Part shown: in pieces, positions 1-64,000 of the stretch | Layout of the letters: every line of letters begins with the position of its first letter | Position numbering within the stretch: position 1 is the stretch's first letter | IMG/VR virus record: IMGVR_UViG_3300047443_000090 | Location: 23,260-87,259 of that record | Strand: one strand, 5' to 3' | Source: a virus | Length of the DNA stretch: 64,000 nt | Notes under the pieces: model-generated | Seen by the model: only the letters and a program-made list of their open reading frames with translations | What the model was told of the DNA's origin: nothing | Databases searched by the model: none | Position numbers and translations under genes: made by a program

Positions 1-218
1 TTCGCCTCAAAGAATGGTCGTTCGGCCTCGGCGTCGAAATCGCGCGCGGCGCGGGCGGCGCGCAGCTCGCGCCCCTGCTTTTCGGCGGCGGCCATCTGCG
101 CGGCGGCGAGCGCAGCCGCATATCCATTGGGGGCTTCGGTGTTGAGCGTCGCGGCTAAGGCGATCAGCTTGTCCAGCTCCGACGCTTCGATGGCGGGCGG
201 TTGGGTCTTGTTGGTCAT
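1..218 (-). CDS. Hypothetical protein, 3' end outside the window
   Basis: This is a minus-strand reading frame starting at ATG 218 and open to the window edge, so only about 72 N-terminal residues are visible. The visible part is Ala/Glu-rich and helical, with a run like AALAAAQMAAAEKQGREL that could form a coiled coil. An AAGGA ribosome site lies 7-11 bases before the start. It begins 9 bases after the stop of the 228-728 gene and is the last visible member of the unit driven from the promoter at 1822-1850. I recognise no family. Confidence 0.6.
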   Translation of the reverse strand, partial: MTNKTQPPAIEASELDKLIALAATLNTEAPNGYAAALAAAQMAAAEKQGRELRAARAARDFDAEAERPFFEA

Positions 219-227
219 GGCGTTCCT

Positions 228-728
228 TCAGGCGGTGGCGGTGGCTTCAACGGGCATGAATATTTCATGCACGCGCGGCGATTCCAGAAAAGTCGATTTG
301 ACGACGGCGCGCAGTCCCTTGCCCATCGTCCCGAATAGGCCGTAGGATTTCCAGTTGCACGCCTTGCCGTCGCGGACGGTGCCCGTATCGCACTCGTAGG
401 GGTCGGTAGAGTGGCCTTCGCAGGATGGGCAAACGTACTTGCCGGAAGGGAAGGCAGACTTGAACGCATTGGGCGACTCGAACACGCGCACGTCGCCCAG
501 CTTCGGGAAGTTGGCCTCTTGGTAGAAGTTGATGGCGCTGTAGTCGCGGCGGCTCTCGATGGCGGCCAGCACGGCATCCGGGGTCATATCCAGCGCGGCA
601 GCGTATTCAGGCAGCACCCGGTCGAGCAGGGCTTGCACCCGGTTGACGCGCTGCTGGCCTTCCTTGCCCGGCCAGCTATCGGCGCATTCCTTGGCGATCT
701 TGTTGATGATTTCTACGGTAGTTGGCAT
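228..728 (-). CDS. Hypothetical zinc-ribbon-like protein, 166 aa
   Basis: The N-terminal half is helical and acidic. The C-terminal half has a Cys cluster, YVCPSCEGH followed by YECDTGT and KACNWK, that could bind one zinc. I chose ATG 728 (MPTTVEI); an alternative start at 764 adds 12 residues (MYYSHTHFGHIN). Neither start has a strong Shine-Dalgarno. It sits between the small CxxC protein at 836-1027 and the partial gene at 1-218, in the minus-strand accessory block. Function unknown; the zinc fold is inferred from Cys spacing only. Confidence 0.6.
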   Translation of the reverse strand: MPTTVEIINKIAKECADSWPGKEGQQRVNRVQALLDRVLPEYAAALDMTPDAVLAAIESRRDYSAINFYQEANFPKLGDVRVFESPNAFKSAFPSGKYVCPSCEGHSTDPYECDTGTVRDGKACNWKSYGLFGTMGKGLRAVVKSTFLESPRVHEIFMPVEATATA

Positions 729-835
729 GTTGATGTGTCCGAAATGGGTGTGCGAATAATACATGTATGTACGAAATTAATAAAGCCTAGTTTCGTACCT
801 CTTTTACTGTGGTGTACGGCGGTGGTCGATTCCGG

Positions 836-1027
836 TCAGTCGGCAGCGGCGGGGACGTTGTGTGCGGGTATGAATTCCATGCCGTTGAACTGCCTCAACT
901 TGATGACCTTCCCGCATTGGTCGCATATGGTGTGGCCGTCCTTCTCGCTGACGCTGTAGAAATCGCGTCCGACGATGCGATAGCCGCTTGCCTCGCACCT
1001 GTTTGGGTTCCTGCGTTTGGCTTTCAT
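836..1027 (-). CDS. Small CxxC protein, 63 aa
   Basis: This short basic protein begins MKAKRRNPNRCEASGYRIVG and has one clear knuckle, TICDQCGKVI, near residue 35. With Cys11 it could form part of a zinc site, but a fourth ligand is not obvious. It lies 13 bases downstream of the 1041-1376 gene on the same strand. I do not recognise the family. Small treble-clef or ribbon proteins of this kind are common in phage accessory blocks, and this block holds several. Confidence 0.6.
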   Translation of the reverse strand: MKAKRRNPNRCEASGYRIVGRDFYSVSEKDGHTICDQCGKVIKLRQFNGMEFIPAHNVPAAAD

Positions 1028-1040
1028 GGTTCGATCCCGA

Positions 1041-1376
1041 TCAGAGAGGTTCGCCCGCTTCGTTGAAGTAGGGGCCGTCCGGGCCGCGCTCCATCGACTC
1101 GGTATCGGCCCGCGTCCAGCGCCCGCTGTCGAAATCCTCGCGGTCGGATTGCTCGCTGTCCCACTTGATCGGCTGGCCGTTGTAGAACCATTCCGCGCCG
1201 AGGTCGGAGGCGTCGCAATGGGATTCCTTGCCGTCCGCGTCCTTCATATGCACGCAGCCGGTGAACTCCGGATCAGGAAACTCCAGCTCGGTGACGGTGA
1301 GGGTGACGCCGTTCAAGGTAACTTCATCGCCTGCGGTAATGCCGGTGCCGTCGTCGGTGCGGATCAGGTTAATCAT
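1041..1376 (-). CDS. Hypothetical protein, 111 aa, beta-rich N-terminus
   Basis: The start chosen is ATG 1376 (MINLIRTDDG), because a longer frame upstream runs back into the neighbouring gene. The first 40 residues look like a small beta-barrel (GITAGDEVTLNGVTLTVTE), similar in style to short phage proteins that set a ligand or ion pocket. The C-terminal half is acidic and Trp-rich with no motif I can name. It is the second gene of the unit starting at 1774. Function unknown. Confidence 0.65.
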   Translation of the reverse strand: MINLIRTDDGTGITAGDEVTLNGVTLTVTELEFPDPEFTGCVHMKDADGKESHCDASDLGAEWFYNGQPIKWDSEQSDREDFDSGRWTRADTESMERGPDGPYFNEAGEPL

Positions 1377-1405
1377 GTGGTTCTCCGGGTAGTTGGTGGT
1401 TGAGG

Positions 1406-1774
1406 TTATTCGTCTGCGAGGCGGGCTTTGAAGTACACCGGGCCTTCGGAGCTGGTGAACATGCAATCCCTGTCCATATCGCGGCGCGCTTGCTTGATCG
1501 CGTCGGCCTTGCCGGTAGCGCTTACTTCGTGGTCGAAGCCGTCTTTCTCGTCCCATGCCGGGTACTTCTTCCGCACATGGACGATGTACTTGCGCAGCTC
1601 CGGGGCGGCCTTGCTCGGCGCGACTGGCGCGGGCGCGGCGGGCGGCTGGCGCAGGCCAAGTGCCACTTCTACGGCCTCAAGCGTGCCTTCGACAGCCGGG
1701 GCACCGTAGCCGTTGACGAAAGCGTAGTAGACGATTTGCCCCTCGCGCATCAGTTGACCAATTCGAGCATCCAT
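1406..1774 (-). CDS. Hypothetical protein, 122 aa, first gene of its unit
   Basis: An N-terminal segment (residues 1-40) reads MDARIGQLMREGQIVYYAFV. A Pro/Ala-rich linker follows at about 43-57. The C-terminal domain (about 60-122) contains KYIVHVRKKYPAWDE and GKADAIKQARRDM, a beta-alpha pattern. ATG 1774 lies about 40 bases after the predicted start site of the conserved promoter at 1822-1850, so this gene leads a unit that runs at least to position 1. No family recognised. Confidence 0.65.
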   Translation of the reverse strand: MDARIGQLMREGQIVYYAFVNGYGAPAVEGTLEAVEVALGLRQPPAAPAPVAPSKAAPELRKYIVHVRKKYPAWDEKDGFDHEVSATGKADAIKQARRDMDRDCMFTSSEGPVYFKARLADE

Positions 1775-1821
1775 CGTGTTTCCTCCGTACCGCCGCGCCC
1801 AGTGCGCCGCCCATAACCGCT

Positions 1822-1850
1822 ACTGTATGCGCTCACGAAATAAGAGTCAA
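1822..1850 (-). promoter_or_regulatory. Early-type promoter with conserved operator, copy 1
   Basis: Read on the minus strand: TTGACT (1850-1845), a 17-base spacer, TACAGT (1827-1822). The block GTGAGCGCATAC (1836-1825) covers the end of the spacer and the start of the -10. It is shared by all six promoters of this class, which suggests one repressor or activator binding them all. It drives the gene at 1774. Confidence 0.8.
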
Positions 1851-1867
1851 GCGGTTTATGCAGCAGG

Positions 1868-1894
1868 CAATAAAAAAGCCCGGCGAACCGGGCT
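1868..1894 (-). terminator. Rho-independent terminator of the 3879-1916 unit
   Basis: On the minus strand AGCCCGG (1894-1888) and CCGGGCT (1883-1877) form a 7-bp stem with a TTCG loop, followed by a T run. It stands 22 bases after the stop at 1916 and directly upstream of the promoter at 1822-1850, forming a terminator-promoter cassette repeated at 36302-36376. Confidence 0.85.
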
Positions 1895-1915
1895 TGCTGC
1901 GATGGGGAGGGGCGT

Positions 1916-2167
1916 TCAGCGGATCACGAATACCGGCACGCCGCCGCGCGCACCAATCTTGCACAGGCCGTAGCCCCGGTCGAAGTCGGCCTTCGCGACC
2001 TTGCTCGGCGCGACAGCTTCGGTGAGCTGGAGATAGCCCGGCTCGCAATTGTTGTTTGTCGCAGGGATGGCGACAAGCGTGTGGTGGTCGATGCCGTCAG
2101 CGACCGCCTGCTGAAGCAAGCCGATAAGCGCGCTGATGCTCAAGTGGGTGGGGCGGGCGGCCTTCAT
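1916..2167 (-). CDS. Hypothetical protein, 83 aa
   Basis: Start ATG 2167 overlaps the upstream stop as ATGA, which favours it over a longer frame beginning at 2215. The sequence MKAARPTHLSISALIGLLQQ suggests an N-terminal helix. The rest is beta-rich (DHHTLVAIPATNNN, GVPVFVIR at the end). It is the last gene of a five-gene unit and is followed by a strong terminator. I know of similar short proteins in phages but cannot name a function. Confidence 0.6.
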   Translation of the reverse strand: MKAARPTHLSISALIGLLQQAVADGIDHHTLVAIPATNNNCEPGYLQLTEAVAPSKVAKADFDRGYGLCKIGARGGVPVFVIR

Positions 2168-2481
2168 GCCGCCTCCTGCGGCACGGCAGGGAGTTGGCGC
2201 AGCAGGGCGCTCCATGCGCTGTGCTCGCCAAAAAGCGGCTTGCGTTCATCGTCGGTCGATGCCTTCTCAAGCGCCGCGTCCAGCGCGTGCTTGCGGCCCA
2301 GTGCGAAGCCGTGCAGGAAGATTGCATCATCGCGCGGTACTTCGATATTGACGGCCCCGGCCTTGTCTGCGCGCCCGGCTGCTGTCTCGGCTTCGACCTT
2401 GGCATGGGTGCCGCCATCGTGGAGGTAGGTGGCAAGCAGGGATGCCATTTTCTTGCTGATCTTCAGGGCGGTGGTGCTCAT
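2164..2481 (-). CDS. Hypothetical protein, 105 aa
   Basis: It is mostly helical, MSTTALKISKKMASLLATYL at the start, then IEVPRDDAIFLHGFALGRKH in the middle and a Trp/Leu-rich tail. It overlaps both neighbours by four bases (ATGA at 2478-2481 and 2164-2167), so the three genes are probably translated in series. No motif was recognised. Confidence 0.6.
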   Translation of the reverse strand: MSTTALKISKKMASLLATYLHDGGTHAKVEAETAAGRADKAGAVNIEVPRDDAIFLHGFALGRKHALDAALEKASTDDERKPLFGEHSAWSALLRQLPAVPQEAA

Positions 2482-2888
2482 GGTGTTTCCTTGGTGGTGG
2501 TGGATGGCTCGGCGGCGGCCAGCGCCGCCTTGATGGCGTCCCGCTCCGCGATCAGCCCCTTGTAAACCGGGCTGTCCTCGTAAATCTTTAGGCCGGGGCC
2601 GGATAGTACAGCCATCTTAGCGTGCAGCGGCAGCAAGTCTTTCTCAATGGCGCTCAGGGCGCGCTTGGCGGCCCGTACAAGCCCCGCCTGTGCGTTGCAG
2701 GCCGCAATGATCGCGTCGGCTGCGGCGATGCCCTTGGCGCAGTTCTGGCTGGCTCGCGCCTCGTCAACGGTGGTGTTCAGATTGATCCCGAATACGGCGA
2801 CAAGCGAATTGCCCTCGGCGTCGGTGATGAAATTTGCGTTGTAGCCGTTCGCCATGCCGAGTTGCAGGGGGAGTTTCAAAGCGGTCAT
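2478..2888 (-). CDS. Hypothetical protein, 136 aa, helical
   Basis: The N-terminal 35 residues are beta-like (NANFITDAEGNSLVAVFGIN). Residues about 40-136 are strongly helical, with two long stretches that could form an antiparallel coiled coil (AAKRALSAIEKDLLPLHAKM and LIAERDAIKAALAAAE). The start ATG 2888 has no strong ribosome site. The stop overlaps the next gene. It may be an early regulatory or host-interaction protein, but no family is recognised. Confidence 0.6.
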   Translation of the reverse strand: MTALKLPLQLGMANGYNANFITDAEGNSLVAVFGINLNTTVDEARASQNCAKGIAAADAIIAACNAQAGLVRAAKRALSAIEKDLLPLHAKMAVLSGPGLKIYEDSPVYKGLIAERDAIKAALAAAEPSTTTKETP

Positions 2889-2899
2889 AGTGTCTAAGG

Positions 2900-3037
2900 T
2901 TAGTTGGTGTAGGTGCCAGCGATCAGGCGGGCGGCGTAATGGTAAATGTGCTGGTCAATGACAGGTTGGCCGTACTGGGCGGCGAGGGCGGGGCGGCGCT
3001 CGCAGCACTTCTGCAACAGGATGGCGGTGATGCTCAT
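2900..3037 (-). CDS. Small hypothetical protein, 45 aa
   Basis: ATG 3037 is preceded by an AAGGA ribosome site 8-12 bases upstream, and the frame runs 45 codons to a TAA at 2900. The protein begins MSITAILLQKCCERRPALAA and ends LIAGTYTN. It has two adjacent cysteines and a likely helix. It fills an otherwise empty gap between the 270-residue gene and the 136-residue gene in the same unit. Function unknown. Confidence 0.6.
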   Translation of the reverse strand: MSITAILLQKCCERRPALAAQYGQPVIDQHIYHYAARLIAGTYTN

Positions 3038-3066
3038 GTGACTGTTCCTTTCGTGAGGTTGAAGTC

Positions 3067-3879
3067 TTACCACTTATACCCAAGGCGCTCGAAGAAGTCG
3101 CGCACTTCCTTGTGCGTGTCGAATTCGGAGGTGCAGCACAGGGAGCGTATCGCGAGGTCGGCCAGTTCCTCGGTTACTTCCGGCGTGCGCGGCTCGGCCA
3201 GCTCGGCGCGGCGGCCAGTCTCCATGAAGGTGTCAACCGCGTTGACCTCGGCACCGGCAATGGCATCCGTCAGGCGGATATCGTCGTCGTGCTCGGCGGC
3301 GGTGCGGTACATCGCCAGTTCCTGCACCTTCGTGCGCGGCTTCGGGTTGAGCACTTCCTTAGTGATTTCGTCCATGCGCGCGGCGATCATTATGCGGTCA
3401 ATGTGCTGGTCGATCAGCGCGGCCTCCGCGCGCTGCGCCGAATAGACATTGGTGCGCTTGGCGGCGGCGGCTTCAATCGCGATGCCGACGCACAGCAAGC
3501 CCTTGAGCATCATTTGCTCGCCCGGCAGGCCGCGCCACTGGTCGATGATGGCCTGCGTGCGTTCGGTGACGGTCAGCAAAGGGCCGGTGGTGGCAGCGGT
3601 GGAAAACTTCATATTTGGGGTGGCGGTGGAGAGCTTCATATTAGATTCCATAGTGGGTATGCGGCGTACTGGCTCGGCCATGCGCTCGCGGTGGGCCTCG
3701 ATGTCGGCCATGCTGATGTCGCTCTTGTCGGACAGCTTGTACGCGCCGGTCGCCAGCATTTCGGACAGCCATTCCTTCGCCTCGAATTCCTCGCCGTTGA
3801 CGCTGAATTCCTTGGCGCGCTCCGCGCCGATGTAGCCCTTGTAGCCGTACAGGGTGTGAATGACCTTGATCGTTTTCAT
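3067..3879 (-). CDS. Hypothetical protein, 270 aa, first gene of its unit
   Basis: The N-terminal part (1-75) starts MKTIKVIHTLYGYKG. Residues about 79-93 hold an odd doublet, MKLSTATPNMKFSTAAT, that looks like a short internal duplication. The remaining 170 residues are helical with two cysteines near the end (LCCTSEF). It is led by the promoter at 3929-3957. The middle resembles a helical domain (TERTQAIIDQWRGLPGEQMM) seen in phage accessory proteins, but I cannot assign it. Function unknown. Confidence 0.65.
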   Translation of the reverse strand: MKTIKVIHTLYGYKGYIGAERAKEFSVNGEEFEAKEWLSEMLATGAYKLSDKSDISMADIEAHRERMAEPVRRIPTMESNMKLSTATPNMKFSTAATTGPLLTVTERTQAIIDQWRGLPGEQMMLKGLLCVGIAIEAAAAKRTNVYSAQRAEAALIDQHIDRIMIAARMDEITKEVLNPKPRTKVQELAMYRTAAEHDDDIRLTDAIAGAEVNAVDTFMETGRRAELAEPRTPEVTEELADLAIRSLCCTSEFDTHKEVRDFFERLGYKW

Positions 3880-3928
3880 GTGGTGCCTTATGTGTGCTGG
3901 CCGCGCCCACGCGCCGCCCTTGTTCGAT

Positions 3929-3957
3929 ACTGTATGCGCTCACGTTTACGGCGTCAA
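3929..3957 (-). promoter_or_regulatory. Early-type promoter with conserved operator, copy 2
   Basis: On the minus strand TTGACG (3957-3952), a 17-base spacer, TACAGT (3934-3929), with the invariant GTGAGCGCATAC block. The predicted start is near 3922, about 40 bases before ATG 3879. A plus-strand late-type promoter begins 22 bases to its right, so the two are divergent. Confidence 0.8.
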
Positions 3958-3979
3958 GAGTTATTTGCGTGGGCCGCTA

Positions 3980-4020
3980 GGAAAACTGCGCGCGCTCCCG
4001 CGCAGGCCCGGCTTTACAGT
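3980..4020 (+). promoter_or_regulatory. Late-type promoter, copy I
   Basis: GGAAAA at 3980-3985, exactly 29 bases, then TACAGT at 4015-4020. This is the best -10 of the nine copies. The predicted start is near 4027. No gene begins for 200 bases, so the transcript would carry a long leader across the dif-like site before the small gene at 4233. Confidence 0.6.
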
Positions 4021-4152
4021 TCTACCCAGTCAACGGCGGGATTCCATTGATACCGGGCGCGAAGCCGGTCAGAGCGTGTTGCGGTGGTGCTGTTCACTGC
4101 GGCAAGCGCTGGTCGGTAGGACGGATTCGCGCAACACCCAAATTCGTTTTAT

Positions 4153-4205
4153 GATTATGCGAAGTTAAAAAGTCTTTTAAAATCAAACACTTACTTCGCA
4201 TAATC
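4153..4205. repeat. 13-bp perfect inverted repeat around an AT-rich loop
   Basis: GATTATGCGAAGT (4153-4165) and ACTTCGCATAATC (4193-4205) are perfect inverted copies separated by 27 bases. The right arm is the XerC half of the dif-like site. The left arm is a second, inverted XerC-like half without a recognisable XerD half. Folded as single strand, it would form a hairpin carrying a recombination site. Confidence 0.7.
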
Positions 4206-4220
4206 TTTCTTATGTCAAAT
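4193..4220 (+). other. dif-like XerC/XerD recombination site
   Basis: The 28 bases divide as ACTTCGCATAA (XerC half), TCTTTC (6-base centre) and TTATGTCAAAT (XerD half). The proteobacterial dif halves are RNTKCGCATAA and TTATGTTAAAT, so the left half matches fully and the right half differs at one base. On a plasmid such a site can resolve dimers or serve as a pdif recombination site; on some phages it acts as attP using host Xer enzymes. No phage recombinase was seen in the window. Confidence 0.7.
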
Positions 4221-4232
4221 TGATAAGATTGC

Positions 4233-4391
4233 ATGATAAGTAACAGTAAACCCAAGGTGCGCCAGCGGGGCTTTGTCCTCATCAGCAATGCCTCGATCTG
4301 CGCTGCCATCGTCGTGGTGGCCGCTCTCGGCTGGGGCGTGGTTGAGTTGGCTCGCTGGGCGCTGTCCCATGTTCACCTGTCAATTGCTTGA
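4233..4391 (+). CDS. Small single-pass membrane protein, 52 aa
   Basis: ATG 4233 opens a 52-codon frame. A positively charged start (MISNSKPKVRQRG) is followed by a hydrophobic segment at about residues 22-41 (ICAAIVVVAALGWGVVELA), giving one membrane helix. A short helix ends the protein. The ribosome site is weak. It lies just after the dif-like site and 40 bases before the secreted protein at 4432, so the two may be expressed together as a cell-envelope module. Function unknown. Confidence 0.55.
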   Translation: MISNSKPKVRQRGFVLISNASICAAIVVVAALGWGVVELARWALSHVHLSIA

Positions 4392-4431
4392 CCCAGTTTT
4401 TTAACGTAGTGCAAACCAAAGGAGTGAGAGT

Positions 4432-4782
4432 ATGAAAGGTATGAAACGCAGCATGTTCGCCGTCATGGCTATGGCCGCGATTGCATTCAGTGCAACCGCC
4501 GCGATGGCCGCGCCCGAAGCGCCCAGCATTCATAAAGCCAGCACCTACAAAGCCGCCCAGCCGGTCGCCGTGGTCGCTGTCGAAGCTGTCGCCGTCGATG
4601 TCGCCCGCGTGGCCGTATCGCCCGCTGGCCGCGCGCTGGTCGCAGTTCCCGCCCCGGTGCCGCTGATGCTGGCCCAGCCGGGCGGCGGCGAGCTGGTGAT
4701 GGTATCGACCTCCCTGACCAAGTACGGCTCCCGCGCGGAACTGGAGGCAGAGCACAGTTGGGGCCATAGTCAAAGCACCTAA
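4432..4782 (+). CDS. Secreted Ala/Val-rich protein with signal peptide, 116 aa
   Basis: A strong AAAGGAG site precedes ATG 4432. Residues 1-26 form a classic Sec signal peptide: Lys/Arg near the start, a hydrophobic core, and an AMA cleavage site before APEAPS. The mature part is Val/Ala/Pro-rich (VAVVAVEAVAVDVARVAV) and ends with a short polar tail. It should be periplasmic or exported. It is on the plus strand inside a minus-strand block, and a two-way terminator follows. It may be a lysogenic-conversion gene (inference). No family recognised. Confidence 0.65.
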   Translation: MKGMKRSMFAVMAMAAIAFSATAAMAAPEAPSIHKASTYKAAQPVAVVAVEAVAVDVARVAVSPAGRALVAVPAPVPLMLAQPGGGELVMVSTSLTKYGSRAELEAEHSWGHSQST

Positions 4783-4821
4783 ATCCTGGCGGTCGCCGTT
4801 ATCTGAGAATGCGGCACCAAG

Positions 4822-4854
4822 AAAAAGCCCCGGTCTTTCGAGTCGGGGCTTTTT
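4822..4854. terminator. Bidirectional terminator
   Basis: AAAAAGCCCCG (4822-4832) and CGGGGCTTTTT (4844-4854) form an 11-bp stem with an 11-base loop and T runs on both strands. It ends the plus-strand 4432 gene and the minus-strand 7788-4870 unit, which converge here. Confidence 0.9.
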
Positions 4855-4869
4855 CCATTGTGGCGGGCG

Positions 4870-5247
4870 CTAGAACAGGCTGGCTTGAACTGGAGCGGCG
4901 GGTGGCAATGGCGATGGGGCTTGCGGAGCTGGCGCAGGCGGCGCTTTCTCTGCTGCCGGGCGGGATAGGTTGCGTTCATGGATCGCGCGCAGCCGTAGCG
5001 CGTTCTGGCGCGTCCAGCTATCGCGCGGAAGGTGCGCCCCGGTCGATCCGTCCCAGTCAGCGAACACAGCGTCAAGGAACCCGATGCTGCCGGGGTGCTG
5101 GCGTTGCAGCTCCACCAGTTCATCGGCCCAGCGCTGCCATGTGTGGTCGTCAATGATAGGGTCGTCCAGCTCGTAGTACAGGTACGAGTGGACGAGAATT
5201 TGCGTGCGCCGCTGCCGGATGCGTTCAGCGGGTGTCTGAGGCGTCAT
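4870..5247 (-). CDS. LigA-related protein: orphan domain Ia of NAD-dependent DNA ligase, 125 aa
   Basis: The first 60 residues contain HSYLYYELDDPIIDDHTWQR followed by a helix with ELVELQRQHP. This matches the pattern of domain Ia of bacterial NAD-dependent ligases (YYxLDxPxIsDxxYDxL...EL..LE..P), which binds nicotinamide mononucleotide. The adenylation, OB-fold and BRCT parts are absent, and the C-terminal third is a Pro/Ala tail. Start ATG 5247 overlaps the upstream stop as ATGA. It cannot be a full ligase. It may modulate the host ligase or handle NAD/NMN (inference). Confidence 0.65.
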   Translation of the reverse strand: MTPQTPAERIRQRRTQILVHSYLYYELDDPIIDDHTWQRWADELVELQRQHPGSIGFLDAVFADWDGSTGAHLPRDSWTRQNALRLRAIHERNLSRPAAEKAPPAPAPQAPSPLPPAAPVQASLF

Positions 5248-5783
5248 TGGTGCCTTGCCTTCCCGCTTGCCAGCCCACCTGTTTGGGCAATCGACTGCAT
5301 ATGGCATTTCCGGCACCACAGCTCGGCGTCCTGATCGTCCGAATGAGGCATGTTGTGCTCATCAAAGTACATTTTTAGACCCTTGATGGCCCAAGGGCCA
5401 TGCGTTACCCCGCATTTTGTGCATTCAGAGCGGGCGGCGATTCGTTTCACGGCGGTCTTGTACGATGCAAACGAGGGCAGATTAGGTGTCGCGCTTCTGC
5501 GTCGAATTGATGAGCATTGCTTGCTGCATGTTTTGATTCTATCGGCTTTGCTCGGCGTCTGCTCCATCGGTTTATCGCACGTTACGCACGCAGAAATGAT
5601 CCGAACCTTGCTTCCTTCCGCTCGGCAGCCCATCCCGCAGTAGTTCACCGCAACTCTTTTTGCGTGCGAAGGAGCGCGGCGAAAACTATTCCCGCAAACC
5701 GGGCAGGACATAAGAATCCCTCCGCATCCAGAGCCAAGAGCGCCGACACCGATGTCTCTCGGAGATTTGTTATAGACCAGCAT
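5244..5783 (-). CDS. HNH-type endonuclease-like zinc protein, 179 aa
   Basis: Three cysteine clusters are present: CPVCGNSF with NYCGMGC near 27-55, CVTCDKP with CSKQCSS near 66-90, and a C-terminal pair ECTKCG and LWCRKCH framing DEHN. The last cluster has the treble-clef shape of HNH nucleases (CxxC, HN, WCxxCH). The nuclease His is not certain by eye. It has a good ribosome site (AGAGGGAAG). It looks like a selfish endonuclease gene inserted in the operon, since its neighbours are small early proteins. Confidence 0.55.
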   Translation of the reverse strand: MLVYNKSPRDIGVGALGSGCGGILMSCPVCGNSFRRAPSHAKRVAVNYCGMGCRAEGSKVRIISACVTCDKPMEQTPSKADRIKTCSKQCSSIRRRSATPNLPSFASYKTAVKRIAARSECTKCGVTHGPWAIKGLKMYFDEHNMPHSDDQDAELWCRKCHMQSIAQTGGLASGKARHQ

Positions 5784-5806
5784 TACGCTTCCCTCTAATT
5801 TTTGTT

Positions 5807-6010
5807 CTAGTCAATGAATGACCCGCTTGGGTTACTGCGCCGGTTCGCCTCCCCGGCGAATGTCTTGGGGCAGAAATCAACTTCGTGCGTGGTGCTGCCG
5901 CAGTAGGTGCAGCGCAGGCTTGTGCGCGCCGCGCTGCCGCCGTAGGTGCTCGGGCACAGCGCGACGGGATGCGAGCCGCCGCAGTAGGAGCAATAGGCGG
6001 TCAGCGGCAT
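5807..6010 (-). CDS. Double zinc-knuckle protein, 67 aa
   Basis: Two CCHC knuckles are visible. The first is C7-x2-C10-x3-H14-x4-C19 (CSYCGGSHPVALC). The second is C34-x2-C37-x4-H42-x4-C47 (CTYCGSTTHEVDFC), the canonical retroviral-type spacing. Such knuckles bind single-stranded nucleic acid. They are unusual in bacteria but do occur in some phage accessory proteins. The start overlaps the end of the DUF6283-like gene by 10 bases. Possible role: binding ssDNA or RNA (inference). Confidence 0.65.
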   Translation of the reverse strand: MPLTAYCSYCGGSHPVALCPSTYGGSAARTSLRCTYCGSTTHEVDFCPKTFAGEANRRSNPSGSFID

Positions 6011-6516
6011 GGTGCCAGGATCGGGTCGGATGGGTCCACACCGTTCGCCTCGGCCATCGCACGGTAGGATTCATGCAGCTCGTGGCCGCCGTCGCTGATG
6101 GCGTCGAAGTCCATTTCGCCCTTGATGTACTTCATGCGGACGGTCATGTTGTGATCCGCGCCGCGCATCAGGAACCCGGCACAGGTGGCCGGTTTCTTGG
6201 TGCCCGATTCGTGGCATGAAAACATTTTATCCGCCCGGTCGTAGGCGGTGCCCGCAGTCTCGCGGAATGCCCCTGCCGGGAAGGTGCCGGTCTGGTCTAC
6301 GCGCCACGGACAGCCGCCGCACGGCTCGCGCCGATACTGGCCGCCGCCGCCAATAACCGATACAACCCGATGGTTCTCGTCTACCGGGCGAACGTCGGTG
6401 ATGCGGGTCGGCTTACGCGCGGGCCGCATGATTTCAGGCGGAACCGTCATGCACCCTTTGATCGCCTCGATAGCGGCCTGCTGGTAGTCGCGCAGCTTCG
6501 GCAGGTTCTTAGCCAT
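6001..6516 (-). CDS. DUF6283-like Cys-rich protein, 171 aa
   Basis: The core reads PCGGCPWRVDQTGTFPAGAF, then a CH at MFSCHES and a CAGFL stretch, the spacing I associate with the phage/actinobacterial family DUF6283 (CxxCPW...CH...CAGFL). Four Cys plus His suggest a metal or iron-sulphur site. The N-terminal 40 residues (PKLRDYQQAAIEAIKGCM) resemble the Q-motif of a DEAD-box helicase but no helicase follows. Function unknown. Family named from memory, not from a search. Confidence 0.6.
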   Translation of the reverse strand: MAKNLPKLRDYQQAAIEAIKGCMTVPPEIMRPARKPTRITDVRPVDENHRVVSVIGGGGQYRREPCGGCPWRVDQTGTFPAGAFRETAGTAYDRADKMFSCHESGTKKPATCAGFLMRGADHNMTVRMKYIKGEMDFDAISDGGHELHESYRAMAEANGVDPSDPILAPCR

Positions 6517-6769
6517 GTGTGGGCACCTTCAGCGAGAGCGGGTCGATGAACTGGATCATGGTAGCGTGCGGGGAAATCACGGTGCCATCGGCCAGCTCGA
6601 CAATCGCAACCGGGTGCAGGCCGGGGCCATTATCGAATTCCTCGTAGTCGGTGCCGAAGCTGTGGAACCATGCGCGCTCGTGCAGCAGTTCACGAACCCA
6701 TTTGGGGCTGTCCGGGTATTTGCGCATCGTGTAGACGCGCACTGGGCGCGTGGTGGCGGTGTTACTCAT
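6509..6769 (-). CDS. Hypothetical protein, 86 aa
   Basis: A small beta-rich protein beginning MSNTATTRPVRVYTMRKYPD, with a helix at WVRELLHERAWFHSFG and a C-terminal strand pair (VAIVELADGTVISPHATMI). It overlaps both neighbours by eight bases, typical of tightly packed early phage operons. No family recognised. Confidence 0.6.
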   Translation of the reverse strand: MSNTATTRPVRVYTMRKYPDSPKWVRELLHERAWFHSFGTDYEEFDNGPGLHPVAIVELADGTVISPHATMIQFIDPLSLKVPTHG

Positions 6770-7367
6770 GGCTCGCGGCCTCCTGTTGCTGGGGCGCGAG
6801 GAATTCGACGCCCTTGTGATTGCTGAAGCCGGACAGAATCATAGCGGTGATGAAATAGAAGTTGCGGCCCTTGTCGTAGATGACTTCTTCCTTGTCGGTG
6901 CCCGCGCTCAGGATCATCTTGGCGCGCTCGCTGTAGGATTTGTCGCCTATGGTGAAGCGCAGCCTGTCGCCCGCGCGCACTTGCCCTGCCCCGGTGACGG
7001 GCTTCCATTCGGGCGCTGGCGGGGTGTACGGCACGACCGGCTTGCCGCACTCATTGGCGACGCGCTCGACTGCTTCGCGGCGATACGACCAAATGCGGAC
7101 GTTCCCATTGTCGGCGTACACGGCCCATGCGGGGCCATCGGGGATCGGCGTGACGTGCCCCAGCGACCAGCAGCCGCTCACGCCGTCCATCCAGACGACG
7201 GAGGTATGCCCGCTCAGGATTTGCGCCTCGGTGCGCGTGGTGGTGATGATCGGCTTGTCTGAGCCGCCGTAGAGATTGACAGCGACGCGGCCACCGACTT
7301 TGCAGGCGGCATTGAAGGCGTCGCACTCGGCTTGCAGCGCGGCGAGGTCTGGTTTTTTGTATGTCAT
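6762..7367 (-). CDS. Hypothetical protein, 201 aa, with a C-terminal beta-barrel-like domain
   Basis: The N-terminal helix (LAALQAECDAFNAACKVGGR) leads into strands containing a VAVNLYGG stretch. The C-terminal region reads TGAGQVRAGDRLRFTIGDKS, which looks like a small SH3- or KOW-like barrel. The start lies two bases after the stop of the 28-residue membrane peptide. It may bind nucleic acid or a small ligand, but I cannot assign a family. Confidence 0.6.
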   Translation of the reverse strand: MTYKKPDLAALQAECDAFNAACKVGGRVAVNLYGGSDKPIITTTRTEAQILSGHTSVVWMDGVSGCWSLGHVTPIPDGPAWAVYADNGNVRIWSYRREAVERVANECGKPVVPYTPPAPEWKPVTGAGQVRAGDRLRFTIGDKSYSERAKMILSAGTDKEEVIYDKGRNFYFITAMILSGFSNHKGVEFLAPQQQEAASHE

Positions 7368-7369
7368 TC

Positions 7370-7456
7370 TTATTCCTTGTTAGCCCAGCAGATGCCCAGC
7401 GCGACGATAATCACGCCGATGATCTTCGCCAGCTCGATAATCTCCGCGCCGGTCAT
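7370..7456 (-). CDS. 28-residue membrane peptide
   Basis: ATG 7456 overlaps the stop of the upstream gene as ATGA, and the stop at 7370 lies two bases before the next start. The sequence (MTGAEIIELAKIIGVIIVAL, then GICWANKE) is a single hydrophobic helix with a charged end. The coupling on both sides argues it is translated. Tiny membrane peptides of phages often modulate envelope proteins; its target is unknown. Confidence 0.55.
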   Translation of the reverse strand: MTGAEIIELAKIIGVIIVALGICWANKE

Positions 7457-7788
7457 GCTGGCACCGCTGCGGCAATGAGGGCGTCAATCTTGGCCTTGTG
7501 TGCGGCCTCAATCGCCTTGGTGCTGGCGGTGATGGCGGCGACTTGTTCATTGCTGATCGCATGAACCGCAAGCGCTTCTTCTTTGGTGTCGCACAGGTAC
7601 AGGGCCGACTTGCGCGCGATGTAGTCGCCCTCATCCTCGCCGTGGCGATTCGTGAGGTAGATGCGCTGCCCGGAGGTCTTCACGACCATGCGTGGGCTGG
7701 CGCAGATGGTGTGGTACATGAAGGATTCTTTGCAGAGCCATTGGCCTGCATTGATGTCAGTGTCGGTGGTGATTTTGGTGATAGCCAT
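7453..7788 (-). CDS. Hypothetical protein, 111 aa, first gene of its unit
   Basis: I chose ATG 7788 (MAITKITTDT), with GAGAGAA upstream. The longer frame starting at 7818 cannot be used from the promoter at 7817-7846, because that codon lies in the -10. The protein is alpha/beta with IYLTNRHGEDEGDYIARKSA in the middle and a helical Ala-rich C-terminus. It leads an eight-gene unit ending at the terminator 4822-4854. Function unknown. Confidence 0.65.
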   Translation of the reverse strand: MAITKITTDTDINAGQWLCKESFMYHTICASPRMVVKTSGQRIYLTNRHGEDEGDYIARKSALYLCDTKEEALAVHAISNEQVAAITASTKAIEAAHKAKIDALIAAAVPA

Positions 7789-7816
7789 GCGGGTTCTCTC
7801 TGTTGTTTGAGTTGGC

Positions 7817-7846
7817 ATTGTATGCGCTCACATTGCGGACGGTCAA
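7817..7846 (-). promoter_or_regulatory. Early-type promoter with conserved operator, copy 3
   Basis: On the minus strand TTGACC (7846-7841), an 18-base spacer, TACAAT (7822-7817). The GTGAGCGCATAC block is intact, but the spacer is one base longer than in the other five copies, with the extra base outside the block. Confidence 0.78.
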
Positions 7847-7874
7847 GCTAGATCGTCCGCAATGGGGCATTTTC

Positions 7875-8252
7875 TTACGGCATGCAGTGCGGCGAGCTGC
7901 CGCATGCCATGTGATTGTCGATGTCGAATTCCTCGGGCTCGCTATACCATTCCCGCTTGCTCTCGCAATGGCGGCATTCGTATGTGAGGCGGCCTTTGTC
8001 GTTGTGCCAGAGCCCATCGGGCAGCTCGTCGCCCTGCTGCTCGCGCATCCATTCGGCGTGCTCGCCGGGCTTGCAGTCCGGGCACGGCGGGCGCGCAACG
8101 CTCGGATCGTCGCCGTCTGCATCCATATCGCTCATGTAGCCATCGGTACACATCAGGTCTGGATAGCGCGTGGTGCCGCTATAGCCTTGCTTGCAGCAGC
8201 CGGTGACAGGCGGCAGCGCGCGGCTGTGCTTGCGTCGCTGGTGCGCGTTCAT
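7875..8252 (-). CDS. Hypothetical zinc-binding protein, 125 aa
   Basis: The sequence has several Cys/His pairs: GCCKQGY near 18, CPDCKPGEH near 57, and YECRHCESK near 91, ending with HMACGSSPHC. The central and third pairs could make a zinc ribbon. The start ATG 8252 overlaps the upstream stop as ATGA. It is the last gene of the unit that begins at 9613. No enzyme motif seen. Confidence 0.6.
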   Translation of the reverse strand: MNAHQRRKHSRALPPVTGCCKQGYSGTTRYPDLMCTDGYMSDMDADGDDPSVARPPCPDCKPGEHAEWMREQQGDELPDGLWHNDKGRLTYECRHCESKREWYSEPEEFDIDNHMACGSSPHCMP

Positions 8253-8803
8253 GCGTGCCCGCCTTGCTGGTGGTGGCCAAGCGCGGCGAGCTGCGCGTGA
8301 TCCATCGTATCGGCCATGATGCTGGGCGTCAGGCTGGCGCGGCGCATGTAGTCAGCGATGGCGTCGTGGCCGCCCTCCCCGCCAATTGCGACTGGCGCGG
8401 CGTGTACCGGCATGTACGCCTTGATGCGCAGGTAATCGGTGTAGCCAATGCGCGCCAGATTGCAGGCGCGCGCCAGCGTGTCCATAGCGGCGGCTGGCGA
8501 GCCTTCCGCCATGCTGACTGGCCCAATCGCGCCGACGACTTGGGCAAGGTCGATGTTGTCAATAGCGCGGCGCACCGCCTCGGGGTTGGTGCGGTTCATT
8601 GGATTGTCGATGGAGGCCCGGCATGCTTCGCGCACGGCGCGGGCGACGGCCATAGCATCCGGGGCCGGGTATTGGTTCTCGACGCGGAAGCCAACGCGGA
8701 TAGCCTCGTCGGCCTCTTTAGCGCTGCAAGTGTGTTTGAGCTGGCCGCTATTCTGGTGGATGACCCATGAGGCCGCGCGGTGGTCAATGTCCATGTCTCG
8801 CAT
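8249..8803 (-). CDS. Hypothetical helical protein, 184 aa
   Basis: It is almost entirely helical. Segments include DHRAASWVIHQNSGQLKHTC at the start and AVRRAIDNIDLAQVVGAIG in the middle. The C-terminus carries several Ala/His-rich turns. The start is two bases after the stop of the winged-helix gene. I recognise no domain. Confidence 0.6.
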   Translation of the reverse strand: MRDMDIDHRAASWVIHQNSGQLKHTCSAKEADEAIRVGFRVENQYPAPDAMAVARAVREACRASIDNPMNRTNPEAVRRAIDNIDLAQVVGAIGPVSMAEGSPAAAMDTLARACNLARIGYTDYLRIKAYMPVHAAPVAIGGEGGHDAIADYMRRASLTPSIMADTMDHAQLAALGHHQQGGHA

Positions 8804-8805
8804 AA

Positions 8806-9351
8806 TCAGCCCACGCTCTTGAGGATGGCTTGCAACTGGCGCAGCTTTTGCGTGTCCTCGGCGCTCGATTCCATTTGCATTTGCGCATCCACGGCGGCAT
8901 TGCCCACGTCCGTGGCGAGCTGGCGCAAATCATCGGCCATTTTAGCGGCGCGCGCGGCCAGCAGGCCAAGGCTGTCGATTGCGGTTTGCGGTGCTGTCGG
9001 CTGGGCGGCGGCTGGCTTGGTCTTGGCTGAAATGGTTGTCATGGCGCGGCTCTCTGCTATCTCGTTGGTTGGTGTTTGTTCTGGTTCGGGTGCAGGCTTT
9101 TTTTCGGTGGCGTCACGCACGCCTACGCGGCGGAACTTACCTTGCAATGGCTCCGTGATGAGCCCCGCAGTTATCAGGGCGTTTATAGCGCCCCCCATTA
9201 CCCGGTGGTGCGCGCTGACGCTGTTGCGGCTCATTTCCGCGTAAATCTGTGATTGGCTCCACGCCTCCGAGATAGGCACGGAGGCATACACCTTCTGCGC
9301 TACCGATGACAGGCCGGAATGGATGATTTTGAATCGGGATGAACTGAGCAT
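8806..9351 (-). CDS. Winged-helix DNA-binding-like protein, 181 aa
   Basis: Residues about 15-75 read as a winged helix: a helix at VAQKVYASVPISEAW, a helix-turn-helix at SQSQIYAEMSRN with a recognition helix to HHRVMGGAINALI, and a wing ending GKFRRVGV. A Pro/Glu linker follows, then a long helix (ARAAKMADDLRQLATDVGNA) that could dimerise. ATG 9351 follows the upstream stop by one base. It is a candidate transcription regulator, but not clearly the immunity repressor. Confidence 0.6.
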   Translation of the reverse strand: MLSSSRFKIIHSGLSSVAQKVYASVPISEAWSQSQIYAEMSRNSVSAHHRVMGGAINALITAGLITEPLQGKFRRVGVRDATEKKPAPEPEQTPTNEIAESRAMTTISAKTKPAAAQPTAPQTAIDSLGLLAARAAKMADDLRQLATDVGNAAVDAQMQMESSAEDTQKLRQLQAILKSVG

Positions 9352-9352
9352 G

Positions 9353-9613
9353 TTAGAACCTGAGCCCGCCATTGCCGTGCGAGTCCGTAGCGGCGCGCTG
9401 GTGGCACGCGCTGCCGCAGAAGTGTTCTTGTGCTGGCGGCGTCACCTTGCCCCGGCTGAAGCGGCTGTAGCGGCTTACTGGCGCGGGGATGGTGCGCTTG
9501 ATGGCGGTTTCTACGTTGACCGGCTCGAAGCAGCCGCCGCACTTGATGATGGCGGCGCTGACCTGTTGCGTCGCGGCGTTCGGTGGTGAGGTGGGAAGTG
9601 GCATTTGTGGCAT
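9353..9613 (-). CDS. Small zinc-binding protein, 86 aa, first gene of its unit
   Basis: ATG 9613 has a GGAGAA ribosome site; a much longer frame reaching 9886 runs through intergenic sequence and the late promoter and is rejected. Two CxxC-type pairs are visible, IIKCGGCFEPV and HFCGSACHQR, spaced about 40 residues apart, consistent with one zinc site. The rest is Pro/Thr-rich. A possible promoter upstream is TTGCCT-17 bases-TAGGAT read leftwards from about 9675; it lacks the conserved operator block. Confidence 0.6.
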   Translation of the reverse strand: MPQMPLPTSPPNAATQQVSAAIIKCGGCFEPVNVETAIKRTIPAPVSRYSRFSRGKVTPPAQEHFCGSACHQRAATDSHGNGGLRF

Positions 9614-9718
9614 CGGTTCTCCAATATTTCGGTTAATGAATATAGGCATCCTAATACAAAAATATACAGCAGGCAATGGAAAGCCCCTTAAAAAATCGGG
9701 ATGGCGATAATTGGCATA

Positions 9719-9759
9719 GGAAAATGGGCCGCAGCAGCAATAGGCCGGGCCGGTAACAT
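9719..9759 (+). promoter_or_regulatory. Late-type promoter, copy A (predicted leaderless start)
   Basis: GGAAAA at 9719-9724, 29 bases, TAACAT at 9754-9759. The predicted start site (+1 = 9766) is the A of the ATG of the first baseplate gene, and no Shine-Dalgarno precedes that ATG. Confidence 0.6.
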
Positions 9760-9765
9760 CGGGCG

Positions 9766-10056
9766 ATGGACAATATTTCAGCAAACGATTTGCAGGGCAT
9801 GGTGTCGCACTGGGTTGCGACGCCGCCCAATGGCTACCTCGGCAGCAGCTACGGCGCGGATATTCTCGCCATGCTGCAAACGCCAATGAAAACGGGCTTG
9901 GCCGATGGCTTACTCAACAAGTTGCGCGTTGATGTCCCGCTGGCGGGCGCGCTGCCACCGGCTGCGCTCAATATGTACGCGGTTGATAAAGGCCCGGACA
10001 GGCGAGAAATCTACATCGACGCATCCGGCACGCTGGTTGCACTGGGGGGTAAATAA
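9766..10056 (+). CDS. Hypothetical phage structural-operon protein, 96 aa
   Basis: The first gene of the baseplate operon. It begins MDNISANDLQGMVSHWVATP and ends with a strand pair (YIDASGTLVALGGK). It directly abuts the baseplate J-like gene. The ATG has no Shine-Dalgarno and coincides with the predicted transcript start, so translation is probably leaderless. Position suggests a baseplate wedge component, but the sequence itself is not diagnostic. Confidence 0.65.
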   Translation: MDNISANDLQGMVSHWVATPPNGYLGSSYGADILAMLQTPMKTGLADGLLNKLRVDVPLAGALPPAALNMYAVDKGPDRREIYIDASGTLVALGGK

Positions 10057-11493
10057 ATGGCACTTACACGCGATGATTTTATGCAGGCTATCGCCGCTGA
10101 AATCTCCAATCAACCACTGGCCGCCCAGTTTTATCAGGCGGGCGACCCGCGCTTGCTGGCGCAAATGGGCGCTATGGCAACCATGCTGACGATGATTTCC
10201 CAGCAGATTGACGTACAGAGCATGGAGCCGTTCCTGAAGACGCGCGACACGACCGTGCTGGCCGACGCGACCATGAAGGGCATACTGCCGTTTGCGCGCC
10301 CTGCCCGCGTCACGCTGCTAGTGGAGAACGACGACCCATCCGGGTCTATCACGGTTTCCATTGGCCGCCGCCTCATTGGCGAGCAGGGCCGCGTCTACGT
10401 GGCAGAGACAGCCGCGACCATTGCAGCCGGGCAGTCGGGCACTATCTCGGCCAAGCAACTGACCACACGGACGTTCTCGCATACGGTGAGCGGATCGGTG
10501 CCCTTTTACCCGGTGCAGATTCCAGAATCGACAGACCCGGAGCAGTACATCAGCGGCGTGCTGGTATCTATCGCCGGGGTGCAGTACCCCTATGCCCCGG
10601 AGTTCTCGAATCTCGACGCGAACGAGCCCGGCTTCGCACTGGAAACGGACGAGCTGCGCCGCCTGTTCGCAAAGTTCGGCTGGCGCGACACCTTCGGCGT
10701 GCAGCCAGCGAACGGCACGGTAATCGACTTCATAATCGAGGAAACGAACGGGCAGTCTGCCCTTACCGCAAACCAGCCATTCACATTCGAGGGCTCGGCA
10801 CAAGCTGCTGATCGCAACTCGAAAATCACGCTGTCGTCGGTCACTTTCGTGGGCGCTAACCCGGTCGATATCCAGACCATGCGCGAGTGGGCGCAGTACC
10901 CCAGCACCTATGACGCCTCGGCGGTCTACCTCGGGAACTTCGATTTCCTCGTCCGGCGCAATCTGGCCGATCTCCGATTCCTGTCGGTCTGGAACGAGCA
11001 GATTGAGGAAAGCGTACGCGGCGCGAACGTGAGCAACATCAATACGCTGTTCGTTACCGCGCTCATGGACGGCACTACTACCGCGTGGCTGCAATCCACT
11101 ATCGGCCAAATCATCAGGGATGCCGACGACTCGTACAAAATCAAGTTTGTCACGGCTGTGGAGGTTGAGGTTCCTGTCACGATCAACGCCCAAGTGTCGG
11201 TAGTTCATGACCCGGCTGAAGTGGGCAGCAAAATCCGTTCGATCCTGTCCGGCCTGTACGGGCGCGACGCGACGGCGGTCAAGAGCGGCATGATGGTGCC
11301 GAATTCCAAGCGCATCTATGACGCGCTGAGAGCCGGTGTGCCTGCGCTGGCCGACGCCCTGAGTGATTTTCAGGTGACTATCCCCGCGCCCGCGCCCGCC
11401 ATGAAGCCTGAGCACTACCGCTATGTGTCTGACGCATCCATGACGGTCAACGTCACCCAATCGACTTACAACTCGGGCCTGTTCAGCCACTAA
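10057..11493 (+). CDS. Baseplate wedge protein, J/gp6-like, 478 aa
   Basis: The N-terminal 70 residues are helical. Residues about 85-130 carry the baseplate-J pattern of a strand pair with GSITVSIGRRLIGEQGRVYV followed by TIAAGQSGTISAKQL. The middle includes RNLADLRFLSVWNEQIEESV, and the C-terminal part has EVPVTINAQVSV and a short helix pair, as in gp6/J proteins that form the ring around the hub. It starts one base after its neighbour ends. Length fits the family. The call rests on pattern and position. Confidence 0.7.
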   Translation: MALTRDDFMQAIAAEISNQPLAAQFYQAGDPRLLAQMGAMATMLTMISQQIDVQSMEPFLKTRDTTVLADATMKGILPFARPARVTLLVENDDPSGSITVSIGRRLIGEQGRVYVAETAATIAAGQSGTISAKQLTTRTFSHTVSGSVPFYPVQIPESTDPEQYISGVLVSIAGVQYPYAPEFSNLDANEPGFALETDELRRLFAKFGWRDTFGVQPANGTVIDFIIEETNGQSALTANQPFTFEGSAQAADRNSKITLSSVTFVGANPVDIQTMREWAQYPSTYDASAVYLGNFDFLVRRNLADLRFLSVWNEQIEESVRGANVSNINTLFVTALMDGTTTAWLQSTIGQIIRDADDSYKIKFVTAVEVEVPVTINAQVSVVHDPAEVGSKIRSILSGLYGRDATAVKSGMMVPNSKRIYDALRAGVPALADALSDFQVTIPAPAPAMKPEHYRYVSDASMTVNVTQSTYNSGLFSH

Positions 11494-11496
11494 GCC

Positions 11497-12888
11497 ATGA
11501 CGAACTTTGTAACCCCAATCGCTGCGCCAGCGCTTCAACCGCTGGCGAATAGCTTTGAATATGACCAGCTCGAAAGCGAGCTGAAGGCGGTATTCTCAAC
11601 CGTCTTTGAGAGCCTTGTCCGTGACCGCGAGCGCAACCTCAATATGTACGGCATGGCGCACATCGGCGGCGATGACCTGATGGCTAGTAGCCTGAAGGCT
11701 GACGGGATCGCAATGGTGCGCCGCAGCTCGACACGGATGCAGTTCTTGATGAAGGCAGAGCGCTCGCGCAACCCGCGCCGTGGCCTGCTGTTCATCAAGA
11801 AGTACCTGCAATCCATCTGGCCGAACATTTGGGTTTGTGAGCCGCTGTGGCAGCCGGTGAGCGATACTGTCAACTACCCTTCCGCTGCGATACCCCTCAC
11901 GTCAGAATTGAGCATCGGCTCGGGCGTGACTGCGGATTACGCGGGCGGTGCGGTAGGCGACCCGGTGGCGCTATACCGCACTGATGGGACTGGTAAAAAC
12001 CTGCTGTACACCACGCCGCGCACCAATGCCTTGCGCAACAACACAATGCAAGGGGCCGTTAGCGGAACGCCGGGGACGCTTCCTACGAACTGGACGCTTG
12101 GAGCCGCACCCGGCCTGACGCAGCAGGTTGTTGGCGTGGGCTCGACTGGGGGTATCTCCTATATCGACGTTCGCGTTTTCGGTACGCCTACTTCCGTTGC
12201 AAACAGTTCTGCATTTCACTTCGATCTCCACGCAGTAGTTAATGCGGCAGTAGGCGAGAGCTGGACGGCCAGTGCATTCATCGCGCTCATTGCGGGATCG
12301 CTCGCAAACGTCGCCAACTTCGGTATCGGCTTTCGTGAGAGCGATGCCGCTGGGACTGCCCTTGTAACCGGATTGGGTGCGGCGGTCGCGCCTACGGCGA
12401 CCCTGACGCGCTACAGCGAAACGCACATTAATACGAATGCTGGGACGGCTAAGGCGAATTGCAACATTCGGTGGACGAATATCAATACCGTGTCGCCGGT
12501 AGATTTCACCCTGCGCATCGGTATGCCGCAGCTAGAGCAATCGAGCGTGGCAACGTCACCGATCCCGACGACGAACGCCGCAGTAACCGTGACGGACTAC
12601 TCCATTTCCGCGAGCGGCGTGGCGACGTTCGCCAGCGGCCCGCCGCCCACGAACGTTCGATACTTCCGCACCAGCCGCACCCGCATCACCCTGCCGGTGT
12701 CGGTGGACAACGGCCTCGGCCTGACGGAAATCGCAAAGGCGTTCCGCTCCACGCTGGCCGCGCGCCTGATGCTGGAATTCAAGCTGGGTACGGTTTTCGA
12801 CAATAGCGGCAATAACGGCGGGCTTGCGCTCGCAAATGCCACCATCGGCATCATGCCAATCACACTTATCGGCACGCTTCAAAACTAA
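11497..12888 (+). CDS. Baseplate/tail protein with an inserted carbohydrate-binding-like domain, 463 aa
   Basis: Residues 1-125 form a helical tail-protein-like domain (LLFIKKYLQSIWPNIWVCEP). Residues about 160-365 look like a beta jelly roll: NALRNNTMQGAVSGTPGTLP at its start and PQLEQSSVATSPIPTTNAAV near its end, the signature of sugar-binding modules in phage tails. The C-terminal part (about 380-463) returns to a baseplate-like domain. The jelly roll appears spliced into a conserved baseplate protein and may contact surface glycans (inference). Confidence 0.65.
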   Translation: MTNFVTPIAAPALQPLANSFEYDQLESELKAVFSTVFESLVRDRERNLNMYGMAHIGGDDLMASSLKADGIAMVRRSSTRMQFLMKAERSRNPRRGLLFIKKYLQSIWPNIWVCEPLWQPVSDTVNYPSAAIPLTSELSIGSGVTADYAGGAVGDPVALYRTDGTGKNLLYTTPRTNALRNNTMQGAVSGTPGTLPTNWTLGAAPGLTQQVVGVGSTGGISYIDVRVFGTPTSVANSSAFHFDLHAVVNAAVGESWTASAFIALIAGSLANVANFGIGFRESDAAGTALVTGLGAAVAPTATLTRYSETHINTNAGTAKANCNIRWTNINTVSPVDFTLRIGMPQLEQSSVATSPIPTTNAAVTVTDYSISASGVATFASGPPPTNVRYFRTSRTRITLPVSVDNGLGLTEIAKAFRSTLAARLMLEFKLGTVFDNSGNNGGLALANATIGIMPITLIGTLQN

Positions 12889-12897
12889 GAGGATCAC

Positions 12898-13749
12898 ATG
12901 GCTCAAAAGACAGAAATCATCCGTTACAACGTGCGCGAGCGGGGCCGCGCCCATCGGGGCAAGGATCGCAATTTTGATCTGCGCGCGCTGGCGTCGCTGG
13001 TCAACTCGCCAGAGATTCAGGAGCGCGTAAAGAACCGCGACATGGTGGGCTATTACGGCCACTGGCAGCGCATGAAGTTCGGCCTGACGCCACCAGAAAC
13101 AGTCATCGTAGATGGCCGCAACGTGAATCTTGAACCGGCTATCGTGACGACGATGCTGCGCGCCGACGCTGACGGCAACATCGAGCACCAGACCGAATTC
13201 CTCGACACGGCAGCGGGCAAGATTGCCGCGCGCCTGCACAAGAGCAAAACGGGCGGGTTCTCCAGCGCGATCAATGCCGTCCCGCGCGGCAACTTCGACG
13301 TGGCAACCGCGTTTGCCGGTTTCGATTATGTGCTGGAGCCGAACTACACGACCAATCGCGGCTATATTTTCGACAGCGCCGGGGCAGCCGCAGAAGGCTC
13401 CATCTTCGATTTCGTGATGCAGGACTACCACACGGGCACCGCGCACATGGCGACGCTGTACGACAGCCTGCAAGGCGATCACATGCTGGCGTTGCAGACC
13501 TTGCAGCGCGTGCAGGAAGAAAACATGGAGCTGCTGTCGATTCTGGCCGCATCCAATAGCCGCGCCGTGCTCGATGGCGTGGATAACGCCGTTGCGCCGC
13601 GCATGGTGGCAAAGAAGGCCACGACGGATTTTGCCCGCACCGCCGCCATGTTCCGCAATGCCGATCTGGTGGGCCTCGAAAAGCTACCTGATCCAAAGGG
13701 CGATATGGTTCTCGATCAGGTGGCGGCACACTACGGGATGGCGCGATGA
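12898..13749 (+). CDS. Candidate head maturation protease, 283 aa
   Basis: A His is found in VGYYGHWQRM near residue 57 and a Ser in KTGGFSSAIN near 122, with an acidic stretch (IEHQTEFLDTAAGK) between them. This order resembles prohead serine proteases (His then GFS/GGS). Length is close to the P1 head protease Pro. The C-terminal 90 residues are helical. It lies among baseplate genes rather than beside the capsid gene, so the call is tentative. It would cleave scaffold and capsid N-termini during head assembly. Confidence 0.5.
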   Translation: MAQKTEIIRYNVRERGRAHRGKDRNFDLRALASLVNSPEIQERVKNRDMVGYYGHWQRMKFGLTPPETVIVDGRNVNLEPAIVTTMLRADADGNIEHQTEFLDTAAGKIAARLHKSKTGGFSSAINAVPRGNFDVATAFAGFDYVLEPNYTTNRGYIFDSAGAAAEGSIFDFVMQDYHTGTAHMATLYDSLQGDHMLALQTLQRVQEENMELLSILAASNSRAVLDGVDNAVAPRMVAKKATTDFARTAAMFRNADLVGLEKLPDPKGDMVLDQVAAHYGMAR

Positions 13750-14513
13750 GCCTGCGCACGCCATTGGAAGTGGCGTTTGGCGGGTACTTGGGCCGCTTCT
13801 ATAGCCAGCTCATAGCAGATACGCCTGCGATGGCCGAATACGTCAAGCGCGGCCTTGCAAAGTCGATTTCATGGGTTCCGGGCCGGATGATAGACGGCGT
13901 GGAGGACATGCTGTCAGAGTGGCGCAAGAATGACAACTCGGGCGGCCCCGGCGAATCGTCGTTCCTGCCTGTCATGCTGGTTGCCATGAGCAAGGATTTT
14001 GTAACCGCCCTGCCCGATTGGGGCGTAGCTCTCGGCACGCCGGTTGATTTCGTGATCCCCGAAGACCCGGAGCAGCGCGCGTATAAGATTCGGCTTTCCA
14101 TGAATGAATACCGCTGCCAGATAGTCATAATCGCAGCGGAGGTGCATACCGCGCACAGCTTGGCTATGCAGCTCAACCTGTACGCGAACGGGCCGGATGG
14201 GCGGCGCTTTAAGCATATCCACATGCACGCGGGGTTCCCGCTGGAGTTCCCCGCCGTGCTGGAAAACATCGACATCGGCGCAATGGACAACAAGAGCGAG
14301 CAGAAGAACCTTACCGTTCTGGTTGCCGAAATCAACCTGCGCGCCGCCATACCGCTGATTCAAGCGCCGCGCGCTGATGAGCCGAATGATGGCGGCACGG
14401 CCCCAGCGGGCTATCCGGTGGTCATGGAGGTGAATTCGTTTGACGCGGTGAGCCTGAATAAGATCAGGACGTATGTCGATGGCGATGAAATCAAGACGGA
14501 GTTTTCCCGGTGA
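13746..14513 (+). CDS. Virion structural protein, 255 aa, possibly tail completion
   Basis: The start ATG 13746 overlaps the protease stop. Segments such as LPDWGVALGTPVDFVIPEDP and YRCQIVIIAAEVHTAHSLA are strand-rich, and the C-terminus (VMEVNSFDAVSLNKIRTYV) resembles sequences in tail terminator or sheath-stabiliser proteins. T4 gp15, of similar length, caps the tail below the neck. I cannot align it reliably, so only a structural role is claimed. Confidence 0.55.
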   Translation: MSLRTPLEVAFGGYLGRFYSQLIADTPAMAEYVKRGLAKSISWVPGRMIDGVEDMLSEWRKNDNSGGPGESSFLPVMLVAMSKDFVTALPDWGVALGTPVDFVIPEDPEQRAYKIRLSMNEYRCQIVIIAAEVHTAHSLAMQLNLYANGPDGRRFKHIHMHAGFPLEFPAVLENIDIGAMDNKSEQKNLTVLVAEINLRAAIPLIQAPRADEPNDGGTAPAGYPVVMEVNSFDAVSLNKIRTYVDGDEIKTEFSR

Positions 14514-14971
14514 GTTCGATTCGTGTAGCGGCTGAAATTACCGGGTATGCTGGCCCCGCTGTGTGCTTGCTGGGCGCGCTCGACGTGGATAGCGGGCTGT
14601 TCATCGTCGCCAAAGAGCTGAAGTTTGGCGAGCGCCCGGACGGTGCTGTCATTGTGTCGAACGACCCGCGATCAGAGCAGCGCGATAGCCTGTTCACGGA
14701 GGAAAAATTGCAGGACGCAATCCGCCTGTTCTTCCGCGCGCAGGCTACCGGCGTTGTGGAGCTTCTGCCGACTGTGACAAAGCATGAGCCGTCCCATCGA
14801 ATCGAATCTGATGGAATTGGCGAAAAGGGCACAAGATACCGCCTATCGCCTGACATCACGAACGGAAACGTAGCTGTCCTGGCCCTGCTGTCGGCATCGG
14901 ACAGCACGTACCGGGCGCAGGCCGCGACTGACTTTTCGACCGAACTAGCCGAAATGTTCATGACGATCTAG
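14510..14971 (+). CDS. Hypothetical structural-operon protein, 153 aa
   Basis: It starts with GTG 14510 inside the upstream stop (GTGA). The sequence is alpha/beta, with GPAVCLLGALDVDSGLFIVA near the start and EEKLQDAIRLFFRAQA in the middle. The C-terminus (TDFSTELAEMFMTI) is helical. It is the last gene before the late promoter at 14977-15017. Function unknown, probably a neck, tail or baseplate accessory by position. Confidence 0.55.
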   Translation: MSSIRVAAEITGYAGPAVCLLGALDVDSGLFIVAKELKFGERPDGAVIVSNDPRSEQRDSLFTEEKLQDAIRLFFRAQATGVVELLPTVTKHEPSHRIESDGIGEKGTRYRLSPDITNGNVAVLALLSASDSTYRAQAATDFSTELAEMFMTI

Positions 14972-14976
14972 CCATA

Positions 14977-15017
14977 GGAAAATAGCGCACTCCCCGCCTC
15001 GAAGCGAGCCGCAAAAT
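14977..15017 (+). promoter_or_regulatory. Late-type promoter, copy B
   Basis: GGAAAA at 14977-14982, 29 bases, CAAAAT at 15012-15017. The predicted start is near 15024, giving an 18-base leader that contains GAGGT before ATG 15042 of the tail fibre. Confidence 0.6.
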
Positions 15018-15041
15018 ATATCGGTTCACTTCGAGGTAACG

Positions 15042-16523
15042 ATGCCCACACCAAACCTTAACCCTAAAATCACGCAAGCCGGTCTAGCGCTGTTCCCTGC
15101 GCCATCGGTGCCCGGCTTCCATATCGAGCTGACGCACGTTGCGCTGGGCACCAGCATGTACGCGCCGCTCGGCAGCGAGACAGCCCTGAAAGCCGAAGTC
15201 GCCCGGTTCCCAATCCTTAGCGGCACAAACCCATCGCCGCGACAGGTGCAAGTCGGCCTCACGATCACGGACACGGACCCTAGTGGCAAGAGCGCGAACG
15301 GCAAGGGCGTTGGCGAAATCGGCTTTTACTCTGGCACTACCCTGTTCGCAATCTGGAGCCAGCCTACCGAACCTCTGTTCTACAAGTCGGCGGCGTTCGA
15401 TATTCCGCTGGCCTACACGCTCGATGTCTCGATCCTCCCGGCTGGCTCGGTGACGATCACGGTTGACGCCCAGCAGGCCGGGCTGTCGTCGTTCATCCTC
15501 GCGCACGAGGCGAAGGTAGACCCGCACCCGCAATACCTCACGGTGGTTGAGGGCGATGCTGCCTATGCGCCAAAGAGCCATACCACGGCAACCGATCCGC
15601 ACCCGCAGTATTTGACGCCAGCAGAGGGCGATGTGGCATACACGCCCCTCTCCCACGCCAGCGCGACCGATCCGCACCCCCAATACCTGACGCCAGCAGA
15701 AGGTGCTGCCGCCTACGCGCCGCTGAGTCACACGTCGGCAACCGATCCGCACCCGCAATACCTGACGCCAGCCGAAGGCGACGCCGCGTATATAAAACAA
15801 GGTGGCGGCCCCGGTCAGTCTGGTAATAAACTGAACATGGGCTGGACTGGCACTGGGGTTAAAGTATCGGTCGATAATGTTGACCTTGGGAGTATTGCCT
15901 TCCAAAGCTGGGTAAATCAACTTTTCACCGACCTCGTTGGCGCAGCGCCGCAGACTCTAAACCAGATCAACGAGCTGGCCGCTGCAATCGGTTCCGATCC
16001 GAATTTCGCAGTCACGATGTCCAACGCGCTGGCCGGTAAAGAGGCGAAATTCGCTTCCGGTACGCGCCTCGTGTTTTCGCAAGGTGCAGCGCCGACCGGC
16101 TGGACTCAAGTAACCGACGACTCGGCCAATAACCGTATGCTGCGCGTGGTAAACGGCGCTGGCGGCGGCACTGGCGGTTATCACGATCCATCGTATAACA
16201 ACGTAGTCGCAGCCCACACCCACGGCTTCTCGACCGGCAACGTCAGCGCGGATCACGCGCACGGTATTGGCGACCCCGGCCACGTTCACGGCGGCGGCAT
16301 GATGGTTGGCAACCTCAACTATGGTGCGGGCGGTAACTCATACCTCGAAGAAGGTGCGGGCGCACCGAACTACACGCGCGAGTGGATGACTGGCGCAGCT
16401 ACCGGCATTTGGCTTGGCGGTGCTACCTCTAACCACACTCACTCCGGTTCTACCGACAACGGTTCGTCGTCTACGAACTGGGAGCCTCGCTACATCAACC
16501 TGATTATCTGCTACAAGAACTAA
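15042..16523 (+). CDS. Tail fibre with collar repeats and His-rich tip, 493 aa
   Basis: Residues 1-150 form a phage tail-collar/gpH-like attachment domain (KITQAGLALFPAPSVPGFHI). Residues 157-255 contain four tandem copies of a 25-residue unit, DPHPQYLT-(P)AEGDAAYAPLSH. The C-terminus begins GTRLVFSQGAAPTGWTQV, a collar/tip domain, and carries HxH motifs (HTHG, HAHG, HVHG, HTHSG) that in other fibres coordinate iron in a trimer. It presumably forms the trimeric side or central fibre. A new transcription unit starts here from promoter B. Confidence 0.8.
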   Translation: MPTPNLNPKITQAGLALFPAPSVPGFHIELTHVALGTSMYAPLGSETALKAEVARFPILSGTNPSPRQVQVGLTITDTDPSGKSANGKGVGEIGFYSGTTLFAIWSQPTEPLFYKSAAFDIPLAYTLDVSILPAGSVTITVDAQQAGLSSFILAHEAKVDPHPQYLTVVEGDAAYAPKSHTTATDPHPQYLTPAEGDVAYTPLSHASATDPHPQYLTPAEGAAAYAPLSHTSATDPHPQYLTPAEGDAAYIKQGGGPGQSGNKLNMGWTGTGVKVSVDNVDLGSIAFQSWVNQLFTDLVGAAPQTLNQINELAAAIGSDPNFAVTMSNALAGKEAKFASGTRLVFSQGAAPTGWTQVTDDSANNRMLRVVNGAGGGTGGYHDPSYNNVVAAHTHGFSTGNVSADHAHGIGDPGHVHGGGMMVGNLNYGAGGNSYLEEGAGAPNYTREWMTGAATGIWLGGATSNHTHSGSTDNGSSSTNWEPRYINLIICYKN

Positions 16524-16532
16524 GGAGCCGAA

Positions 16533-16772
16533 ATGAGCAAAATTACCGGGCACCAATGGGGCGACGATATGCGCTATATCGGCGCATACGAGTTCCCAAA
16601 CAACCTCGACAAAGAGGAAATACACCTGCCGCCGCGTACTACCCTGCTGGAGCCTCCTATGGGCCTTCCAGTCGATCAGGAGGCCGCGTGGTTTGAGCGG
16701 GGCCAGCGCTGGATCGTTCGCGGCGTGATGATGTCGCACATGCCTACCCGCGAGGTGCCGGATGAGCATTAA
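16533..16772 (+). CDS. Hypothetical protein, 79 aa, after the tail fibre
   Basis: This small acidic protein begins MSKITGHQWGDDMRYIGAYE and has a proline-rich turn (HLPPRTTLLEPPMGLP). Its place right behind the fibre is typical of fibre assembly chaperones, but the sequence does not match one I know. Its last 11 bases overlap the next gene. Confidence 0.55.
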   Translation: MSKITGHQWGDDMRYIGAYEFPNNLDKEEIHLPPRTTLLEPPMGLPVDQEAAWFERGQRWIVRGVMMSHMPTREVPDEH

Positions 16773-17103
16773 TACCGTCATCACTTGCCCGCTTGGCTCC
16801 AAGTGCGAGGAAGTCCGCGACAACGCGATTCACCGCTGCGCGTGGTCTATCCAAATCGCCGGGCAAAACCCGCAGACCGGCGAGACAAAGGACGAGCACG
16901 CCTGCGCTATGGCATGGATGCCCATTTTGCTGATTGAGAATTCCAAGCAGCAGCGCGGCACGACCGTGGCTATCGAATCGTTCCGCAATGAGACTGTGCA
17001 GAGCAACGAGGCAAGCCGCGCGATGATGATGGCCGCCGCGTCCCTGCCAGCTATGGCGAAGCTGGCTCATGCCGCGCGCACGCATGGCGAGGTGGTGGGA
17101 TGA
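16762..17103 (+). CDS. Conserved phage hypothetical, Cys-containing, 113 aa
   Basis: The first 50 residues contain CPLGSKCEE, HRCAW and HACAMAW, a four-Cys arrangement with His that could bind a metal or iron-sulphur cluster. The C-terminal half is helical (ESFRNETVQSNEASRAMMMA). I recall proteins with this CPLGSKCEE...CAM pattern in other tailed phages but know no function. Its stop overlaps the next start. Confidence 0.6.
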   Translation: MSINTVITCPLGSKCEEVRDNAIHRCAWSIQIAGQNPQTGETKDEHACAMAWMPILLIENSKQQRGTTVAIESFRNETVQSNEASRAMMMAAASLPAMAKLAHAARTHGEVVG

Positions 17104-17699
17104 TCCGCGCCATGTGGGTGATGGTCTATGCTGTCGCGGTGCTGGTGAGCTTGGCTATCGACGTGGCCGCGCGCTTCTGCCTGAACTGGATCGTTGCGGC
17201 GCTGTGCGACGACAGCGGGAACCTGCCGCGCTGCCTGCGCTGGTTCCAGACCTTTGACGACGACTGCGACGCCGGTATGCGCGCGCGCCGTAACGAGCTG
17301 CGCCAGAGCCCGCCCGGCGATACATGGGCGGCGTTCGCCCCCTTCCCCGTTACGTGGCTAGACCGCTACCGTAACCGTGCGCTATGGCTGTTCCGCAATA
17401 GCTCCTACGGGTTTTCTTACTACCTTTTCGGTCGCTCGTTCAAGCCGTGGAAATGGGTTGTTGCCCGCCACATCGACACACCGGCCCTGACGCTGTTCAT
17501 TGCGACCGGCCCGCGCGGCGCGTTCAACGTCTACTATCACGGCCAGTTCGGCATGTGCAAGCTCGGCTGGAAGGCGTGGAACTACTACGTTCCCGCCGCT
17601 GGTGATTCCCCCGCGCGGTGGAAGGCATCCCCTTGGGGGTCTATGTGGCGCGTTCCTATGACGTTCTCGATCAACCCGTTCAAGCGCAAGGTGGGCTGA
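17100..17699 (+). CDS. Membrane-anchored phage hypothetical (DUF7338-like), 199 aa
   Basis: A hydrophobic segment at about residues 4-24 (AMWVMVYAVAVLVSLAIDVA) is one membrane helix. The rest is Trp/Arg-rich with LWLFRNSSYGFSYYLFGR and NVYYHGQFGMCKLGWKAW. I recall phage proteins with this layout under DUF7338; that name is from memory. It overlaps both neighbours by ATGA junctions. It is likely an inner-membrane protein made late in infection; function unknown. Confidence 0.6.
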   Translation: MIRAMWVMVYAVAVLVSLAIDVAARFCLNWIVAALCDDSGNLPRCLRWFQTFDDDCDAGMRARRNELRQSPPGDTWAAFAPFPVTWLDRYRNRALWLFRNSSYGFSYYLFGRSFKPWKWVVARHIDTPALTLFIATGPRGAFNVYYHGQFGMCKLGWKAWNYYVPAAGDSPARWKASPWGSMWRVPMTFSINPFKRKVG

Positions 17700-18016
17700 T
17701 GCCGTCGCCAATTTCAGCGGCCCGGTTCGTTACCGCCGTGCGGGCGTTCGCCGTGCAAACGCCGAACTGGGGCACGGCTATCCGCTACTACACGAAGCCG
17801 GACGAGCGCAACGACATCACGCTCATCGCCGACCGCGTGTACGGCGACCGCAGCGCATTCATGGCCGTGTTTGCAGCGGCGGGCATGGACACGCTGGAGC
17901 AGCAGCTAGACGAGCAATTGCTTGTCCTGCCGACCTATCAACAATTGCAGATCATCAAGCGACAAACAGGATATTTGACCGATGCCGAACAACTCGCGTA
18001 TAGCTCCCTCAGTTAA
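17699..18016 (+). CDS. LysM-like baseplate protein, gp53-like, 105 aa
   Basis: ATG 17699 overlaps the upstream stop and is preferred to a frame from 17618. The central part has ITLIADRVYGDRSAFMAVFA and ends with LLVLPTYQQLQIIKRQ, the order typical of LysM modules and of T4 gp53 (IA..vYGd...LP). In contractile phages such proteins join wedge and hub. It overlaps the next gene by 35 bases in a different frame. Confidence 0.55.
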   Translation: MPSPISAARFVTAVRAFAVQTPNWGTAIRYYTKPDERNDITLIADRVYGDRSAFMAVFAAAGMDTLEQQLDEQLLVLPTYQQLQIIKRQTGYLTDAEQLAYSSLS

Positions 18017-19013
18017 GGCGGCACTGGCCGGGGCAGTCTCGGTCAAGCGCGAGGCCGCCGACGCCGCAGCGTTCGATCTGGCGCGCAGGCAGGCCGCTAC
18101 GACCATCCTGCGCCCGAATGAGGTATCGGGCGAGTATGACGCTGGCCGCCTGCTGACGACTACCCTGCGCGGCGAGGTGCGCGCGCTGACGCATGACGAC
18201 ATTCGCGCGTTCCAGAACAACGTCGCCCGGCTGAAAAAGAAATTCAAGGGCGGCATCACGGCCCAGTCCGTAATCGACCTCGCGCTGGGCACCGACAAGG
18301 ATCGCGCGAACAAGCAGATCAACATGGCGGTTCCGGCCCACATACACGATGGGAAAGTGCATTTCATCACGAATGCCGGGCCTGACTCCAATGTGTCGCG
18401 GCACCACGTCCATGTGCAGTTTCTGGACTTTGACGCGGCGGTTGGCGCGTCGCCAAACGACCCTAAGAAGCTGGGCAAGCTGGTGGCGAATGGGCGGCTG
18501 CTGTTTGATTGCGACTGCGGGCGGCACACGTTCTGGTATCGGTACATCGCAACCATCGGCAAGTACAACACTGGCCGCGCGGAGACTGGCTATCCGAAGG
18601 TCAGGAACCCGAAGCTGATGGGCGTGGCGTGCAAGCACGTCCTGCGCACCATGCACGTCATCCTGAAGGATCAGGCGGTTCAAGTGAAGATCGCCGGGGC
18701 GGTGCTGAAGGCGCGCGCGGTGCTCGACGGCGGCAAGGTCAAGGCGGAAAAGGTCAAGGTCGCGGAGCTGCGCAAAATGGCCGAGGCGCAGCAGGCCAAG
18801 CGCAAGACGAGCACGAACCTTAAAACCAGTGATGAAAAGAAGCAGGCGGCGGCCATCAGGAAGGCCAAAACCGATATGAAAAAGGCGGCGACGGAGCAGG
18901 CCAAGCCGACGAATGCAATGCGACAGGTGGCGCGGCACGCGCAGTCACTTCTGGCGCTGGGCGCTATCACGCAGGCGCAATTTGACCAAATCGTAAAAGG
19001 AGCTGGGAAGTGA
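17982..19013 (+). CDS. SWIM-type zinc-finger protein, 343 aa
   Basis: At about residues 177-220 the sequence reads DCDCGRHTFWYRY, a 35-residue loop, then GVACKHVLRTM, i.e. CxC...CxH, the SWIM finger pattern. Before it lie strands with SRHHVHVQFLDFD. After it a Lys/Ala-rich helical tail (about 240-320) could bind nucleic acid. I recall similar CxC...CKH proteins in other tailed phages. Its place in a structural operon suggests a head-packaged or assembly protein; role unknown. Confidence 0.6.
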   Translation: MPNNSRIAPSVKAALAGAVSVKREAADAAAFDLARRQAATTILRPNEVSGEYDAGRLLTTTLRGEVRALTHDDIRAFQNNVARLKKKFKGGITAQSVIDLALGTDKDRANKQINMAVPAHIHDGKVHFITNAGPDSNVSRHHVHVQFLDFDAAVGASPNDPKKLGKLVANGRLLFDCDCGRHTFWYRYIATIGKYNTGRAETGYPKVRNPKLMGVACKHVLRTMHVILKDQAVQVKIAGAVLKARAVLDGGKVKAEKVKVAELRKMAEAQQAKRKTSTNLKTSDEKKQAAAIRKAKTDMKKAATEQAKPTNAMRQVARHAQSLLALGAITQAQFDQIVKGAGK

Positions 19014-19507
19014 TTAACAACGTACCGATCAAGATCATGGAGGCGTCGCGCATTGTCACGCTGCGCCATCCAAACTCCCTCGACTGCGGCGTGTACCGCA
19101 AGACCTTGCTACGCCCGCCAGAGGGGCCGCTGATGGGCGGCCTATCGACGCTGGGCGGGCTGGGCGTGCTCAAGAACGAGGACGATCCCGATTTCGAGTA
19201 TGTCTTGCTCGGGCCGGGGAAGTTGCATATTACGAGCCGTTTTGACGGCGGTGAAATGTTCGACCGTGGCGACGGCATCGCTTCGGACGAGCCAATGCAG
19301 GAGGCGAATATTGTGTCCGTCAAGGTGCCGGGCTTCGAGCCGAAGAAGGGCGACCTTGTGGCGGCCATGCCGGGCGGCGGCGTGGTGATAGGGTTCGAGA
19401 TTATCGGCACGACCGGCAATGTGTCGATCTACCCGTACACGACGAAGTTTGTCATCGCGCCGCGCGACGAGCTGCACGACCTCGCGCCGTGGACGCCAGC
19501 GCCCTAA
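19010..19507 (+). CDS. Hypothetical structural-operon protein, 165 aa
   Basis: It starts with GTG 19010 overlapping the upstream stop (GTGA). The sequence is beta-rich, with RIVTLRHPNSLDCGVYRKTL at the start, a Gly-rich turn (LSTLGGLGVL) and EYVLLGPGKLHITSRFD. It is the last gene of the promoter B unit and converges with the minus-strand gene at 19504, overlapping it by four bases. No terminator hairpin was found at the junction. Function unknown. Confidence 0.55.
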   Translation: MINNVPIKIMEASRIVTLRHPNSLDCGVYRKTLLRPPEGPLMGGLSTLGGLGVLKNEDDPDFEYVLLGPGKLHITSRFDGGEMFDRGDGIASDEPMQEANIVSVKVPGFEPKKGDLVAAMPGGGVVIGFEIIGTTGNVSIYPYTTKFVIAPRDELHDLAPWTPAP

Positions 19508-19821
19508 AAGAGAGAAAATCGCGGGTTCTTCATAAACAGGAACGTCCCCGCTTCAACGAAAGCGTTCTGTCGAACCTGCGCCGCGCGCTGGGGCGGTATG
19601 TCCAGCTTCACGCCCGGCGCGTGGAACATCATATCGCCAGCCTCAAGGTCAAAGCCGTTCGCCTTGAATAGCGACCGCAGAGCCCTCTCCTGCCGCGCAT
19701 GCTGCGCCTTCAGCCGCGTGTTGGCCGCGTCTACTGCCTTCAGTATCGCATCGAATGAAAGCTGTTCGCCCTGATACGTGACGTTGGCCGTAGCGGTGGC
19801 CTGCAAGCGCGCGGCGGGCAT
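19504..19821 (-). CDS. Hypothetical helical protein, 105 aa
   Basis: It is helical with a possible coiled coil (AILKAVDAANTRLKAQHARQ) and a C-terminal Phe-rich segment (FLFMKNPRFSLF). It is the last gene of the minus-strand unit from 21654 and ends convergent with the structural operon. No family recognised. Confidence 0.55.
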   Translation of the reverse strand: MPAARLQATATANVTYQGEQLSFDAILKAVDAANTRLKAQHARQERALRSLFKANGFDLEAGDMMFHAPGVKLDIPPQRAAQVRQNAFVEAGTFLFMKNPRFSLF

Positions 19822-19823
19822 GG

Positions 19824-20339
19824 TTAGCCTTCCATGCCAGTGTAGTTGCCCTGCGCCGCCAGAAGCGTCAACGCCGCTTCGATGGCGTGCTGAATCGCAC
19901 CTTTGGCGGTGCTGCCGCCTGTCAGCTTATTGAGGGCTTCACCGGCATCCGGGCTGATCCACGTCGTCAAGCGCCGCTCGCCGCGCTCGCGCTTCGCAGC
20001 GTCCGACTTGCCGCGCCGCTCTGCTGCCGACATAGCAGGCTGCCTCTCCCGCGCCTTGGTGGCCGTGCGCTTCGCGCCCTTCTTTGGCACTACAGCGAAA
20101 TCCTTGCCCATGAGGCTGCTGGCTGCGAATACCTCGCCCGGCGCGGCCAGCGCAGTAGCGCGCTCGACCTTATTGCCGGTGTCGCAGAAGTGCGTAGTGA
20201 CGTGCCCCAGCGATACCCACAACCCGCAGGCGTTGAGGGCTTCTACCGCCTTGTTCCTAGAGGTGGTGGCCACGATGACGCGCACTTGCTTTCCGTCGAT
20301 GAAGTCGGAGCCAGCGAATACTTTGATTTTGCTTTCCAT
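19824..20339 (-). CDS. Ribbon-helix-helix-like protein, 171 aa
   Basis: The N-terminal 90 residues form a compact alpha/beta domain (FIDGKQVRVIVATTSRNKAV). A basic linker follows (KKGAKRTATKARERQ). The C-terminus reads ERRLTTWISPDAGEALNKL followed by a helix AKGAIQHAIEAAL, the strand-helix-helix order of RHH DNA-binding domains. It may be a transcription regulator of the early region (inference). The gene lies two bases upstream of the 105-residue gene. Confidence 0.6.
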   Translation of the reverse strand: MESKIKVFAGSDFIDGKQVRVIVATTSRNKAVEALNACGLWVSLGHVTTHFCDTGNKVERATALAAPGEVFAASSLMGKDFAVVPKKGAKRTATKARERQPAMSAAERRGKSDAAKRERGERRLTTWISPDAGEALNKLTGGSTAKGAIQHAIEAALTLLAAQGNYTGMEG

Positions 20340-20364
20340 GATGCTTGCTTTCGATGTGATGCCG

Positions 20365-20742
20365 TTATTGTTTCATCGCCAGCAGGACGTGCTGGCCGGG
20401 TATTTCCGAGAGCGCCTTTTCCGGGTAGTCGCAAGCCTGCCAAACGACATTTACGACCGCGTGCCCGTTGCTGCCGTGCCCGGCGACAAAGCCGAGATAG
20501 CCTTCCGGCGTCCACACTTGCTGGCCGGGCGCGAACTGGCGCGGCGTGTCATCGACCAACACCGGATCGCCTGCGGGCTTGAATTGCTTGCCGAACTCTG
20601 TCAGCAGCGCGGCGGCTTGGTACTGGTCAGCCTCTTGGAACACGCGCCCGAGCAGCGTAAGGAAGTCGCCGGTTGCCTTCGCGCCCGGCTTCTCCGATGC
20701 GGCTTGCAGCTCGCGCTTGATGGCGTTGAAATGAGCTTCCAT
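20365..20742 (-). CDS. Hypothetical protein, 125 aa, with a C-terminal SH3-like part
   Basis: The first 60 residues are helical (FLTLLGRVFQEADQYQAAA). The C-terminal half reads FAPGQQVWTPEGYLGFVAGH then AVVNVVW, a small beta-barrel of the SH3/Tudor kind. I chose ATG 20742, one base after the upstream stop; ATG 20763 would add seven residues. Function unknown. Confidence 0.55.
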   Translation of the reverse strand: MEAHFNAIKRELQAASEKPGAKATGDFLTLLGRVFQEADQYQAAALLTEFGKQFKPAGDPVLVDDTPRQFAPGQQVWTPEGYLGFVAGHGSNGHAVVNVVWQACDYPEKALSEIPGQHVLLAMKQ

Positions 20743-20743
20743 G

Positions 20744-21055
20744 TTATTCGTAGTGGCTGTCATTGTCGCCGCCAAAGTCGTCAAGGTACATGCCGCCCGA
20801 TACCGGGTCATTTTCGCCCGGCAGATGGTTGAGGCTCACTTGCGGCTCAATCCACTTGTTGCTGGGCTGGGCGTCCGGGTAGGCGGCCAGCGCTGTTTCG
20901 GCGTCCGGGTAGGCGTCGATAAAGCATTTCATCGACTGGCCTTCGAGGACGGAGCCGCGCTCGTAGGTGCCCCAGCCGTAGACGCAGATGGGATTCTGCC
21001 CCATGCCCGGCTTGTATTCGTAGGTGTAGCACTCGTACTGTTCGCTCTTGCTCAT
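20744..21055 (-). CDS. Hypothetical acidic protein, 103 aa
   Basis: ATG 21055 has an AAGGAA site; a longer frame to 21178 overlaps the upstream gene and is rejected. The protein is acidic and Tyr-rich (YECYTYEYKPGMGQNPICVY), with a repeated AYPDA motif at two places (FIDAYPDAETALAAYPDAQ). No family recognised. It is the second gene of the unit under the promoter at 21686-21714. Confidence 0.6.
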   Translation of the reverse strand: MSKSEQYECYTYEYKPGMGQNPICVYGWGTYERGSVLEGQSMKCFIDAYPDAETALAAYPDAQPSNKWIEPQVSLNHLPGENDPVSGGMYLDDFGGDNDSHYE

Positions 21056-21090
21056 ATTGGTTCCTTGGTGGTTGCTTGAAAAAGTTGGGG

Positions 21091-21654
21091 CTAAAAACCG
21101 AAGTTCGAGGCGCAGATAGGGCCGATTCCTCTTTCGATAGAGTCTGGATCGGTCAGCTCTCGACCGCAGCAGGCGCAAATGCCGGTCTGCTGGCCGTAGG
21201 CGACTGCCGACTTGATCGGGTCAGCGCACAGCGTCACAATCTGCGCGCGCTGTTCGTCGCTGCAATCGCGCGAGCCGGTGAACTGGCCGTCAGCGATTTT
21301 GCCGAGGTATGCGTCGGATGCGGTGACGTAGATCGCGCCAGCGTTGCGCCCGGTGGCCGGGGCCATCTTCAGTACGAAATCGCCAAGGCGCAGTTTTGGA
21401 CGCTTCAGGCCGTTCTCGGTGGCCGTGGCGAAAGCGACTTGCACCGCGCCCACACCGGCAGAGCCGACTTCGACGCCAGCGGCGGCCACCGGGGCGGCAG
21501 CGTTGCGAGCGACGATCCGGGCGACCGCTGCAATCTGGTTATCGGTCAGCGTGCCCTTGGACTTCAGTTGACGATCCAGCGAGAACGCGAAGTCGTTAGA
21601 CGGCGCGTGCTGAATGATCCACTTGATTTCTGGTGCGTTTGACTTCAGTTCCAT
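21091..21654 (-). CDS. DUF6011-like zinc protein, 187 aa
   Basis: The C-terminal 35 residues read GICACCGRELTDPDSIERGI then GPICASNFG. This CxxCGRxLTDPxSxxxGIGPxC pattern is the DUF6011 domain, a zinc finger common in phage and mobile-element proteins. Before it is a Gly/Ala-rich domain with a beta core (LGDFVLKMAPATGRNAGAIY). It is the first gene of its unit. The zinc finger may bind DNA or replication proteins; function is not known. Confidence 0.7.
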   Translation of the reverse strand: MELKSNAPEIKWIIQHAPSNDFAFSLDRQLKSKGTLTDNQIAAVARIVARNAAAPVAAAGVEVGSAGVGAVQVAFATATENGLKRPKLRLGDFVLKMAPATGRNAGAIYVTASDAYLGKIADGQFTGSRDCSDEQRAQIVTLCADPIKSAVAYGQQTGICACCGRELTDPDSIERGIGPICASNFGF

Positions 21655-21685
21655 GACGGCCCCCGGTGCGTTGTTGATACTGCGT

Positions 21686-21714
21686 AGTGTATGCGCTCAC
21701 ACATTAAGCGTCAA
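21686..21714 (-). promoter_or_regulatory. Early-type promoter with conserved operator, copy 4
   Basis: On the minus strand TTGACG (21714-21709), a 17-base spacer, TACACT (21691-21686), with GTGAGCGCATAC intact. It drives the 21654-19504 unit. Confidence 0.78.
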
Positions 21715-21730
21715 GCTGTTTTTGGGGTAG

Positions 21731-21748
21731 CGCCCGGCGAACCGGGCG
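21731..21748 (-). terminator. Hairpin after the 22672-21755 gene, weak terminator
   Basis: CGCCCGG and CCGGGCG form a 7-bp stem with a four-base loop, seven bases after the stop at 21755. The stem core is the same as the terminator at 1877-1894, but no T run follows on the minus strand, so termination may be poor. It again sits right before an early-type promoter. Confidence 0.4.
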
Positions 21749-21754
21749 GTTTCA

Positions 21755-22672
21755 TTATTGCGGCTGTGCCGTCTTCGTCAAATCGGCCAGTTTTGCCGTG
21801 GATTCGTCAAGATAGCGCTTCCAGTACTCCGCGTCCTTATCTGATTCTGCCTTCTTCAGCAGCTTGGTATATTCCTTGATGTCGCGCTCGGCTCGCTTGA
21901 TGTCGCTGGCCAGCTCTTTGGCGGCTTTCTCTGCCTTCAGGCGCGGCAGATCGTCAATGCGGGCCAATTCCTTCAGGCAGGCCAAGCAGGTTACTTCTTC
22001 CCGGTTCTCGGTCGTCATCTTGTAGGTCTGCGCGCCCTGAGCGGAGGAAACGCAAGCACTGCTCTTGCGGCCATACCTAATTGCAGCGAAGTGCAGGCGA
22101 GGCGCATTGGCGGCCTTGTCGGCGGCGGTGACTGGCTTCAGCGGCTCCAGCTTCCAGTTGTTCAATCGGGCGGTCATGTACTCGATGCTCATTTCCGCTT
22201 CTTTGATGTTGCGGCGAAGGTGCTTGAGCCATTCTGCCGACAGCTCTTTGATGGCCGCTTCGATGGTCTTCGCATCGCTGTAGCTCTGCCATTTTTTCAC
22301 TTCCTTGCCTTGGGAGTCGATTGCTACCGGCAGGCCGCTTTCCGCCAGCTTTACAGTGACGAGGATAGGGTAGATCAGGTCGCCAGCGCGGGTAACTTGG
22401 CGGTACATCATGCGAATCTTGCCATCCTCGGCCAGCGGGTTCTTTTTCAGGGTGGCGATTTCGCCCTTCTTCGCGGCCACGTAGGCATTTGCGTGCTCGA
22501 TGCCGCGCGCCAGCAGGTCGCACGAAAGCTGGTAAGGCTTCGCGCCGGAACCGAAGCAAGCGCCTTGCTGCCAGCCGTTTTGGATCGTGTAGCCATGCTT
22601 GGCGATAGCGTGCTCGTGCGACTTCTGTTCACGCCCGCAAATCTGACAATTCCCGAAAAATTCAGCAGCCAT
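21755..22672 (-). CDS. Hypothetical coiled-coil zinc protein, 305 aa
   Basis: The N-terminus has a CxxC-type knuckle with histidines (GNCQICGREQKSHEHAIAKH). A second CxxC (VTCLACLKEL) lies near residue 230. The region about 150-180 and the last 60 residues (SDIKRAERDIKEYTKLLKKA) are strongly coiled-coil. It is the only gene of the unit under the promoter at 22701-22729. The arrangement suggests a DNA- or protein-binding early protein; no family recognised. Confidence 0.6.
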   Translation of the reverse strand: MAAEFFGNCQICGREQKSHEHAIAKHGYTIQNGWQQGACFGSGAKPYQLSCDLLARGIEHANAYVAAKKGEIATLKKNPLAEDGKIRMMYRQVTRAGDLIYPILVTVKLAESGLPVAIDSQGKEVKKWQSYSDAKTIEAAIKELSAEWLKHLRRNIKEAEMSIEYMTARLNNWKLEPLKPVTAADKAANAPRLHFAAIRYGRKSSACVSSAQGAQTYKMTTENREEVTCLACLKELARIDDLPRLKAEKAAKELASDIKRAERDIKEYTKLLKKAESDKDAEYWKRYLDESTAKLADLTKTAQPQ

Positions 22673-22700
22673 TGCAACCTCCGTGTGTTTGTATGTCGCT

Positions 22701-22729
22701 ACTGTATGCGCTCACGTTTATTGCGTCAA
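22701..22729 (-). promoter_or_regulatory. Early-type promoter with conserved operator, copy 5
   Basis: On the minus strand TTGACG (22729-22724), a 17-base spacer, TACAGT (22706-22701), with the invariant block. A divergent late-type promoter lies 30 bases to the right. Confidence 0.8.
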
Positions 22730-22758
22730 GTGTTTTTTTGCGACGGCGCAAATGAGCA

Positions 22759-22799
22759 GGAAAACAGGCGGCCCCGGCGCATCGCCAGCCAATGACAAT
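22759..22799 (+). promoter_or_regulatory. Late-type promoter, copy C (predicted leaderless start)
   Basis: GGAAAA at 22759-22764, 29 bases, GACAAT at 22794-22799. The ATG of the antirestriction gene at 22805 lies six bases after the hexamer, where transcription should start, and has no Shine-Dalgarno. Confidence 0.62.
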
Positions 22800-22804
22800 G
22801 GCGT

Positions 22805-25159
22805 ATGGACAAATTCGCTTATATCGACCACGCCGCGCACTCCGGGGCGAACGGCAACAACCAGCGCCAAGAGGCGACGCAGGCCCAGCAGGACGCCGGG
22901 AACTATGCCAAGGGCCGCTTGACCCTGCATGGCCTGCGCATCGCCATCGAAACGCCGCGCGGCACCCGGCGCGAGTGGCGCGCAAAGGACGGCACCAGCG
23001 GTAGCAACCTGCTGAAGTTCCACTACGGGTACTTCGAGGGCATAAGGGGCGCTGACGGCGACGAGCTGGATTGCAGCATCGGGCCGTGGCCTGAAGCTCC
23101 GCTCGCTTACGTGGTGAACCAGTACATGCGCGGCCAGTTTGACGAGCACAAGGTAATGCTGGGGTTTCCAGACCGCCGCACGGCAATCGCTGGCTACCTG
23201 AGCAACTACAGCCCCGGCTGGCAGGGCATGAATAGCTGCATTTCCTGTTCGATATCGCAGCTCAAATGGTGGCTGGCAAACGGTAATTTGAAACGCCAGC
23301 TCACGCAAGATCAACTCCCCTATGAAGGAACGGACGACACGATGGAAAAGGTACTTTGGGATAGCGCGCACAATCCGATGCGCTCGACGCTCGACAAGGT
23401 TTTGTACAGCCTGCGCGAGCATGACGCGGGCAATGGCCTGCTGTTCGACGCGGTGAGCATGGCCGAGATTCTGGCCGACTCGGACGGCGTGATGACGCTG
23501 GACGCGCTGGTTCTCCCCTACGCCCGGATTGAGCAGCGCATGACGCTGCTGCAAAAGGTTCTGGATCGCGCGGGCGAAGCCGTCAAGGTGGCCGCTATGC
23601 AGGTGTCCGAGCCATTCACGCAGCGCGGCTCGACCAACGTCGCAGTAATCTACGAGCTGTCGGACGGCCAAACCATTTCTATTTTCTTCCACAATCCCGA
23701 TGTGACGCCGAAGAAAATCACGCCAAGCGATGACGTGATTTCGTGGAAATGGCTGTTGAACAAAAAGGACATCACCGTTGCTGTCGCGCCGGAACGTGGC
23801 CGCGACCTGGACGTTCGCACGGTGGCATCGCGCATCATGCGGCTGGCCGAGAAAAATAGCGCCCGGTTCATCGCCGCCAACGGCAAGCGCGCCGAAAAGC
23901 TGCAAGTGATTTCCGACCTGAAGGGCGAGCTGGAAACGAAGAAAGAAACCCTGAGCGGGCTGGAGCGCCAGATTGAGGTTGCGATGCAGGAGCGCGAGCT
24001 GGCGGGCTTGGACGAGCCGCCAGAGCCTATCGTCCCGCCCGAGCCTGAACCGGAACCGGCCCCAGCGGCTACGCTGAACGTGGACGGCATCAAGGCCGTG
24101 ATTACGTCTGACGAGCCTATGCCGGGCGTCGCCGTGGGCGCGAACTGGGTAGTGATGAACGCCCCGCGCCCGCTGCTGGGCACCGAAACGATGTCCGATG
24201 GCGAATTCCTCGACGGTCGTTTCTACGCTGCCATCGACCCGAACGACTACATGGCGCAAGCCTACGTCGATGCGAACGTGAAGCTCGCTGCGAGCGTGGT
24301 GTTCGTGGCTGACGAGGCGACGCAGACCGAAATGGCGCTCAACACGATCAATCAGGACTACCTGCCCGCCTACATGAAAATGGACGAAGGCGAGCGCAAG
24401 ACGGCTCTGAGCGGCTTCATCGCCAAGCTCAACGGCTTCACCTATGGCGCGATGAAGGAGCTGGCCGCCAAGGGTATGCCGGTGGTAGCGGAGCCAGAGC
24501 CGGAACCGCAGCCAGAACCCGAGCCGAAGCCCGAGCCTGCGCCTACGTGGCGCAGCAAGTACATCGTGATCGAGTTGGTTGACCGATTCCGCGTCGCTGG
24601 CCTCAATGCCAACCCGATCAGCCCGTCCTACCCGACGCGCGCCGAAGCCGAGGCCGCTGCCGCCGCCTATTTCGCTGGCGGCGACAACTTCCCGGCACCG
24701 TCCGACTCCGACGAATTCGCGGCGCAAGAGGCTGAAAAGTTGGCTGCTGAAAAGCGGGCCGCCGAGCAGGCCGCACGCGAAGCCGCCGAGCAGGCCGAGC
24801 GCGATGCAGAGGCGGCACGCCAAGCCGAGGCAGCAGCGCAGGCGCAGCGCGACGCGGAGGCCGCCGCAGCCAACGAGGCAGCCAATATTGTAGTGCCGGT
24901 TGCAGAGGTAGCGCCGCAGCCTGAGCCTGTAGTGGAGCCAAGCGCGACCGGCGACAATCAAGAAGCTGCCGATGGCGATTTCCTCGCGCTGGCGGCAGCG
25001 GGCGACGTGGATTTCTACGATAAGGCCGTAACCGACCGCCTCGCCGCACTGGCGAAGCAATACACCGACCCCGAAGGCGCGTATCTCGATCTGGTCATGC
25101 AGGCCAAGACCGCCGCCAAACAGTTCTTCATCGCTGAGTTCAAAAAGAAGGTGGCCTAA
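22805..25159 (+). CDS. Polyvalent protein: InPase-like plus DarA-N-like domains, 784 aa
   Basis: Residues about 37-165 match the polyvalent 'InPase' domain: GADGDELDCSIGPWPEA, YVVNQYMRGQFDEHKVMLGF and a GW..S..KWWL end. Residues about 180-395 resemble the N-terminal domain of P1 DarA, with LSDGQTISIFFHNPD, SWKWLLNKKDITVAVAPERG and a conserved AEKNSARFIAAN helix. Two Pro/Glu linkers (about 407 and 570) and a long Ala-rich coiled coil (610-700) follow. By analogy with P1 it would be packaged in the head and injected to protect phage DNA from restriction (inference). Leads the locus. Confidence 0.7.
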   Translation: MDKFAYIDHAAHSGANGNNQRQEATQAQQDAGNYAKGRLTLHGLRIAIETPRGTRREWRAKDGTSGSNLLKFHYGYFEGIRGADGDELDCSIGPWPEAPLAYVVNQYMRGQFDEHKVMLGFPDRRTAIAGYLSNYSPGWQGMNSCISCSISQLKWWLANGNLKRQLTQDQLPYEGTDDTMEKVLWDSAHNPMRSTLDKVLYSLREHDAGNGLLFDAVSMAEILADSDGVMTLDALVLPYARIEQRMTLLQKVLDRAGEAVKVAAMQVSEPFTQRGSTNVAVIYELSDGQTISIFFHNPDVTPKKITPSDDVISWKWLLNKKDITVAVAPERGRDLDVRTVASRIMRLAEKNSARFIAANGKRAEKLQVISDLKGELETKKETLSGLERQIEVAMQERELAGLDEPPEPIVPPEPEPEPAPAATLNVDGIKAVITSDEPMPGVAVGANWVVMNAPRPLLGTETMSDGEFLDGRFYAAIDPNDYMAQAYVDANVKLAASVVFVADEATQTEMALNTINQDYLPAYMKMDEGERKTALSGFIAKLNGFTYGAMKELAAKGMPVVAEPEPEPQPEPEPKPEPAPTWRSKYIVIELVDRFRVAGLNANPISPSYPTRAEAEAAAAAYFAGGDNFPAPSDSDEFAAQEAEKLAAEKRAAEQAAREAAEQAERDAEAARQAEAAAQAQRDAEAAAANEAANIVVPVAEVAPQPEPVVEPSATGDNQEAADGDFLALAAAGDVDFYDKAVTDRLAALAKQYTDPEGAYLDLVMQAKTAAKQFFIAEFKKKVA

Positions 25160-27087
25160 TGAAGCAGGGGCAAGACGAATTCTTTGCCGTCGTCGGTGAA
25201 GGCGCTGCCCTGTTGAAAAATCTGGACGAGAAATCGTCCGGGTTTTTTGACGACCTGAACCGGCTGCGGGAAATCCTCGCCATTCTCGGCTATGAGTCGG
25301 CGGTGAAGCCGCTGCAATTCTCGCTGGCCGACAAGGAAGCCTCTGCCAAGGCGCTGTGGAGCTACCTTGGCAATGGCTTGGGCCTGCTGCCGGACGCATT
25401 GGCGGTATTCGAGGCGGAAACGGTGGCTGATCTGGCATCGCTGGCTGGCGACAAGAGCCTGAACCATGCGGCGCAGGAATGGGCAATCGACAACGGGAGG
25501 AAGCCGCAGGCGCACTTGGCGACAACGAAGCTGGCCGCGTTCGAGAACCTTGCGGCGCGCGGCGTGGATCATGGCGTGGAGCAGTCCGCGCTGGAGGGTG
25601 CTATGCGGGATGCCGACACGCTGCTGGCGCAGAGCTTGGAGGATAACCCGGCGTACAGCGCAGCACGCGCGCACTATGACAAAGTGGGTAGGGATCGCAC
25701 TGAGCAACTGGCCGAAATAAGCGAGAAGATAAAAGCTGCCCGCGTGGCCCGCGATTCGCAATATGGCAAAGAGCGCGCCGAGGCAGAGCAAATTCTTGAG
25801 GACTTGCTCAACGAAAGGGCGGCTTTAGCTGCGCCACTGGACGAGGCGCAGATTGCGGCATGGGATGCGGTAAAGGCGACCCATGCGAAATTCAACGAGG
25901 ATCGGGTGGCCGGGCACCGTGCGCTATTCGAGGAAAACGGCCAGAAGATCATCGCCAAGGTGGCCGAGGCATCGCCTATTACGCCCGAGCAGGCGCAGGC
26001 GTGGGCGAGCGAGCAGATCATTGACGACAACGCCAAGGCGAAGCTCAAGCGACTGGGCTACAAGCCCGATGACGTGGTGCGCGATATGGCCGAGTTCTAC
26101 CGCCTCACTGGCGGCAAGGCGTCGGCAATCCGCATTGGCCTTGACGGTGGCCGCCGCGCGAATGCGGTGGGCATTACCGAGCGGCTGGGCGAGAAGGTTA
26201 TCAATCTCGGCGGGCACTTCAACAAAACCGTGCTGTTCCACGAGCTTGCGCACCATTTGGAGAATGACCCGATTGCGAAGGCAGCATCCAATGGATTCCT
26301 GATTAAGCGCCGAGAGAGCGAGCAGCCGCACCGCCTGCGCGACCTGACCGGCAACAAGGGCTATGACGCGCGCGAGGTGGCCTATAAGGACGGCTTCACC
26401 GACCCGTATGTTGGCAAAATCTACCGTGATGGCGTAACGGAAGTGTGGTCGATGGGCGTGCAGTACCTCGCAAACCCCAAGGACGCGGCCATCTTCGCGG
26501 CGAAAGACCCGGAAATGTTCAAGCTGATTACTGGCTACCTGACCATGCCGACGACGCCAGCAATGAGCGCCAAGCTGAATATGCACAAGGGCGCTATCGG
26601 GGATGCTATCGAGAAGAAGCAGAACAAAGAAGCCCAGTACGAGCAGGCCGTGAAATACCTCGCTGCCCAAGCCGTGATTGCGAAAGACGACTGGTTCGAT
26701 ACGCTTGACCGCGAGGGCACGGTTTATGATCTGCTGTCGTCGTATGTGCTCTACAAGGCGAAAAAAGACCCTGCGCAGTATGTCGGCTCGAACGGCGACT
26801 ACCGCGTATTTTCTGGCGTGTTCCGCAACCCGGCCACCAAGCGCAACGCCAAGGGGTACATGATTGTCGATACCAGCACTGGCGGCGACGCCAGCAGCTA
26901 TCGTCGCTCCATTCCCGACCATGAAATCATCAATGGCGATCTGGAGCAAGTGCAGGCCGTTATTGCAGTTGCCAAGACAAACGGAACTGGCCTGTTTAGC
27001 GCGGCATGGAACTATTTTAGGAATGGCTCATATAGCGACCAAAAGCAAAATCTGGTTGACTTTGTTGGCGCGGAGAAACTGAAATGA
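25159..27087 (+). CDS. Polyvalent protein with a zincin metallopeptidase domain, 642 aa
   Basis: A HELAHH zinc motif lies at residues 361-366 (TVLFHELAHHLEND), with a likely third ligand Glu in TEVWSMGVQYL about 65 residues later, as in zincin peptidases. The N-terminal 110 residues are helical, and a long coiled coil (about 190-235) precedes the peptidase. The start overlaps the previous stop by one base. In such loci the peptidase may trim co-injected proteins or attack host targets (inference). Confidence 0.7.
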   Translation: MKQGQDEFFAVVGEGAALLKNLDEKSSGFFDDLNRLREILAILGYESAVKPLQFSLADKEASAKALWSYLGNGLGLLPDALAVFEAETVADLASLAGDKSLNHAAQEWAIDNGRKPQAHLATTKLAAFENLAARGVDHGVEQSALEGAMRDADTLLAQSLEDNPAYSAARAHYDKVGRDRTEQLAEISEKIKAARVARDSQYGKERAEAEQILEDLLNERAALAAPLDEAQIAAWDAVKATHAKFNEDRVAGHRALFEENGQKIIAKVAEASPITPEQAQAWASEQIIDDNAKAKLKRLGYKPDDVVRDMAEFYRLTGGKASAIRIGLDGGRRANAVGITERLGEKVINLGGHFNKTVLFHELAHHLENDPIAKAASNGFLIKRRESEQPHRLRDLTGNKGYDAREVAYKDGFTDPYVGKIYRDGVTEVWSMGVQYLANPKDAAIFAAKDPEMFKLITGYLTMPTTPAMSAKLNMHKGAIGDAIEKKQNKEAQYEQAVKYLAAQAVIAKDDWFDTLDREGTVYDLLSSYVLYKAKKDPAQYVGSNGDYRVFSGVFRNPATKRNAKGYMIVDTSTGGDASSYRRSIPDHEIINGDLEQVQAVIAVAKTNGTGLFSAAWNYFRNGSYSDQKQNLVDFVGAEKLK

Positions 27088-28922
27088 TAACGACCGAATA
27101 CAGCGTAGCAACGCCGCATGGCGTGTTCATGGCCCAGTGGGACGAGGACGAGGAAAGCCCAGTCAAGTACAGCGGCGATGATGGTGCAATATCCTACTTC
27201 AAAGCGTATCTCGACCTGAATTCTATCTCCGGGCCGGGCGGCGCGCTGGTGCGATTCGACGCGCTGGAACCCGCCGACCTGTACGGGTTTTGCCAGTCTG
27301 AAAAGTACGGCATTTTCGTCGCCCCGACACCGGACGACATCATGGACGATATGGAACAAGAACACGAAGGACAGAAAATGATTACTGTGCTGGACGCCGT
27401 GAGCGACGCCAAAGCCTTTGAGCTGATAGGCGAGGGCGCGCAAATCCTGAGCCGTCTTAACGAGGACTCGGAAACCTTTTTTGCCGACATCGGCACGCTG
27501 CGCGAAATTATTCAGCAGTTGGGAGATGACGCCCCCGAGCAGATCATCGCGGCAGCTCTGACCGGCACGGAGCTGGGCGACTTCCCCGATACGCCCGAGG
27601 GCCGCGTCGCCCTGCGCTCCGCAGCGAAAGACTACTTCGCCAAGCTCCAAGGCACAAAGGTGTTCAATGCGTCACTGAACGCCGATATTGGCTTCGCGCG
27701 CGAAGGCATCAAAAAGGCACTCTCCTTCAGCGCTGATCCGCGCAAACTCAAGCTGATCCCAGCCCTGCCCAAAATCCTCGCCTCCGCCGTGGACGCGAAG
27801 AAGCTGGCCCTGCGCGGCGATGACCCGCGCGTGGTGGCGATGCACGTTCTCAAGGCTGATGTGGTGGTGGGCGACGCCACGCTGACGGTGCGTGTCGTCG
27901 TAAAAGAGCGCGATGATGGCTCGTTCTTCTACGACCACAGCGTAAATAAAGGGGACTTGGGTGGAAGCACGGAGGTACTCGATTCCGTCGATAGCACGGG
28001 TCTTTCGCTGATCGCCCTACTCTGCACCGAGCCGTCGATGCAGCAAGTCCTTATGGATAGTGTAAGCCAATCCGGCGAAGTGTTCAACCTGTTCATCGAA
28101 GGCGAAGCTCTGGAAGAACTCACCGCTGAAGCCGCCCCTCAACCCGAACAATACGACGTGTCCATGCAAACTCTTATCTCCATCGCTGCCAATTCCATCG
28201 CGGAGCTGCGCCGCATCGACGTGTACCGCGTGCTGAATAGCGCGGGCAACCAGCGCGAAGCACTGGCGAATTTCATCATCGCAAACCGCCCGGACTTGCA
28301 AAAGGAAGTTCTGGACGTGATGGCCGAGGAATGGCCTGAGCTGGGCTACAGCGCCCCGGCTGCGCCTGCGGTGGCGGGCGGTGGCAATGCCGAGCTGGAG
28401 GCGGCAGGGTTCAAGAACGTGAGCGGCAACGAGTGGGCCAAGGGCGTGCAGGGCGAGAGCGGCAAGCTCAACCTCAACATTCGCGTGTTCGGCACCCCGG
28501 AGCAGTTCAAGCTGAAAAAGTCGGCATCGTTCACTGGCGGCATCAGCGGCTCGCCATCGCAAGAGGTGGGAACCTACAACACCGCCGCCGAAGTGGTCGC
28601 AGCGGCGCAAGCCGAAGCCGCAGCCTATGCGCCCGCCGCCGAGCTGCTGACCCCGAGCGAGGACGGCCAGCCCAAGCAGCTCGAAGTGCCGCCAGTGCCG
28701 GAAGCTGGCAAAGCGCCCGAGGCAACGCCGCAGCGCGCCGCCGACATTACCTTCCTGAGCGCGGTAATCGCGCACCAAGTCGATATGTGGGCCGATGATC
28801 TGGCCGACAAAATCGAGGCGCTGGGCGGCACCTATGCGGGCGATGCCGAGGTAGAAAAGCTGTGGGGCGACGCCATCAACGCCTACACCGATTTCATGTC
28901 TGCGGAAATGTCCAAGGGCTAA
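27084..28922 (+). CDS. Polyvalent-locus protein with LPD3-like domain, 612 aa
   Basis: Residues about 1-90 are a compact alpha/beta domain. A helical DarA-like segment follows (LNEDSETFFADIGTLREIIQ, a pattern also found at the start of the 642-residue neighbour, NLDEKSSGFFDDLNRLREIL). Residues about 240-290 (VAMHVLKADVVVGDATLTVR then SFFYDHS) resemble the LPD3 domain of large polyvalent proteins. The last 200 residues are Ala/Pro-rich with a small domain near 420-480. The three genes overlap and end at the terminator at 28959-28996. Confidence 0.6.
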   Translation: MITTEYSVATPHGVFMAQWDEDEESPVKYSGDDGAISYFKAYLDLNSISGPGGALVRFDALEPADLYGFCQSEKYGIFVAPTPDDIMDDMEQEHEGQKMITVLDAVSDAKAFELIGEGAQILSRLNEDSETFFADIGTLREIIQQLGDDAPEQIIAAALTGTELGDFPDTPEGRVALRSAAKDYFAKLQGTKVFNASLNADIGFAREGIKKALSFSADPRKLKLIPALPKILASAVDAKKLALRGDDPRVVAMHVLKADVVVGDATLTVRVVVKERDDGSFFYDHSVNKGDLGGSTEVLDSVDSTGLSLIALLCTEPSMQQVLMDSVSQSGEVFNLFIEGEALEELTAEAAPQPEQYDVSMQTLISIAANSIAELRRIDVYRVLNSAGNQREALANFIIANRPDLQKEVLDVMAEEWPELGYSAPAAPAVAGGGNAELEAAGFKNVSGNEWAKGVQGESGKLNLNIRVFGTPEQFKLKKSASFTGGISGSPSQEVGTYNTAAEVVAAAQAEAAAYAPAAELLTPSEDGQPKQLEVPPVPEAGKAPEATPQRAADITFLSAVIAHQVDMWADDLADKIEALGGTYAGDAEVEKLWGDAINAYTDFMSAEMSKG

Positions 28923-28931
28923 AAGCGACGA

Positions 28932-28972
28932 GGAAAACCGCCGGAATTCAGGCAACGAACGGGCAGCATACT
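28932..28972 (+). promoter_or_regulatory. Late-type promoter, copy D, nested in a terminator
   Basis: GGAAAA at 28932-28937, 29 bases, CATACT at 28967-28972. The hexamer lies at the top of the terminator stem, so transcripts starting near 28979 would contain only the descending arm and escape the hairpin. The DarB-like gene starts at 29016 after GGAAG. Confidence 0.6.
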
Positions 28973-28996
28973 TAACTGTACGCTGCCCGTTTTTTT
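28959..28996 (+). terminator. Terminator of the 22805-28922 unit
   Basis: ACGGGCAGC (28959-28967) pairs with GCTGCCCGT (28982-28990), followed by six further T residues. The 14-base loop holds most of the -10 and the predicted start site of late promoter D. Confidence 0.85.
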
Positions 28997-29015
28997 CACC
29001 TGACCCGGAAGTTTA

Positions 29016-32000
29016 ATGAGAATTTTTGACGACACTTCACCCGGCAACCCACTTGCCAATTTCAAGCTCGCCGCCGAGTTTGCCAAGCTCAAAAAAGAGC
29101 GCACGGCCATAGCGGATCAAACCGACAGTGCATCCCGCCTGCGCCTGCTGAAGATCGGCGTTCGCATTCGCGCGATCATACTGGAGCTGGGCAAGCGCCC
29201 TGCCCCTGCCCCTGCGCCAGCGCCGACCCAGTTGCAGGGCACGCCCGCAGCCGACACGGCGAAGTATTACCCGGAGGAAGGCAAGCGCACCAAAGGCCAG
29301 CGCCAGAAGGACAACAATGCGGCCATCGCCCTACTGGCGAAGATCAAGGCTGGCGAGGTTGCCGTAACCGACGCCGAGCGCGAAGTGCTGGCGAAGTACA
29401 GCGGCAATGGCGGCGGCCTGACGGACGCCAACGGCCTTACCGGCTCGCCATACGAGTATTACACCCCGAAGCCAATCGCGGGCGCGGTGTGGGGCTTGCT
29501 GGAAGAACTGGGCTTCAAGGGCGGCACCGTGCTCGACCCATCGGCAGGTTCCGGCGTATTTACTGCCATGCGCCCAGCCGGTGCTGTGATGACGCAGATT
29601 GAGCTGGATGCAACTTCTGGCGCGATCAACGGCGCAATCAATGACGGCCCGACCGTGAGCACGACCGTTTCCCCGTTTGAGGCGGTGGCCGCCGCGACGC
29701 CGGATGAAATGTACGACGCCATCGTAACCAACGTGCCATTCGGTGATCTGGCTATGCGCGGCGACAACCCGGAAAAGGACAAGCGTTTCCAGAAGTCGAA
29801 CCTGCAAGAGTATTTCGTTCTGCGCTCGCTGCAAAAGCTGAAGCCGAACGGGCTGGCCGCGTTCATCGTGCCGAAGTCCATCATGAGCGGCCTGTCGGCC
29901 AAGGAATCGAAGCTGCGCCTGAGCGCGTCGATGATGGCCGAGTTTGTCGGCGCGTACCGCTTGCCGAATAGTATTTTCACTACGGCGAGCGCCGACGTGA
30001 CGACTGACCTGATCGTGTTCCGCAAGTTCTCGCGCGAAGCGGCGACGAAAATCGCGGAGCTGCAAGAGCAGAACCCGGCTTTGCTGTCCCAAGCCAATGT
30101 GCTGTGGGATGAATTCCTGAGCGGTAAATACTTCGCTGGCGCGGGCCGCAAGTACATTTTGGGCGAGGAAGGCACGACCAACGGCAAATACGGCGAAGTG
30201 GCCGCCATCATCAACGACGACAGCATTGCGAACATCGCCAAGCTGATTAAGCGTTTCCCGCACTCGCATATCGACTGGGCGCTGCTGAATGCCACCGAAA
30301 CCGCGCCTATCGTCTACAACGACGGCGACGTGATCCATGCGAACGGTCAAACGCTGGAATTCAAGGACGGCCAGTGGGAAGCGCTCGACTCCAATTCCGC
30401 CGAAGATAAGACCATGCAGGCTCTCGGCCCGAAGATGCAAAAGCCGCTGGATTGCGTCAACAACGGCATCACTTGGGAGCAGGCGAAAAAATGGATGGAC
30501 TATGAGGGCATCAAGGGCCGCCATATCTCCATCCCATCATGGCTGGTGGCAGTCGGCAAGGCGTCGGACGGCATCCCCCAAAGTGAGTTTCAGGGCTGGT
30601 GGGAGGCAATCGCCGCTGGCCTGTCCGTCATGGGTCTGATGCAGGAATCGAGCAGCGTTGAGCCGTACAACTACAAGGATGGCTACCCTGTCCTGTCGGC
30701 GCAGCTCGCGCGCGTCCAATCCTACGGCAACAAGACCTTTGGCCGGGCCGCCAAGCTCATCAAAGACGGTTTGCTGAGTATCCGCAATGCGCGCGCCAAA
30801 GGCGCTTATACGCCGTTCTGGCTGGGCGAAATCCGCGCAAGCCAAGACGCCGTGGCGCTGACCCCTACCCAGCTCTACGAAAAGGTGAAATACGAGGCCG
30901 AAGATGAATCCGGCTACGTCACCGTGGATCGTCTGCGCGAGGCTATGCCCGACTTCGACCCACTGGAAAATGCCGAGTGGTGCGTGTCTGCTGATGGCAA
31001 GTCCGTGACGCACGCGAACGACTACTACAGCGGCAGCTATGCCGACTTCCTGCAAAATGCAGCCGCAGAGCTGGAAGCCTGCAACGACCCGGCTATCCGC
31101 GCCAAGCTGGTGATGCAGCACGACGCCGCGAAAGAGCGCTTGAACATGGTCGATGTGTCGTCCATGACGTTCAACCTGTTCACGCCGCACATTACGATGC
31201 TGCAAAAGCTCGAATTCCTGCGCGCCTACGTCAGCCCCGACATTTTCATGACGACCGACGCCAACGGGCGCGACGTGTTCGACATCAAGCAGCCGTCGCT
31301 GGGCAAGTTCGCATCCGAGGAAGAAGCCGCAAAGCATAAGTCCATGCAGCGGTTCGTCAAGGGCTATCTGAAGAACCAGAACATCACGACGCAGAGCAAG
31401 GCGACCGACGTGGAGGACGACCCGGCGAAAGAGGCAGCGCTGGTGATGCGAATCAAGGAAATCGCGGACAAGGCGAAGGCCCAATTCGATGCGTGGGCGC
31501 GCGCCAACGACGAGATTCAGGCCGGGCTGCACACTCGCCTGAATTCGCCTGACGCGCTGCGCTTCATTCAGGAGCCGGACGGCACGCCGCTGGACATTCC
31601 AAACCTGAATGTGGCCGACTTCAAACCGCACCCATACCAGTATGGCGCGGTGCGCCGTTTCTCCCGCAACTTCGGCGGCGTGCTGGGCTTCGACGTGGGC
31701 CTTGGCAAGACCCTGACCGCGCTCGCGGCTACCCAGTATTGCCAGAGCATCGGCGTCAAGCGAAAGACCGGCTTCGTCGTCCCGAATGCGACCCTGACCA
31801 ACTGGAAAAAAGAAGCGGGTAAGGCGTATCTGGACACGTCCGATTGCCTGTTCGTGGGTCTGGTGGTCAAGAATGGCAAGAGCAAGATTGACGCGGCACA
31901 GGTCAAGGCTGATCTGAATGCGATCCGCGAGAACCGCCACGCGAAAATCTTTATGACGCTGGAAGCGTTCAAGATGATCCCGGTGCGCGACGAAACGATG

Positions 32001-35000
32001 GCCGCCTACGTCACCTACCTGACCGAGAACGACGACGCTTACCTGCTGGCCGAGGAAGACGCCAACAAGAAAAAGGCCAACATCGCCGCCGATGCCAAGT
32101 CGAAGAACGTCAAGGCGACCGGCGAGAAGTCCGGCGCTATCCCGTTCTTCGAGGATATGGGCATCGACAGCTTGGTGCTGGACGAGGCGCACAATTACAA
32201 GAACAGCAAAATGACCAGCTCCCAGTTCAAGGGCGCGAAGTATTTGGCTGACCCGAGCAAGTCGCAGCGCGGCATGGATATGCAGGCTAAGGCGTGGTAC
32301 GTGCGCGGCCTGACTGCGCGCAATGACGGCGTGCTCTCCCTGACCGCTACCCCAGTCACCAATTCGCCGCTGGAAGTCTACGCCATGCTGACGCTGGCAC
32401 TGGGCGAGCGCGAAGTGAATGCTATGTACGGCGTGAGCGGTGCAGACTCGTTCATGGCGGGCGCGTGCGATATCGAAGAACGCGACGAGGAAAACATCGT
32501 CGGCATCGTTCGCCCGATCCGCGTTTTCAGCGGGTTGCAGAATGCCGGGCTGCTGCGCCGCCTGCTGCAAACCTCCGCAGTCATCAAGACCGCCGAGGAC
32601 GTAAAGGCCGATGGCCTGAATATCTCTGTGCCCGACGCTGACGAGGTTGATACTTCGGTCGATATCGGCCAAGAGTCCTTCAACAAGATCATCGCCTACA
32701 AGGAAGAATACATACTGGCGGTAGCGGCGGTGATGGCCGGTGGCGCATCCGAGGAAGACAAGTTGGCCGGTAGCCCGTTCAACCTGATCCGCAAAATGAC
32801 GAAAGTCATCAACGATCCCGAGCTGGACAGTGGCGTGTTTGTGTTCAAGCACGACAAGGCGCAGGCCGACGCCGCAGCCAAGGCAATCGCCTCGTTCAAC
32901 GCCAAGAACATTGTTGAGGAACGCGACTACAGCGACGACAACGCCGACCCGGCAGACATCAAGACGCGCATCATCAAGGACGTTGAAACCGGCCAGTCCG
33001 TGACCAAGTTCCTTATCACGGTGCGCGCGCGGGCGGCCTCCAGCGGCAAGGCAATCGAGCTGCTGTCTACCGACTACGAAACGCAGGAGGCGCTGCTGAA
33101 GCTGCTGGCCGCGAACGGCATTGAGCCGGGCGTCAACATCAGCCCGAAGCTGGCCGCCGTCATCGAGAACTTCCGCGCCGAAGCTGCTACGCCCCGCTGG
33201 ATGGGACAGGCCAAGCAAATCATTTTCTGCGACGAATTGAGCCTGCACCACAAGATCAAGCTGGCGCTGACGCAGGCCGTGGGCGTGGCGTCGGGCAAAA
33301 TCAAGATCGTCAACGCCGTGTCGGTCGATACTGCCGGTATGCAGGACGTGCAGGACGGATTCAACGCCGATGGCGAGGAAAACAAGTACACCGTCGTCAT
33401 CGCCAACAAAAAGGCGGAAGTCGGCATCAACCTGCAAAAAGGCACGCAGGCGATTCACCACATGACTATCGGCTGGACGCCTGACTCGATTCACCAGCGC
33501 AACGGGCGCGGCGTCCGTCAGGGCAACCCGGTCAGCAAGGTCAACGTCTACCACTATGACGGCGAGGGCACCTTCGACGGCTACAAGCGCAAGCTGGTGG
33601 GCATCAAGGCCGATTGGATTGGCTCGCTGATGTCGGGCGATTCTTCTTCGATCAAGATCGAGGGCGATATGTCCAAGGAAGATTACGAAATGCTGGCGAA
33701 CGCCGTGGGCGACGCTACCGCGATGACTCGTATCAGCGAGGAAATCGAGCTGCGCAATCAGCGCCAGAAGCGGGCCGCCATGAAGGTGTCCCAGCTCCAA
33801 AGCCTGCGCATCATCGAGGCGCAAACGCAATGGCTGGCGAAGTTCGGCGTGGTAGCAGGCCGAGAATCGCAGGGCTTTAATGCCTGGATCAAGAGCAAGC
33901 TGGCCGCAGCCGCTACTACCCGCAATACCATCAGCGGCTTGCGTGTCCGTCTGGATGAAACGGAAGGCCCGATTCTGGCCGCTCGCCTGCGCAAGCAGAT
34001 TGCCGAGCTGGAAGCCAAGCGCGTTGAGCAGTTGGCGATGCTGGGCGGCCTCCCCGTCGATTCGTCCGGCACCCCGATTGCGCCGACGAACGACTGGAGC
34101 GGCATCAGCGATGAAATGAAGCAGACCGCCGCCTATGCGAACTGGCAGAAGGCCGTCAACATCGCAGGGCGCATGTCTGACGAGGCCGCCGTGAGTTTCA
34201 ACGCTCGCGCAAGCGATGGCTATTCTACCGATGCACTGGAAGCGTTCAAGACCGGCGACGCGGCAATCATTGCCGGTGCGCTGGCGATGGTTGGCGACTT
34301 CGTAGAGCATGAGGGCTCGCTGATGGTAGTGCGCCAGCCTGTCTACCAACGTAGCGGCACGGAGCTGGAAGGCTACGACCCGGTAGGCAAGGCAAGTACC
34401 ACGCTGCTGCGCTTGACTGGCGCGAAGTTCGTCACGAAAGGCTCCCCGGCGTGGGCGGCGTCTGTGCAGCGCGCGGTGGCGCTCGATGTCGCAGCCATTG
34501 AATCGACCACTTCGGGATTCTCTGCCGGTAGCGTCTACCTGTATTCCACGTTCATTGCTGACGTGCGCGAATCCCTGCCGGTGGCGATCCCATCGCAGTC
34601 GATGTCTGCCGATAGCTTCACGTTCCGCGCGCCTGTGTTCCCGTTCCCTATCCGCGAGGACAAGAAAGGCGGCGCGATGACGGAGCAGATCAAGGCCGAG
34701 CAAGCGCCGCTGATTAAGTCGTTTGACCGCTACGGCTACATTTCGCTGCACGACCTCCGCAGCGTTGGTGAGGCTGTGCGCGGCACGAGTGAGGCGAAGG
34801 TGATGGCTTTGCGCGTGTACGCTATCGCCCACAAAATGCGCGCAACGCCTGATGATCTGATGGAAATCGTTGGCACTGACGTGAGTGGGACGCTTGAATC
34901 GCTTGGGACATTGAACGACTTTTTCAAGGCGCTGCCGAGCGGCGTTGCTGGCGTGAAGTCGCCCGATGAATTGGACGCATGGGCGCTGGCGTGGATGAAC

Positions 35001-35831
35001 GCCAATCAGGAATTGGTGCAGGTAGACGACTTGCAAGCCGCGCTGGGCTACAAGTTCAAGGGCTACCTTGCTACCGCCAACAAGATTGACGACGGCAAAG
35101 AGCGCTGGTTTAAGGTCGGCGTGGAGCAGAAATACTACTTCCACAAGCAGGCGACGGAAGCGCTGCGCGATGCTGTCTCCAATGGCCTGCTTACCGATGC
35201 CCTTATTGATGAATCGTCGTCATACACGGTGCCAACTTGGTTTGTTTCGCATAACCGTGATGCCTTTGCCGGTGTCCTGTTCACCGAAAACGGCGAGTAC
35301 CGCGAGCTGAAAGTCGGCGTCGAGGAATTGCGCGCCCACATGGGCCTCAATGCCAAAGCGCGCCTTTATGTCGAGAACATGGGCGATGCAATGTCTCTGG
35401 TGAGCTACTTTGTCGAGAGCGCATGGGCTAATCTGAAGGCTCTGGCGAAGAAGTGCAAGGCCGTGGCTGCGCTCGATGCCGCTGGCGTGGACGTGGATGG
35501 AATGCTGAAGGCTCTGAATGGCATTCCCGGTATATTATCTGCCACGCTGGGCATCAAAGACGAAATGAAGCCAGTGGATCGTTATTCGGCCAGCTATCTG
35601 TACAGGGCAAACGAATACGTCCTGCTGAAAACGGTGCGCGGTTCGGAAACGCATGAGAAAATCGCTTCGGCGGGCGCTGCTGGCCTGCAAGGGCGCACGT
35701 TCGATAATACTGCAAAAGCGTTCCGCGTGAACCTGAAGGACAGCGAGGTATTCAGCGACGGCAAGCCGGTAGCATCGGTCGCAACACTGTTCGCGCACTT
35801 GGGCTTGAACATCAAGGACTTCACCCTGTAA
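29016..35831 (+). CDS. darB: DarB-like antirestriction protein: methyltransferase plus SNF2-type helicase, 2271 aa
   Basis: Near residue 171 motif I of an adenine methyltransferase appears (VLDPSAGSGVF), with a catalytic-type NVPF at 239-242. A superfamily 2 helicase follows: Walker A DVGLGKT at 893-899, DEAH at 1056-1059, SLTATPVTNSP near 1108, and motif VI HQRNGRGVRQGN at 1493-1504. The layout and length (a little over 2,200) match P1 DarB, which is packaged in the head and protects injected DNA from type I restriction. The last 400 residues are unassigned. NVPF replaces the usual NPPF/Y. Confidence 0.8.
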   Translation: MRIFDDTSPGNPLANFKLAAEFAKLKKERTAIADQTDSASRLRLLKIGVRIRAIILELGKRPAPAPAPAPTQLQGTPAADTAKYYPEEGKRTKGQRQKDNNAAIALLAKIKAGEVAVTDAEREVLAKYSGNGGGLTDANGLTGSPYEYYTPKPIAGAVWGLLEELGFKGGTVLDPSAGSGVFTAMRPAGAVMTQIELDATSGAINGAINDGPTVSTTVSPFEAVAAATPDEMYDAIVTNVPFGDLAMRGDNPEKDKRFQKSNLQEYFVLRSLQKLKPNGLAAFIVPKSIMSGLSAKESKLRLSASMMAEFVGAYRLPNSIFTTASADVTTDLIVFRKFSREAATKIAELQEQNPALLSQANVLWDEFLSGKYFAGAGRKYILGEEGTTNGKYGEVAAIINDDSIANIAKLIKRFPHSHIDWALLNATETAPIVYNDGDVIHANGQTLEFKDGQWEALDSNSAEDKTMQALGPKMQKPLDCVNNGITWEQAKKWMDYEGIKGRHISIPSWLVAVGKASDGIPQSEFQGWWEAIAAGLSVMGLMQESSSVEPYNYKDGYPVLSAQLARVQSYGNKTFGRAAKLIKDGLLSIRNARAKGAYTPFWLGEIRASQDAVALTPTQLYEKVKYEAEDESGYVTVDRLREAMPDFDPLENAEWCVSADGKSVTHANDYYSGSYADFLQNAAAELEACNDPAIRAKLVMQHDAAKERLNMVDVSSMTFNLFTPHITMLQKLEFLRAYVSPDIFMTTDANGRDVFDIKQPSLGKFASEEEAAKHKSMQRFVKGYLKNQNITTQSKATDVEDDPAKEAALVMRIKEIADKAKAQFDAWARANDEIQAGLHTRLNSPDALRFIQEPDGTPLDIPNLNVADFKPHPYQYGAVRRFSRNFGGVLGFDVGLGKTLTALAATQYCQSIGVKRKTGFVVPNATLTNWKKEAGKAYLDTSDCLFVGLVVKNGKSKIDAAQVKADLNAIRENRHAKIFMTLEAFKMIPVRDETMAAYVTYLTENDDAYLLAEEDANKKKANIAADAKSKNVKATGEKSGAIPFFEDMGIDSLVLDEAHNYKNSKMTSSQFKGAKYLADPSKSQRGMDMQAKAWYVRGLTARNDGVLSLTATPVTNSPLEVYAMLTLALGEREVNAMYGVSGADSFMAGACDIEERDEENIVGIVRPIRVFSGLQNAGLLRRLLQTSAVIKTAEDVKADGLNISVPDADEVDTSVDIGQESFNKIIAYKEEYILAVAAVMAGGASEEDKLAGSPFNLIRKMTKVINDPELDSGVFVFKHDKAQADAAAKAIASFNAKNIVEERDYSDDNADPADIKTRIIKDVETGQSVTKFLITVRARAASSGKAIELLSTDYETQEALLKLLAANGIEPGVNISPKLAAVIENFRAEAATPRWMGQAKQIIFCDELSLHHKIKLALTQAVGVASGKIKIVNAVSVDTAGMQDVQDGFNADGEENKYTVVIANKKAEVGINLQKGTQAIHHMTIGWTPDSIHQRNGRGVRQGNPVSKVNVYHYDGEGTFDGYKRKLVGIKADWIGSLMSGDSSSIKIEGDMSKEDYEMLANAVGDATAMTRISEEIELRNQRQKRAAMKVSQLQSLRIIEAQTQWLAKFGVVAGRESQGFNAWIKSKLAAAATTRNTISGLRVRLDETEGPILAARLRKQIAELEAKRVEQLAMLGGLPVDSSGTPIAPTNDWSGISDEMKQTAAYANWQKAVNIAGRMSDEAAVSFNARASDGYSTDALEAFKTGDAAIIAGALAMVGDFVEHEGSLMVVRQPVYQRSGTELEGYDPVGKASTTLLRLTGAKFVTKGSPAWAASVQRAVALDVAAIESTTSGFSAGSVYLYSTFIADVRESLPVAIPSQSMSADSFTFRAPVFPFPIREDKKGGAMTEQIKAEQAPLIKSFDRYGYISLHDLRSVGEAVRGTSEAKVMALRVYAIAHKMRATPDDLMEIVGTDVSGTLESLGTLNDFFKALPSGVAGVKSPDELDAWALAWMNANQELVQVDDLQAALGYKFKGYLATANKIDDGKERWFKVGVEQKYYFHKQATEALRDAVSNGLLTDALIDESSSYTVPTWFVSHNRDAFAGVLFTENGEYRELKVGVEELRAHMGLNAKARLYVENMGDAMSLVSYFVESAWANLKALAKKCKAVAALDAAGVDVDGMLKALNGIPGILSATLGIKDEMKPVDRYSASYLYRANEYVLLKTVRGSETHEKIASAGAAGLQGRTFDNTAKAFRVNLKDSEVFSDGKPVASVATLFAHLGLNIKDFTL

Positions 35832-35840
35832 CCAGACCGC

Positions 35841-35862
35841 CGCCCCTTCGCCGGGGCGGCAC
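35841..35862 (+). terminator. GC-rich hairpin after the DarB-like gene
   Basis: GCCGCCCC and GGGGCGGC form an 8-bp stem with a short TTCGCC-type loop, nine bases past the stop. Only a purine-rich stretch follows, not a T run, so it may attenuate or stabilise rather than terminate. Confidence 0.4.
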
Positions 35863-35877
35863 TGAAGGAATAAAAAT

Positions 35878-36291
35878 ATGAGCGATACCGATTACAAGAT
35901 TGACCCCGAATTCCTGCGCGGCAAACTGGCCGGGCTGCAAAAGCAAGTTGGCGCGGGCAAGCCGCTGCTGCCGATTTTCGTTGAGCAGACCCGCAAGGTG
36001 CTGGCGAAAGACCAGAATAACTACCTGCGGTATGGCCCCTACTGGTGGGCTATCAAGCGCATCCTGCGCGCGGGCGGCGTGGCCGTGGGAACCTACGACG
36101 AGCCGATGTGGGCTACCGAGTACGAAATGAAGGGCGATGACGGCAGCGTGAGCGCTGAAATCACTTTGCTGGCCGCGTGGGAGTTCGCAGAGGACAACAT
36201 GGGCCAGTTCGGCGTGCTGACGAATGAATACGAGCTGGACGGTCGCACGTTCGTTCTGTTCGACCCGGATCAGACCGGGCGCGGCAAGTAA
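35878..36291 (+). CDS. Hypothetical protein, 137 aa, end of the antirestriction unit
   Basis: An AAGGAA site precedes ATG 35878. The protein is helical with NYLRYGPYWWAIKRILRAGG in the middle, then a beta-rich C-terminus (YELDGRTFVLFDPDQTG). It lies 46 bases after the DarB-like gene and before a strong terminator, so it is probably co-expressed with it and may be co-packaged (inference). No family recognised. Confidence 0.6.
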   Translation: MSDTDYKIDPEFLRGKLAGLQKQVGAGKPLLPIFVEQTRKVLAKDQNNYLRYGPYWWAIKRILRAGGVAVGTYDEPMWATEYEMKGDDGSVSAEITLLAAWEFAEDNMGQFGVLTNEYELDGRTFVLFDPDQTGRGK

Positions 36292-36301
36292 AAGCAGGTT
36301 T

Positions 36302-36326
36302 AAGCCCGGTTCTCCGGGCTTTTTTA
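36302..36326 (+). terminator. Rho-independent terminator of the DarB-like unit
   Basis: AGCCCGG (36303-36309) and CCGGGCT (36314-36320) pair around TTCT, followed by a T run. The same terminator and the promoter behind it occur on the minus strand at 1822-1894. Confidence 0.88.
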
Positions 36327-36347
36327 TTGCCTGCTGCAAAAAACCGC

Positions 36348-36376
36348 TTGACGGCATAAACGTGAGCGCATACAGT
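36348..36376 (+). promoter_or_regulatory. Early-type promoter with conserved operator, copy 6 (plus strand)
   Basis: TTGACG at 36348-36353, a 17-base spacer, TACAGT at 36371-36376, with GTGAGCGCATAC at 36362-36373. It is the only copy on the plus strand and drives the small genes at 36423 and 36679, separating them from late control. Confidence 0.8.
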
Positions 36377-36422
36377 ATCGGTTATGTGCTGCGCACCGCG
36401 CGGCAGGCAACCGGAGAATAGT

Positions 36423-36602
36423 ATGAACGCAACCATCACCAGCAAGACCATCAATGCTTCTTTCGCTAGAGCTGGAACCCGCGTCGAAGTGATCCGCAAG
36501 TGCGCCGATGACGAGTGCATCCTCCCCAACGCTTACATCGTCCGGTTTGCGAACGACATACGGATGCGCCTTCATGCGCTCGATCTGGCGATTGACGCCT
36601 AA
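36423..36602 (+). CDS. Small hypothetical protein, 59 aa
   Basis: ATG 36423 lies 40 bases after the predicted start of the promoter at 36348-36376, with GGAGAATAGT upstream. The protein is beta-rich (GTRVEVIRKCADDECILPNA) with two cysteines six apart. It is under early-type control although placed between late units, so it may act in lysogeny or early infection (inference). No family recognised. Confidence 0.6.
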   Translation: MNATITSKTINASFARAGTRVEVIRKCADDECILPNAYIVRFANDIRMRLHALDLAIDA

Positions 36603-36611
36603 ACAACCAGT

Positions 36612-36628
36612 GCCCGCCCCGAGCGGGC
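36612..36628 (+). terminator. Short hairpin, possible attenuator
   Basis: GCCCGC and GCGGGC pair around CCCGA, followed by only TTTG. It lies between the two small early-controlled genes and may reduce expression of the second. Confidence 0.4.
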
Positions 36629-36678
36629 TTTGTCAGTAGAAGGCGGCGCACTGAGCGCGGCGATAATTGGAGAGAAGC

Positions 36679-37095
36679 ATGGCATTCAAGATCACAAAAA
36701 CCGACGACAAACGAATCCGCGAGGCGCTGGAAAAGCTGGCCGCCGCCCGCTCGAAGCTCGAAGATGAAGTGTTCGTATTCAACGACGCGCAGGCCAAGGC
36801 GCGCGATGCCCTGCAAGTCCACATCGACGCCCACGACGAGGCGGCGCAGGAAGTGCGCGGGCTGATCGAGGATATTCACCGCGAGGCCGACGAGGAATTC
36901 GACGGCAAATCGGAGAAGTGGCAGGAGAGCGACAAGGGCGAGGCGGCCCGCGAATGGATCGACTCCGTTGAAGCACTTGTGGGCGAGATTGAGGACGCCG
37001 ACGCTAACCAGCTCCCCGGCGGTATAGAGGCGGATAGCCTGCTGCCGAGCGACCCGGTTGATGAGTACGACGCGCTAGACAAGGAACCGCAGTAA
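36679..37095 (+). CDS. Acidic coiled-coil protein, 138 aa
   Basis: I chose ATG 36679 (MAFKITKTDDKRI) with GGAGAGAAG upstream; a start at 36667 adds MERS. Residues 10-75 are a long amphipathic helix (EALEKLAAARSKLEDEVFVF and onward) that should form a coiled coil. The rest is very acidic (VDEYDALDKEPQ at the end). Such charge suggests a DNA mimic or scaffold-like role, but neither is shown. A strong terminator follows. Confidence 0.6.
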   Translation: MAFKITKTDDKRIREALEKLAAARSKLEDEVFVFNDAQAKARDALQVHIDAHDEAAQEVRGLIEDIHREADEEFDGKSEKWQESDKGEAAREWIDSVEALVGEIEDADANQLPGGIEADSLLPSDPVDEYDALDKEPQ

Positions 37096-37107
37096 CCCGC
37101 CCAGTAG

Positions 37108-37128
37108 GCCCGCTTCGGCGGGCTTTTT
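37108..37128 (+). terminator. Rho-independent terminator before the head operon
   Basis: GCCCGC (37108-37113), TTCG loop, GCGGGC (37118-37123), then five T. It closes the 36423-37095 unit eight bases before late promoter E. Confidence 0.9.
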
Positions 37129-37135
37129 CATTCGT

Positions 37136-37176
37136 GGAAAACTCGCGCCAGCCGGGCGCAATGCACGCGCAACAAT
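37136..37176 (+). promoter_or_regulatory. Late-type promoter, copy E
   Basis: GGAAAA at 37136-37141, 29 bases, AACAAT at 37171-37176. The predicted start is near 37183, giving a 22-base leader to the portal gene. Confidence 0.6.
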
Positions 37177-37204
37177 GATGGTTGACACATTACCGTGAGC
37201 AGCC

Positions 37205-38803
37205 ATGCTACAAGAACAATCCTCCAAAGCGCGCGGCTTTTTAGCCAAGGTGTTCGGCTCGAAGAACGTAGCCGCGAATACCATAACCGATGTCGAGCAG
37301 CAGGACGCCTTGACGGATGGCCTGTCTATTTCTACCCTGCTTGGCAGTACCAAGCGCAACGCCAGAAACCGCCAACAAATCTACATGAAGTGGCTCGATA
37401 TGATCGGTGATCCGATTGTATCGACCGCATTGCGCCTGCACGTCACGGCGGCGCTGGGCGGGCACGAAACATCGGGCGATGTCGTTTTCATCGAGAGCGC
37501 GCCGGAATTCAAGGATGACAAGGCATCGCAGAAGATTGTCGATGAACTGCGCGCAGACCTCACCGGCATATTCAACCGCATTGCGTACACCGTCGCGTTC
37601 AACGGCGCGGGCTACGGCGACGCCTACGGGCGCGTGTACACGGACGGCAAGAACGGCGTTGTTGATGTCTACGTGGACGAGATTGTCCATCCGTCGATGG
37701 TGACAGCCTACGAGCGCGGAAACACGACTGTGGGCTTTGTGGTCGCATCCGGGCAGAGGTTCACCGAGCGGCTGGACTTGCAACAGATGGCGCGCATGAA
37801 GATGCCGCGCATGGTCTACATTCCGCAGGTTCGCGCCTTGGAAAAGGCGATCCGCATCGCGCTCAAAGAAGATGATATCAACGCGCTCCCGATCCTCCCA
37901 GCCCTGTTCGGCGGATCGTTCCTAGACAGCGCAGAAGGCCCGTATGACGCGCTTTCGGCTGCGTTGGCTGGCTTGGTCGGCCAACGTGTTCTGGATTCGA
38001 TTGACGAGTCTATGCTGACCGTCAATATGGACTCGATGACGAAGGAGCAGCGCAAGTCCTACATGGTCAATCTGAAGGCCATTTTGACCGCCTCGAAGAA
38101 GCGCGCCGAGGACGCAATCAGCAGCGGCAAGCCGGTTCTGTCGCGCGTCTATAACATCATGCCCACGTATGGCGAAAAGCAGTTGACGGCGCTTAACGGT
38201 AGCCTGACTGGCGGCGGCGGGCGCGGCCAAAGCGGCAGCATCAGTATTGAGGACGTTCTGTTCCATGCAAAGCTGCTGTCCGGCGCAATCGGTATCGACC
38301 TCTCGATGCTGGGCTTTGCCGAGCTGCTGTCTGGTGGTCTTGGCGACGGCGGGTTCTTCCGCACGTCTGCGCAGGCCGCCGAGCGCTCGCGCCTGCTTCG
38401 CGTGGGGATGACGGAGTTTTTCAACCACATCATCAACATTCACACCTTCAACAAATACGGCATGGTCTACAAGCCGAACGAGCGCCCGTGGATGGTCAAC
38501 TTCTACGGCTCCATTTCCGCCCTTGAATCCGAACGGCAGCACACGAAAACCGAATCCATGAATACCGGCGCGATACTGGCGCAAACGCTGGCCCAGTTGC
38601 GCGACTTGCGACTTGATGACAAGTCGCTTACCGAAATTCTGACCAAGGTGATGCTGATGGATGAGAAGCAGGCCGAACTGATCGTCAAGGGCATGGCAAA
38701 GCCGCCGCCTGAAGATGGAGGCATGGGCGATATGGGCGGCGGCGGGCCGGGCGGCTTCGGCGGCAAGCCTGATGGCGCAGACTTTGGCGCGGGGCAGGAA
38801 TGA
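37205..38803 (+). CDS. Portal protein, 532 aa
   Basis: The N-terminal third has WLDMIGDPIVSTALRLHVTA followed by a strand-rich stem (VVFIESAPEF), then a wing region with YGDAYGRVYTDGKNGVVDVY, as in portal proteins of contractile phages. A hydrophobic helix pair near residues 345-380 (HAKLLSGAIGIDLSMLGFAE) fits the crown and stem. The C-terminus is Gly/Pro-rich. The dodecamer would sit at one capsid vertex, take DNA from the terminase and bind the neck. It leads the operon under promoter E. Confidence 0.75.
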   Translation: MLQEQSSKARGFLAKVFGSKNVAANTITDVEQQDALTDGLSISTLLGSTKRNARNRQQIYMKWLDMIGDPIVSTALRLHVTAALGGHETSGDVVFIESAPEFKDDKASQKIVDELRADLTGIFNRIAYTVAFNGAGYGDAYGRVYTDGKNGVVDVYVDEIVHPSMVTAYERGNTTVGFVVASGQRFTERLDLQQMARMKMPRMVYIPQVRALEKAIRIALKEDDINALPILPALFGGSFLDSAEGPYDALSAALAGLVGQRVLDSIDESMLTVNMDSMTKEQRKSYMVNLKAILTASKKRAEDAISSGKPVLSRVYNIMPTYGEKQLTALNGSLTGGGGRGQSGSISIEDVLFHAKLLSGAIGIDLSMLGFAELLSGGLGDGGFFRTSAQAAERSRLLRVGMTEFFNHIINIHTFNKYGMVYKPNERPWMVNFYGSISALESERQHTKTESMNTGAILAQTLAQLRDLRLDDKSLTEILTKVMLMDEKQAELIVKGMAKPPPEDGGMGDMGGGGPGGFGGKPDGADFGAGQE

Positions 38804-39585
38804 GCCTTTTCGACACCATAGCCAGTAAGGTTAAATCCAGTGTGGAAAGCAAGCTCCCCTCCATTGGTGTTGTAGGTGCGGCGCTTGGCGGGGCCGCTAT
38901 CGGCAAGTTTGTTCCGAAGAAGTTTCAGGGGGCCGCCGCCCGCGCGCTGCGCGGCGACATCAGCGGCGCTATTTCCTCTGGCATTACCGGCTTCATTGCT
39001 GGCGCGGCTGCGAAAAAACTGGGAAAGAACAAGCTGCTGGGCGGCATCACAATAGGCGAGGCTCGCCGGATAGCGAGTGAAATTCAGTCGGTCAGCTATG
39101 CCAAGAAAAACCTGTGGTATCTGGAGCTTGGCGATGGTGCGGCGGTGGATGGTTTTGAGGACATCGCACACACGTTCAACCTCTTTGCGACTGATGTCTC
39201 CTTTACCCCTTGGACTATCCAAAGCGAGGCCAAAGACATAGGCATGGGCGTGATGGACATTGTGACCGGATCGGAGCGCACTGAGCTTCGCATCACCACA
39301 TACGACGATACGGTGGGCACGATAAAAAGCTGGTTTGACGCAAAGTGCGCCTCTGTCTCGCGCCCTGATGGGACGATTGGCCTGCCGGTGGAATATCTGG
39401 TGAAAATCACCATAATCCAGTCGGCTACTGACGCAATCGGCGGCGCACTTTTCGGCAGCTACAAGCAAACATTCGTTATGCGCCCAACCTCGATTGAGGT
39501 TGAGCTGTCGCGCAGCGAGGACGCCTTGCAGCAGCTCCAAATGACTTTTTCGCAGTTCGACACATTCATGTATCAAGGACAGTAA
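38800..39585 (+). CDS. Tail tube-like baseplate protein, 261 aa
   Basis: The first 75 residues are Ala/Gly-rich helices (ISGAISSGITGFIAGAAAKK), possibly membrane-active. From about residue 90 the fold is beta-rich: ASEIQSVSYAKKNLWYLELG, ELRITTYDDTVGTIKSWFD and YLVKITIIQSAT. This order is like tube-initiator proteins (gp48/gp54 class) on the baseplate. It starts inside the portal stop. Role inferred from fold-like pattern and position. Confidence 0.55.
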   Translation: MSLFDTIASKVKSSVESKLPSIGVVGAALGGAAIGKFVPKKFQGAAARALRGDISGAISSGITGFIAGAAAKKLGKNKLLGGITIGEARRIASEIQSVSYAKKNLWYLELGDGAAVDGFEDIAHTFNLFATDVSFTPWTIQSEAKDIGMGVMDIVTGSERTELRITTYDDTVGTIKSWFDAKCASVSRPDGTIGLPVEYLVKITIIQSATDAIGGALFGSYKQTFVMRPTSIEVELSRSEDALQQLQMTFSQFDTFMYQGQ

Positions 39586-41700
39586 ATGTTTAATTCTGAC
39601 CGCGATGGCTTTCTGATCCCCGACGCGCCACTTCGCACCGACGAGCTGGCGCAGGGCATCATGGGCGTAAGGCGTAATACCGACACGATCATTGGTTTAT
39701 TGAAGGGGCGGGCAAAGGCTGCAACCCTTCAGCGCGCCCGCGTTGTAGTGCAGGGCAGCGCCAGAGGCGCTACAGGCTCGCCATTATCCGCAGGCGAGCA
39801 TCCGGGCGCACAGGCCCGCCGTGGGCCTTCAGGCGGCGCTATGGGCTCGTCTGCCGATGCTGGCGCGCGCGTGGCGGGCGCGGCCCGCCGTGGACCGTCT
39901 GGAGGCGCTACGGACGCATTGCCAGAGCGTGACAGCCGTGGCCGATTCGTCGCAAAGCCAATCGGTGACGTGGCAAAGGCTGTTCGCCAGCTTACGCGGC
40001 AGCAGTCCCAGGATATGGCTGAAAATTCGCGCCGCGAGGCCGCGCGCGAAAACCGCGAGGGCGGCAGCGCGGCAGGCGGCGAGCAGCAGCGCGACGCGCG
40101 CGGGCGGTTTGGCGCGGGCGGCGGCGGCCCCAATGACGACAAGGAAGGCGGCGATAGCAAGAGCCTCACCCTTGCCATCCTGAAGGCTGCGGCTCAGGGC
40201 GGCGCTGCGGCGCTGGGATCGACTGAAAAAGTAGACCCGGCAATTGAATCGGCGCAGGAAATTCATGGCATGGTAAGCGGCGCGGTATCAGCGCTCAAAA
40301 CTACCGGCAAACTTGGCATCGCGGTGGCCGGGCGCGCGTTCGGCAGCGCGAAAGAAAAGGATGTGCCGTGGTATCGCAAGCTGTTGCAGCAATTGAAGTT
40401 GATGCGCAGGGATGACGGCGAATTTCACCGTGCCGAGCTGCGCGCGCTGAATAACCGCGCTGGTGGCGGTGGCGGTGGCGGTGGCGGCGGTAGCGCGCTG
40501 CCTGACTGGGTGCCCAAGCTTCCGGGCGCTGTGCCTAAGCTGCTAGGGGCCGGTGCAAAGCTGCTTGGTAAGCTCGCGTTGCCAGCAGCCGCTATCGGGT
40601 CGGCTATCAAGTCATTTGGCACCAACACGAGCGATTATGCTGATCGCCTTGGGACAAAGGATGATGGCGGCATTGCAAAAAGCCTTGGCATACGCGCTGC
40701 CGGTGTGTTGGGCGACTTGGGGAGCACGCTCACACTCGGGCTGGCCGACAAACTTGGAAAATCAGAAACGCTGGGGAAAGTAATCGAGAAATCGGTTTCT
40801 GGCCTGTCGGCGGCAAAGGACTGGGCGCTAGGTAAAACGTCGCAGCTATTCGAGTCTGGACGCAAGGGCGCGGGCACCATATCTACGGGCAAGGGCGACA
40901 ACGGCGGCGTGTCTTACGGCACCTACCAGATGTCCACCACGAAGGGCGTTGCCGGGGATTTCGTAAAGGGCTCCAAGTACGCCAAGGACTTCGAGGGACT
41001 GAAGCCGGGCACTCCCGAGTTTAGCGCGAAGTGGAAGGAGGTTGCGGCGGCAGACCCATCATTCGGCCAAGCGCAGCACGACTATATCCAAAAGACCAAG
41101 TACGAGCCGCAGCAGCAAAAGCTGAAGGATTCAGGCATTGACCTGTCCAAGCGCGGCGCGGCGGTGCAGGATGCAATATGGTCAACCTCCGTGCAGTTCG
41201 GCGGCAATACGTCACTGATACAGGGCGCGCTGAAGGGCAGGGATGCCGCGAAAATGTCGGACGCGGAAATCGTGACTGCGATTCAGGACTACAAGCTGAA
41301 AAACAACGACGCGCTGTTCAAAAGCTCGTCGCCCGACGTGCGCGCATCGACAGCCAAGCGGGCGCAGAACGAGAAAGTTGACTTGCTTAAGCTGGCAGAA
41401 GGCGCATCGCCAGTAGCTCCGCCGACTGGGCTGGGCATCACAAGTTCGCCCGCTCCCAGCATCCCCCTGCCCACCGCAGGAGCAACCGTACCGGCGTCAC
41501 TGGCCGCCCCGGCCTCTATCCGCCCGCCGCCTGTCAGCGTAGCCCCTGCCCCGCCGCCTGCCGCGTCGCCGGAACTCCACGTTCCGTTGACCAGTAAAGG
41601 GCCGCTAGAAGTCACGGTGCGTAACGACCAGCTCGCCAATCAAGACGTAAAGGATCGCCGCCTTGCGCAAATTGCTACTGGTGGCGTATCAGGGGCGTAG
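39586..41700 (+). CDS. Virion-associated cell-wall hydrolase, possibly tape measure, 704 aa
   Basis: Residues about 1-190 are disordered Arg/Gly/Ala-rich, with two copies of RRGPSGGA. Hydrophobic helices follow at about 300-345 (GAVPKLLGAGAKLLGKLALP). The hydrolase-like domain, about 420-560, contains ESGRKGAGTISTGKGDNGG, SYGTYQM and IQKTKYEP, a pattern I know from phage tail lysozymes. The C-terminal 120 residues are a Pro-rich tail. It would cut peptidoglycan during DNA entry. No separate, longer tape measure was seen, so this protein may also serve that role. Confidence 0.65.
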   Translation: MFNSDRDGFLIPDAPLRTDELAQGIMGVRRNTDTIIGLLKGRAKAATLQRARVVVQGSARGATGSPLSAGEHPGAQARRGPSGGAMGSSADAGARVAGAARRGPSGGATDALPERDSRGRFVAKPIGDVAKAVRQLTRQQSQDMAENSRREAARENREGGSAAGGEQQRDARGRFGAGGGGPNDDKEGGDSKSLTLAILKAAAQGGAAALGSTEKVDPAIESAQEIHGMVSGAVSALKTTGKLGIAVAGRAFGSAKEKDVPWYRKLLQQLKLMRRDDGEFHRAELRALNNRAGGGGGGGGGGSALPDWVPKLPGAVPKLLGAGAKLLGKLALPAAAIGSAIKSFGTNTSDYADRLGTKDDGGIAKSLGIRAAGVLGDLGSTLTLGLADKLGKSETLGKVIEKSVSGLSAAKDWALGKTSQLFESGRKGAGTISTGKGDNGGVSYGTYQMSTTKGVAGDFVKGSKYAKDFEGLKPGTPEFSAKWKEVAAADPSFGQAQHDYIQKTKYEPQQQKLKDSGIDLSKRGAAVQDAIWSTSVQFGGNTSLIQGALKGRDAAKMSDAEIVTAIQDYKLKNNDALFKSSSPDVRASTAKRAQNEKVDLLKLAEGASPVAPPTGLGITSSPAPSIPLPTAGATVPASLAAPASIRPPPVSVAPAPPPAASPELHVPLTSKGPLEVTVRNDQLANQDVKDRRLAQIATGGVSGA

Positions 41701-41707
41701 CCGCGAA

Positions 41708-41743
41708 GAAATGAAAATGTGGTATGGTGCAACCTTTCATTTC
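41708..41743. repeat. 9-bp inverted repeat before the LprI-like gene
   Basis: GAAATGAAA (41708-41716) and TTTCATTTC (41735-41743) are perfect inverted copies around an 18-base loop with a possible extended -10 (GGTATGGTG). It could be an operator or an mRNA stem before the gene at 41758. Confidence 0.4.
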
Positions 41744-41757
41744 CCCATGATAGCCCC

Positions 41758-42144
41758 ATGAAATTTGTTACGACGCTGATCCTTGTGGCCGCCTCTGGCA
41801 TGTGCGGCGCTGCCGAGCCAAGCTATACTAAGCAGTTCAGCGCGTGCATGAGCGCTTCGGACGGGGTCACCGATGCGATGCTTGACTGTATAGCGACGGA
41901 AACCCGAAATCAGGATGCCATGCTCAACGCGACCTACAAGGTTGCGCTGAAGGCGACGCGGAAGCCGCGCCAGCCAAGGCTGCAAGAGGCGCAGCGCAAC
42001 TGGCTAAAGTTCCGTGACTCGAATTGCGGCTTCTACGCTGACCCCGAGCATGGCACGAGCGCTGATGTAGCTGCCGCCGACTGCGCGTTGTCGATGACGG
42101 CAGCGCGCGAACAAGAATTGCGCATGTTCACCGAGTCAGAATAG
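41758..42144 (+). CDS. LprI/DUF1311-like secreted protein, 128 aa
   Basis: ATG 41758 gives a signal peptide (MKFVTTLILVAASGMCGAA); a longer frame from 41719 would bury it. The mature part has KQFSACMSASDGVTDAMLDC, then LQEAQRNWLKFRDSNCGFYA and a final AADCALSM helix, the LprI/DUF1311 pattern of Cys-bonded helical proteins with Trp. LprI-type proteins can inhibit lysozymes in the periplasm. It lies right after the tail lysozyme gene and before a terminator, so it may be a lysogenic-conversion gene. Confidence 0.65.
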   Translation: MKFVTTLILVAASGMCGAAEPSYTKQFSACMSASDGVTDAMLDCIATETRNQDAMLNATYKVALKATRKPRQPRLQEAQRNWLKFRDSNCGFYADPEHGTSADVAAADCALSMTAAREQELRMFTESE

Positions 42145-42159
42145 CCCCCTTCATCCCTC

Positions 42160-42192
42160 AAAAAAAGCCCGCTGCCGCAGCGGGCTTTTTTT
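42160..42192. terminator. Strong bidirectional terminator
   Basis: AAAAAAAGCCCGCTG (42160-42174) and CAGCGGGCTTTTTTT (42178-42192) form a 15-bp stem with a three-base loop and T runs both ways. Late promoter F begins 14 bases later. Confidence 0.92.
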
Positions 42193-42205
42193 CGTCCATC
42201 GCTTA

Positions 42206-42246
42206 GGAAAACCCGCCCGAGTACCTTGTCACCGCTGCGTCAAAGT
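42206..42246 (+). promoter_or_regulatory. Late-type promoter, copy F
   Basis: GGAAAA at 42206-42211, 29 bases, CAAAGT at 42241-42246. The predicted start is near 42253; the leader contains AGGTGA before ATG 42279. Confidence 0.6.
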
Positions 42247-42267
42247 GGAGTCATTAACACTCCACTT
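42243..42267. repeat. 9-bp inverted repeat over the start site of promoter F
   Basis: AAGTGGAGT (42243-42251) and ACTCCACTT (42259-42267) are perfect inverted copies around a seven-base loop. They cover the -10 and the predicted transcription start, so they could be an operator for the tail-tube unit. Confidence 0.55.
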
Positions 42268-42278
42268 CTAGGTGACAC

Positions 42279-42767
42279 ATGACCATTTCGACTGGCGCAT
42301 ATCTGGCGCAATCCTACGGGCAGGTAAAGGCACTGGGCGACAAATCCATTTCGTCCGATGCAATGTTCGTTATCGACGGCTTCGAGCATTTGCGCCTGCT
42401 GGCAAAGCAATTCCCTTGGCCGATTCTCTCGACCGCTGGTGAAATCGAGACTGTCACGCCAATGGGCGGTGCCGCGTGGCAGTCGCAGCAGCTCAAGACG
42501 AACATGCAAGGGCAGGTCACGTTCTACGAAACCGTGCGTGGCGACATCGAGCAATTCATCGAAATGATCGCGTCCGCAGGCGGCAAGTTCAACGGCAGCA
42601 TCTACGAGGGCACGATGGAGCGTCACAGCCGTGGCGTCCGCATCGTTGATGCGTTCTTCCAGTTCGATAGCCCGGATCGCGACTGGGAAAACCGCGCGCA
42701 GGCCACTACCGTTTCCGGCACCCTGTTCTACCACTACTTCGGTGAAAAAATCCCCGGCAACATTTAA
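42279..42767 (+). CDS. Tail tube protein, gp19-like, 162 aa
   Basis: It is compact and beta-rich: AMFVIDGFEHLRLLAKQFPW, then QVTFYETVRGDIEQFIEMIA and GVRIVDAFFQFDSPDRDWEN. This order (strand, loop, helix near residue 90, then two long strands) is that of contractile tail tube subunits, and the length is typical. Hexamer rings would stack to form the DNA channel inside the sheath. It leads a unit of its own under promoter F. Confidence 0.7.
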   Translation: MTISTGAYLAQSYGQVKALGDKSISSDAMFVIDGFEHLRLLAKQFPWPILSTAGEIETVTPMGGAAWQSQQLKTNMQGQVTFYETVRGDIEQFIEMIASAGGKFNGSIYEGTMERHSRGVRIVDAFFQFDSPDRDWENRAQATTVSGTLFYHYFGEKIPGNI

Positions 42768-42779
42768 GGGTAAATAGCC

Positions 42780-43163
42780 GTGACACTGGGAGAACTGGCC
42801 TTATCGGTCAACTGGGCATTCGGCCTCGTCATAGACGACGCCGACATCAAGAAACAGGCGTGCAACGCTGCGCGCCTGTATCTGACGTGGGGCGACATCG
42901 CCAGCCTCGCCACTAGCGATCCGTCTGTGGCGCTTGATGACGTTGACGAGAACTGCGACATCACGCCGGGCGAATGGGGCGTTATCAAGGCGCTGCATGT
43001 GCTCTACGTGGAGCGCGAGAACGCGCGCGCGCTGGAGGCGTCGCGCGGTAACGGCGTGGACGTGTACGGGCGCACAGTGTCGGAGATTGACCAAGCTATC
43101 ACGCAATACGAGTCGCAGGACTTGCCGCGCGCCGCGTTCTCGCAACTGCCGGAATCAATCTAA
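42780..43163 (+). CDS. Head-tail or baseplate accessory protein, 127 aa
   Basis: It starts with GTG 42780 twelve bases after the tube gene. It is mostly helical: IKKQACNAARLYLTWGDIAS, WGVIKALHVLYVERENARAL and SEIDQAITQYES. The pattern resembles small head-completion proteins but also tail chaperones. It precedes the hub gene with no gap. Function uncertain. Confidence 0.5.
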   Translation: MTLGELALSVNWAFGLVIDDADIKKQACNAARLYLTWGDIASLATSDPSVALDDVDENCDITPGEWGVIKALHVLYVERENARALEASRGNGVDVYGRTVSEIDQAITQYESQDLPRAAFSQLPESI

Positions 43164-44042
43164 ATGATTTCGATTGAGGGCGTGCGCGCCGAGTTCCTGC
43201 TGTCTGGATGCCTCCGGTACGATCTAGCGCCTATCCCGCTCACGCTGGAGGCGCAGATTCGCATTACCCCGGCAACCGCGCCCCTGATGCAAGACGGCGG
43301 GCTGATCCGGGTAAATGAAATCCCCTTCCGCATCATCAAGTGCGAGCCGCTGCGCAATGTCGGCGGCGGCCCGCAGGGCGATTCTCCGCTGTCTGCCGTT
43401 ACCATCACGGCATTCCCTGACGCGGTAGTTGGAGTGGCCCGTAGGCGTCGCTCTGCCGTTATCGCGCAGGGCGAATCATTCGCGTCAATTTACAGGTCGT
43501 GCGGCGCTACCGTGGGCATTGATGGCGACTTCCCGGTAAGCCGCTTCGCATGTTTCAAAGGGAGCGTACCGACGTTCAACTTAGCCCAAATTCTGCAAGA
43601 GGAATCGGCGGTAATGATGTGGGCATCTGGCCGTGTGAAGATCATGCGGCTACGTGATGTCATGGCACAAGCGCCAGTAATAGGGCTGTCCGTAACCGCG
43701 TCAGAGGACGTTGCAAGTAGCTTTCTCGAAAACGACGAAATCCCCACTTACATATCGACCGGCCCCGATGGGAAATTCATCTTGGGGGCGCGGCGCTTTG
43801 AGTCGCAGGCAGTCAAGTATTCGCCGCACAAGGGCGAGCGGGAGCTTGGCTATATGGGGCGCGTGCTGGTGCGTCGGCGGGTTCTTACCAGCCTCCCAAA
43901 TCTAAGCCTTCAGGCCGGTGCTGTTGTTGAATCGCGCAATGGGCCAATGGTCGTTATGACGGCAGCGCACTACATGCAAAACAACACGGACGGAGCTGGG
44001 GCGTCCCAGTATTCGCGCTTTTGGCTTGGGAGCATTTCATGA
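43164..44042 (+). CDS. Baseplate hub protein, gp27/gpD-like, 292 aa
   Basis: Beta-rich with LTLEAQIRITPATAPLMQDG in the first domain and SLQAGAVVESRNGPMVVMTA near the C-terminus. The helix-turn near residue 105 (QGESFASIYRSCGATVGIDG) is typical of hub proteins, where it is followed by a barrel bearing the spike. The next gene is the spike and overlaps it, which supports the call. It would form the trimeric hub that joins the tube to the spike. Confidence 0.65.
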   Translation: MISIEGVRAEFLLSGCLRYDLAPIPLTLEAQIRITPATAPLMQDGGLIRVNEIPFRIIKCEPLRNVGGGPQGDSPLSAVTITAFPDAVVGVARRRRSAVIAQGESFASIYRSCGATVGIDGDFPVSRFACFKGSVPTFNLAQILQEESAVMMWASGRVKIMRLRDVMAQAPVIGLSVTASEDVASSFLENDEIPTYISTGPDGKFILGARRFESQAVKYSPHKGERELGYMGRVLVRRRVLTSLPNLSLQAGAVVESRNGPMVVMTAAHYMQNNTDGAGASQYSRFWLGSIS

Positions 44043-44632
44043 TTGGCTTGATGCCTGCTGAAGTAGATTCAATCGACCGCGAAAAGCGCATCGCGCGCGT
44101 TCGCATTCCGGGGCTGACCGATGGCGCAACGAGCCTGCCGGAAGCGCAGTTCTGCAACCCAGTGGGCGACAAAAGCGAACACACGGAAATTCGCATCAAG
44201 CCCGGCGACCGTGTTTGGCTGGCCTTTGAGGGCGGCGATCCGCGCTACCCAGTCATCGTCGGCTACCGCCCGCGCAATCAGGAAAACGGCATCGACTGGC
44301 GGCGCTTCGAGCACGCAAACTTTCAATTCGACGCCGACCAGAATTTCATCATCAACGCTGGCGCGAATGTAACCGTGAATGCGGTCAACGTGGCCGTGAA
44401 TGCGTCATCGAAGGCGACGGTTACTTCGCCGTCAATTCTGGTCGATTCGGCTGATACCAAGTTCACCGGGCCAGTGACCATACAGGGCTTGCTTACCTAC
44501 GCGGCGGGCATGAGTGGGACGGGCGGCGCTGACATCGCGGGGAGCATGAAGAACAACGGCAAGAACATCGGCAGCACTCACGTTCACAGCGGCGTGGGAC
44601 GCGGACAAAGCAATACGGACGCACCAACTTAA
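44039..44632 (+). CDS. Baseplate spike protein, gpV-like, 197 aa
   Basis: ATG 44039 overlaps the hub stop as ATGA. Residues 1-85 form an OB fold (RIARVRIPGLTDGA, then TEIRIKPGDRVWLAFEGGDP and PVIVGYR). A repetitive strand region follows (INAGANVTVNAVNVAVNASS), as in the triple beta-helix of P2 gpV or phi92 spikes. The C-terminus has STHVHSGVGRGQS, an HxH metal site typical of iron-tipped spikes. It would pierce the outer membrane when the sheath contracts. Confidence 0.78.
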   Translation: MIGLMPAEVDSIDREKRIARVRIPGLTDGATSLPEAQFCNPVGDKSEHTEIRIKPGDRVWLAFEGGDPRYPVIVGYRPRNQENGIDWRRFEHANFQFDADQNFIINAGANVTVNAVNVAVNASSKATVTSPSILVDSADTKFTGPVTIQGLLTYAAGMSGTGGADIAGSMKNNGKNIGSTHVHSGVGRGQSNTDAPT

Positions 44633-44650
44633 AGGGAAAGCAGGGAAAGC

Positions 44651-45142
44651 ATGGCAGATAAAAAAACACTGATTTTCGACTTCTTCGAGCTGTCGGAAAA
44701 AGACGCCTCGATTAAGAAAGCGAAGCGCTACTTCGAGCAGGCCGGGGCGAGCGTGACGAGCGTCGATGTGGACTCGAAGGTACGCCGCGCCGCTGGCGTG
44801 TCCTACCGCGAAGTGCAGTTCGGCTTTGCCGATAGCCAGTCGGTCAGCTTCGGCGTGAAAAACACTGGCGACGTGTATCAGGTCAAGGTCAACGGCAAGC
44901 TGACCCCACTGAAAGCGCAGGACGACCACCTGAAGGCAATCGGTGAAATCGTGGCCGCGATGACCAAGGGCAGGGCCAAATTCCAAGCGGCGCTGGCAAA
45001 GGCCAAGGTTGCATTGCCCGCCTCGATCCGCACCGCCGCCCCAAAGATGGAGCAGGCATTGCGCGAGCAGATTACGGCGGTAGACGAGGCAATCGTCGCG
45101 GCAACCGAACGGCTCGCCGCCTTGCAGCCAGCAGCGGCTTAG
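44651..45142 (+). CDS. Candidate internal head or scaffold protein, 163 aa
   Basis: The N-terminal 100 residues are alpha/beta (KKTLIFDFFELSEKDASIKK, then SYREVQFGFADSQSVSFGVK). The C-terminal 60 residues are helical (APKMEQALREQITAVDEAIV). The position right before the capsid gene fits a scaffold. I also recall a distant likeness to small DarA-related proteins, which are internal head proteins of P1-type phages; this is from memory. It ends before late promoter G. Confidence 0.45.
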   Translation: MADKKTLIFDFFELSEKDASIKKAKRYFEQAGASVTSVDVDSKVRRAAGVSYREVQFGFADSQSVSFGVKNTGDVYQVKVNGKLTPLKAQDDHLKAIGEIVAAMTKGRAKFQAALAKAKVALPASIRTAAPKMEQALREQITAVDEAIVAATERLAALQPAAA

Positions 45143-45182
45143 GAAAACTGGCGGAAATCACGCTGCGCCCCGCCTTGACAAT
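45142..45182 (+). promoter_or_regulatory. Late-type promoter, copy G, before the capsid gene
   Basis: GGAAAA at 45142-45147, overlapping the end of the previous gene by one base, 29 bases, GACAAT at 45177-45182. The predicted start is near 45189. The leader is about 69 bases, longest of those that lead directly to a gene, and includes a GTGCGG/CCGCGC hairpin and AAGGTAGGA. Confidence 0.62.
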
Positions 45183-45257
45183 GAAGGCTCTAAGTGTGCG
45201 GGGTTCCGCGCATTTGTTTACGTGTTTCGACAATCACATTTTTTATAAGGTAGGACT

Positions 45258-46892
45258 ATGAGCGGAACTGAAAAGAAGTACACCACCAATGATGCCAACG
45301 AGCTGCAAAAGTTCGTCAGCACCGTTACCAGCGCTGAAGGCAAAGAAGGCGTGGTATTCGATTCGGCCAGCATGACCGCATCGGCGGTTGATGCAATTGG
45401 CAATCAATCCGGCAGCACCCCGCGCGTGCTGTCCGAACTGCTGGGCGTTTCGACCATTGAAGAAAAGGCCATCGTCAAGGCCGTGTTCGATGGCGTCAAT
45501 GCGTACACCCGCGAACATGGCGTCGCACCGACCGGCGACGTTCTGCTGTCGGCAATTCACCAAGCGCGCGGCATCTTCGACTCGGTGAGCAACGGCCACC
45601 ACGACCAGATTTCGGTGTTCCCGAATGCCCCTATCGTCGCCATCATGGGCGCGATGGCCGAAGCAACCCCGTTCGCTGGCTACCTGCCCGCCGACAAAGG
45701 CTCGAATGAAGCCCGCCTCATCATCGTCAACCACAATGCCGGTAGCGCATGGGGCGATTACAAGGCTGGTGACATCATGGACGGTATCGCCGCTGGCGGT
45801 TCCTACCTCGGTTCCTCGCGCACTGCTGAACTGGCCGCGCCGAACGACACCGTAAACTACAAATTCACCTTCAAGAACGGTTCGGACGGCTCCGGCGCGG
45901 TGTTGAACATGCTGCGTGGCCGCTCCATCATCTACGTCAACGGCGTGATGGCTGCAACCGAATCGGCAAACGGCCCTAGCGGCGCGGCCACCGTTGCAAT
46001 CAACGGCTACATCAACTTGGGCGGCACCGATTACACGCTGGCGGGCACCGTCAAGCCAGCCAGCGGCGAAGTTGTCGTTACCCCTACCCCGGCCTTCCCC
46101 GGCGGCACCGTAGTTACCACCGAAGTATTCGTGGACTACGAAGCTGACCCAAGCGTGACGCCACGCATGGCCGTGCAGGCATCCAGCTACTCGCTGTTCG
46201 CCAACCCGTTCCGTGCCATCTACCAGATCACCCCTGAAGCTCGCTCGCAGTTTGCGAACGAAGTGGGCGTGGACGCTGGCGCCGAAGCGATGCTGGCGGT
46301 TCGCGGCCAGTACGCGCAAGAGCGCCACTACAACGCGCTGACCAAGGCCAAGATGATGGGCAAGTACAACAACGCGGCCACCTACGACTTCGCCTATGCT
46401 GCGCAAATCCTGCAAAAGACCCGCGCACAAATCTGGCAAGACTTCGCCTCGGTACTGGGCGCTGTCTCGCAAAAGATGGCCGAAGATACCGCCGACCACG
46501 GCGTCACCCACCTGTACGTTACCCGCAGCGTCGCCGCGCAGTTCCTGTCGATGCCGCGCGAGCTGTTTGAGCCGAGCGGCATCACCGCACGCCCTGGCGT
46601 CTACCGCGTGGGCCGCCTGTTCGGCCTGTACGACGTGTACTACACCCCGAAGGTGCTGAATGAAGCAGGCGGCGGCGCTACTGCCGAAATCCTGTGCGTT
46701 GGTCGCTCGACCCAAACCGCGCGCTGCCCGATCATCTTTGGCGATGCGGCGGCCCCAGTATTCGAGCAACTGGGCACCGGCACCGACCTGAAATCCGGCT
46801 ACGGCTTCAATGCGCGTTCGTTCACTGCGACGAACCCGCACCTGATGTCGGCCAAAGGTGCCGCGCTGATTACCGTCAGCAACCTGAAGTAA
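45258..46892 (+). CDS. Major capsid protein, 544 aa
   Basis: The N-terminal 110 residues are helical (VLSELLGVSTIEEKAIVKAV). The central domain is beta-rich, with an insertion at about residues 205-300 (GTVVTTEVFVDYEADPSVTP). The C-terminal domain has RGQYAQERHYNALTKAKMMG, then VTHLYVTRSVAAQFLSMPRE and a strand pair FGLYDVYYTPKVL, as in T4 gp23/P1-type capsid proteins of the HK97 fold. The long leader and strong ribosome site fit an abundant protein. Confidence 0.78.
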   Translation: MSGTEKKYTTNDANELQKFVSTVTSAEGKEGVVFDSASMTASAVDAIGNQSGSTPRVLSELLGVSTIEEKAIVKAVFDGVNAYTREHGVAPTGDVLLSAIHQARGIFDSVSNGHHDQISVFPNAPIVAIMGAMAEATPFAGYLPADKGSNEARLIIVNHNAGSAWGDYKAGDIMDGIAAGGSYLGSSRTAELAAPNDTVNYKFTFKNGSDGSGAVLNMLRGRSIIYVNGVMAATESANGPSGAATVAINGYINLGGTDYTLAGTVKPASGEVVVTPTPAFPGGTVVTTEVFVDYEADPSVTPRMAVQASSYSLFANPFRAIYQITPEARSQFANEVGVDAGAEAMLAVRGQYAQERHYNALTKAKMMGKYNNAATYDFAYAAQILQKTRAQIWQDFASVLGAVSQKMAEDTADHGVTHLYVTRSVAAQFLSMPRELFEPSGITARPGVYRVGRLFGLYDVYYTPKVLNEAGGGATAEILCVGRSTQTARCPIIFGDAAAPVFEQLGTGTDLKSGYGFNARSFTATNPHLMSAKGAALITVSNLK

Positions 46893-46925
46893 TCGGCTTT
46901 CATAAACCATAAAAGGACGGCAACA

Positions 46926-47231
46926 ATGGCAAAGCAAAAAGCCAGTGTTGCCGGTTCCAATTCGGAACCGGCAGCAGGCAATACGGAAGGCATGGGCGCG
47001 TCCCATGAAGTAGTCGCGGCATTCCCGCGCGAGGTCGAAATCATCAACGATACCGCGATCCCGTTCACCATCGCTCGCGCATATATCGAGCCGCGCACCT
47101 CCGTGCGCGTCATGGTGGGCGACGACGACGAAATCACCCGCATCAAGACCGACTGCGAACACATCCTGTCGATGAACGAAGTGTATGCAGCGCTGGAAGT
47201 GCCAGCGCTGCGCGTTGTTGACACCATCTAA
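46926..47231 (+). CDS. Hypothetical head or tail accessory protein, 101 aa
   Basis: The N-terminus is a flexible Ala/Glu-rich stretch. The rest is compact alpha/beta (FPREVEIINDTAIPFTIARA, then SVRVMVGDDDEITRIKTDC). It lies between capsid and sheath genes, a common place for neck or decoration proteins, but no clear match is seen. A GGAC-type site precedes ATG 46926. Confidence 0.55.
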   Translation: MAKQKASVAGSNSEPAAGNTEGMGASHEVVAAFPREVEIINDTAIPFTIARAYIEPRTSVRVMVGDDDEITRIKTDCEHILSMNEVYAALEVPALRVVDTI

Positions 47232-47245
47232 GGGAAAGGGAACTG

Positions 47246-48877
47246 ATGTTCACCCCTCACACTCGCCAACTGGGCGCACAGCCCGGCGTGCAACTGAATC
47301 CGCTGCGCGATTCGACGGACGGCTTCGCTGGCGACAATAGCGACCAGATCGCCGCTGTTGTAGGCCGGTTCCGCCGTGGCCGTATCGACCGCGCTTTCCG
47401 CGTCAACCGCCAAAACCTGCGCACGAAGCTGGGCGTGCCTGAATCCCTGCGCGTGTCGGCGCTGAATGAAGCCTATGTACAGACCTATGAAGGTGTGAAC
47501 AACGGCATCTACGAGGCTGTGGTAGCGCGCCTCGTCACCTCTGCCTACACCAATGGCTACGCCGTTTTCAACATCGCCGGAACTGGCACGTCGTCGTTCT
47601 CGGTATCGCCTACCGTCCCAGCAGGCCCGTATCTGTTCTACCTGCAAATGCTCGACTGCTTCAATGATGGCTACCAGTTTGAGCTGTTGGCTGCAAAAGT
47701 TCTCGCGTCGGACGGCGTTACCTCGGCACCTGCAAAAGTCGTAACTCTGCGCGTGCGTGAGCCCGATGGCACGCTGATGCACGAATTCACTGGCTCGCTC
47801 GACTCGCTGGCTGTCGATGAATACGGCAAGGACTACTTTATCGGCACCGTCATCGCAAACCAGACCGACGCTGTGCAGATCACCGTTTTCAACGGCGCAA
47901 CCGTCCCGATTAACGCTGATTGCTATGGTCGCAATACGGATGGTTCGGACAAGGTTGCGGCAAGTGGCGCAAACCCGCTCGTACTGTTCACCGAAGGCGG
48001 CACTGGCTACATCGCTACCGACTACGACAGGGCAATCGCCCTGCTGGAAAACGGTTCGGTTGACTTCGGCTATATCTACAGCGGCGGTTCGCAAGCGGTA
48101 TCCCTGCTGTCGAAGCTGGCGCAGCTCGCGGTGCGCGCCAACCGCCAGTTTGCGTTCGACGTTCCCGGCAACCTGACGCCGACAGCGGCCATCACGTTCA
48201 TTGCTCAATTGAACCTCGATACCCATTATGCGCAAGCGTACTGGGCACCGCTGATTACCGATGATCCGGTCAACGGCGGCAAGGCTTATATCGGCACGGC
48301 GGCCTATAACGTTGGCCTGCGCTGCGCCCGCAACGCGCAGACCAATGCCTATGGCTTGCCCCCCAAAAACTTCCCGGTCGCGGGCAAGGAATGGCCGCTG
48401 AATCGTACCGGCGTCAAGCAAACCGGCGCACCAAACGACTATGAACTGAGCGATTTGGCTACCGCCAAGATCAACCCGGTTCTGTACCAGCGCTACAACG
48501 GCGGCGGCGGCAAGTACGTTTTCACCGACGTTCTGACCTGCGCCAAGGTTGCGACCTCGTATCGCAAACTAGTATCCGTGTCGGAAATGAGCGCGACCGT
48601 GGATGATATGGTTGCCAAGTTCGGGCGCGAGGTAATGCTGCTGCCGATTGATACCGCAATGAAGCGGCTCGACTCGTTCCTGAAATCGACTTTCGATGCC
48701 TGCCGTTCGTCTGACTGGCTGGTTGCATCCGATGATCCGGTGCTGGGCGAAAAGGGCTATACCTTCACGGTGGCCCGCAATAAGGTTCGCCCGGCTGACC
48801 GCATCGACGTTACCTACGGCACGCACTACGATGGCGTTGCTCGCGCAATCTACATCACGCAAACCCTGTCCAAATAA
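47246..48877 (+). CDS. Tail sheath protein, 543 aa
   Basis: The C-terminal half is typical of contractile sheaths: SVDFGYIYSGGSQAVSLLSK, LDTHYAQAYWAPLITDDP, NVGLRCARNAQTNAYGLPPK and ATAKINPVLYQRYNGGGG, a set of strands and helices that wrap the tube. An N-terminal domain and a variable middle domain (about 105-230) precede it. Ends with the strand TYGTHYDGVARAIYITQTL that links neighbouring subunits. Contraction drives the tube through the envelope. Length and order fit P1 and T4 sheaths. Confidence 0.85.
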   Translation: MFTPHTRQLGAQPGVQLNPLRDSTDGFAGDNSDQIAAVVGRFRRGRIDRAFRVNRQNLRTKLGVPESLRVSALNEAYVQTYEGVNNGIYEAVVARLVTSAYTNGYAVFNIAGTGTSSFSVSPTVPAGPYLFYLQMLDCFNDGYQFELLAAKVLASDGVTSAPAKVVTLRVREPDGTLMHEFTGSLDSLAVDEYGKDYFIGTVIANQTDAVQITVFNGATVPINADCYGRNTDGSDKVAASGANPLVLFTEGGTGYIATDYDRAIALLENGSVDFGYIYSGGSQAVSLLSKLAQLAVRANRQFAFDVPGNLTPTAAITFIAQLNLDTHYAQAYWAPLITDDPVNGGKAYIGTAAYNVGLRCARNAQTNAYGLPPKNFPVAGKEWPLNRTGVKQTGAPNDYELSDLATAKINPVLYQRYNGGGGKYVFTDVLTCAKVATSYRKLVSVSEMSATVDDMVAKFGREVMLLPIDTAMKRLDSFLKSTFDACRSSDWLVASDDPVLGEKGYTFTVARNKVRPADRIDVTYGTHYDGVARAIYITQTLSK

Positions 48878-48891
48878 GAAGGAGATACCAA

Positions 48892-49620
48892 ATGTTTAAC
48901 AATCACCCCCTGCGCGAAGCCATGATCACGGCTGTCACCAAGCCAGCGGTAGCCGAAAAAAAAGGCGGCTCGCCTATTTTCGACAGCGCCAACGATGGCG
49001 AAATGGCGATGTCGGGCGCGGCCTCCTATGCCGCTGCCGATATGCGCCTGAAAGCTGCGGCAGTCGTGCAGCAATGGGCCGAAACTACCGCTGACGATAT
49101 GGGCGGCGGCGAAACGCTGTCGGATCGCCTGATCGCAATGGTTGTAGGCGTCGTTGATGCTGACAAGGATGGCGAAATCTCGGACGTGGAGCAGGAAGTG
49201 TGCGACATGCTGCTGAACGAGATTTACGACTACCTCGAAACCAAGGGCGTGTCGGAAAGCGACTGCGATGCGCTGCTGAACGACGGCGACGCCGAAGCTG
49301 GCGAGCGCGTGCATGATCTGATCGTGGCCGCCCTGCCCGATGGCGACGAAGCCGCCGCTGCCGAAATGGACGCCTTCGCGTTCGACAAGGAATCGGACAG
49401 CGCCGTATTCGATGCTGCCGTTCTCGATGCCGTCTACAAGAAGAAGGTCGTCATTCGCGCGGGCCATAAGGTTCGCATCAACAAGCGCGTTTCCGGCCAT
49501 GTGCGCCTGTCGGCAAAGCAAAAAATCTCGATCCGCAAAATGCTGCGCAAGTCGCACTCCGCAACTGCCACCATGCACCGCATGAAATCGACGCGCATTC
49601 GCCGTCAGGCTGGTCTGTAA
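48892..49620 (+). CDS. EF-hand-containing tail-operon protein, 242 aa
   Basis: An AAGGAGATA ribosome site precedes ATG 48892. At residues 89-100 the sequence DADKDGEISDVE is a canonical EF-hand loop with ligands at 89, 91, 93, 95, 97 and 100. The helices before and after fit. The C-terminal 70 residues are very basic (KKKVVIRAGHKVRINKRVSG, then KSTRIRRQAGL) and could bind nucleic acid. It lies between sheath and a terminator. It may sense Ca2+ or be a structural Ca2+ site in the tail (inference). Confidence 0.65.
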   Translation: MFNNHPLREAMITAVTKPAVAEKKGGSPIFDSANDGEMAMSGAASYAAADMRLKAAAVVQQWAETTADDMGGGETLSDRLIAMVVGVVDADKDGEISDVEQEVCDMLLNEIYDYLETKGVSESDCDALLNDGDAEAGERVHDLIVAALPDGDEAAAAEMDAFAFDKESDSAVFDAAVLDAVYKKKVVIRAGHKVRINKRVSGHVRLSAKQKISIRKMLRKSHSATATMHRMKSTRIRRQAGL

Positions 49621-49636
49621 CAAGCTATAGCGCCAT

Positions 49637-49667
49637 AAAAAGGGCCGGGTAAAACCGGCCCTTTTTT
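49637..49667 (+). terminator. Rho-independent terminator after the EF-hand gene
   Basis: AAAAAGGGCCGG (49637-49648) pairs with CCGGCCCTTTTT (49655-49666) around a GTAAAA loop, with a further T. Late promoter H starts five bases later. Confidence 0.92.
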
Positions 49668-49671
49668 CTTT

Positions 49672-49712
49672 GGAAAACTCGCCCGGATGCTCCCTACTTT
49701 GGCACGCATACT
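49672..49712 (+). promoter_or_regulatory. Late-type promoter, copy H (predicted leaderless start)
   Basis: GGAAAA at 49672-49677, 29 bases, CATACT at 49707-49712. The predicted +1 is 49719, exactly the A of the next ATG, which has no Shine-Dalgarno. Confidence 0.65.
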
Positions 49713-49718
49713 CCGCGC

Positions 49719-50543
49719 ATGGCTACCGAAAACGAAATAACCTTCCTGTCGTCCCACTGGAAGGGATTATCAAAGCATCTGATTGCAGTCTTCTATCCGC
49801 TGAAAAGACTGCCGGATGGCTCTGGCTGGGAGCAAAGTTCGGGAACCCGCGAACTCAACGCCAAGGACAAGTACATAGTCGATGATGGGTTCGAGGTGCG
49901 CGCGCCAATATCGGACGGCAATCAGGAAATGACCCTGAACTGGAATAGCCCATTTGAAGGCACTGGCGCAGAAGCGAAGGCACCAGCCCTGACTGCGATG
50001 CTCCAGTCCGGCACTTTGAATGGGACGCTGACGGCGGCAGCGCAATGGATTGGACGCCAATTTGGGGCTGGCGACGTAGATGCCGCCGCAGCTACCGGCT
50101 TGCTGGGTCGTGCCACTGGCCGGACTGGTATCACAAAGTTAAATTCCACGCAGATTTTCTCTGGTATGCCGCCAATAAAGCTGACGATGACGCTTCATTT
50201 CCGGGCGTTGGAAGACCCGGTAAAAGAAGTGCGCAAGCCGATCATGCAGCTCAAGCAATGGGCCTTGCCGCAGCTCTTGTCTGCCGATGGGCTGATTTCC
50301 GGGGTAATCAAGGGCAATGAGGATGGCTATATCGAAAAGATATTCCCATCTATCTCGCCGCAAATCATTGGTATGCGCTATGGCGATATGACCTATGAGC
50401 CAATGGTTATAGAAAGCATATCCGAACCATTCACATTACCGCGCTCGAAAGATGGCGTCATTGTTGCGCAAAGCATCCAAATTACGCTTGCAACACTGAC
50501 CGCCCTTGATCGCCGCGACCTCGAAAAAATTTACATACGATGA
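49719..50543 (+). CDS. Baseplate or tail-tube-cap protein, 274 aa
   Basis: Segments such as GFEVRAPISDGNQEMTLNWN and PIKLTMTLHFRALEDPVKEV are strand-rich, with a helix pair in the middle (VRKPIMQLKQWALPQLLSAD). The C-terminus resembles LysM-bearing tube-cap proteins (EPMVIESISEPFTLPRSKDG). Position after the sheath and before tail-assembly genes fits. The ATG coincides with the predicted transcript start. Confidence 0.5.
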   Translation: MATENEITFLSSHWKGLSKHLIAVFYPLKRLPDGSGWEQSSGTRELNAKDKYIVDDGFEVRAPISDGNQEMTLNWNSPFEGTGAEAKAPALTAMLQSGTLNGTLTAAAQWIGRQFGAGDVDAAAATGLLGRATGRTGITKLNSTQIFSGMPPIKLTMTLHFRALEDPVKEVRKPIMQLKQWALPQLLSADGLISGVIKGNEDGYIEKIFPSISPQIIGMRYGDMTYEPMVIESISEPFTLPRSKDGVIVAQSIQITLATLTALDRRDLEKIYIR

Positions 50544-51298
50544 TTGCTATCTCCCCTCTCCGCACTCGCCGCCTTGATGTCCTGCTGCGCGAGCTTTCCA
50601 TTGGCGATGAAATCGCCCTTTGCCATCTGCCGGAAGGCGCGCACGAAAAAGCGATCACCGAATTCCTGGCCCGCGCCGTTGAGTCGGCCAGCGCGCCAAG
50701 CGAGCGCCACGTAACGAACCCGCGTGCATGGAGCGTAGGTGAGCGCCTCTTGGGCCTCGCCCACTACTGCGCCCATACGCGGGATGACAAGCCAGATTAT
50801 GCGGTAACGGAAAGCTCCAAGCTGTCCGACTACCTCGACATCGGCATGGATGCCCCGGCCACGCCATCGAAATTCGAGCTGCACGGCGACCGCTGGGTTC
50901 TGGCCCCTCTCACCGGGGCCGCACTGGAGGCGCTGGAGGCGATGCAAGCAGAGAGCCCGGATAGCGGGCGCGAGCACTGGATTGTCGGCGCAATGGCGGC
51001 GCAGCTCTTGCGCGAAGGCGAGGAAACGCCCGACCCGGTTGCCTACTTCAGCGACTACATGGATTGGCTGCGCTCGCGCATGGAAACCATGCGCGCCCTC
51101 CCCAGCTCGGCATTTGAATTGATGTACGCGCGGTACTACGCCGCAACCCAATCTGACACCCAATTCTTCCGCATCTGGTTTGACGAGCAAGGCGTAATTG
51201 TGCTGCCAAAGGAGGCCGGGGCAGCTACGCCACCGGCCCGATTTCTCGTTCTTTCCAGCCTCGGCACGGTTGCGCTTTCTCTTGCAGGAAAAGCATAG
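50540..51298 (+). CDS. Tail or baseplate assembly protein, 252 aa
   Basis: It is helical, with VLLRELSIGDEIALCHLPEG at the N-terminus and PDPVAYFSDYMDWLRSRMET in the middle. The N-terminal pattern (LRELSIGD..L..LP......T.FL) is like tail assembly chaperones or hub-assembly proteins. Overlaps the upstream gene by four bases. A second, shorter frame continues at 51303, so the two could act together (see findings). Confidence 0.5.
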   Translation: MIAISPLRTRRLDVLLRELSIGDEIALCHLPEGAHEKAITEFLARAVESASAPSERHVTNPRAWSVGERLLGLAHYCAHTRDDKPDYAVTESSKLSDYLDIGMDAPATPSKFELHGDRWVLAPLTGAALEALEAMQAESPDSGREHWIVGAMAAQLLREGEETPDPVAYFSDYMDWLRSRMETMRALPSSAFELMYARYYAATQSDTQFFRIWFDEQGVIVLPKEAGAATPPARFLVLSSLGTVALSLAGKA

Positions 51299-51302
51299 CG
51301 AA

Positions 51303-51521
51303 GTGCTCGCCAGTTTGTTTCTAAACTTCGGTATTGATTACGAAAAGGCGCTGCGCATGCGGCGCTCCGATGTGCAGTCAATTTTCGAGAGCAAAGCGTT
51401 TTCCGAATGGAAGAAGAACCGCGAAGGCTCTCAAAAAATTGATATGGCAGTAATTGAGCGGCTCGATGTAGTCATTAAGGCTATCGGGAATTTAGGCAAG
51501 GCACTGAGACTGACGCGATAA
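51303..51521 (+). CDS. Small helical protein, 72 aa, GTG start
   Basis: The frame starting at GTG 51303, four bases after the upstream stop, gives LASLFLNFGIDYEKALRMRR at the start and MAVIERLDVVIKAIGNLG near the end. An earlier ATG at 51198 exists but overlaps the upstream gene by 100 bases with unlikely residues, so I prefer GTG. It could be a partner or a recoded extension of the 252-residue protein. A GGAAAA motif lies just upstream. Confidence 0.5.
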   Translation: MLASLFLNFGIDYEKALRMRRSDVQSIFESKAFSEWKKNREGSQKIDMAVIERLDVVIKAIGNLGKALRLTR

Positions 51522-51543
51522 GCGACAGATTGGAGAATAAGAA

Positions 51544-51894
51544 ATGGCAGAACCAGTATCGACCCTCGCGGCAATCCTCGCATCGCTCGCCAAGTGGGTT
51601 TTGAGCCTCTTGCCGGGCGCAGCCGGGGCGGCAATATCGTTGAAGTTTTTGGGGGCCGAACTGAGCAAGTCGCAAAAGCTGACTTCATTCGCTGTCGGCT
51701 TCGCGTGCGCCATCTACATCGGCCCGGCAATCATCGAGCTATTCCCCAGTGCTAGTGGCCCGCGCGCCCAACCCGCAATTGAGTTCCTTGTTGGCCTGTT
51801 TGGTTTGGCGACTGCCCGTGAATTGTTCGCTGAAATCAACGACGCCGACATCATCGGCGCGATCAAACGCCGCTATTTCGGGGGCGAAAAATGA
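51544..51894 (+). CDS. Holin-like membrane protein, 116 aa
   Basis: Three hydrophobic segments can be placed at about residues 7-32, 46-66 and 77-92 (LASLAKWVLSLLPGAAGAAI, FAVGFACAIYIGPAIIELF, FLVGLFGLATA). The C-terminus is charged (RRYFGGEK). Location before the endolysin gene is typical of holins, which form membrane lesions to release endolysin. A GGAGAATAAGA stretch precedes the ATG. Confidence 0.6.
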   Translation: MAEPVSTLAAILASLAKWVLSLLPGAAGAAISLKFLGAELSKSQKLTSFAVGFACAIYIGPAIIELFPSASGPRAQPAIEFLVGLFGLATARELFAEINDADIIGAIKRRYFGGEK

Positions 51895-52031
51895 TTGCCA
51901 GGGCCATCTTATTCGCAATCGTGTGCGCTTGCGTTTGGGGCGTTCTCAATCCGCGCCTTGAAACAAGGACGCTTGGCACACTCGCCCTGTCCCTTATCGC
52001 CATGCTGGCCGTGGTATTCCTCCTATGCTAA
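51891..52031 (+). CDS. Small two-helix membrane protein in the lysis cassette, 46 aa
   Basis: ATG 51891 overlaps the holin-like stop as ATGA. The 46 residues have two hydrophobic segments (MIARAILFAIVCACVWGVL and LGTLALSLIAMLAVVFLLC) joined by a charged turn. Its end overlaps the endolysin start. It may be a second holin or an antiholin. Confidence 0.55.
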   Translation: MIARAILFAIVCACVWGVLNPRLETRTLGTLALSLIAMLAVVFLLC

Positions 52032-52663
52032 TTCTTGCAGATCAACTCGTAGTCATCATGCCAGCCTCCGGGCCGGTATCGGCTGTATTCACGCCGCCGT
52101 TGAACGCGGCGATGCATGAATTCGACATCACGACGCAGCGCCGCGCTGAATTCTTCATGGCGCAAATCGCCGTTGAATCCGGCCAGCTCCGCTCGTTGCA
52201 GGAGAATCTGAATTACAGCTCCGAAGGGCTGATGAAAACGTGGCCGGGCCGGTTCCCCACCAAGGCCATTGCCGACGCCTACGCGCACCGCCCGCAGGCC
52301 ATCGCCAACAAGGTGTATGCCAACCGTGGCGGCAATGGCGACGAGGCCAGCGGCGACGGCTGGCGCTACCGTGGCGCGGGCCTGATCGGGCTGACGTTCC
52401 ACGACAACCAGAAGAAGTGCGCCGACTACTTCGGCATCGACGTGCGCGACGTGGGCGACTGGCTGCGCACGCCAGAAGGCGCTTGCCGTTCGGCGGCATG
52501 GTTCTGGCGCGAGCATGGTTGCAACGTGCTGGCCGATATGGGCGACTTCGACGGCGTTTCCGATGCGATCAACATCGGGCACCAGACCGCCGCAGAAGGC
52601 GACGCCATTGGCTACGCTGACCGGCTCGCCTTCCTCGCCGCCGCGCAGGAGGCCAACGTATGA
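52025..52663 (+). CDS. Endolysin, GH19 chitinase-like, 212 aa
   Basis: The GH19 pattern is clear: FFMAQIAVESGQLRSLQENL with a catalytic Glu near residue 51, then YSSEGLMKTWPGRFPTK, IANKVYANRGGNGDEASGDG and WRYRGAGLIGLTF. The C-terminal half completes the family fold (GVSDAINIGHQ). It cleaves the glycan strand of peptidoglycan. There is no signal peptide, so release needs the holin. Length is normal for single-domain GH19 phage lysins. Confidence 0.85.
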   Translation: MLILADQLVVIMPASGPVSAVFTPPLNAAMHEFDITTQRRAEFFMAQIAVESGQLRSLQENLNYSSEGLMKTWPGRFPTKAIADAYAHRPQAIANKVYANRGGNGDEASGDGWRYRGAGLIGLTFHDNQKKCADYFGIDVRDVGDWLRTPEGACRSAAWFWREHGCNVLADMGDFDGVSDAINIGHQTAAEGDAIGYADRLAFLAAAQEANV

Positions 52664-53259
52664 AGCTGATTTTTTCGCTGATGACGCCCGGCGCATGGCT
52701 CGCGCTGCTGGCCGCCCTGCTGCTGTCTGTGGGCGCTGGCGGCGCAGTCGGCTATCAGGTTGCCTCCGGGCTGGCCGAAATCCGCGAGCTGAAGGTGCAG
52801 GGCGAAATTCAAAGCTGGAAATTGGCCTATGCCGCCGCGCAGGCCCACGAGACTGAAAAAGTAAACCGCTTGACCGAAGCCCGCCTCAAGGACGTGGCCG
52901 AAGTTGCAAGCAAACACAAAGAGGAAATGGACGATGCAAAAAACACTATCGACGCTCTGCGCGCTGACGTGCGCAATGGCGCTGTGCGGCTGTCAATCGC
53001 AACCCGCCCGCCAGCTCGTCCCAGTGGTAGTGCCGCAAGCGGCAATCCCTCCCCTGCCGATGGAGCTGGGGCGGAAACGCGAAGTGAACTTTCTCCCGAG
53101 GCTTCTGAATTTCTTATCGACTTCGCCGGGCGATGCGACGCAAACACCCGCCAACTGAATTCCGTAATCGACGCCTATAACTCCATTCGACAGCCTGTTA
53201 GTTCCGGCGCTGCCACGGTTGAAATGTCAACGCTTCAAGTGGAGAGTAGCCGTGATTAA
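52660..53259 (+). CDS. Rz: Inner-membrane spanin Rz, 199 aa
   Basis: One N-terminal membrane helix at about residues 11-34 (AWLALLAALLLSVGAGGAVG) is followed by a long periplasmic coiled coil (about 40-105, ending NTIDALRADVRNGAVRL) as in Rz i-spanins. It bridges to the outer-membrane lipoprotein Rz1 nested in its gene to fuse the membranes in the last lysis step. The last 62 bases overlap the 3' end of the opposing HNH gene, and the C-terminal 20 residues may be altered by that insertion. Confidence 0.75.
   Translation: MKLIFSLMTPGAWLALLAALLLSVGAGGAVGYQVASGLAEIRELKVQGEIQSWKLAYAAAQAHETEKVNRLTEARLKDVAEVASKHKEEMDDAKNTIDALRADVRNGAVRLSIATRPPARPSGSAASGNPSPADGAGAETRSELSPEASEFLIDFAGRCDANTRQLNSVIDAYNSIRQPVSSGAATVEMSTLQVESSRD
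52934..53158 (+). CDS. Rz1: Outer-membrane spanin lipoprotein Rz1, nested in Rz, 74 aa
   Basis: ATG 52934 starts a frame shifted against Rz. A lipoprotein signal ends in the lipobox LCGC (TCAMALCGC), followed by a Pro-rich mature part (VPVVVPQAAIPPLP), the normal Rz1 layout. A longer frame from 52904 adds ten residues (MQANTKRKWT). The protein would be anchored in the outer membrane and bind Rz. Confidence 0.75.
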   Translation: MQKTLSTLCALTCAMALCGCQSQPARQLVPVVVPQAAIPPLPMELGRKREVNFLPRLLNFLSTSPGDATQTPAN

Positions 53260-53830
53260 GTCGGCTCAAAACGGTTCCGTAGCGTGCGCCGTATTCGGCG
53301 CTCCACTCGAAAACCGTTTTCGTTTGCCCGTCTATTTCAAGGAATCGGCTGGTCGATTTGTTCAGCGCTTGATCTGGCAAGGGAACCCATTTGCAATTTT
53401 CCTTGCAGTAGCCCTTGGCGTTGTCGTCACGCTCAATCGAGGCATTCTCGAATGGCCTTGGCAGCATATCAGCCGCGAAATTCTCGAACTTCATCCACCG
53501 CTCGCAGACCGAAATGCCTTTCGCTCCGTAGTCTTTATAGGAGCTGTGCTTTTTATTCGTGCATCGCTGGATCATGGTTTTCCAAGCGCTGTACTCCGCG
53601 CTGCTGGACTGGCCGTGCTTCGTATGCTGCGCGCGCGTTTTTTGTGGGACTGCACAACCGCAGCTTTTGCTGGCACCTCGAATAAGGCTGGGCGCAGCGA
53701 TGTCCTTTTGCCGCCCGCAGTCGCACCTGCAAAGCCACCTAGTGTGCTTATTCGGCACGGGGGGGCACATGGAAATAGCGGTCAACATGCCGAACTTTTG
53801 GCCCGTAAGATTCTTTGCTTTACCAGTCAT
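53198..53830 (-). CDS. HNH homing-type endonuclease, 210 aa
   Basis: The N-terminal part has LTGQKFGMLTAIS then WLCRCDCG and KSCGCA, a zinc element found in phage homing nucleases. The middle contains SAWKTMIQRCTNKKHSSYKD, YGAKGISVCERWMKFENFA and SIERDDNAKGYCKENCKW, the HNH/AP2-associated pattern of this class. The start ATG 53830 is chosen over TTG 53839. It opposes all neighbours and overlaps the end of Rz, which marks it as a recent insertion. Confidence 0.75.
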   Translation of the reverse strand: MTGKAKNLTGQKFGMLTAISMCPPVPNKHTRWLCRCDCGRQKDIAAPSLIRGASKSCGCAVPQKTRAQHTKHGQSSSAEYSAWKTMIQRCTNKKHSSYKDYGAKGISVCERWMKFENFAADMLPRPFENASIERDDNAKGYCKENCKWVPLPDQALNKSTSRFLEIDGQTKTVFEWSAEYGARYGTVLSRLNHGYSPLEALTFQPWQRRN

Positions 53831-53859
53831 TGAAAACAATTCTTGTAAGTGGAAACCTA

Positions 53860-53937
53860 ATGATCTTATCTGAATGCAGCATCGTAGTAAAGAGCCACGA
53901 CGCCTACGAAGCCCTGAGACTGCGAGAGGTCGAGTAA
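53860..53937 (+). CDS. Possible 25-residue peptide, coupled to the next gene
   Basis: ATG 53860 opens a 25-codon frame whose TAA shares its last A with the next ATG (TAATG at 53935-53939), a classic coupling junction. The peptide reads MILSECSIVVKSHDAYEALR then LREVE. It may be a real leader peptide or the remains of a gene cut by the HNH insertion. Confidence 0.35.
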   Translation: MILSECSIVVKSHDAYEALRLREVE

Positions 53938-54128
53938 TGGCGAACTACGAAGCAATCACGGCGGCCCGCCTCGCGCGCCGCAAGCTCGGCCCGCTGTATG
54001 CGTCCGGCCAGTGCCAAATGTGCGGGTATCGCGTGCCAGTAAAGGCGCTCTGGTGCTCGGGCGAGTGCGCCACCGAGTACGCCGATGAAACAAAGAAACT
54101 TGAACTATCGAAAGAGCAGCCTGAATGA
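53937..54128 (+). CDS. Small zinc-finger protein, 63 aa
   Basis: Two Cys pairs, GQCQMCGYRV and LWCSGECATE, spaced about 14 apart suggest one zinc site. The N-terminal 20 residues are a basic helix (ANYEAITAARLARRKLGPLY). GAGG lies 7-10 bases before ATG 53937. It precedes the fibre genes and overlaps the next start. Confidence 0.6.
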   Translation: MANYEAITAARLARRKLGPLYASGQCQMCGYRVPVKALWCSGECATEYADETKKLELSKEQPE

Positions 54129-54496
54129 GCACTATTGATTGGAAACGCGGCGACAGCTTCCTCGTTGAAGAACTGGGAATGCTGAAGCCTGACCCTGACG
54201 GCACCCTCAAGATGATCGTCAACGGCGAGGAAGTGCCCGCCTCCGCGCTTGATATGACCGGCTGGGCCGTCGCGTCGCAGATTCGCCGCAAGGATAGCGA
54301 CGAGCTGGTGTGCGACTTGGAATTCGCGTGGGTCAATCAGGTTCAAGGCAGCTACCGCCTTCAGGCAAAGGACACGTCGGCATGGCCGCTGGCGATGCTG
54401 TCATGGGACGTGCAATTCACGAACCCGGACGGCTTTATCTCGTCGTCCGAAACCATGTTCATTCGCTGCAAAAAAGATCAAACGAGGGCCGCATGA
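54125..54496 (+). CDS. Tail-fibre-associated protein, 123 aa
   Basis: Beta-rich: STIDWKRGDSFLVEELGMLK, then GWAVASQIRRKDSDELVCDL and WDVQFTNPDGFISSSETMFI. Proteins of this type (W.GD.F at the N-terminus and Q-strand pairs) sit before fibre genes in many tailed phages and are thought to be structural. Both ends overlap neighbours as ATGA. Confidence 0.55.
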   Translation: MSTIDWKRGDSFLVEELGMLKPDPDGTLKMIVNGEEVPASALDMTGWAVASQIRRKDSDELVCDLEFAWVNQVQGSYRLQAKDTSAWPLAMLSWDVQFTNPDGFISSSETMFIRCKKDQTRAA

Positions 54497-57400
54497 CAGT
54501 GCTTCAAAACAATTTCCTGATTGATGGCCGGATCGTGTCGAACCTCACCGTTGAAGGCGCGCGCTCGAATCTGACTCTGGTATCCCCACAAATCAATTCG
54601 TCGCTGTCTCTCGCGCAAGGCCCGGCAACGAACCTTGCGATTGGCGGAAACCCTGTTCTTCCTTCGCTGGTTGTCGGATCGTCCGATAAGGAGCTGGCTG
54701 GTGCGTCCGAAGCTACCGCGCAGGCCCGCATTGCCGCCGCCGCCGCCATCAGCGCGGCATCCAGTGCTGACGCTGCGCAAGATGCTGCCGACAGCACCAA
54801 GACCGATTCTGACGCCGCAAAGCTGGCCGCCGCCCAAGCCGTAGATAGCGCTGTGCAAGCCCGCGCCGATGCCGATGCTGTGGCCGCTGAAGCCGCCGCC
54901 GTTTCTCAGGCCGCCGCGAGTGTTGCCGACATCGAGCACAGCGTTAGCACGCTGGCCGGGGAGGCTGGCATAAGCGCTGCCGCTGCCAAAGCTGATGCCG
55001 TATTGGCTGGGAAAGCGGCGCAGGCGGCGTTCGACGCGCGGGACGCATCGCAGCAGTCAGCCAATGACTCCGCGTACTCGGCCAGCGCTGCCGACGATAG
55101 CGAGGCCGCTGCGCTGGCCGCCCAGCAAGCCGCCGCCGCGTCTGCTGCCGCCGCACTGGCTTCGCAGCAGGAGGCGACCGCGCAGGCCGCCGCCGCCGAC
55201 GACAGCAAGGCCGCCGCGCTGGCCGCCCAGCAGGCCGCGACTGAGCAGGCCGCCGCCGCCGCGCAATCCGCCGCCGCCGCCGACGACAGCGAAGCCTCCG
55301 CGCTGGATGCCAAGCAGGCCGCTACGGCGCAGGCTGACGCCGCCGCTCAATCCGCCGCCGCCGCCGCCGCGAGTGCGCAGGACGCGATAGTTTCACAAGT
55401 TCAAGCCAACTGGACTGAAGCCGACACTGCAAACAAGGGCTACATCAAGAACAAGCCCGCACTCGCCGCCGTTGCTACGACTGGCGCGAAGGCTGACGTT
55501 GGCCTTGGCAGCGTGGACAACACCAGTGACGTGAACAAGCCGGTAAGCACCGCGCAGGCCGCCGCCATCGCGTTGAAGCAGGACGCCTCGGCCAAGGATG
55601 CCTCTGACGGCTTCGCGGGCCTGACCTTGTTCAAGTTGAATTTGAAGAATGCGGCTGGCGCGATCACGTCATTCCTGACGAACGCCGCGACAGTCGCGCG
55701 CACTTGGACTTTCCCCGACAAAGACGGCACGGTCGCGATGCTGTCCGACATCACCGGCACCAACTCGGGCACCAATACCGGCGACGAAACGCTGGCAACG
55801 ATCAAGACCAAGCTGGGCATTGCCACGCTGTCCGGCTCGAACACTGGCGACCAAACGCTGGCCTCGCTGGGCATCCCGAACGTGGACAACACCAGCGACG
55901 TGAACAAGCCGGTATCGACCGCGCAGCAGGCGGCGCTTGACCTGAAAGCCCCGCTGACTGGCGCTGGTGCTTCTGGCACTTGGCCTATCGGCGTGTCGGG
56001 CAATGCGGCCACCGCAACCAAGCTGGCGACGCCGCGCACCATCAACGGCGTGACATTCGACGGAACGGCCAATATCACGCTGGCAAAGGCTGATATCGGC
56101 TTGGGCAGCGTCGATAACACCAGCGACGTAAACAAGCCAGTATCGACCGCGCAGGCCGCCGCGCTTGCACTGAAAGCGCCGCTGGACTCGCCCACCTTCA
56201 CCGGCCCGGTCAACGTGCCGAACGTCGCCGCTGGCAACAACACGGCACTGGCCGCCAACACGGCATTCGTGACGGCGGCGGTCGCGCAGGGCAAAGCCGA
56301 TATTCTCGGCTCGGCCCCGGCTGCACTTGACACGCTGAACGAGTTTGCCGCCGCGCTGGGCAACGACGCCAATTTCGCCACGACTACCGCGACCTCGCTG
56401 GGCAACCGCCTGCGCGTGGACACGGCAACGCAAGGGCTGACCGCAGGCCAGAAAACCAATGCCGCGACGAACCTTGGCCTCGCCGCCGTCGCCACGTCCG
56501 GCGCGAAAGCCGATGTCGGCCTCGGCAGCGTGGACAACACCAGCGACGCCAGCAAGCCGGTATCGACGGCGACGCAGACCGCCTTGAACCTGAAAGCGGA
56601 TAAGGCCAGCCCCACCTTCACTGGCACGGCTACCGCGCCCAACTTCGCGGGCAATCTGACTGGCTACAAGAACGTCGATAACACGAACGAAATGACGCTG
56701 GCCAATGGTTTTGCTGGCGGCCAGTTGTACATGAACTACCGGGGCGCATCGAGCGCTATCACGCAGGTATTGGTCGGCAATGGCATACCTGCCAGCGGCG
56801 TTCTCGCCAAGATCATCGCCCTCAATATCGACGCATCCGGTAACGTGACCGGCAATGCTGCCACGGCAACCAAGCTGGCAACGGCACGCACGATCAACGG
56901 TATCGCCTTTGACGGCACCGCCAATATCACGCTGGCGAAGGCTGACATCAGCTTGGGCAGCGTAGACAATACCAGCGACATGGGCAAGCCGGTATCGACG
57001 GCGCAGGCCGCTGCAATCGCGCTGAAGCAGGACGCGGCTGGTAAGGATGCCTCTGACGGCTTCGCGGGCCTGACGCTGTTCAAGTTGAATTTGAAGAATG
57101 CGGCTGGCGCGATCACGTCATTCCTGACGAGCGCCGCGACAGTCGCGCGCACTTGGACTTTCCCCGACGAAGACGGCACCGTTGCCATGCTGTCCGATAT
57201 CACCGGCACCAACTCGGGCACCAACACTGGCGACGAAACGCTGGCAACGATTAAGGCCAAGCTGGGCATTGCCACGCTGTCCGGCTCGAACACTGGCGAC
57301 CAAACGCTGGCCTCGCTGGGTATCCCGAACGTGGACAACACCAGTGACGTAAACAAGCCAGTTTCGACAGCGCAGACCGCCGCGCTTGCGCTGAAAGCCA

Positions 57401-60204
57401 ATATTGCCAGCCCGGTATTCACTGGCGTGGCCGCTGCGCCCCAGTTCTTCTCGACCACCTCCAACGGCTACCGTATGAAGGACTCGACGGCGACCACCGG
57501 CTATGCCTCGTTCTGGCGCAAAGACAGCTCGGCGCTGTATCTGATGCTGACTGACTTGGACAACGCTGATGGCACGTTCAACGCGCTGCGCCCGATGACG
57601 GTCACGCTCGCCACCGGCAAAGTAAACTTTGGCAATGGAGCGCTCACGATCAACCACGGCGGCACCGTAACCGCCGTGACGCCAGCGCCCGGCGACAACA
57701 GCACGACGCTTGCAACGACTGCTTACGCTGACACATTGGGGGCAACGAAAGCCCCACTGACCGGCGCTGGCACGTCGGGCACTTGGCCTATCGGTGTGAC
57801 CGGCAATGCTGCCACGGCAACCAAGCTGGCGACGCCGCGCACCATCAACGGCGTGGCTTTCGACGGCACCGCGAACATCAGCCTCGGCCTCGCCGCCGTC
57901 GCCACGTCCGGCGCAAAGGCCGACGTGGGCCTCGGCAACGCCGATAACACCAGCGACGTGAACAAGCCAGTTTCGACCGCGCAGGCCGCCGCGCTTGCGC
58001 TGAAAGCGCCGCTGGACTCGCCCACTTTCACTGGCCCGGTCAACGTGCCGAACGTCGCCGCTGGCAACAACACGGCACTGGCCGCAAACACGGCATTCGT
58101 GACGGCGGCGGTCGCGCAGGGCAAGGCCGACATTCTCGGCTCGGCCCCGGCAGCACTGGACACGCTGAACGAGTTTGCGGCGGCGCTGGGCAACGACGCG
58201 AATTTCGCCACGACTACCGCGACCTCGCTGGGCAACCGCCTGCGCGTGGACACGGCAGCTCAGGGCTTGACCGCAGGCCAGAAAACCAACGCGGCGACGA
58301 ACCTTGGCCTCGCCGCCGTCGCCACGTCCGGCGCGAAAGCTGATGTCGGCCTCGGCAGCGTGGACAACACCAGCGACGCCAGCAAGCCGGTATCGACGGC
58401 GCAGGCCGCCGCCATCGCGCTCAAGCAGGACGCGGCTGGTAAGGATGCCTCGGGCGGCTTCGCGGGCCTGACCCTGTTCAAGTTGAATTTGAAGAACGTC
58501 GCTGGCACCTTCATTTCGTTTTTCACGAACACGAACACGGCAGCGCGCACCTACACCCTGCCCGACAAAGACGGCACGGTTGCCATGCTGGCCGACATCA
58601 CCGGCACCAACTCGGGCATCAACACTGGCGACGAAACGCTGGCTACGATCAAGACCAAGCTGGGCATTGCCACGCTGTCCGGCTCGAACACTGGCGATCA
58701 AACGCTGGCCTCGCTGGGCATCCCAAACGTCAATAACACCAGCGACGCCGCCAAGCCTGTTTCTACTGCGCAGCAGGCAGCGCTGGACTTGAAGGCGAAC
58801 ATCGCCAACCCAAGCTTCACGGGTATTGTTAATTCGAGCGGGCCAATTGAGTTAGGACAAGTTGGTACTTCTAATTCACCGTTTATTGACTTCCATTCGG
58901 GGGCTACTGGCGTTGATTACGACGCCCGCATAATGGCAGGCGGAGGGAACGGGACTAGCGGCAATGGTTCTCTGCAAGTATATTCGGCCTCGCTAGACCT
59001 CACGACCGCTGGCAATGTGACGGTGGCGACGAAGGCCCAAGGTAACAACAGCACGAGCGCTGCCAGCACGGCCTACGTGGACGCCCTCGGTGCGACGAAA
59101 CAAGCCTCACTCGGCTACACGCCGATTCAGCAAGGGGGCGGGGCTACACAAGGCACTAATAAGATTTATATCGGCTGGTCTAGTTCAAACCAGATGGCGT
59201 TGCAGGTTGATGGAACAAGCTTTGGCTCAACGTGGCCTATGAGCGTGACAGGTTCGGCAGGATCTACGACGTTTGTTGCCGCGCTGGCAAATTACGTTTG
59301 GGATGCCTCGACTTTGCCCGCCTCCTATGCGTTAGGTATTCAGTCGAGTTTTGTACAAGCTGCCCAAGGGTTCCCTAGCTACGGCTCGTTGATGACGATG
59401 AAGACGTATAGCGGCGGCGGCGGCAGCTTGCAAATGTACGTGCCTTACTCGCCGACCAATGGCGGCTCCAGCATCAAAGTTCGCTTCGGTAACTTCGATG
59501 TGAGCAGCGGCAATTCATGGACTGGCTGGGGGACGATTCCTTGCGTTGAAAACTCGAACTATTGGACTGGCACGCAACAGTTCAAAGGCAACAAGGGCAA
59601 CGGCTCGTTAAACGGCGCGCAGTTTAATTACCCCCTTATGGCGTATTCGGACGACTTGGGTGCCGCCGCCATGTCCTTCCATCGTAGCGGTGCTTACGCC
59701 ATCAACATGGGTCTTGACCCGGATAACGTGTTCCGCATTGGCGGCTGGTCTATGGCTCAGAACAGATTCCAGATGGATCCATCTGGCAATCTGACGATGG
59801 CAGGTAACATCATTGCCTATTCCGACGAGCGGTTGAAAACCAACTGGCGCAGCCTGCAACCCACGTTCATCGAAGAATGGGCGCAGGTAAAGCATGGCGT
59901 GTATGACCGCATCGACAGTGGAGAGACTCAGCTTGGCGTTTCCGCTCAGGGCGCGCAGAAGGTGCTGCCGTTCTCCGTGACGAGACAAAACGACGGCTAC
60001 CTCGCGTTCAACTACGGCGCAGCGGCAGCGGTGGCGACGATTCAACTCTCGCAAGAGGTGCTGCTGCTGCGCGCCGAGTCGCGCAAGCAATCCGCACTTA
60101 TTAAAATTCTGATGGATCGCATGCCGCTGGAAATCCCCTGCGTACAGCGCTCGCGAGTCGCAGCTATGATCGACCGGCTGAAGAAAAAGATAGGACTGAA
60201 ATGA
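54493..60204 (+). CDS. Giant tail fibre with S74 autoprocessing chaperone, 1903 aa
   Basis: ATG 54493 overlaps the upstream stop; a longer frame from 54310 is rejected. Residues about 75-310 are Ala-rich coiled coil. About 330-1500 are built from tandem repeats of two modules (TNSGTNTGDETLATIKTKLG and LNEFAAALGNDANFATTT types), each present two or three times at high DNA identity. The C-terminus has the S74 intramolecular chaperone: YSDERLKTNWRSL with the catalytic Ser at 1777, QLGVSAQGAQKVLP, and a final coiled coil. The chaperone (about 127 residues) trimerises the fibre then cuts itself off. Confidence 0.85.
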   Translation: MTVLQNNFLIDGRIVSNLTVEGARSNLTLVSPQINSSLSLAQGPATNLAIGGNPVLPSLVVGSSDKELAGASEATAQARIAAAAAISAASSADAAQDAADSTKTDSDAAKLAAAQAVDSAVQARADADAVAAEAAAVSQAAASVADIEHSVSTLAGEAGISAAAAKADAVLAGKAAQAAFDARDASQQSANDSAYSASAADDSEAAALAAQQAAAASAAAALASQQEATAQAAAADDSKAAALAAQQAATEQAAAAAQSAAAADDSEASALDAKQAATAQADAAAQSAAAAAASAQDAIVSQVQANWTEADTANKGYIKNKPALAAVATTGAKADVGLGSVDNTSDVNKPVSTAQAAAIALKQDASAKDASDGFAGLTLFKLNLKNAAGAITSFLTNAATVARTWTFPDKDGTVAMLSDITGTNSGTNTGDETLATIKTKLGIATLSGSNTGDQTLASLGIPNVDNTSDVNKPVSTAQQAALDLKAPLTGAGASGTWPIGVSGNAATATKLATPRTINGVTFDGTANITLAKADIGLGSVDNTSDVNKPVSTAQAAALALKAPLDSPTFTGPVNVPNVAAGNNTALAANTAFVTAAVAQGKADILGSAPAALDTLNEFAAALGNDANFATTTATSLGNRLRVDTATQGLTAGQKTNAATNLGLAAVATSGAKADVGLGSVDNTSDASKPVSTATQTALNLKADKASPTFTGTATAPNFAGNLTGYKNVDNTNEMTLANGFAGGQLYMNYRGASSAITQVLVGNGIPASGVLAKIIALNIDASGNVTGNAATATKLATARTINGIAFDGTANITLAKADISLGSVDNTSDMGKPVSTAQAAAIALKQDAAGKDASDGFAGLTLFKLNLKNAAGAITSFLTSAATVARTWTFPDEDGTVAMLSDITGTNSGTNTGDETLATIKAKLGIATLSGSNTGDQTLASLGIPNVDNTSDVNKPVSTAQTAALALKANIASPVFTGVAAAPQFFSTTSNGYRMKDSTATTGYASFWRKDSSALYLMLTDLDNADGTFNALRPMTVTLATGKVNFGNGALTINHGGTVTAVTPAPGDNSTTLATTAYADTLGATKAPLTGAGTSGTWPIGVTGNAATATKLATPRTINGVAFDGTANISLGLAAVATSGAKADVGLGNADNTSDVNKPVSTAQAAALALKAPLDSPTFTGPVNVPNVAAGNNTALAANTAFVTAAVAQGKADILGSAPAALDTLNEFAAALGNDANFATTTATSLGNRLRVDTAAQGLTAGQKTNAATNLGLAAVATSGAKADVGLGSVDNTSDASKPVSTAQAAAIALKQDAAGKDASGGFAGLTLFKLNLKNVAGTFISFFTNTNTAARTYTLPDKDGTVAMLADITGTNSGINTGDETLATIKTKLGIATLSGSNTGDQTLASLGIPNVNNTSDAAKPVSTAQQAALDLKANIANPSFTGIVNSSGPIELGQVGTSNSPFIDFHSGATGVDYDARIMAGGGNGTSGNGSLQVYSASLDLTTAGNVTVATKAQGNNSTSAASTAYVDALGATKQASLGYTPIQQGGGATQGTNKIYIGWSSSNQMALQVDGTSFGSTWPMSVTGSAGSTTFVAALANYVWDASTLPASYALGIQSSFVQAAQGFPSYGSLMTMKTYSGGGGSLQMYVPYSPTNGGSSIKVRFGNFDVSSGNSWTGWGTIPCVENSNYWTGTQQFKGNKGNGSLNGAQFNYPLMAYSDDLGAAAMSFHRSGAYAINMGLDPDNVFRIGGWSMAQNRFQMDPSGNLTMAGNIIAYSDERLKTNWRSLQPTFIEEWAQVKHGVYDRIDSGETQLGVSAQGAQKVLPFSVTRQNDGYLAFNYGAAAAVATIQLSQEVLLLRAESRKQSALIKILMDRMPLEIPCVQRSRVAAMIDRLKKKIGLK
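55606..58770 (+). repeat. Long imperfect DNA repeats inside the fibre gene
   Basis: A segment of about 310 bases coding SFLT..TNSGTNTGDETLAT and onward occurs near 55610, 57060 and 58459. A second one of about 480 bases coding PTFTGPVNVPNVAAG to VGLGSVDNTSD occurs near 56092 and 57910. Copies differ mostly at third bases, suggesting expansion by recombination or conversion. Confidence 0.75.
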
Positions 60205-60851
60205 ACGCTTACGAAATCACCAATGTAGTGCCGGAAGTTACCGATGGCGTCATGGTCAATTTGGATTTTGACCTCACCGTATCGGACTACATGGGCAATG
60301 CCGAAAGCCGCCACCTTCAAGGTAGCGGCGGGGGCGTCCCAGTCCCATCGAGTGACGCGCTGCAAGCCATGTGCTTCAATATCGCAAAGGAACAGGGCAC
60401 CATTCAGCAGCTCGATACCATGCTGTCCGACAGGCGCACGCCTGTCTATGTCCCGCCGCCGCCGCCGCCACCGCCGTCGCTGGATCAGGTAAAGGCGACG
60501 CTCATGGCGCAGATCGACGCCAACATTGCGCGGGTCTACAGCCTATACACGCGCTTCCAAATGGAATACGAGGAGCGTGAGAAAGCCGCGCTGGAGTACA
60601 AGGCGTCCGACTACACGTCCGATCCGACGCCGTGGCTGACTGCGTTCGCAGACACTACGGGCATATCCTACCCAGCATGCGCGGAGCTGGTGCTGTCGCA
60701 GGCCAATGCGCTGCGGGACGCCATCAAGAGCCTTGGCATCCAACGCATGTACAAATACAAGGTGTATAACGCCGCCACCGCAGAAGACGCGCAAAGTGCA
60801 TTTGGCACGGTCATGGCTGACGTAGCAGTGATTGCAAGGAGTCTGCCATGA
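60201..60851 (+). CDS. Tail-fibre-assembly-like protein, 216 aa
   Basis: The N-terminal 75 residues are beta-rich (MVNLDFDLTVSDYMGNAESR). A run of eight prolines follows near residue 84-92, then a helical C-terminal domain (MAQIDANIARVYSLYTRFQM onward, with a YPACAELVLSQANAL segment) like the DUF4376 fibre-assembly family. It directly follows the giant fibre and overlaps its stop. It probably helps fold or attach the fibre. Confidence 0.6.
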   Translation: MNAYEITNVVPEVTDGVMVNLDFDLTVSDYMGNAESRHLQGSGGGVPVPSSDALQAMCFNIAKEQGTIQQLDTMLSDRRTPVYVPPPPPPPPSLDQVKATLMAQIDANIARVYSLYTRFQMEYEEREKAALEYKASDYTSDPTPWLTAFADTTGISYPACAELVLSQANALRDAIKSLGIQRMYKYKVYNAATAEDAQSAFGTVMADVAVIARSLP

Positions 60852-61330
60852 GCCTGCCGTCGTCAGGTCAGATTGATATGAACCAGATCGAGGTGGAGGC
60901 TGGTTTCTCAGGCGGGCAAAATATCTGGCTCGACCACGCCGCTATGCGAACCCTCGCTGGCCGCCCCGGCTCAGGGACTTACATTGCGATGTCCGACTTC
61001 TACGGCAAAAGCTCGTTCTCAGCGTGGGGCAACAACGCATCGGCTGACATGGATACGTCTGGTAGTGGAGGCTACGTCACATGCTTCCCATCGGTAACAC
61101 CAGTTGGCGGCACCGGGTCGTACACCTACTCGTGGGCTGTCAATTCCAACGATATGTCAGCAACCGTGAGCAACACGACCTCACAGTCTTGCACGGTGCA
61201 AAAGAACGTGGGCAGAAACTCAGGCGGTAGTGGCACTTGCATTCTCCAATGCACCGTGTCCGACACCGGGGGACACACCGTTACGGTATATAACATTTCC
61301 GCTGTGCTCAGTTGGAGCAGCAGCATGTAA
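60848..61330 (+). CDS. Receptor-binding or fibre-tip protein with Ig-like domain, 160 aa
   Basis: The first 60 residues follow the common phage adhesin layout: MSLPSSGQIDMNQIEVEAGF to MSDFYGKSS. Residues about 65-160 form an Ig-like beta sandwich (TPVGGTGSYTYSWAVNSND, SCTVQKNVGRNSGG, CILQCTVSDTGGHT). Such proteins sit at fibre tips or on the virion surface. It overlaps the previous stop. Function inferred from pattern and place. Confidence 0.6.
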   Translation: MSLPSSGQIDMNQIEVEAGFSGGQNIWLDHAAMRTLAGRPGSGTYIAMSDFYGKSSFSAWGNNASADMDTSGSGGYVTCFPSVTPVGGTGSYTYSWAVNSNDMSATVSNTTSQSCTVQKNVGRNSGGSGTCILQCTVSDTGGHTVTVYNISAVLSWSSSM

Positions 61331-61340
61331 GGGGTATGGA

Positions 61341-61739
61341 TTGACTGCATTTGCTTGGCTCAAACGCTTTGCCGTTTTACTTTTGTTGTGGGCCGCCCGC
61401 GTCGCCGCGTCTGCGCTTTCTTCCGCCCCGATGCTGCGCGCGATTGCTTGGTTCAAACGTTTTGCCGTCTTGCTTTTGTTGTGGCCTGTCTGTGTCGCAG
61501 CATCGGCACTTTCTTCCGCCCTGATGCTACGCGCGATCATCTTCAACCATGATCGCGCGTGGCGTCAGGCGATATCCTATGACCAGCTCGCCAATGCCGC
61601 AACTGGCGGCAGCGAGGACGAAACCATAAGCTCCAGAGCGAACCGCGCGGAGTCGAACGGGCGGAGGTGGGGCTGTGTGCTGTGCAGGCTGCTTGATAAG
61701 GTTGAAAAAGACCACTGCCGAAAATCGGCGGGCACCTGA
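61341..61739 (+). CDS. Conserved phage membrane protein with a duplicated N-terminus, TTG start, 132 aa
   Basis: TTG 61341 follows AAGGGG by six bases; no ATG fits. The C-terminal 60 residues read DRAWRQAISYDQLANAATGG then SEDETISSRANRAESNG and LCRLLDKVEKDHC, a conserved phage and prophage pattern. Ahead of it lies a 31-residue unit, AWLKRFAVLLLLW...SSAPMLRAI, twice in a row, each with a hydrophobic helix. The repeat is also seen in DNA at 61353 and 61446. It ends two bases from trfA, convergent. Confidence 0.65.
   Translation: MTAFAWLKRFAVLLLLWAARVAASALSSAPMLRAIAWFKRFAVLLLLWPVCVAASALSSALMLRAIIFNHDRAWRQAISYDQLANAATGGSEDETISSRANRAESNGRRWGCVLCRLLDKVEKDHCRKSAGT
61353..61538 (+). repeat. 93-bp tandem duplication inside the membrane-protein gene
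   Basis: Two copies, 61353-61445 and 61446-61538, are mostly identical, with differences largely at third positions and in one divergent central stretch. The unit keeps frame (31 codons) and doubles a membrane helix. Confidence 0.75.
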
Positions 61740-61741
61740 GC

Positions 61742-62605
61742 CTATTGCTTTGGCAGCGCCCGAACCCGGATGACGGAAACAACGTCCGACACCGGGTCTA
61801 TGTTCCAGTGGGATAGAAAGCCGCAGTCCTTCAGCTTTTCGAGTGCTTTTTTCAGCAGGCCACGAAACGAGCGCAGTTCCTTGCACTTCGAGCCGCATAG
61901 GCCATACAGCGTTTCAACGCGATATTGGAATGGCTCGCGGTGCGTGAAGTAGAAGCTGTGCAGCCATTTTGCCAGCGGCGTAAGTACAAGCCGCTGATCC
62001 CAGTCCACTAGCGTGTAGCCATCGGATGCGAAAAGCGCGACGATTTCCCGCTCAAGGTAGATCGTCCATTCCGTACTCGCGCCGCCGCCAGTTTCATCTT
62101 CATCTATCGACCATTTGACTTTCCGAAGTAGGCTGCCAGTGAAGCCCTTGCGGCCATCGGCCCTTGCAACGATCACGGTTGACTCGGACAGGCGCAGCAG
62201 CGATTCGCGTAGGCGTGCATAGTCTTGCTTTCCGCGCCCCCACCGCAAGGCCATCAGCATGCGATGCGCTGTAGTCTTAGCGCCTTCCTCGGTGCTTCGC
62301 AGCCGGGCGATATGCACCGCCTGCAAAAAAACGTCCTCGTCATCCTGCCGCAATTCCTCGCCGGTATAGTAGAGATCAAACCCGTTCACGGTGGCGATCC
62401 GCATTCGCTTCATTGTGTCGCGCGGCTCTTTTTTGCCTGCCGCCGTGAAAAGTGCGCTACGTGCAAATGGGTTTGGTATGCCGCGTTGCTCGTCGGGCCA
62501 TAGGGGGAGCTGCACCGGGGCGGCGACCACGCGCCGCTTTTCTTGGAGGCGCTTTGCGGCGTCAATGAGGCGGCTGCTATTTTCGTTGTGCTCGTCTTGG
62601 CTCAT
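61742..62605 (-). CDS. trfA: TrfA-family plasmid replication initiator, 287 aa
   Basis: The N-terminal part carries the TrfA signature RGIPNPFARSALFTAAGKKE near residue 40. Two winged-helix domains follow (TVNGFDLYYTGEELRQDDED; LARSALF-type turn; LTPLAKWLHSFYFTHREPFQ and a RSFRGLLKKALEKL helix near the end). I chose ATG 62605 (MSQDEHNENS) because the longer frame to 62737 is a translation of the iterons. TrfA binds iterons, opens the origin and loads DnaB, and sets copy number. The iterons lie directly upstream. Confidence 0.85.
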   Translation of the reverse strand: MSQDEHNENSSRLIDAAKRLQEKRRVVAAPVQLPLWPDEQRGIPNPFARSALFTAAGKKEPRDTMKRMRIATVNGFDLYYTGEELRQDDEDVFLQAVHIARLRSTEEGAKTTAHRMLMALRWGRGKQDYARLRESLLRLSESTVIVARADGRKGFTGSLLRKVKWSIDEDETGGGASTEWTIYLEREIVALFASDGYTLVDWDQRLVLTPLAKWLHSFYFTHREPFQYRVETLYGLCGSKCKELRSFRGLLKKALEKLKDCGFLSHWNIDPVSDVVSVIRVRALPKQ

Positions 62606-62623
62606 GCTGTCCTGCTGGTGGCG

Positions 62624-62810
62624 TTCGTGTTTTGAGCTGCGGTAGTTGCTTGCTGCCAGAGCTGCGGCCCCGGTTCGTGTTTTGAGCTGCGCCCCGGTTC
62701 GTGTTTTGAGATTCGATATTCGTGTTTTGAGCTGCAAAAACCGATTTCATTCGTTCTTTGAACTGCGGTCTATCGTGTTTTGAACTGCGGCAATTCGTGT
62801 TTTGAGCTTC
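62624..62810 (+). repeat. Seven direct iterons, 17 bp, consensus TTCGTGTTTTGAGCTGC
   Basis: Copies start at 62624, 62674, 62698, 62719, 62750, 62772 and 62794. Three are perfect (62624, 62674, 62719); 62698 and 62794 differ near the end; 62750 and 62772 are more diverged. The last copies are spaced 21-31 bases, close to two helical turns, as expected for cooperative binding by a TrfA-like initiator. Confidence 0.85.
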
Positions 62811-62854
62811 AGCGCCGTTCTGAATTTCACATTAGAATCAATGACTTAGGGTGG

Positions 62855-62863
62855 TTATCCAGA
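62855..62863 (+). promoter_or_regulatory. DnaA-box-like site
   Basis: TTATCCAGA differs from TTATCCACA at one base and lies between the iterons and the AT-rich tract, where host DnaA would assist opening. Confidence 0.5.
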
Positions 62864-62913
62864 CCCCTATAATCTTCTTTTAATCATCTTCTAATCAAAA
62901 CCAGCGCTTTCCT

Positions 62914-62930
62914 GCAACTCAAAACACGAA
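62914..62930 (-). repeat. Inverted iteron beside the parB-like gene
   Basis: The reverse complement reads TTCGTGTTTTGAGTTGC, one base from consensus. It lies three bases before the stop of the parB-like gene and is separated from the direct iterons by the AT-rich tract, so it may serve in handcuffing or autoregulation. Confidence 0.7.
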
Positions 62931-62932
62931 CA

Positions 62933-63526
62933 TCAGGCTTCCGCATCCGGCGAATAGTGCTTTGCGATCAGCGCATCAACATACCCAGTGACCGCTTTTT
63001 CCAGTGCTACCTGAATCGAACGGTGCTTCGGGACGTTATCGGCTACCCATGCAAGCTTTGCATGCAGGGCTCTCGACATTCTGAAATTGTACCCAACAAT
63101 GCTATCCGGGCTCTCGACTTCCCAAGGGGCTGGTTCTGCGGGCGCTGGAGGCTCTTTCGGCGCGTCGGTGGCGCGTTTATGCGTATGAGGCTGCGCGTCG
63201 CTTGTAGGTGGCTTCTCGGCCCTCCCATCGACCTTCGGCTTGCGAGCGGGTTTGTCCTGGCTGTTCGCGGCTGTAGCTGCCGCTGGTTGCGCGGATAATT
63301 CTGGCAGCGCTTCAGCAAGCGCGGCATCTTTGGCCGCTTGCGCTGCGGGCGGCAGGGGTGGCGTGCTGGTAGCTGCCTGCGCAGGCGTTGTCGCCTCTGC
63401 TGGCGAGGTCAGTGCTTCGACAGGCTTGCCAGCCGGGTTTATCGCCAGATGTTCTTCGGGGAGGTTGTTGGCGGCGGCCACGAAATCGGCGGGCGACCGA
63501 AAGCCCTTTTTCGCTGGCTTGTTCAT
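62933..63526 (-). CDS. ParB-like centromere-binding partner, 197 aa
   Basis: ATG 63526 overlaps the parA stop as ATGA, with AGAGG upstream; ATG 63532 is the alternative. The N-terminal 25 residues (MNKPAKKGFRSPADFVAAAN) are basic and could contact ParA. A long Pro/Ala linker follows. The C-terminal 60 residues (IVGYNFRMSRALHAKLAWVA then IQVALEKAVTGYVDAL) look like a ribbon-helix-helix DNA-binding domain. Paired with ParA it would segregate the plasmid. No classical ParB HTH or CTPase domain is present. Confidence 0.6.
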   Translation of the reverse strand: MNKPAKKGFRSPADFVAAANNLPEEHLAINPAGKPVEALTSPAEATTPAQAATSTPPLPPAAQAAKDAALAEALPELSAQPAAATAANSQDKPARKPKVDGRAEKPPTSDAQPHTHKRATDAPKEPPAPAEPAPWEVESPDSIVGYNFRMSRALHAKLAWVADNVPKHRSIQVALEKAVTGYVDALIAKHYSPDAEA

Positions 63527-64000
63527 GCCCATACCTCTTTCGCCAGTGCGCGCATTTCTTCGGCGGCCTTTTCGTCGCCCCTGATGTACTCGACCGCTGC
63601 CATTCCATCGCGCGCGCAGAGCCGGTACGTCTTGCGGTCTTTCACGATGGTATCGAGCATGGTGTAGTTCTTCAGTTCCTCAACAAAATCGGCCATTTCC
63701 TGCGCATCCGTCATCCTCGGGTTCGTCGGCGCGATGTTGGTCAGGATTGCCGCTTGCAGGTTGACGTTGAACGCTCTTGCCTCGGCTACCAGCTTGTCCA
63801 TCTTCGACAGCGTGAACACGTCGAACTGGGACGGCTTCGCAGGCGTCACGATGGCGTCAGCGACCAGCATCCCGGCGCGCAGCTCCAGAGAATCCACGCC
63901 TCCAGCGTCTATCACGATGTCATCGAACTTACCGGCCAGCCGCCGCACCTCGTCGGCCAGCGTGGAGCCGTACACCGACACGCAAGTGATGTGGGGTGTG
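63523..64000 (-). CDS. parA: ParA-family partition ATPase, N-terminus outside the window
   Basis: The frame is open to the window edge, so the Walker A motif is not visible. Seen are FDDIVIDAGGVDSLELRAGM (Walker B-like, with DAGG in place of the common DTPP/DxG), ADAIVTPAKPSQFDVFTLSK and LQAAILTNIAPTNPR, in the order of ParA/MinD ATPases. The C-terminal helices follow normally. It would drive plasmid partition with the partner encoded downstream. A GTG at 63981 is not a credible start. Confidence 0.75.
   Translation of the reverse strand, partial: TPHITCVSVYGSTLADEVRRLAGKFDDIVIDAGGVDSLELRAGMLVADAIVTPAKPSQFDVFTLSKMDKLVAEARAFNVNLQAAILTNIAPTNPRMTDAQEMADFVEELKNYTMLDTIVKDRKTYRLCARDGMAAVEYIRGDEKAAEEMRALAKEVWA

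Follow-up and report, generated by a model that had tools for sequence, protein, structure and literature searches.

The locus at 22805–36291 of the window (the whole 64,000-nt stretch of viral DNA analysed here, positions 23,260 to 87,259 of IMG/VR record IMGVR_UViG_3300047443_000090) raises the question of whether a run of large multidomain genes belongs to the antirestriction (Dar) system of phage P1 and, if so, how otherwise unrelated proteins would be brought into a phage head. Five intact ORFs encode homologues of DarA, DarB and Ulx together with a zincin-motif protein and an LPD3 protein (Table 1). Consistent with a preliminary description of the locus as polyvalent, domains are combined in large proteins according to Pfam, and the DarA-N, InPase, LPD3 and DarB-like parts have matches in Pfam and PHROGs. 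The Dar system reaches past this interval to an Hdf homologue, and P1-like virion genes surround it, the P1-like portal adjoining darB-ulx as it does in P1. The locus is a divergent new member of the P1 Dar system, and its earlier assignment to P1-like antirestriction (dar) loci is upheld, here in a P1-like myophage. The preliminary description passed over Ulx and Hdf, as well as the resemblance of the genome context to P1 and the common terminal modules described below.

Table 1. Positions of Dar genes, domains, terminal modules and associated features in the window
Feature	Position	Strand	Details
Candidate late promoter motif, AGGAAAAC type, upstream of darA	22758-22771	+	
darA homologue	22805-25159	+	784 aa; matches solved P1 DarA 9ukm_I, E 6.8e-25
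InPase domain of DarA	22880-23275	+	aa 26-157; Pfam E 2.1e-40
DarA_N domain of DarA	23492-23860	+	aa 230-352; Pfam E 7.5e-45
Ct module of DarA	24977-25126	+	aa 725-774; C-terminal tail common with LPD3 protein
Zincin-motif (DdrB-like) protein	25159-27087	+	642 aa
N2 module of zincin-motif protein	25174-25290	+	aa 6-44; predicted helical hairpin
HELAHH metallopeptidase motif of zincin-motif protein	26239-26256	+	aa 361-366; E428 (within TEVWSM) is the putative third ligand
LPD3 protein	27084-28922	+	612 aa
N2 module of LPD3 protein	27408-27524	+	aa 109-147
LPD3 domain of LPD3 protein	27606-27932	+	aa 175-283; Pfam E 1.7e-19
Ct module of LPD3 protein	28752-28895	+	aa 557-604; three helices predicted
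Upstream motif, AGGAAAAC type, before darB	28931-28944	+	
DarB homologue	29016-35831	+	2271 aa; adenine methylase + SNF2 helicase
N1 module of DarB	29052-29192	+	aa 13-59, N-terminus; related to P1 DdrA N-terminus
NVPF methylase motif IV of DarB	29730-29741	+	aa 239-242
Ulx homologue	35878-36291	+	137 aa; PHROGs match
Portal protein, P1-like	37205-38803	+	context gene adjoining darB-ulx
Hdf homologue	44651-45142	+	163 aa; second DarA_N domain of record

The NCBIfam DarA model scores 85 bits on the window DarA (E 3.4e-24), whereas its cut-off for whole proteins is 350 bits, and the InPase region of this protein matches the C-terminal part of the gp19 portal 9b41_L (E 2.9e-33). Hdf is recognised by phrog_1620 (E 4.3e-40) and is 33% identical to P1 Hdf, and the Ulx homologue beside darB matches a PHROGs family annotated as 'Ulx-like anti-restriction' (E 3e-20). 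DarB aligns with phrog_11801 at 2000 bits, with a further match to phrog_10089 ('DarB-like antirestriction'), and contains N6_Mtase (E 1.7e-11) and SNF2-rel_dom (E 2.2e-9) Pfam domains with intact motifs; a search against PDB sequences gave none at E <= 0.001, and PADLOC returned generic helicase and methylase matches only. The suggestion that NVPF marks an altered methylase activity is rejected because P1 DarB, which protects P1 DNA, itself has NVPF, and this motif is the family norm: of 112 distinct DarB-like sequences, 109 have it and three have NIPF.

To place these genes among their relatives, 158 loci were reduced to 127 groups, of which the 56 with a resolvable DarA-to-DarB run are counted as cassettes; the other 71 comprise contig ends, loci where either DarA or DarB is missing, and P1, which was left out because its two operons lie apart. 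Gene calls were mechanical, so that a few of the short ORFs called between DarA and DarB could be spurious. The fusion of InPase and DarA_N in one protein, pointed out in the preliminary description, is present and loses its standing as a special feature, being found in 44/56 cassettes, a count inflated by the many loci retrieved with a query containing both domains. The same applies to the separate HELAHH peptidase: it is indeed a protein of its own, and such a protein occurs in 17 of the 56 cassettes. The window's zincin protein can be aligned to P1 DdrB over the HELAHH region (E 2.8e-9), and H361, E362, H365, T427, E428 and M432 are invariant across 15 aligned sequences, E428 being the putative third metal ligand. 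This protein has no Pfam match, its AlphaFold2 model (mean pLDDT 87.7) has no Foldseek match in the PDB at E <= 0.001, and a PDB search with the zincin profile gave weak, mostly coiled-coil-like matches. With respect to the DdrB arrangement of ParB and C-terminal zincin in one protein, the zincin part is present and the ParB part has no match; the ddrB-ParB domain was matched nowhere in the record, nor in the control genomes of the same search. For the LPD3 protein, Foldseek against the PDB likewise gave no match at E <= 0.001, and its 'Mid' segment has no match in P1.

The locus thus resembles the P1 system (hdf-darA-ddrA-ddrB plus darB-ulx) in its DarA_N protein, Hdf, methylase-SNF2 DarB with NVPF, Ulx and zincin-motif protein, and differs from it in the InPase of DarA, the extra LPD3 protein, the union of darA, zincin, LPD3, darB and ulx in one gene run, and the lack of a detectable stand-alone DdrA (DdrA model search of the record). 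In Xanthomonas phage Rb1 (PQ569993), DarA likewise combines InPase with DarA_N and is 51% identical over 410 aa, and the phage shares the zincin protein (44% over 213 aa), DarB (39% over 1907 aa), Hdf (52%) and Ulx; in contrast to the window, no LPD3 protein separates its zincin protein from DarB, and it carries an unannotated 154-aa DdrA-like ORF (55479–55943) with the N1 and Ct2 modules introduced below. InPase, DarA-N, LPD3, MPTase and methylase-SNF2 domains are in common with the polyvalent proteins found in phages and in conjugative elements (Iyer et al. 2017, PMC5512222); N1/N2 and Ct modules are not mentioned in the parts of that paper covered.

These short helical terminal modules, common to otherwise unrelated Dar proteins, are new here, and no description of them was found in the parts covered of PMC9024508, PMC12810830, PMC5512222 and PMC12707154. 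An N-module (N1 or N2), predicted as a helical hairpin with a tandem repeat visible in most N1 copies, heads three of the large proteins (DarB, zincin and LPD3), and a Ct module ends DarA and the LPD3 protein, in the latter as a predicted three-helix block with pLDDT of 86–96 that follows a disordered linker. Modules occur in all four large Dar proteins and in no other of the 755 ORFs on both strands of the 87-kb record; neither was found on Ulx or Hdf, and zincin proteins yielded no Ct. Among 7299 distinct plus-strand ORFs of the retrieved loci, Ct occurs at 79 places, 77 of them within 25 aa of the C-terminus, and a second type of tail (Ct2) is C-terminal in 15/15. The two Ct types are homologous (hhalign E 7e-7, a score reached by 0/60 column-shuffled nulls); the relatedness of N2 to N1 comes from a single profile comparison (hhalign E 1e-4, probability 57%). 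Reversed and shuffled decoys gave no match at E <= 0.05 for N1, N2 or Ct. Judging from its position before the methylase in PMC5512222, LPD36 appears to be separate from N1.

Across the cassettes, 108 of 149 proteins of at least 400 aa carry a module, compared with 0/307 ORFs of at least 250 aa outside them. DarA ends in Ct in 48 of 56 and DarB bears an N-module in 35; at the thresholds used, eight DarA proteins lack Ct and 21 DarB proteins lack an N-module. In addition to DarB, N1 was found on zincin, a stand-alone InPase (L183), LPD3 (L167) and DdrA-like proteins. Of 46 further genome loci, 25 overlapped the training set; the positions hold in the 21 independent ones, where Ct was C-terminal in 14/14 and the N-module lay on 12 proteins, 11 of them with a start within the first 100 aa.

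Profiles trained without P1-like loci were run against 644 P1 ORFs, and the best N1 match was residues 7–45 of P1 DdrA (E 3.1e-4; next 0.31), which also shows the two-fold N1 repeat (p 0.001), and the best Ct2 match was residues 598–628 of the 639 of P1 DarA (E 0.0045; next 0.45), whose C-terminus is unresolved (PMC12810830). Conversely, in PHROGs, an independent library, the family most often matched by isolated DarB N1 modules (3/23, best E 3.6e-4) is phrog_1855, the DdrA model, and its sole match in the whole record containing the window is the DarB N-terminus (E 0.0047). The P1 DdrA C-terminus, considered as a further Ct, was unrecognised by the HMM, and its profile comparison with Ct2 is suggestive only, one of 60 nulls reaching the score.

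The six P1 Dar proteins are virion components (PMC9024508), and packaging into the head followed by injection is, by homology, the most likely fate of the Dar proteins here. We posit that this P1-like myophage cassette probably loads its cargo through the two terminal modules. DarA and Hdf would line the head interior, as is known for P1, and the zincin protein, LPD3 protein, DarB and Ulx would be late-made cargo, loaded with DarA/Hdf and injected with the DNA. Cargo would carry its N-module near the N-terminus, DarA and intermediate proteins would carry the three-helix Ct on a flexible linker, and the modules, as head-targeting or docking signals on a DarA scaffold, would recruit cargo to the DarA-Hdf layer; DdrA-type proteins are little beyond an N-module joined to Ct. 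After injection, DarB (methylase and SNF2 translocase) and the DarA/Hdf group may shield the DNA in cis against type I-like restriction, as P1 suggests.

The P1 authors suspected a common head signal (PMC9024508), and the family-wide module comparison proposes one, which in P1 it locates in DdrA and at the C-terminus of DarA and which can be tested in laboratory P1. Should it hold, it would supply a rule by which injected phage proteins in general can be found, namely to scan for modules and read the cargo. The N-module is a short N-terminal segment, as are the capsid targeting sequence of T4 and the head signal of P1 DarB, which direct internal proteins into heads (PMC9024508); unlike either, as far as the parts covered of that paper describe them, it is common to several proteins and has a C-terminal counterpart. 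It is possible, though less likely than not, that each module is a separate head-targeting tag binding the capsid shell or DNA directly, given that modules are found on unrelated cargo and that the first 30 residues of P1 DarB are enough to carry a reporter into heads (PMC9024508). These 30 residues, a proven head signal for which BLAST gave its authors no common signal (PMC9024508), have no sequence match to N1, and none was obtained with P1 DarB as a whole. Loss of DarA or Hdf leaves the other Dar proteins missing from the P1 head (PMC12810830), and direct shell binding alone is therefore insufficient in P1.

Loading could alternatively take the form of a heterotypic docking pair, resembling the docking domains of multienzymes, in which the Ct of each protein would bind the following protein's N-hairpin to build an ordered chain of DarA, (DdrA), zincin/LPD3 and DarB. 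Polarity is strict among the 56 cassettes, Ct never occurring on DarB nor an N-module on DarA, both modules are present in 22 of 29 two-gene cassettes, DdrA-like proteins (L005, L031, L159, L196) bear N1 together with Ct2, and the published order of incorporation in P1 is DarA/Hdf, DdrA, DdrB, DarB, Ulx (PMC12810830). We nonetheless consider such a pair doubtful: Ct-N adjacency at gene junctions was 20 against 19.2 expected (permutation over 27 cassettes of at least three proteins, p = 0.43), so that a chain strictly by gene order is not supported, the zincin protein has N2 without Ct, and module types mostly track the descent of the carrier protein. A speculative generalisation, which we hold only tentatively, is a portable two-part packing code of P1-type phages in which the N-terminal hairpin (prototype P1 DdrA) binds the C-terminal three-helix tail (prototype P1 DarA C-terminus), DdrA is a bare adaptor, and any effector (methylase-helicase, metallopeptidase, pyrophosphatase, LPD3, ParB) becomes loadable on DarA-Hdf by gaining a terminal module.

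The modules might have no targeting role and have been left behind when ancestral polyvalent proteins split and fused, or might be sites at which the zincin or the prohead protease processes the proteins, which we judge unlikely. Such proteins do fuse and split, as the 'Mid' segment of the LPD3 protein inside DarA of L090 and L092 illustrates, and P1 DarA and DdrB undergo proteolytic processing (PMC5512222); against this, only L033 and L159 have rare internal copies of Ct, 77/78 proteins have the tail at their end, and Ct is predicted as a well-formed fold conserved on unrelated cargo.

The upstream sequences suggest late expression of the dar genes. The preliminary description placed the genes under a late promoter class, and a late-type upstream motif is indeed present: AGGAAAAC lies 46 nt upstream of darA and about 85 nt upstream of darB, with 16 matches at up to two mismatches against 7.95 expected (16 reached in 0/100 shuffles), and GGAAAA lies 46–106 nt upstream of darA and/or darB in 10 of 11 relatives examined. 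The AGGAAAAC motif differs from the upstream motif of P1, which is of the AACAAGTGACT type. A cassette that works unpackaged in the infected donor cell, for instance through an early-made methylase, is very improbable given this motif, the virion location of the P1 homologues (PMC9024508) and the presence of minor head and virion structural proteins among the PHROGs matches. The 43-bp repeats near darA appear to be sigma70-like promoters (TTGACG, TACAGT) and mainly face leftward (at 1817, 3924, 21681 and 22696), and were thus rejected as the late dar promoter; one rightward copy lies in the gap at 36291–36667.

The window (positions 23260-87259 of the 87,259-base viral record) matches P1-type families in its portal, tail sheath, baseplate and head-morphogenesis genes, and its nearest relative is Xanthomonas phage Rb1 (53.5% in the portal; P1 portal about 27%). 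All five ORFs of the preliminary description are intact and contain the domains claimed for them. They form a single run in one direction reaching the portal, whereas P1 separates hdf-darA-ddrA-ddrB from darB-ulx; the 137-aa product is a Ulx homologue, and Hdf is also encoded. The locus is a new, divergent P1-type Dar (defence against restriction) cassette, ordinary in kind. The zincin protein had no match in Pfam or NCBIfam, nor did its predicted model, though confident (mean pLDDT 87.7), in the PDB; it is assigned on the strength of HExxH, of a TEVxSM motif that 15 aligned sequences conserve, and of its resemblance to the P1 DdrB C-terminus. The NVPF methylase motif, initially considered unusual, is shared by P1 and Rb1 DarB and by 109 of 112 distinct sequences picked by motif pattern (the other three have NIPF).

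Features of the window and of related loci
Feature	Position	Remark
darA	22805-25159	784 aa
zincin gene	25159-27087	642 aa
LPD3 gene	27084-28922	612 aa
darB	29016-35831	2271 aa
ulx	35878-36291	137 aa
Hdf homologue	44651-45142	
GGAAAAC motif		before darA (22758), darB (28931), portal (37135), genes at 42279, 45258, 49719
43-bp repeats, leftward	1817-1859, 3924-3966, 21681-21723, 22696-22738	
43-bp repeat, rightward	in gap 36291-36667	
Mid segment	28161-28340	LPD3 protein aa 360-419
72-aa ORF	36384-36602	between ulx and portal, downstream of rightward 43-bp repeat
Tail-fibre-like ORF	54310-60204	1964 aa; long DNA repeats inside the ORF (300-nt units with 82-93% identity)
Rb1 portal	L005 (Rb1 locus) 6942-9224	760 aa; PBECR1 nuclease-like domain aa 629-717; window portal 532 aa
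Rb1 unannotated ORF	PQ569993.1 55479-55943 (L005 35479-35943)	154 aa
DdrA-sized proteins	L142 5895-6239; L149 5524-5874	relative loci

The late promoter class proposed earlier is plausible given the GGAAAAC motif upstream of darA, darB and the portal, while late timing we only infer. A longer pattern of this type has 16 matches against 7.95 expected. In 10 of the 11 relatives inspected, GGAAAA lies 46-106 nt upstream of darA, darB or both; the late boxes of P1 differ in sequence. The 43-bp repeats, with a conserved GTGAGCGCATACAGTA core, read as TTGACG-17-TACAGT promoters and are probably early promoters sharing one operator.

BLAST within the window aligned zincin protein aa 9-44 with LPD3 protein aa 112-147 (50% identical, E 5e-6) and found the DarA and LPD3 protein C-termini alike (pairwise E 4e-4). 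Iterated profiles defined two C-terminal module families, Ct (79 places, 77 C-terminal) and its homologue Ct2 (C-terminal in 15/15), and two N-terminal ones: N1, at the N-termini of DarB and on other cargo, and N2, on 14 proteins (zincin and LPD3-type proteins plus one DarB), which hhalign relates to N1 (E 1e-4; score 21.3 versus at most 13.3 in 60 nulls). Decoys gave no match to module profiles at E <= 0.05, and isolated modules nothing significant in Pfam. Predicted structures of the LPD3 protein suggest three helices in Ct (549-562, 573-583, 588-611) after a disordered linker and, with moderate confidence, two in N2. A two-fold internal repeat (p <= 0.05) occurs in 47 of 56 distinct N1 copies, compared with 10 of 71 Ct copies that served as control, and was not detected in the window's DarB copy (p 0.59).

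DarA and DarB profiles retrieved 154 loci from IMG/VR; bacterial genomes supplied 46, many from Betaproteobacteria (e.g. Collimonas, Pigmentiphaga, Pusillimonas, Nitrosomonas). Once Rb1, ABMM1, P1 and the window were counted in, 158 loci formed 127 groups, 56 with a DarA-to-DarB cassette. In these cassettes, DarA spans 452 to 2061 aa, and LPD3 or ParB domains lie inside DarA in some and on separate proteins in others. The helical Mid segment, found in 11 proteins, among them the fused DarA of two loci (L090, L092), is a fusion or fission marker. Among 755 ORFs on both strands of the viral record, modules match only the four large Dar proteins; across the 56 cassettes they occur on 108 of the 149 proteins with at least 400 aa, and on none of the 307 ORFs with at least 250 aa that lie outside. 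In 21 genome loci kept out of training, Ct and Ct2 were C-terminal in 14/14 proteins and N1 and N2 began within 100 aa in 11/12; carriers there include an InPase protein standing alone (L183) and, in L167, an LPD3 protein. L196 has N1 and Ct2 together on a 132-aa protein, and in Vibrio owensii (L199) DarA ends in Ct2 and is followed by a 103-aa N1 protein. N2 heads both the zincin protein and DarB of L204, and is therefore able to replace N1 on DarB.

According to published work, the P1 head contains six Dar proteins, DarA-Hdf pairs line the inner shell, losing either removes the other Dar proteins, and the DarA C-terminus is unresolved (PMC12810830); residues 1-30 of DarB are enough for targeting, and BLAST revealed no signal in common (PMC9024508); Dar works in cis and is active against BREX too (PMC12707154). 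The parts of the literature searched contained no description of a shared-module architecture. We posit that Ct and N modules would be recruitment signals, with DarA the anchored layer and DarB the cargo that comes last in the run, because DarA never has N, DarB never has Ct, and intermediates may have both. Ct may bind N, or each may bind other partners; strict gene-order pairing of Ct with N was not supported when tested. Several points count against recruitment signals: no N1 can be recognised in P1 DarB, Ct is missing from the zincin protein, neither module occurs on Ulx or Hdf, and the profiles detect modules incompletely in divergent cassettes.

After P1-like loci had been removed from the training set, the best matches among 644 P1 ORFs were DdrA aa 7-45 for N1 (E 3.1e-4; next 0.31) and DarA aa 598-628 of 639 for Ct2 (E 0.0045; next 0.45). 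The P1 DdrA N-terminus is likewise a two-fold repeat (p 0.001). Kinship of DdrA with N1 is also backed by PHROGs, a library built independently of this analysis, because its DdrA model is the family most frequently matched by isolated DarB N1 modules (3/23); its sole match in the viral record is the DarB N-terminus (E 0.0047). The unannotated Rb1 ORF, between darA and the zincin gene in the place of P1 ddrA, carries N1 and Ct2. In L142, the C-terminal part of the DdrA-sized protein aligns with the final 60 positions of phrog_8883 (E 6.2e-12), a family that also matches the window's DarA. The first 50 residues of this protein and its L149 counterpart are near-perfect tandem repeats missed by the N1 profile.

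Follow-up and report, generated by a model that had tools for sequence, protein, structure and literature searches.

We describe an 87,132-bp circular virus genome that is very probably a P1-like temperate phage-plasmid of a Burkholderiaceae-like host, with an exchangeable initiator slot that would now hold a TrfA/iteron module. Plasmid replication, partition and particle formation, as well as the host and the direction of the exchange, are what we infer from its sequence. The window analysed is a stretch of 64 kb, bases 23,260-87,259 and thus the final part of an 87,259-bp virus record; coordinates below are those of the window unless the record is named, and the first 23 kb of the record, outside the window, were also read. 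The first-pass annotation had proposed looking for a circular contig, and the first and last 127 bases of the record are indeed identical, an exact terminal repeat that joins the record into a circle of 87,132 bp. Such a repeat indicates circularity or circular permutation and is not in itself proof of a plasmid state. The circular join falls within parA, which is uninterrupted across it, and once the circle is closed the replicon lies in the middle of the element. A home-made gene caller predicted 104 genes, whose edges are approximate, and the circle carries a complete virion gene set together with plasmid replication and partition genes. No tRNA genes were found; statements of absence, here and below, are bounded by the collections and profiles searched.

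The trfA replicon and the par locus

The plasmid replication initiator gene trfA lies on the minus strand at 61742-62605 and encodes 287 aa from its most likely start, the ATG at 62605. TrfA-type initiators are known from plasmids such as RK2, and TrfA replicons are noted for their wide host range. The first-pass identification of TrfA on this strand was borne out by a profile search (PF07042, 4.3e-30, 105 bits against a curated cut-off of 22), and an alignment contains the invariant TrfA blocks ELRQDDxDVFLQ and KWLHSFY. The protein is 44-50% identical to TrfA of Burkholderia plasmids, and the best PDB matches of its AlphaFold model (mean pLDDT 73.5) are RctB initiator domains and the TrfA-DNA entry 9a0w, with modest TM-scores in both cases. 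The codon score of trfA is low against the phage genes. An alternative TTG start at 62737, which would add 44 aa, is less likely, as the added stretch is read out of the iterons and its codon scores are non-coding.

Upstream of trfA are seven direct iterons at 62623-62817 (plus strand, consensus TTCGTGTTTTGAGCTGC, spacing 21-50 bp) and one inverted iteron at 62914-62931 (minus strand), which bounds the origin and adjoins the end of the small par-operon gene. The iteron core TCGTGTTTTGAGCT has seven matches at two mismatches or fewer in the window, every one of them at trfA between 62625 and 62929, against 0.5 expected by chance, which substantiates the iterons noted earlier beside the gene. 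The AT-rich stretch at 62820-62900 (plus strand, 60-67% AT per 60 bp), with a DnaA-box-like sequence, TTATCCAGA, inside it at 62855, is a candidate for the oriV unwinding element. Iterons of similar form, with a CTCAAA core, occur upstream of trfA in Burkholderia plasmids and on other virus contigs; the related cores at these other trfA genes, CTCAAAACCCGATA or CTCAAACCACGAA, fit co-evolution of initiator and iterons.

The Walker-type parA gene (minus strand, about 213 aa) occupies 63523-64000 and runs on over the circular join as far as record position 291, so that the ParA seen at the right edge of the window is confirmed and complete. It is 70-73% identical to ParA of two close relatives, G012 and G015. 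The same operon encodes a small protein (62933-63526, minus strand) that is a candidate centromere-binding partner. This neighbour had been called ParB-like, an identity that we reject, as no ParB could be recognised in it and neither Pfam nor PHROG gave a match; a ParB-like protein (phrog_1033) is encoded elsewhere, at record positions 1048-2001. The C-terminal ~55 aa of the small protein are conserved in relatives, two of which have another kind of ParA. Its structure model is of low confidence, and a ribbon-helix-helix fold was not demonstrated with this poor model. Outside the window, at record positions 385-830 upstream of parA, degenerate 5-bp repeats (nnGGT) extend over about 440 bp. 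No other short periodicity in the genome is as strong as their 5-bp period (z 8.6 against shuffles). Each of the nine relatives examined likewise has its strongest 5- or 10-bp periodicity immediately upstream of the par operon, although made of other repeated letters. We regard this phased array as a candidate centromere.

On its other side, trfA had been thought to lie two bases from a convergent phage gene. That open reading frame, 61230-61739, does not look coding: its codon score of -0.25 falls below the minimum of -0.03 for called genes longer than 100 aa, and part of it is shared with a supported gene. The supported phage genes end at 61330, leaving a gap of about 410 bp before trfA. Within this gap, at 61351-61569, are a 93-bp tandem duplication (84% identical) and, after it, a hairpin with 21-nt arms and an 8-nt loop.

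The initiator slot in related elements

Searches with the portal protein returned 24 phage, 678 plasmid, 79 IMG/VR and 32 genome-contig matches. The closest relatives of the element (G000 in our numbering) are G014 (IMGVR_UViG_3300011624_000001), G012 (IMGVR_UViG_3300046674_000362), G011 (IMGVR_UViG_3300028585_000003) and G015 (IMGVR_UViG_3300046665_000384), with 60-63% mean protein identity over 59-73 genes. They are followed by pBVIE05, G016, G017 (Paraburkholderia C35), G018 and G019 at 49-52% mean identity; the value for P1 is 32%. Its virion genes place the element in a P1-related group of Burkholderiaceae elements made up of pBVIE05 and its relatives.

Two members of this group are the nearest named relatives. 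Plasmid pBVIE05 of Burkholderia vietnamiensis G4 (CP000621.1, 88,096 bp) is a closed plasmid of similar size, and the Paraburkholderia sp. C35 contig NZ_QBUY01000024.1 measures 93,160 bp, its viral-record copy having a 77-bp terminal repeat. They share 42 and 37 genes with the element, respectively, at a mean identity of 51-52%, and have the same P1-like virion, the DarB-like genes and the same order of ParA, small protein, initiator and convergent late genes, but their initiator is of the Rep_3 type (PF01051) instead of TrfA. G016, G018 and G019 have this order and a Rep_3 initiator as well, so that in all five a Rep_3 gene follows ParA and is convergent with the late genes, in the position that trfA occupies here. 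As a separate observation, pBVIE05 is the plasmid of a known isolate and is by gene content a P1-related phage-plasmid, with virion genes that are annotated as hypothetical.

The four closest relatives also have their par locus in the same place, G011 and G014 with a ParA of another kind than the one here. In these four the par genes abut the late genes without a recognised initiator between them, a profile search of all four found neither PF07042 nor PF01051, and two of the four are closed circles too. Since these close relatives are so similar and yet have no recognised plasmid initiator, maintenance as a plasmid may not depend on TrfA. Some other system could keep the plasmid, either an unrecognised initiator or the O-like protein shared by the group, with TrfA and its iterons as a recent, optional or second replicon; as an optional replicon the module might then act as a switch of host range or incompatibility. 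This explanation is in keeping with the par loci that the four relatives retain in the absence of either initiator family, with par genes that are native to the group (70-73% identical to G012 and G015) and with the low phage codon score of trfA. We nevertheless consider it rather unlikely, given that the plasmid-form relatives of the second clade have one dedicated Rep_3 initiator in the slot, and we favour TrfA as the probable plasmid initiator of this element.

Among the relatives tested, TrfA is found here only. None of 52 other portal-bearing records, each counted once and several of them fragments, has a PF07042 match (0/52); one searched set of portal-bearing records had no positive at all, and the same profile does find this element and others elsewhere. 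Of 399 Burkholderiaceae genomes, 66 have TrfA, six have the portal and none has both. Another observation from related virion genes is that of a 709-kb megaplasmid of Ideonella dechloratans, in which P1-like virion genes lie beside a diversity-generating retroelement (avd and reverse transcriptase, L081:29894-31458). The first-pass annotation had suggested that a TrfA iteron replicon joined to a contractile virion might define a separate phage-plasmid group. By sequence the combination itself is well supported, while the separate group is not: the initiator slot varies within one group, holding Rep_3 in five members, TrfA in this element and no recognised initiator in the other four, and TrfA is also present in two unrelated virus lineages.

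Phage genes, integrity of the element and predicted life cycle

The rest of the window had been described as virion and lysis genes of a contractile-tail phage, and PHROG matches agree and show the virion to be P1-like. On the plus strand are genes for the portal protein (37205-38803; phrog_1497, 546 bits; 71% identical to pBVIE05 and 28% to P1 Prt), the probable major capsid protein (45258-46892; phrog_1014, 453 bits), which aligns with the annotated major capsid protein of Xanthomonas phage Rb1, the contractile tail sheath (47246-48877; phrog_1036, 435 bits) and a baseplate protein (10081-11493; phrog_1369, 389 bits). The same strand encodes a DarB-like methyltransferase-helicase (29016-35831; phrog_11801, phrog_10089 and a match to P1 darB), an Hdf-like antirestriction protein (44651-45142; phrog_1620), a PmgG-like head morphogenesis protein (49719-50543; phrog_1114) and an endolysin (52112-52663; a homologue of the GH19 protein of pBVIE05), directly followed by spanin-like genes (52660-53259). 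A terminase match to P1-type families is also present. A large gene for the tail fibre and two genes distal to it (54493-61330, plus strand, PHROG tail fibre matches) are the last supported phage genes ahead of the replicon, and their homologues occupy the same place in G011. The tail fibre itself (54493-60204, 1,903 aa) has many internal repeats (LGSVDNTSDxxKPVSTAQ units). Further genes encode a CI-like S24 repressor, an O/DnaD-like initiation protein, a P-like helicase loader, RecT and exonucleases. The sole recombinase identified is a Cin-like invertase; an integrase was not identified in a scan that did not take in every small gene.

P1-like plasmids that have lost phage functions are known (PMC10879196), and the element could likewise be a defective plasmid of phage origin, no longer able to form particles. 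This is improbable here, as the reading frames for terminase, portal, capsid, sheath, baseplate, tail fibre, repressor and lysis proteins are all uninterrupted and lie in the same order as in relatives. A chimeric assembly that joined a TrfA plasmid to a P1-like phage, conceivable for a virus record of metagenome type and raised by the first-pass annotation as a possible error at the junction 61739-61742, is highly improbable: the junction lies within a contig whose ends close in parA, the par genes beyond trfA belong to the phage group, and the identical order of ParA, small protein, initiator and convergent late genes recurs in five other elements, one of them a finished isolate plasmid.

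With an intact P1-like phage-plasmid as the favoured reading, the gene content suggests the following life cycle. During lysogeny the element would persist in its host as a low-copy circular plasmid, its lytic genes silenced by the S24-type repressor. TrfA, bound to the iterons at 62623-62931, would act with DnaA to open the AT-rich stretch and would recruit the host helicase, and ParA, its small partner and the 5-bp-phased array upstream of parA would segregate the copies. After induction, lytic replication would be driven by the O-like and P-like genes, and the phage DNA would be packaged and released by the products of the P1-like virion and lysis genes. The trfA/iteron module would represent one occupant of an initiator slot that lies between par operon and late genes and is open to exchange; in relatives this slot holds Rep_3 or no recognised initiator.

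TrfA in other elements and comparison with known systems

No TrfA was found in INPHARED phages (tblastn with two TrfA queries), and none of the papers found in a literature search reports TrfA in a phage-plasmid of the P1-like kind. TrfA is present on ten IMG/VR contigs, six of which fall by shared genes into two lineages with other virions. In the first (group A: G002, G003 and G010) the tape measure is nearest to that of Pseudomonas phage nickie and a phage DNA polymerase is present; the second (group B: G004, G005 and G007) has a sheath like that of Bordetella phage PHB04. Both have a TrfA 46-49% identical to the one here, ParA nearby and phage terminase and tail genes, but their virions are unrelated to the P1-like virion of this element. 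Contig G003 has the gene content of group A with TrfA and iterons of the group B type, a mixture from which the trfA/iteron module seems to move between virus lineages. In a TrfA tree the virus proteins do not form one clade, and several forks, including the place of the TrfA described here, are poorly settled.

We tentatively propose, as an idea that could well prove wrong, that TrfA/iteron modules move between unrelated phages as a plug-in replicon, and that P1-like phage-plasmids have a dedicated, exchangeable initiator slot for them next to a conserved par locus whose centromere is phased at 5 bp. If so, phages would borrow a broad-host-range plasmid replicon and switch incompatibility. 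Because TrfA replicons have a wide host range, a phage lysogen could persist more widely, and TrfA in phages could thus widen the host range of the lysogen and alter which plasmids it excludes. Phage-plasmids trade replication and partition genes with plasmids (PMC10879196). The present family illustrates such exchange at one fixed slot, the same virion being combined with Rep_3 in some members, TrfA in one and no recognised initiator in others.

Among conventional plasmids, the Burkholderia plasmids pTY921B and p86s5p have the same order of ParA, partner, iteron array and trfA as the element, a TrfA 49-50% identical to that here and the related iteron core CTCAAACCACGAA. Both, having the closest TrfA among Burkholderia plasmids, were considered as possible phage-plasmids and set aside, as in the stretches viewed they are conventional plasmids with no virion genes. 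Compared with IncP-1, trfA is here surrounded by phage genes, and the iterons are unlike the RK2 iteron.

Escherichia phage P1 (Punavirus) is a contractile phage-plasmid of similar size. It has about 17-18 genes homologous to those of the element, with 21-64% identity over the matched pieces, and the virion, packaging and antirestriction homologues include the portal, terminase, capsid, DarB and Hdf, alongside the Cin-like invertase. The Rep_3 profile PF01051, which is positive for P1 RepA, found no match in the element in the same search; the P1 cre region had no match at E 1e-3, and other P1 reading frames did not match the replication genes here. At the thresholds used, P1 RepA (Rep_3), ParA/ParB, Cre and RepL have no counterpart in the element, in which TrfA and the O/P-like proteins would fill the replication roles.
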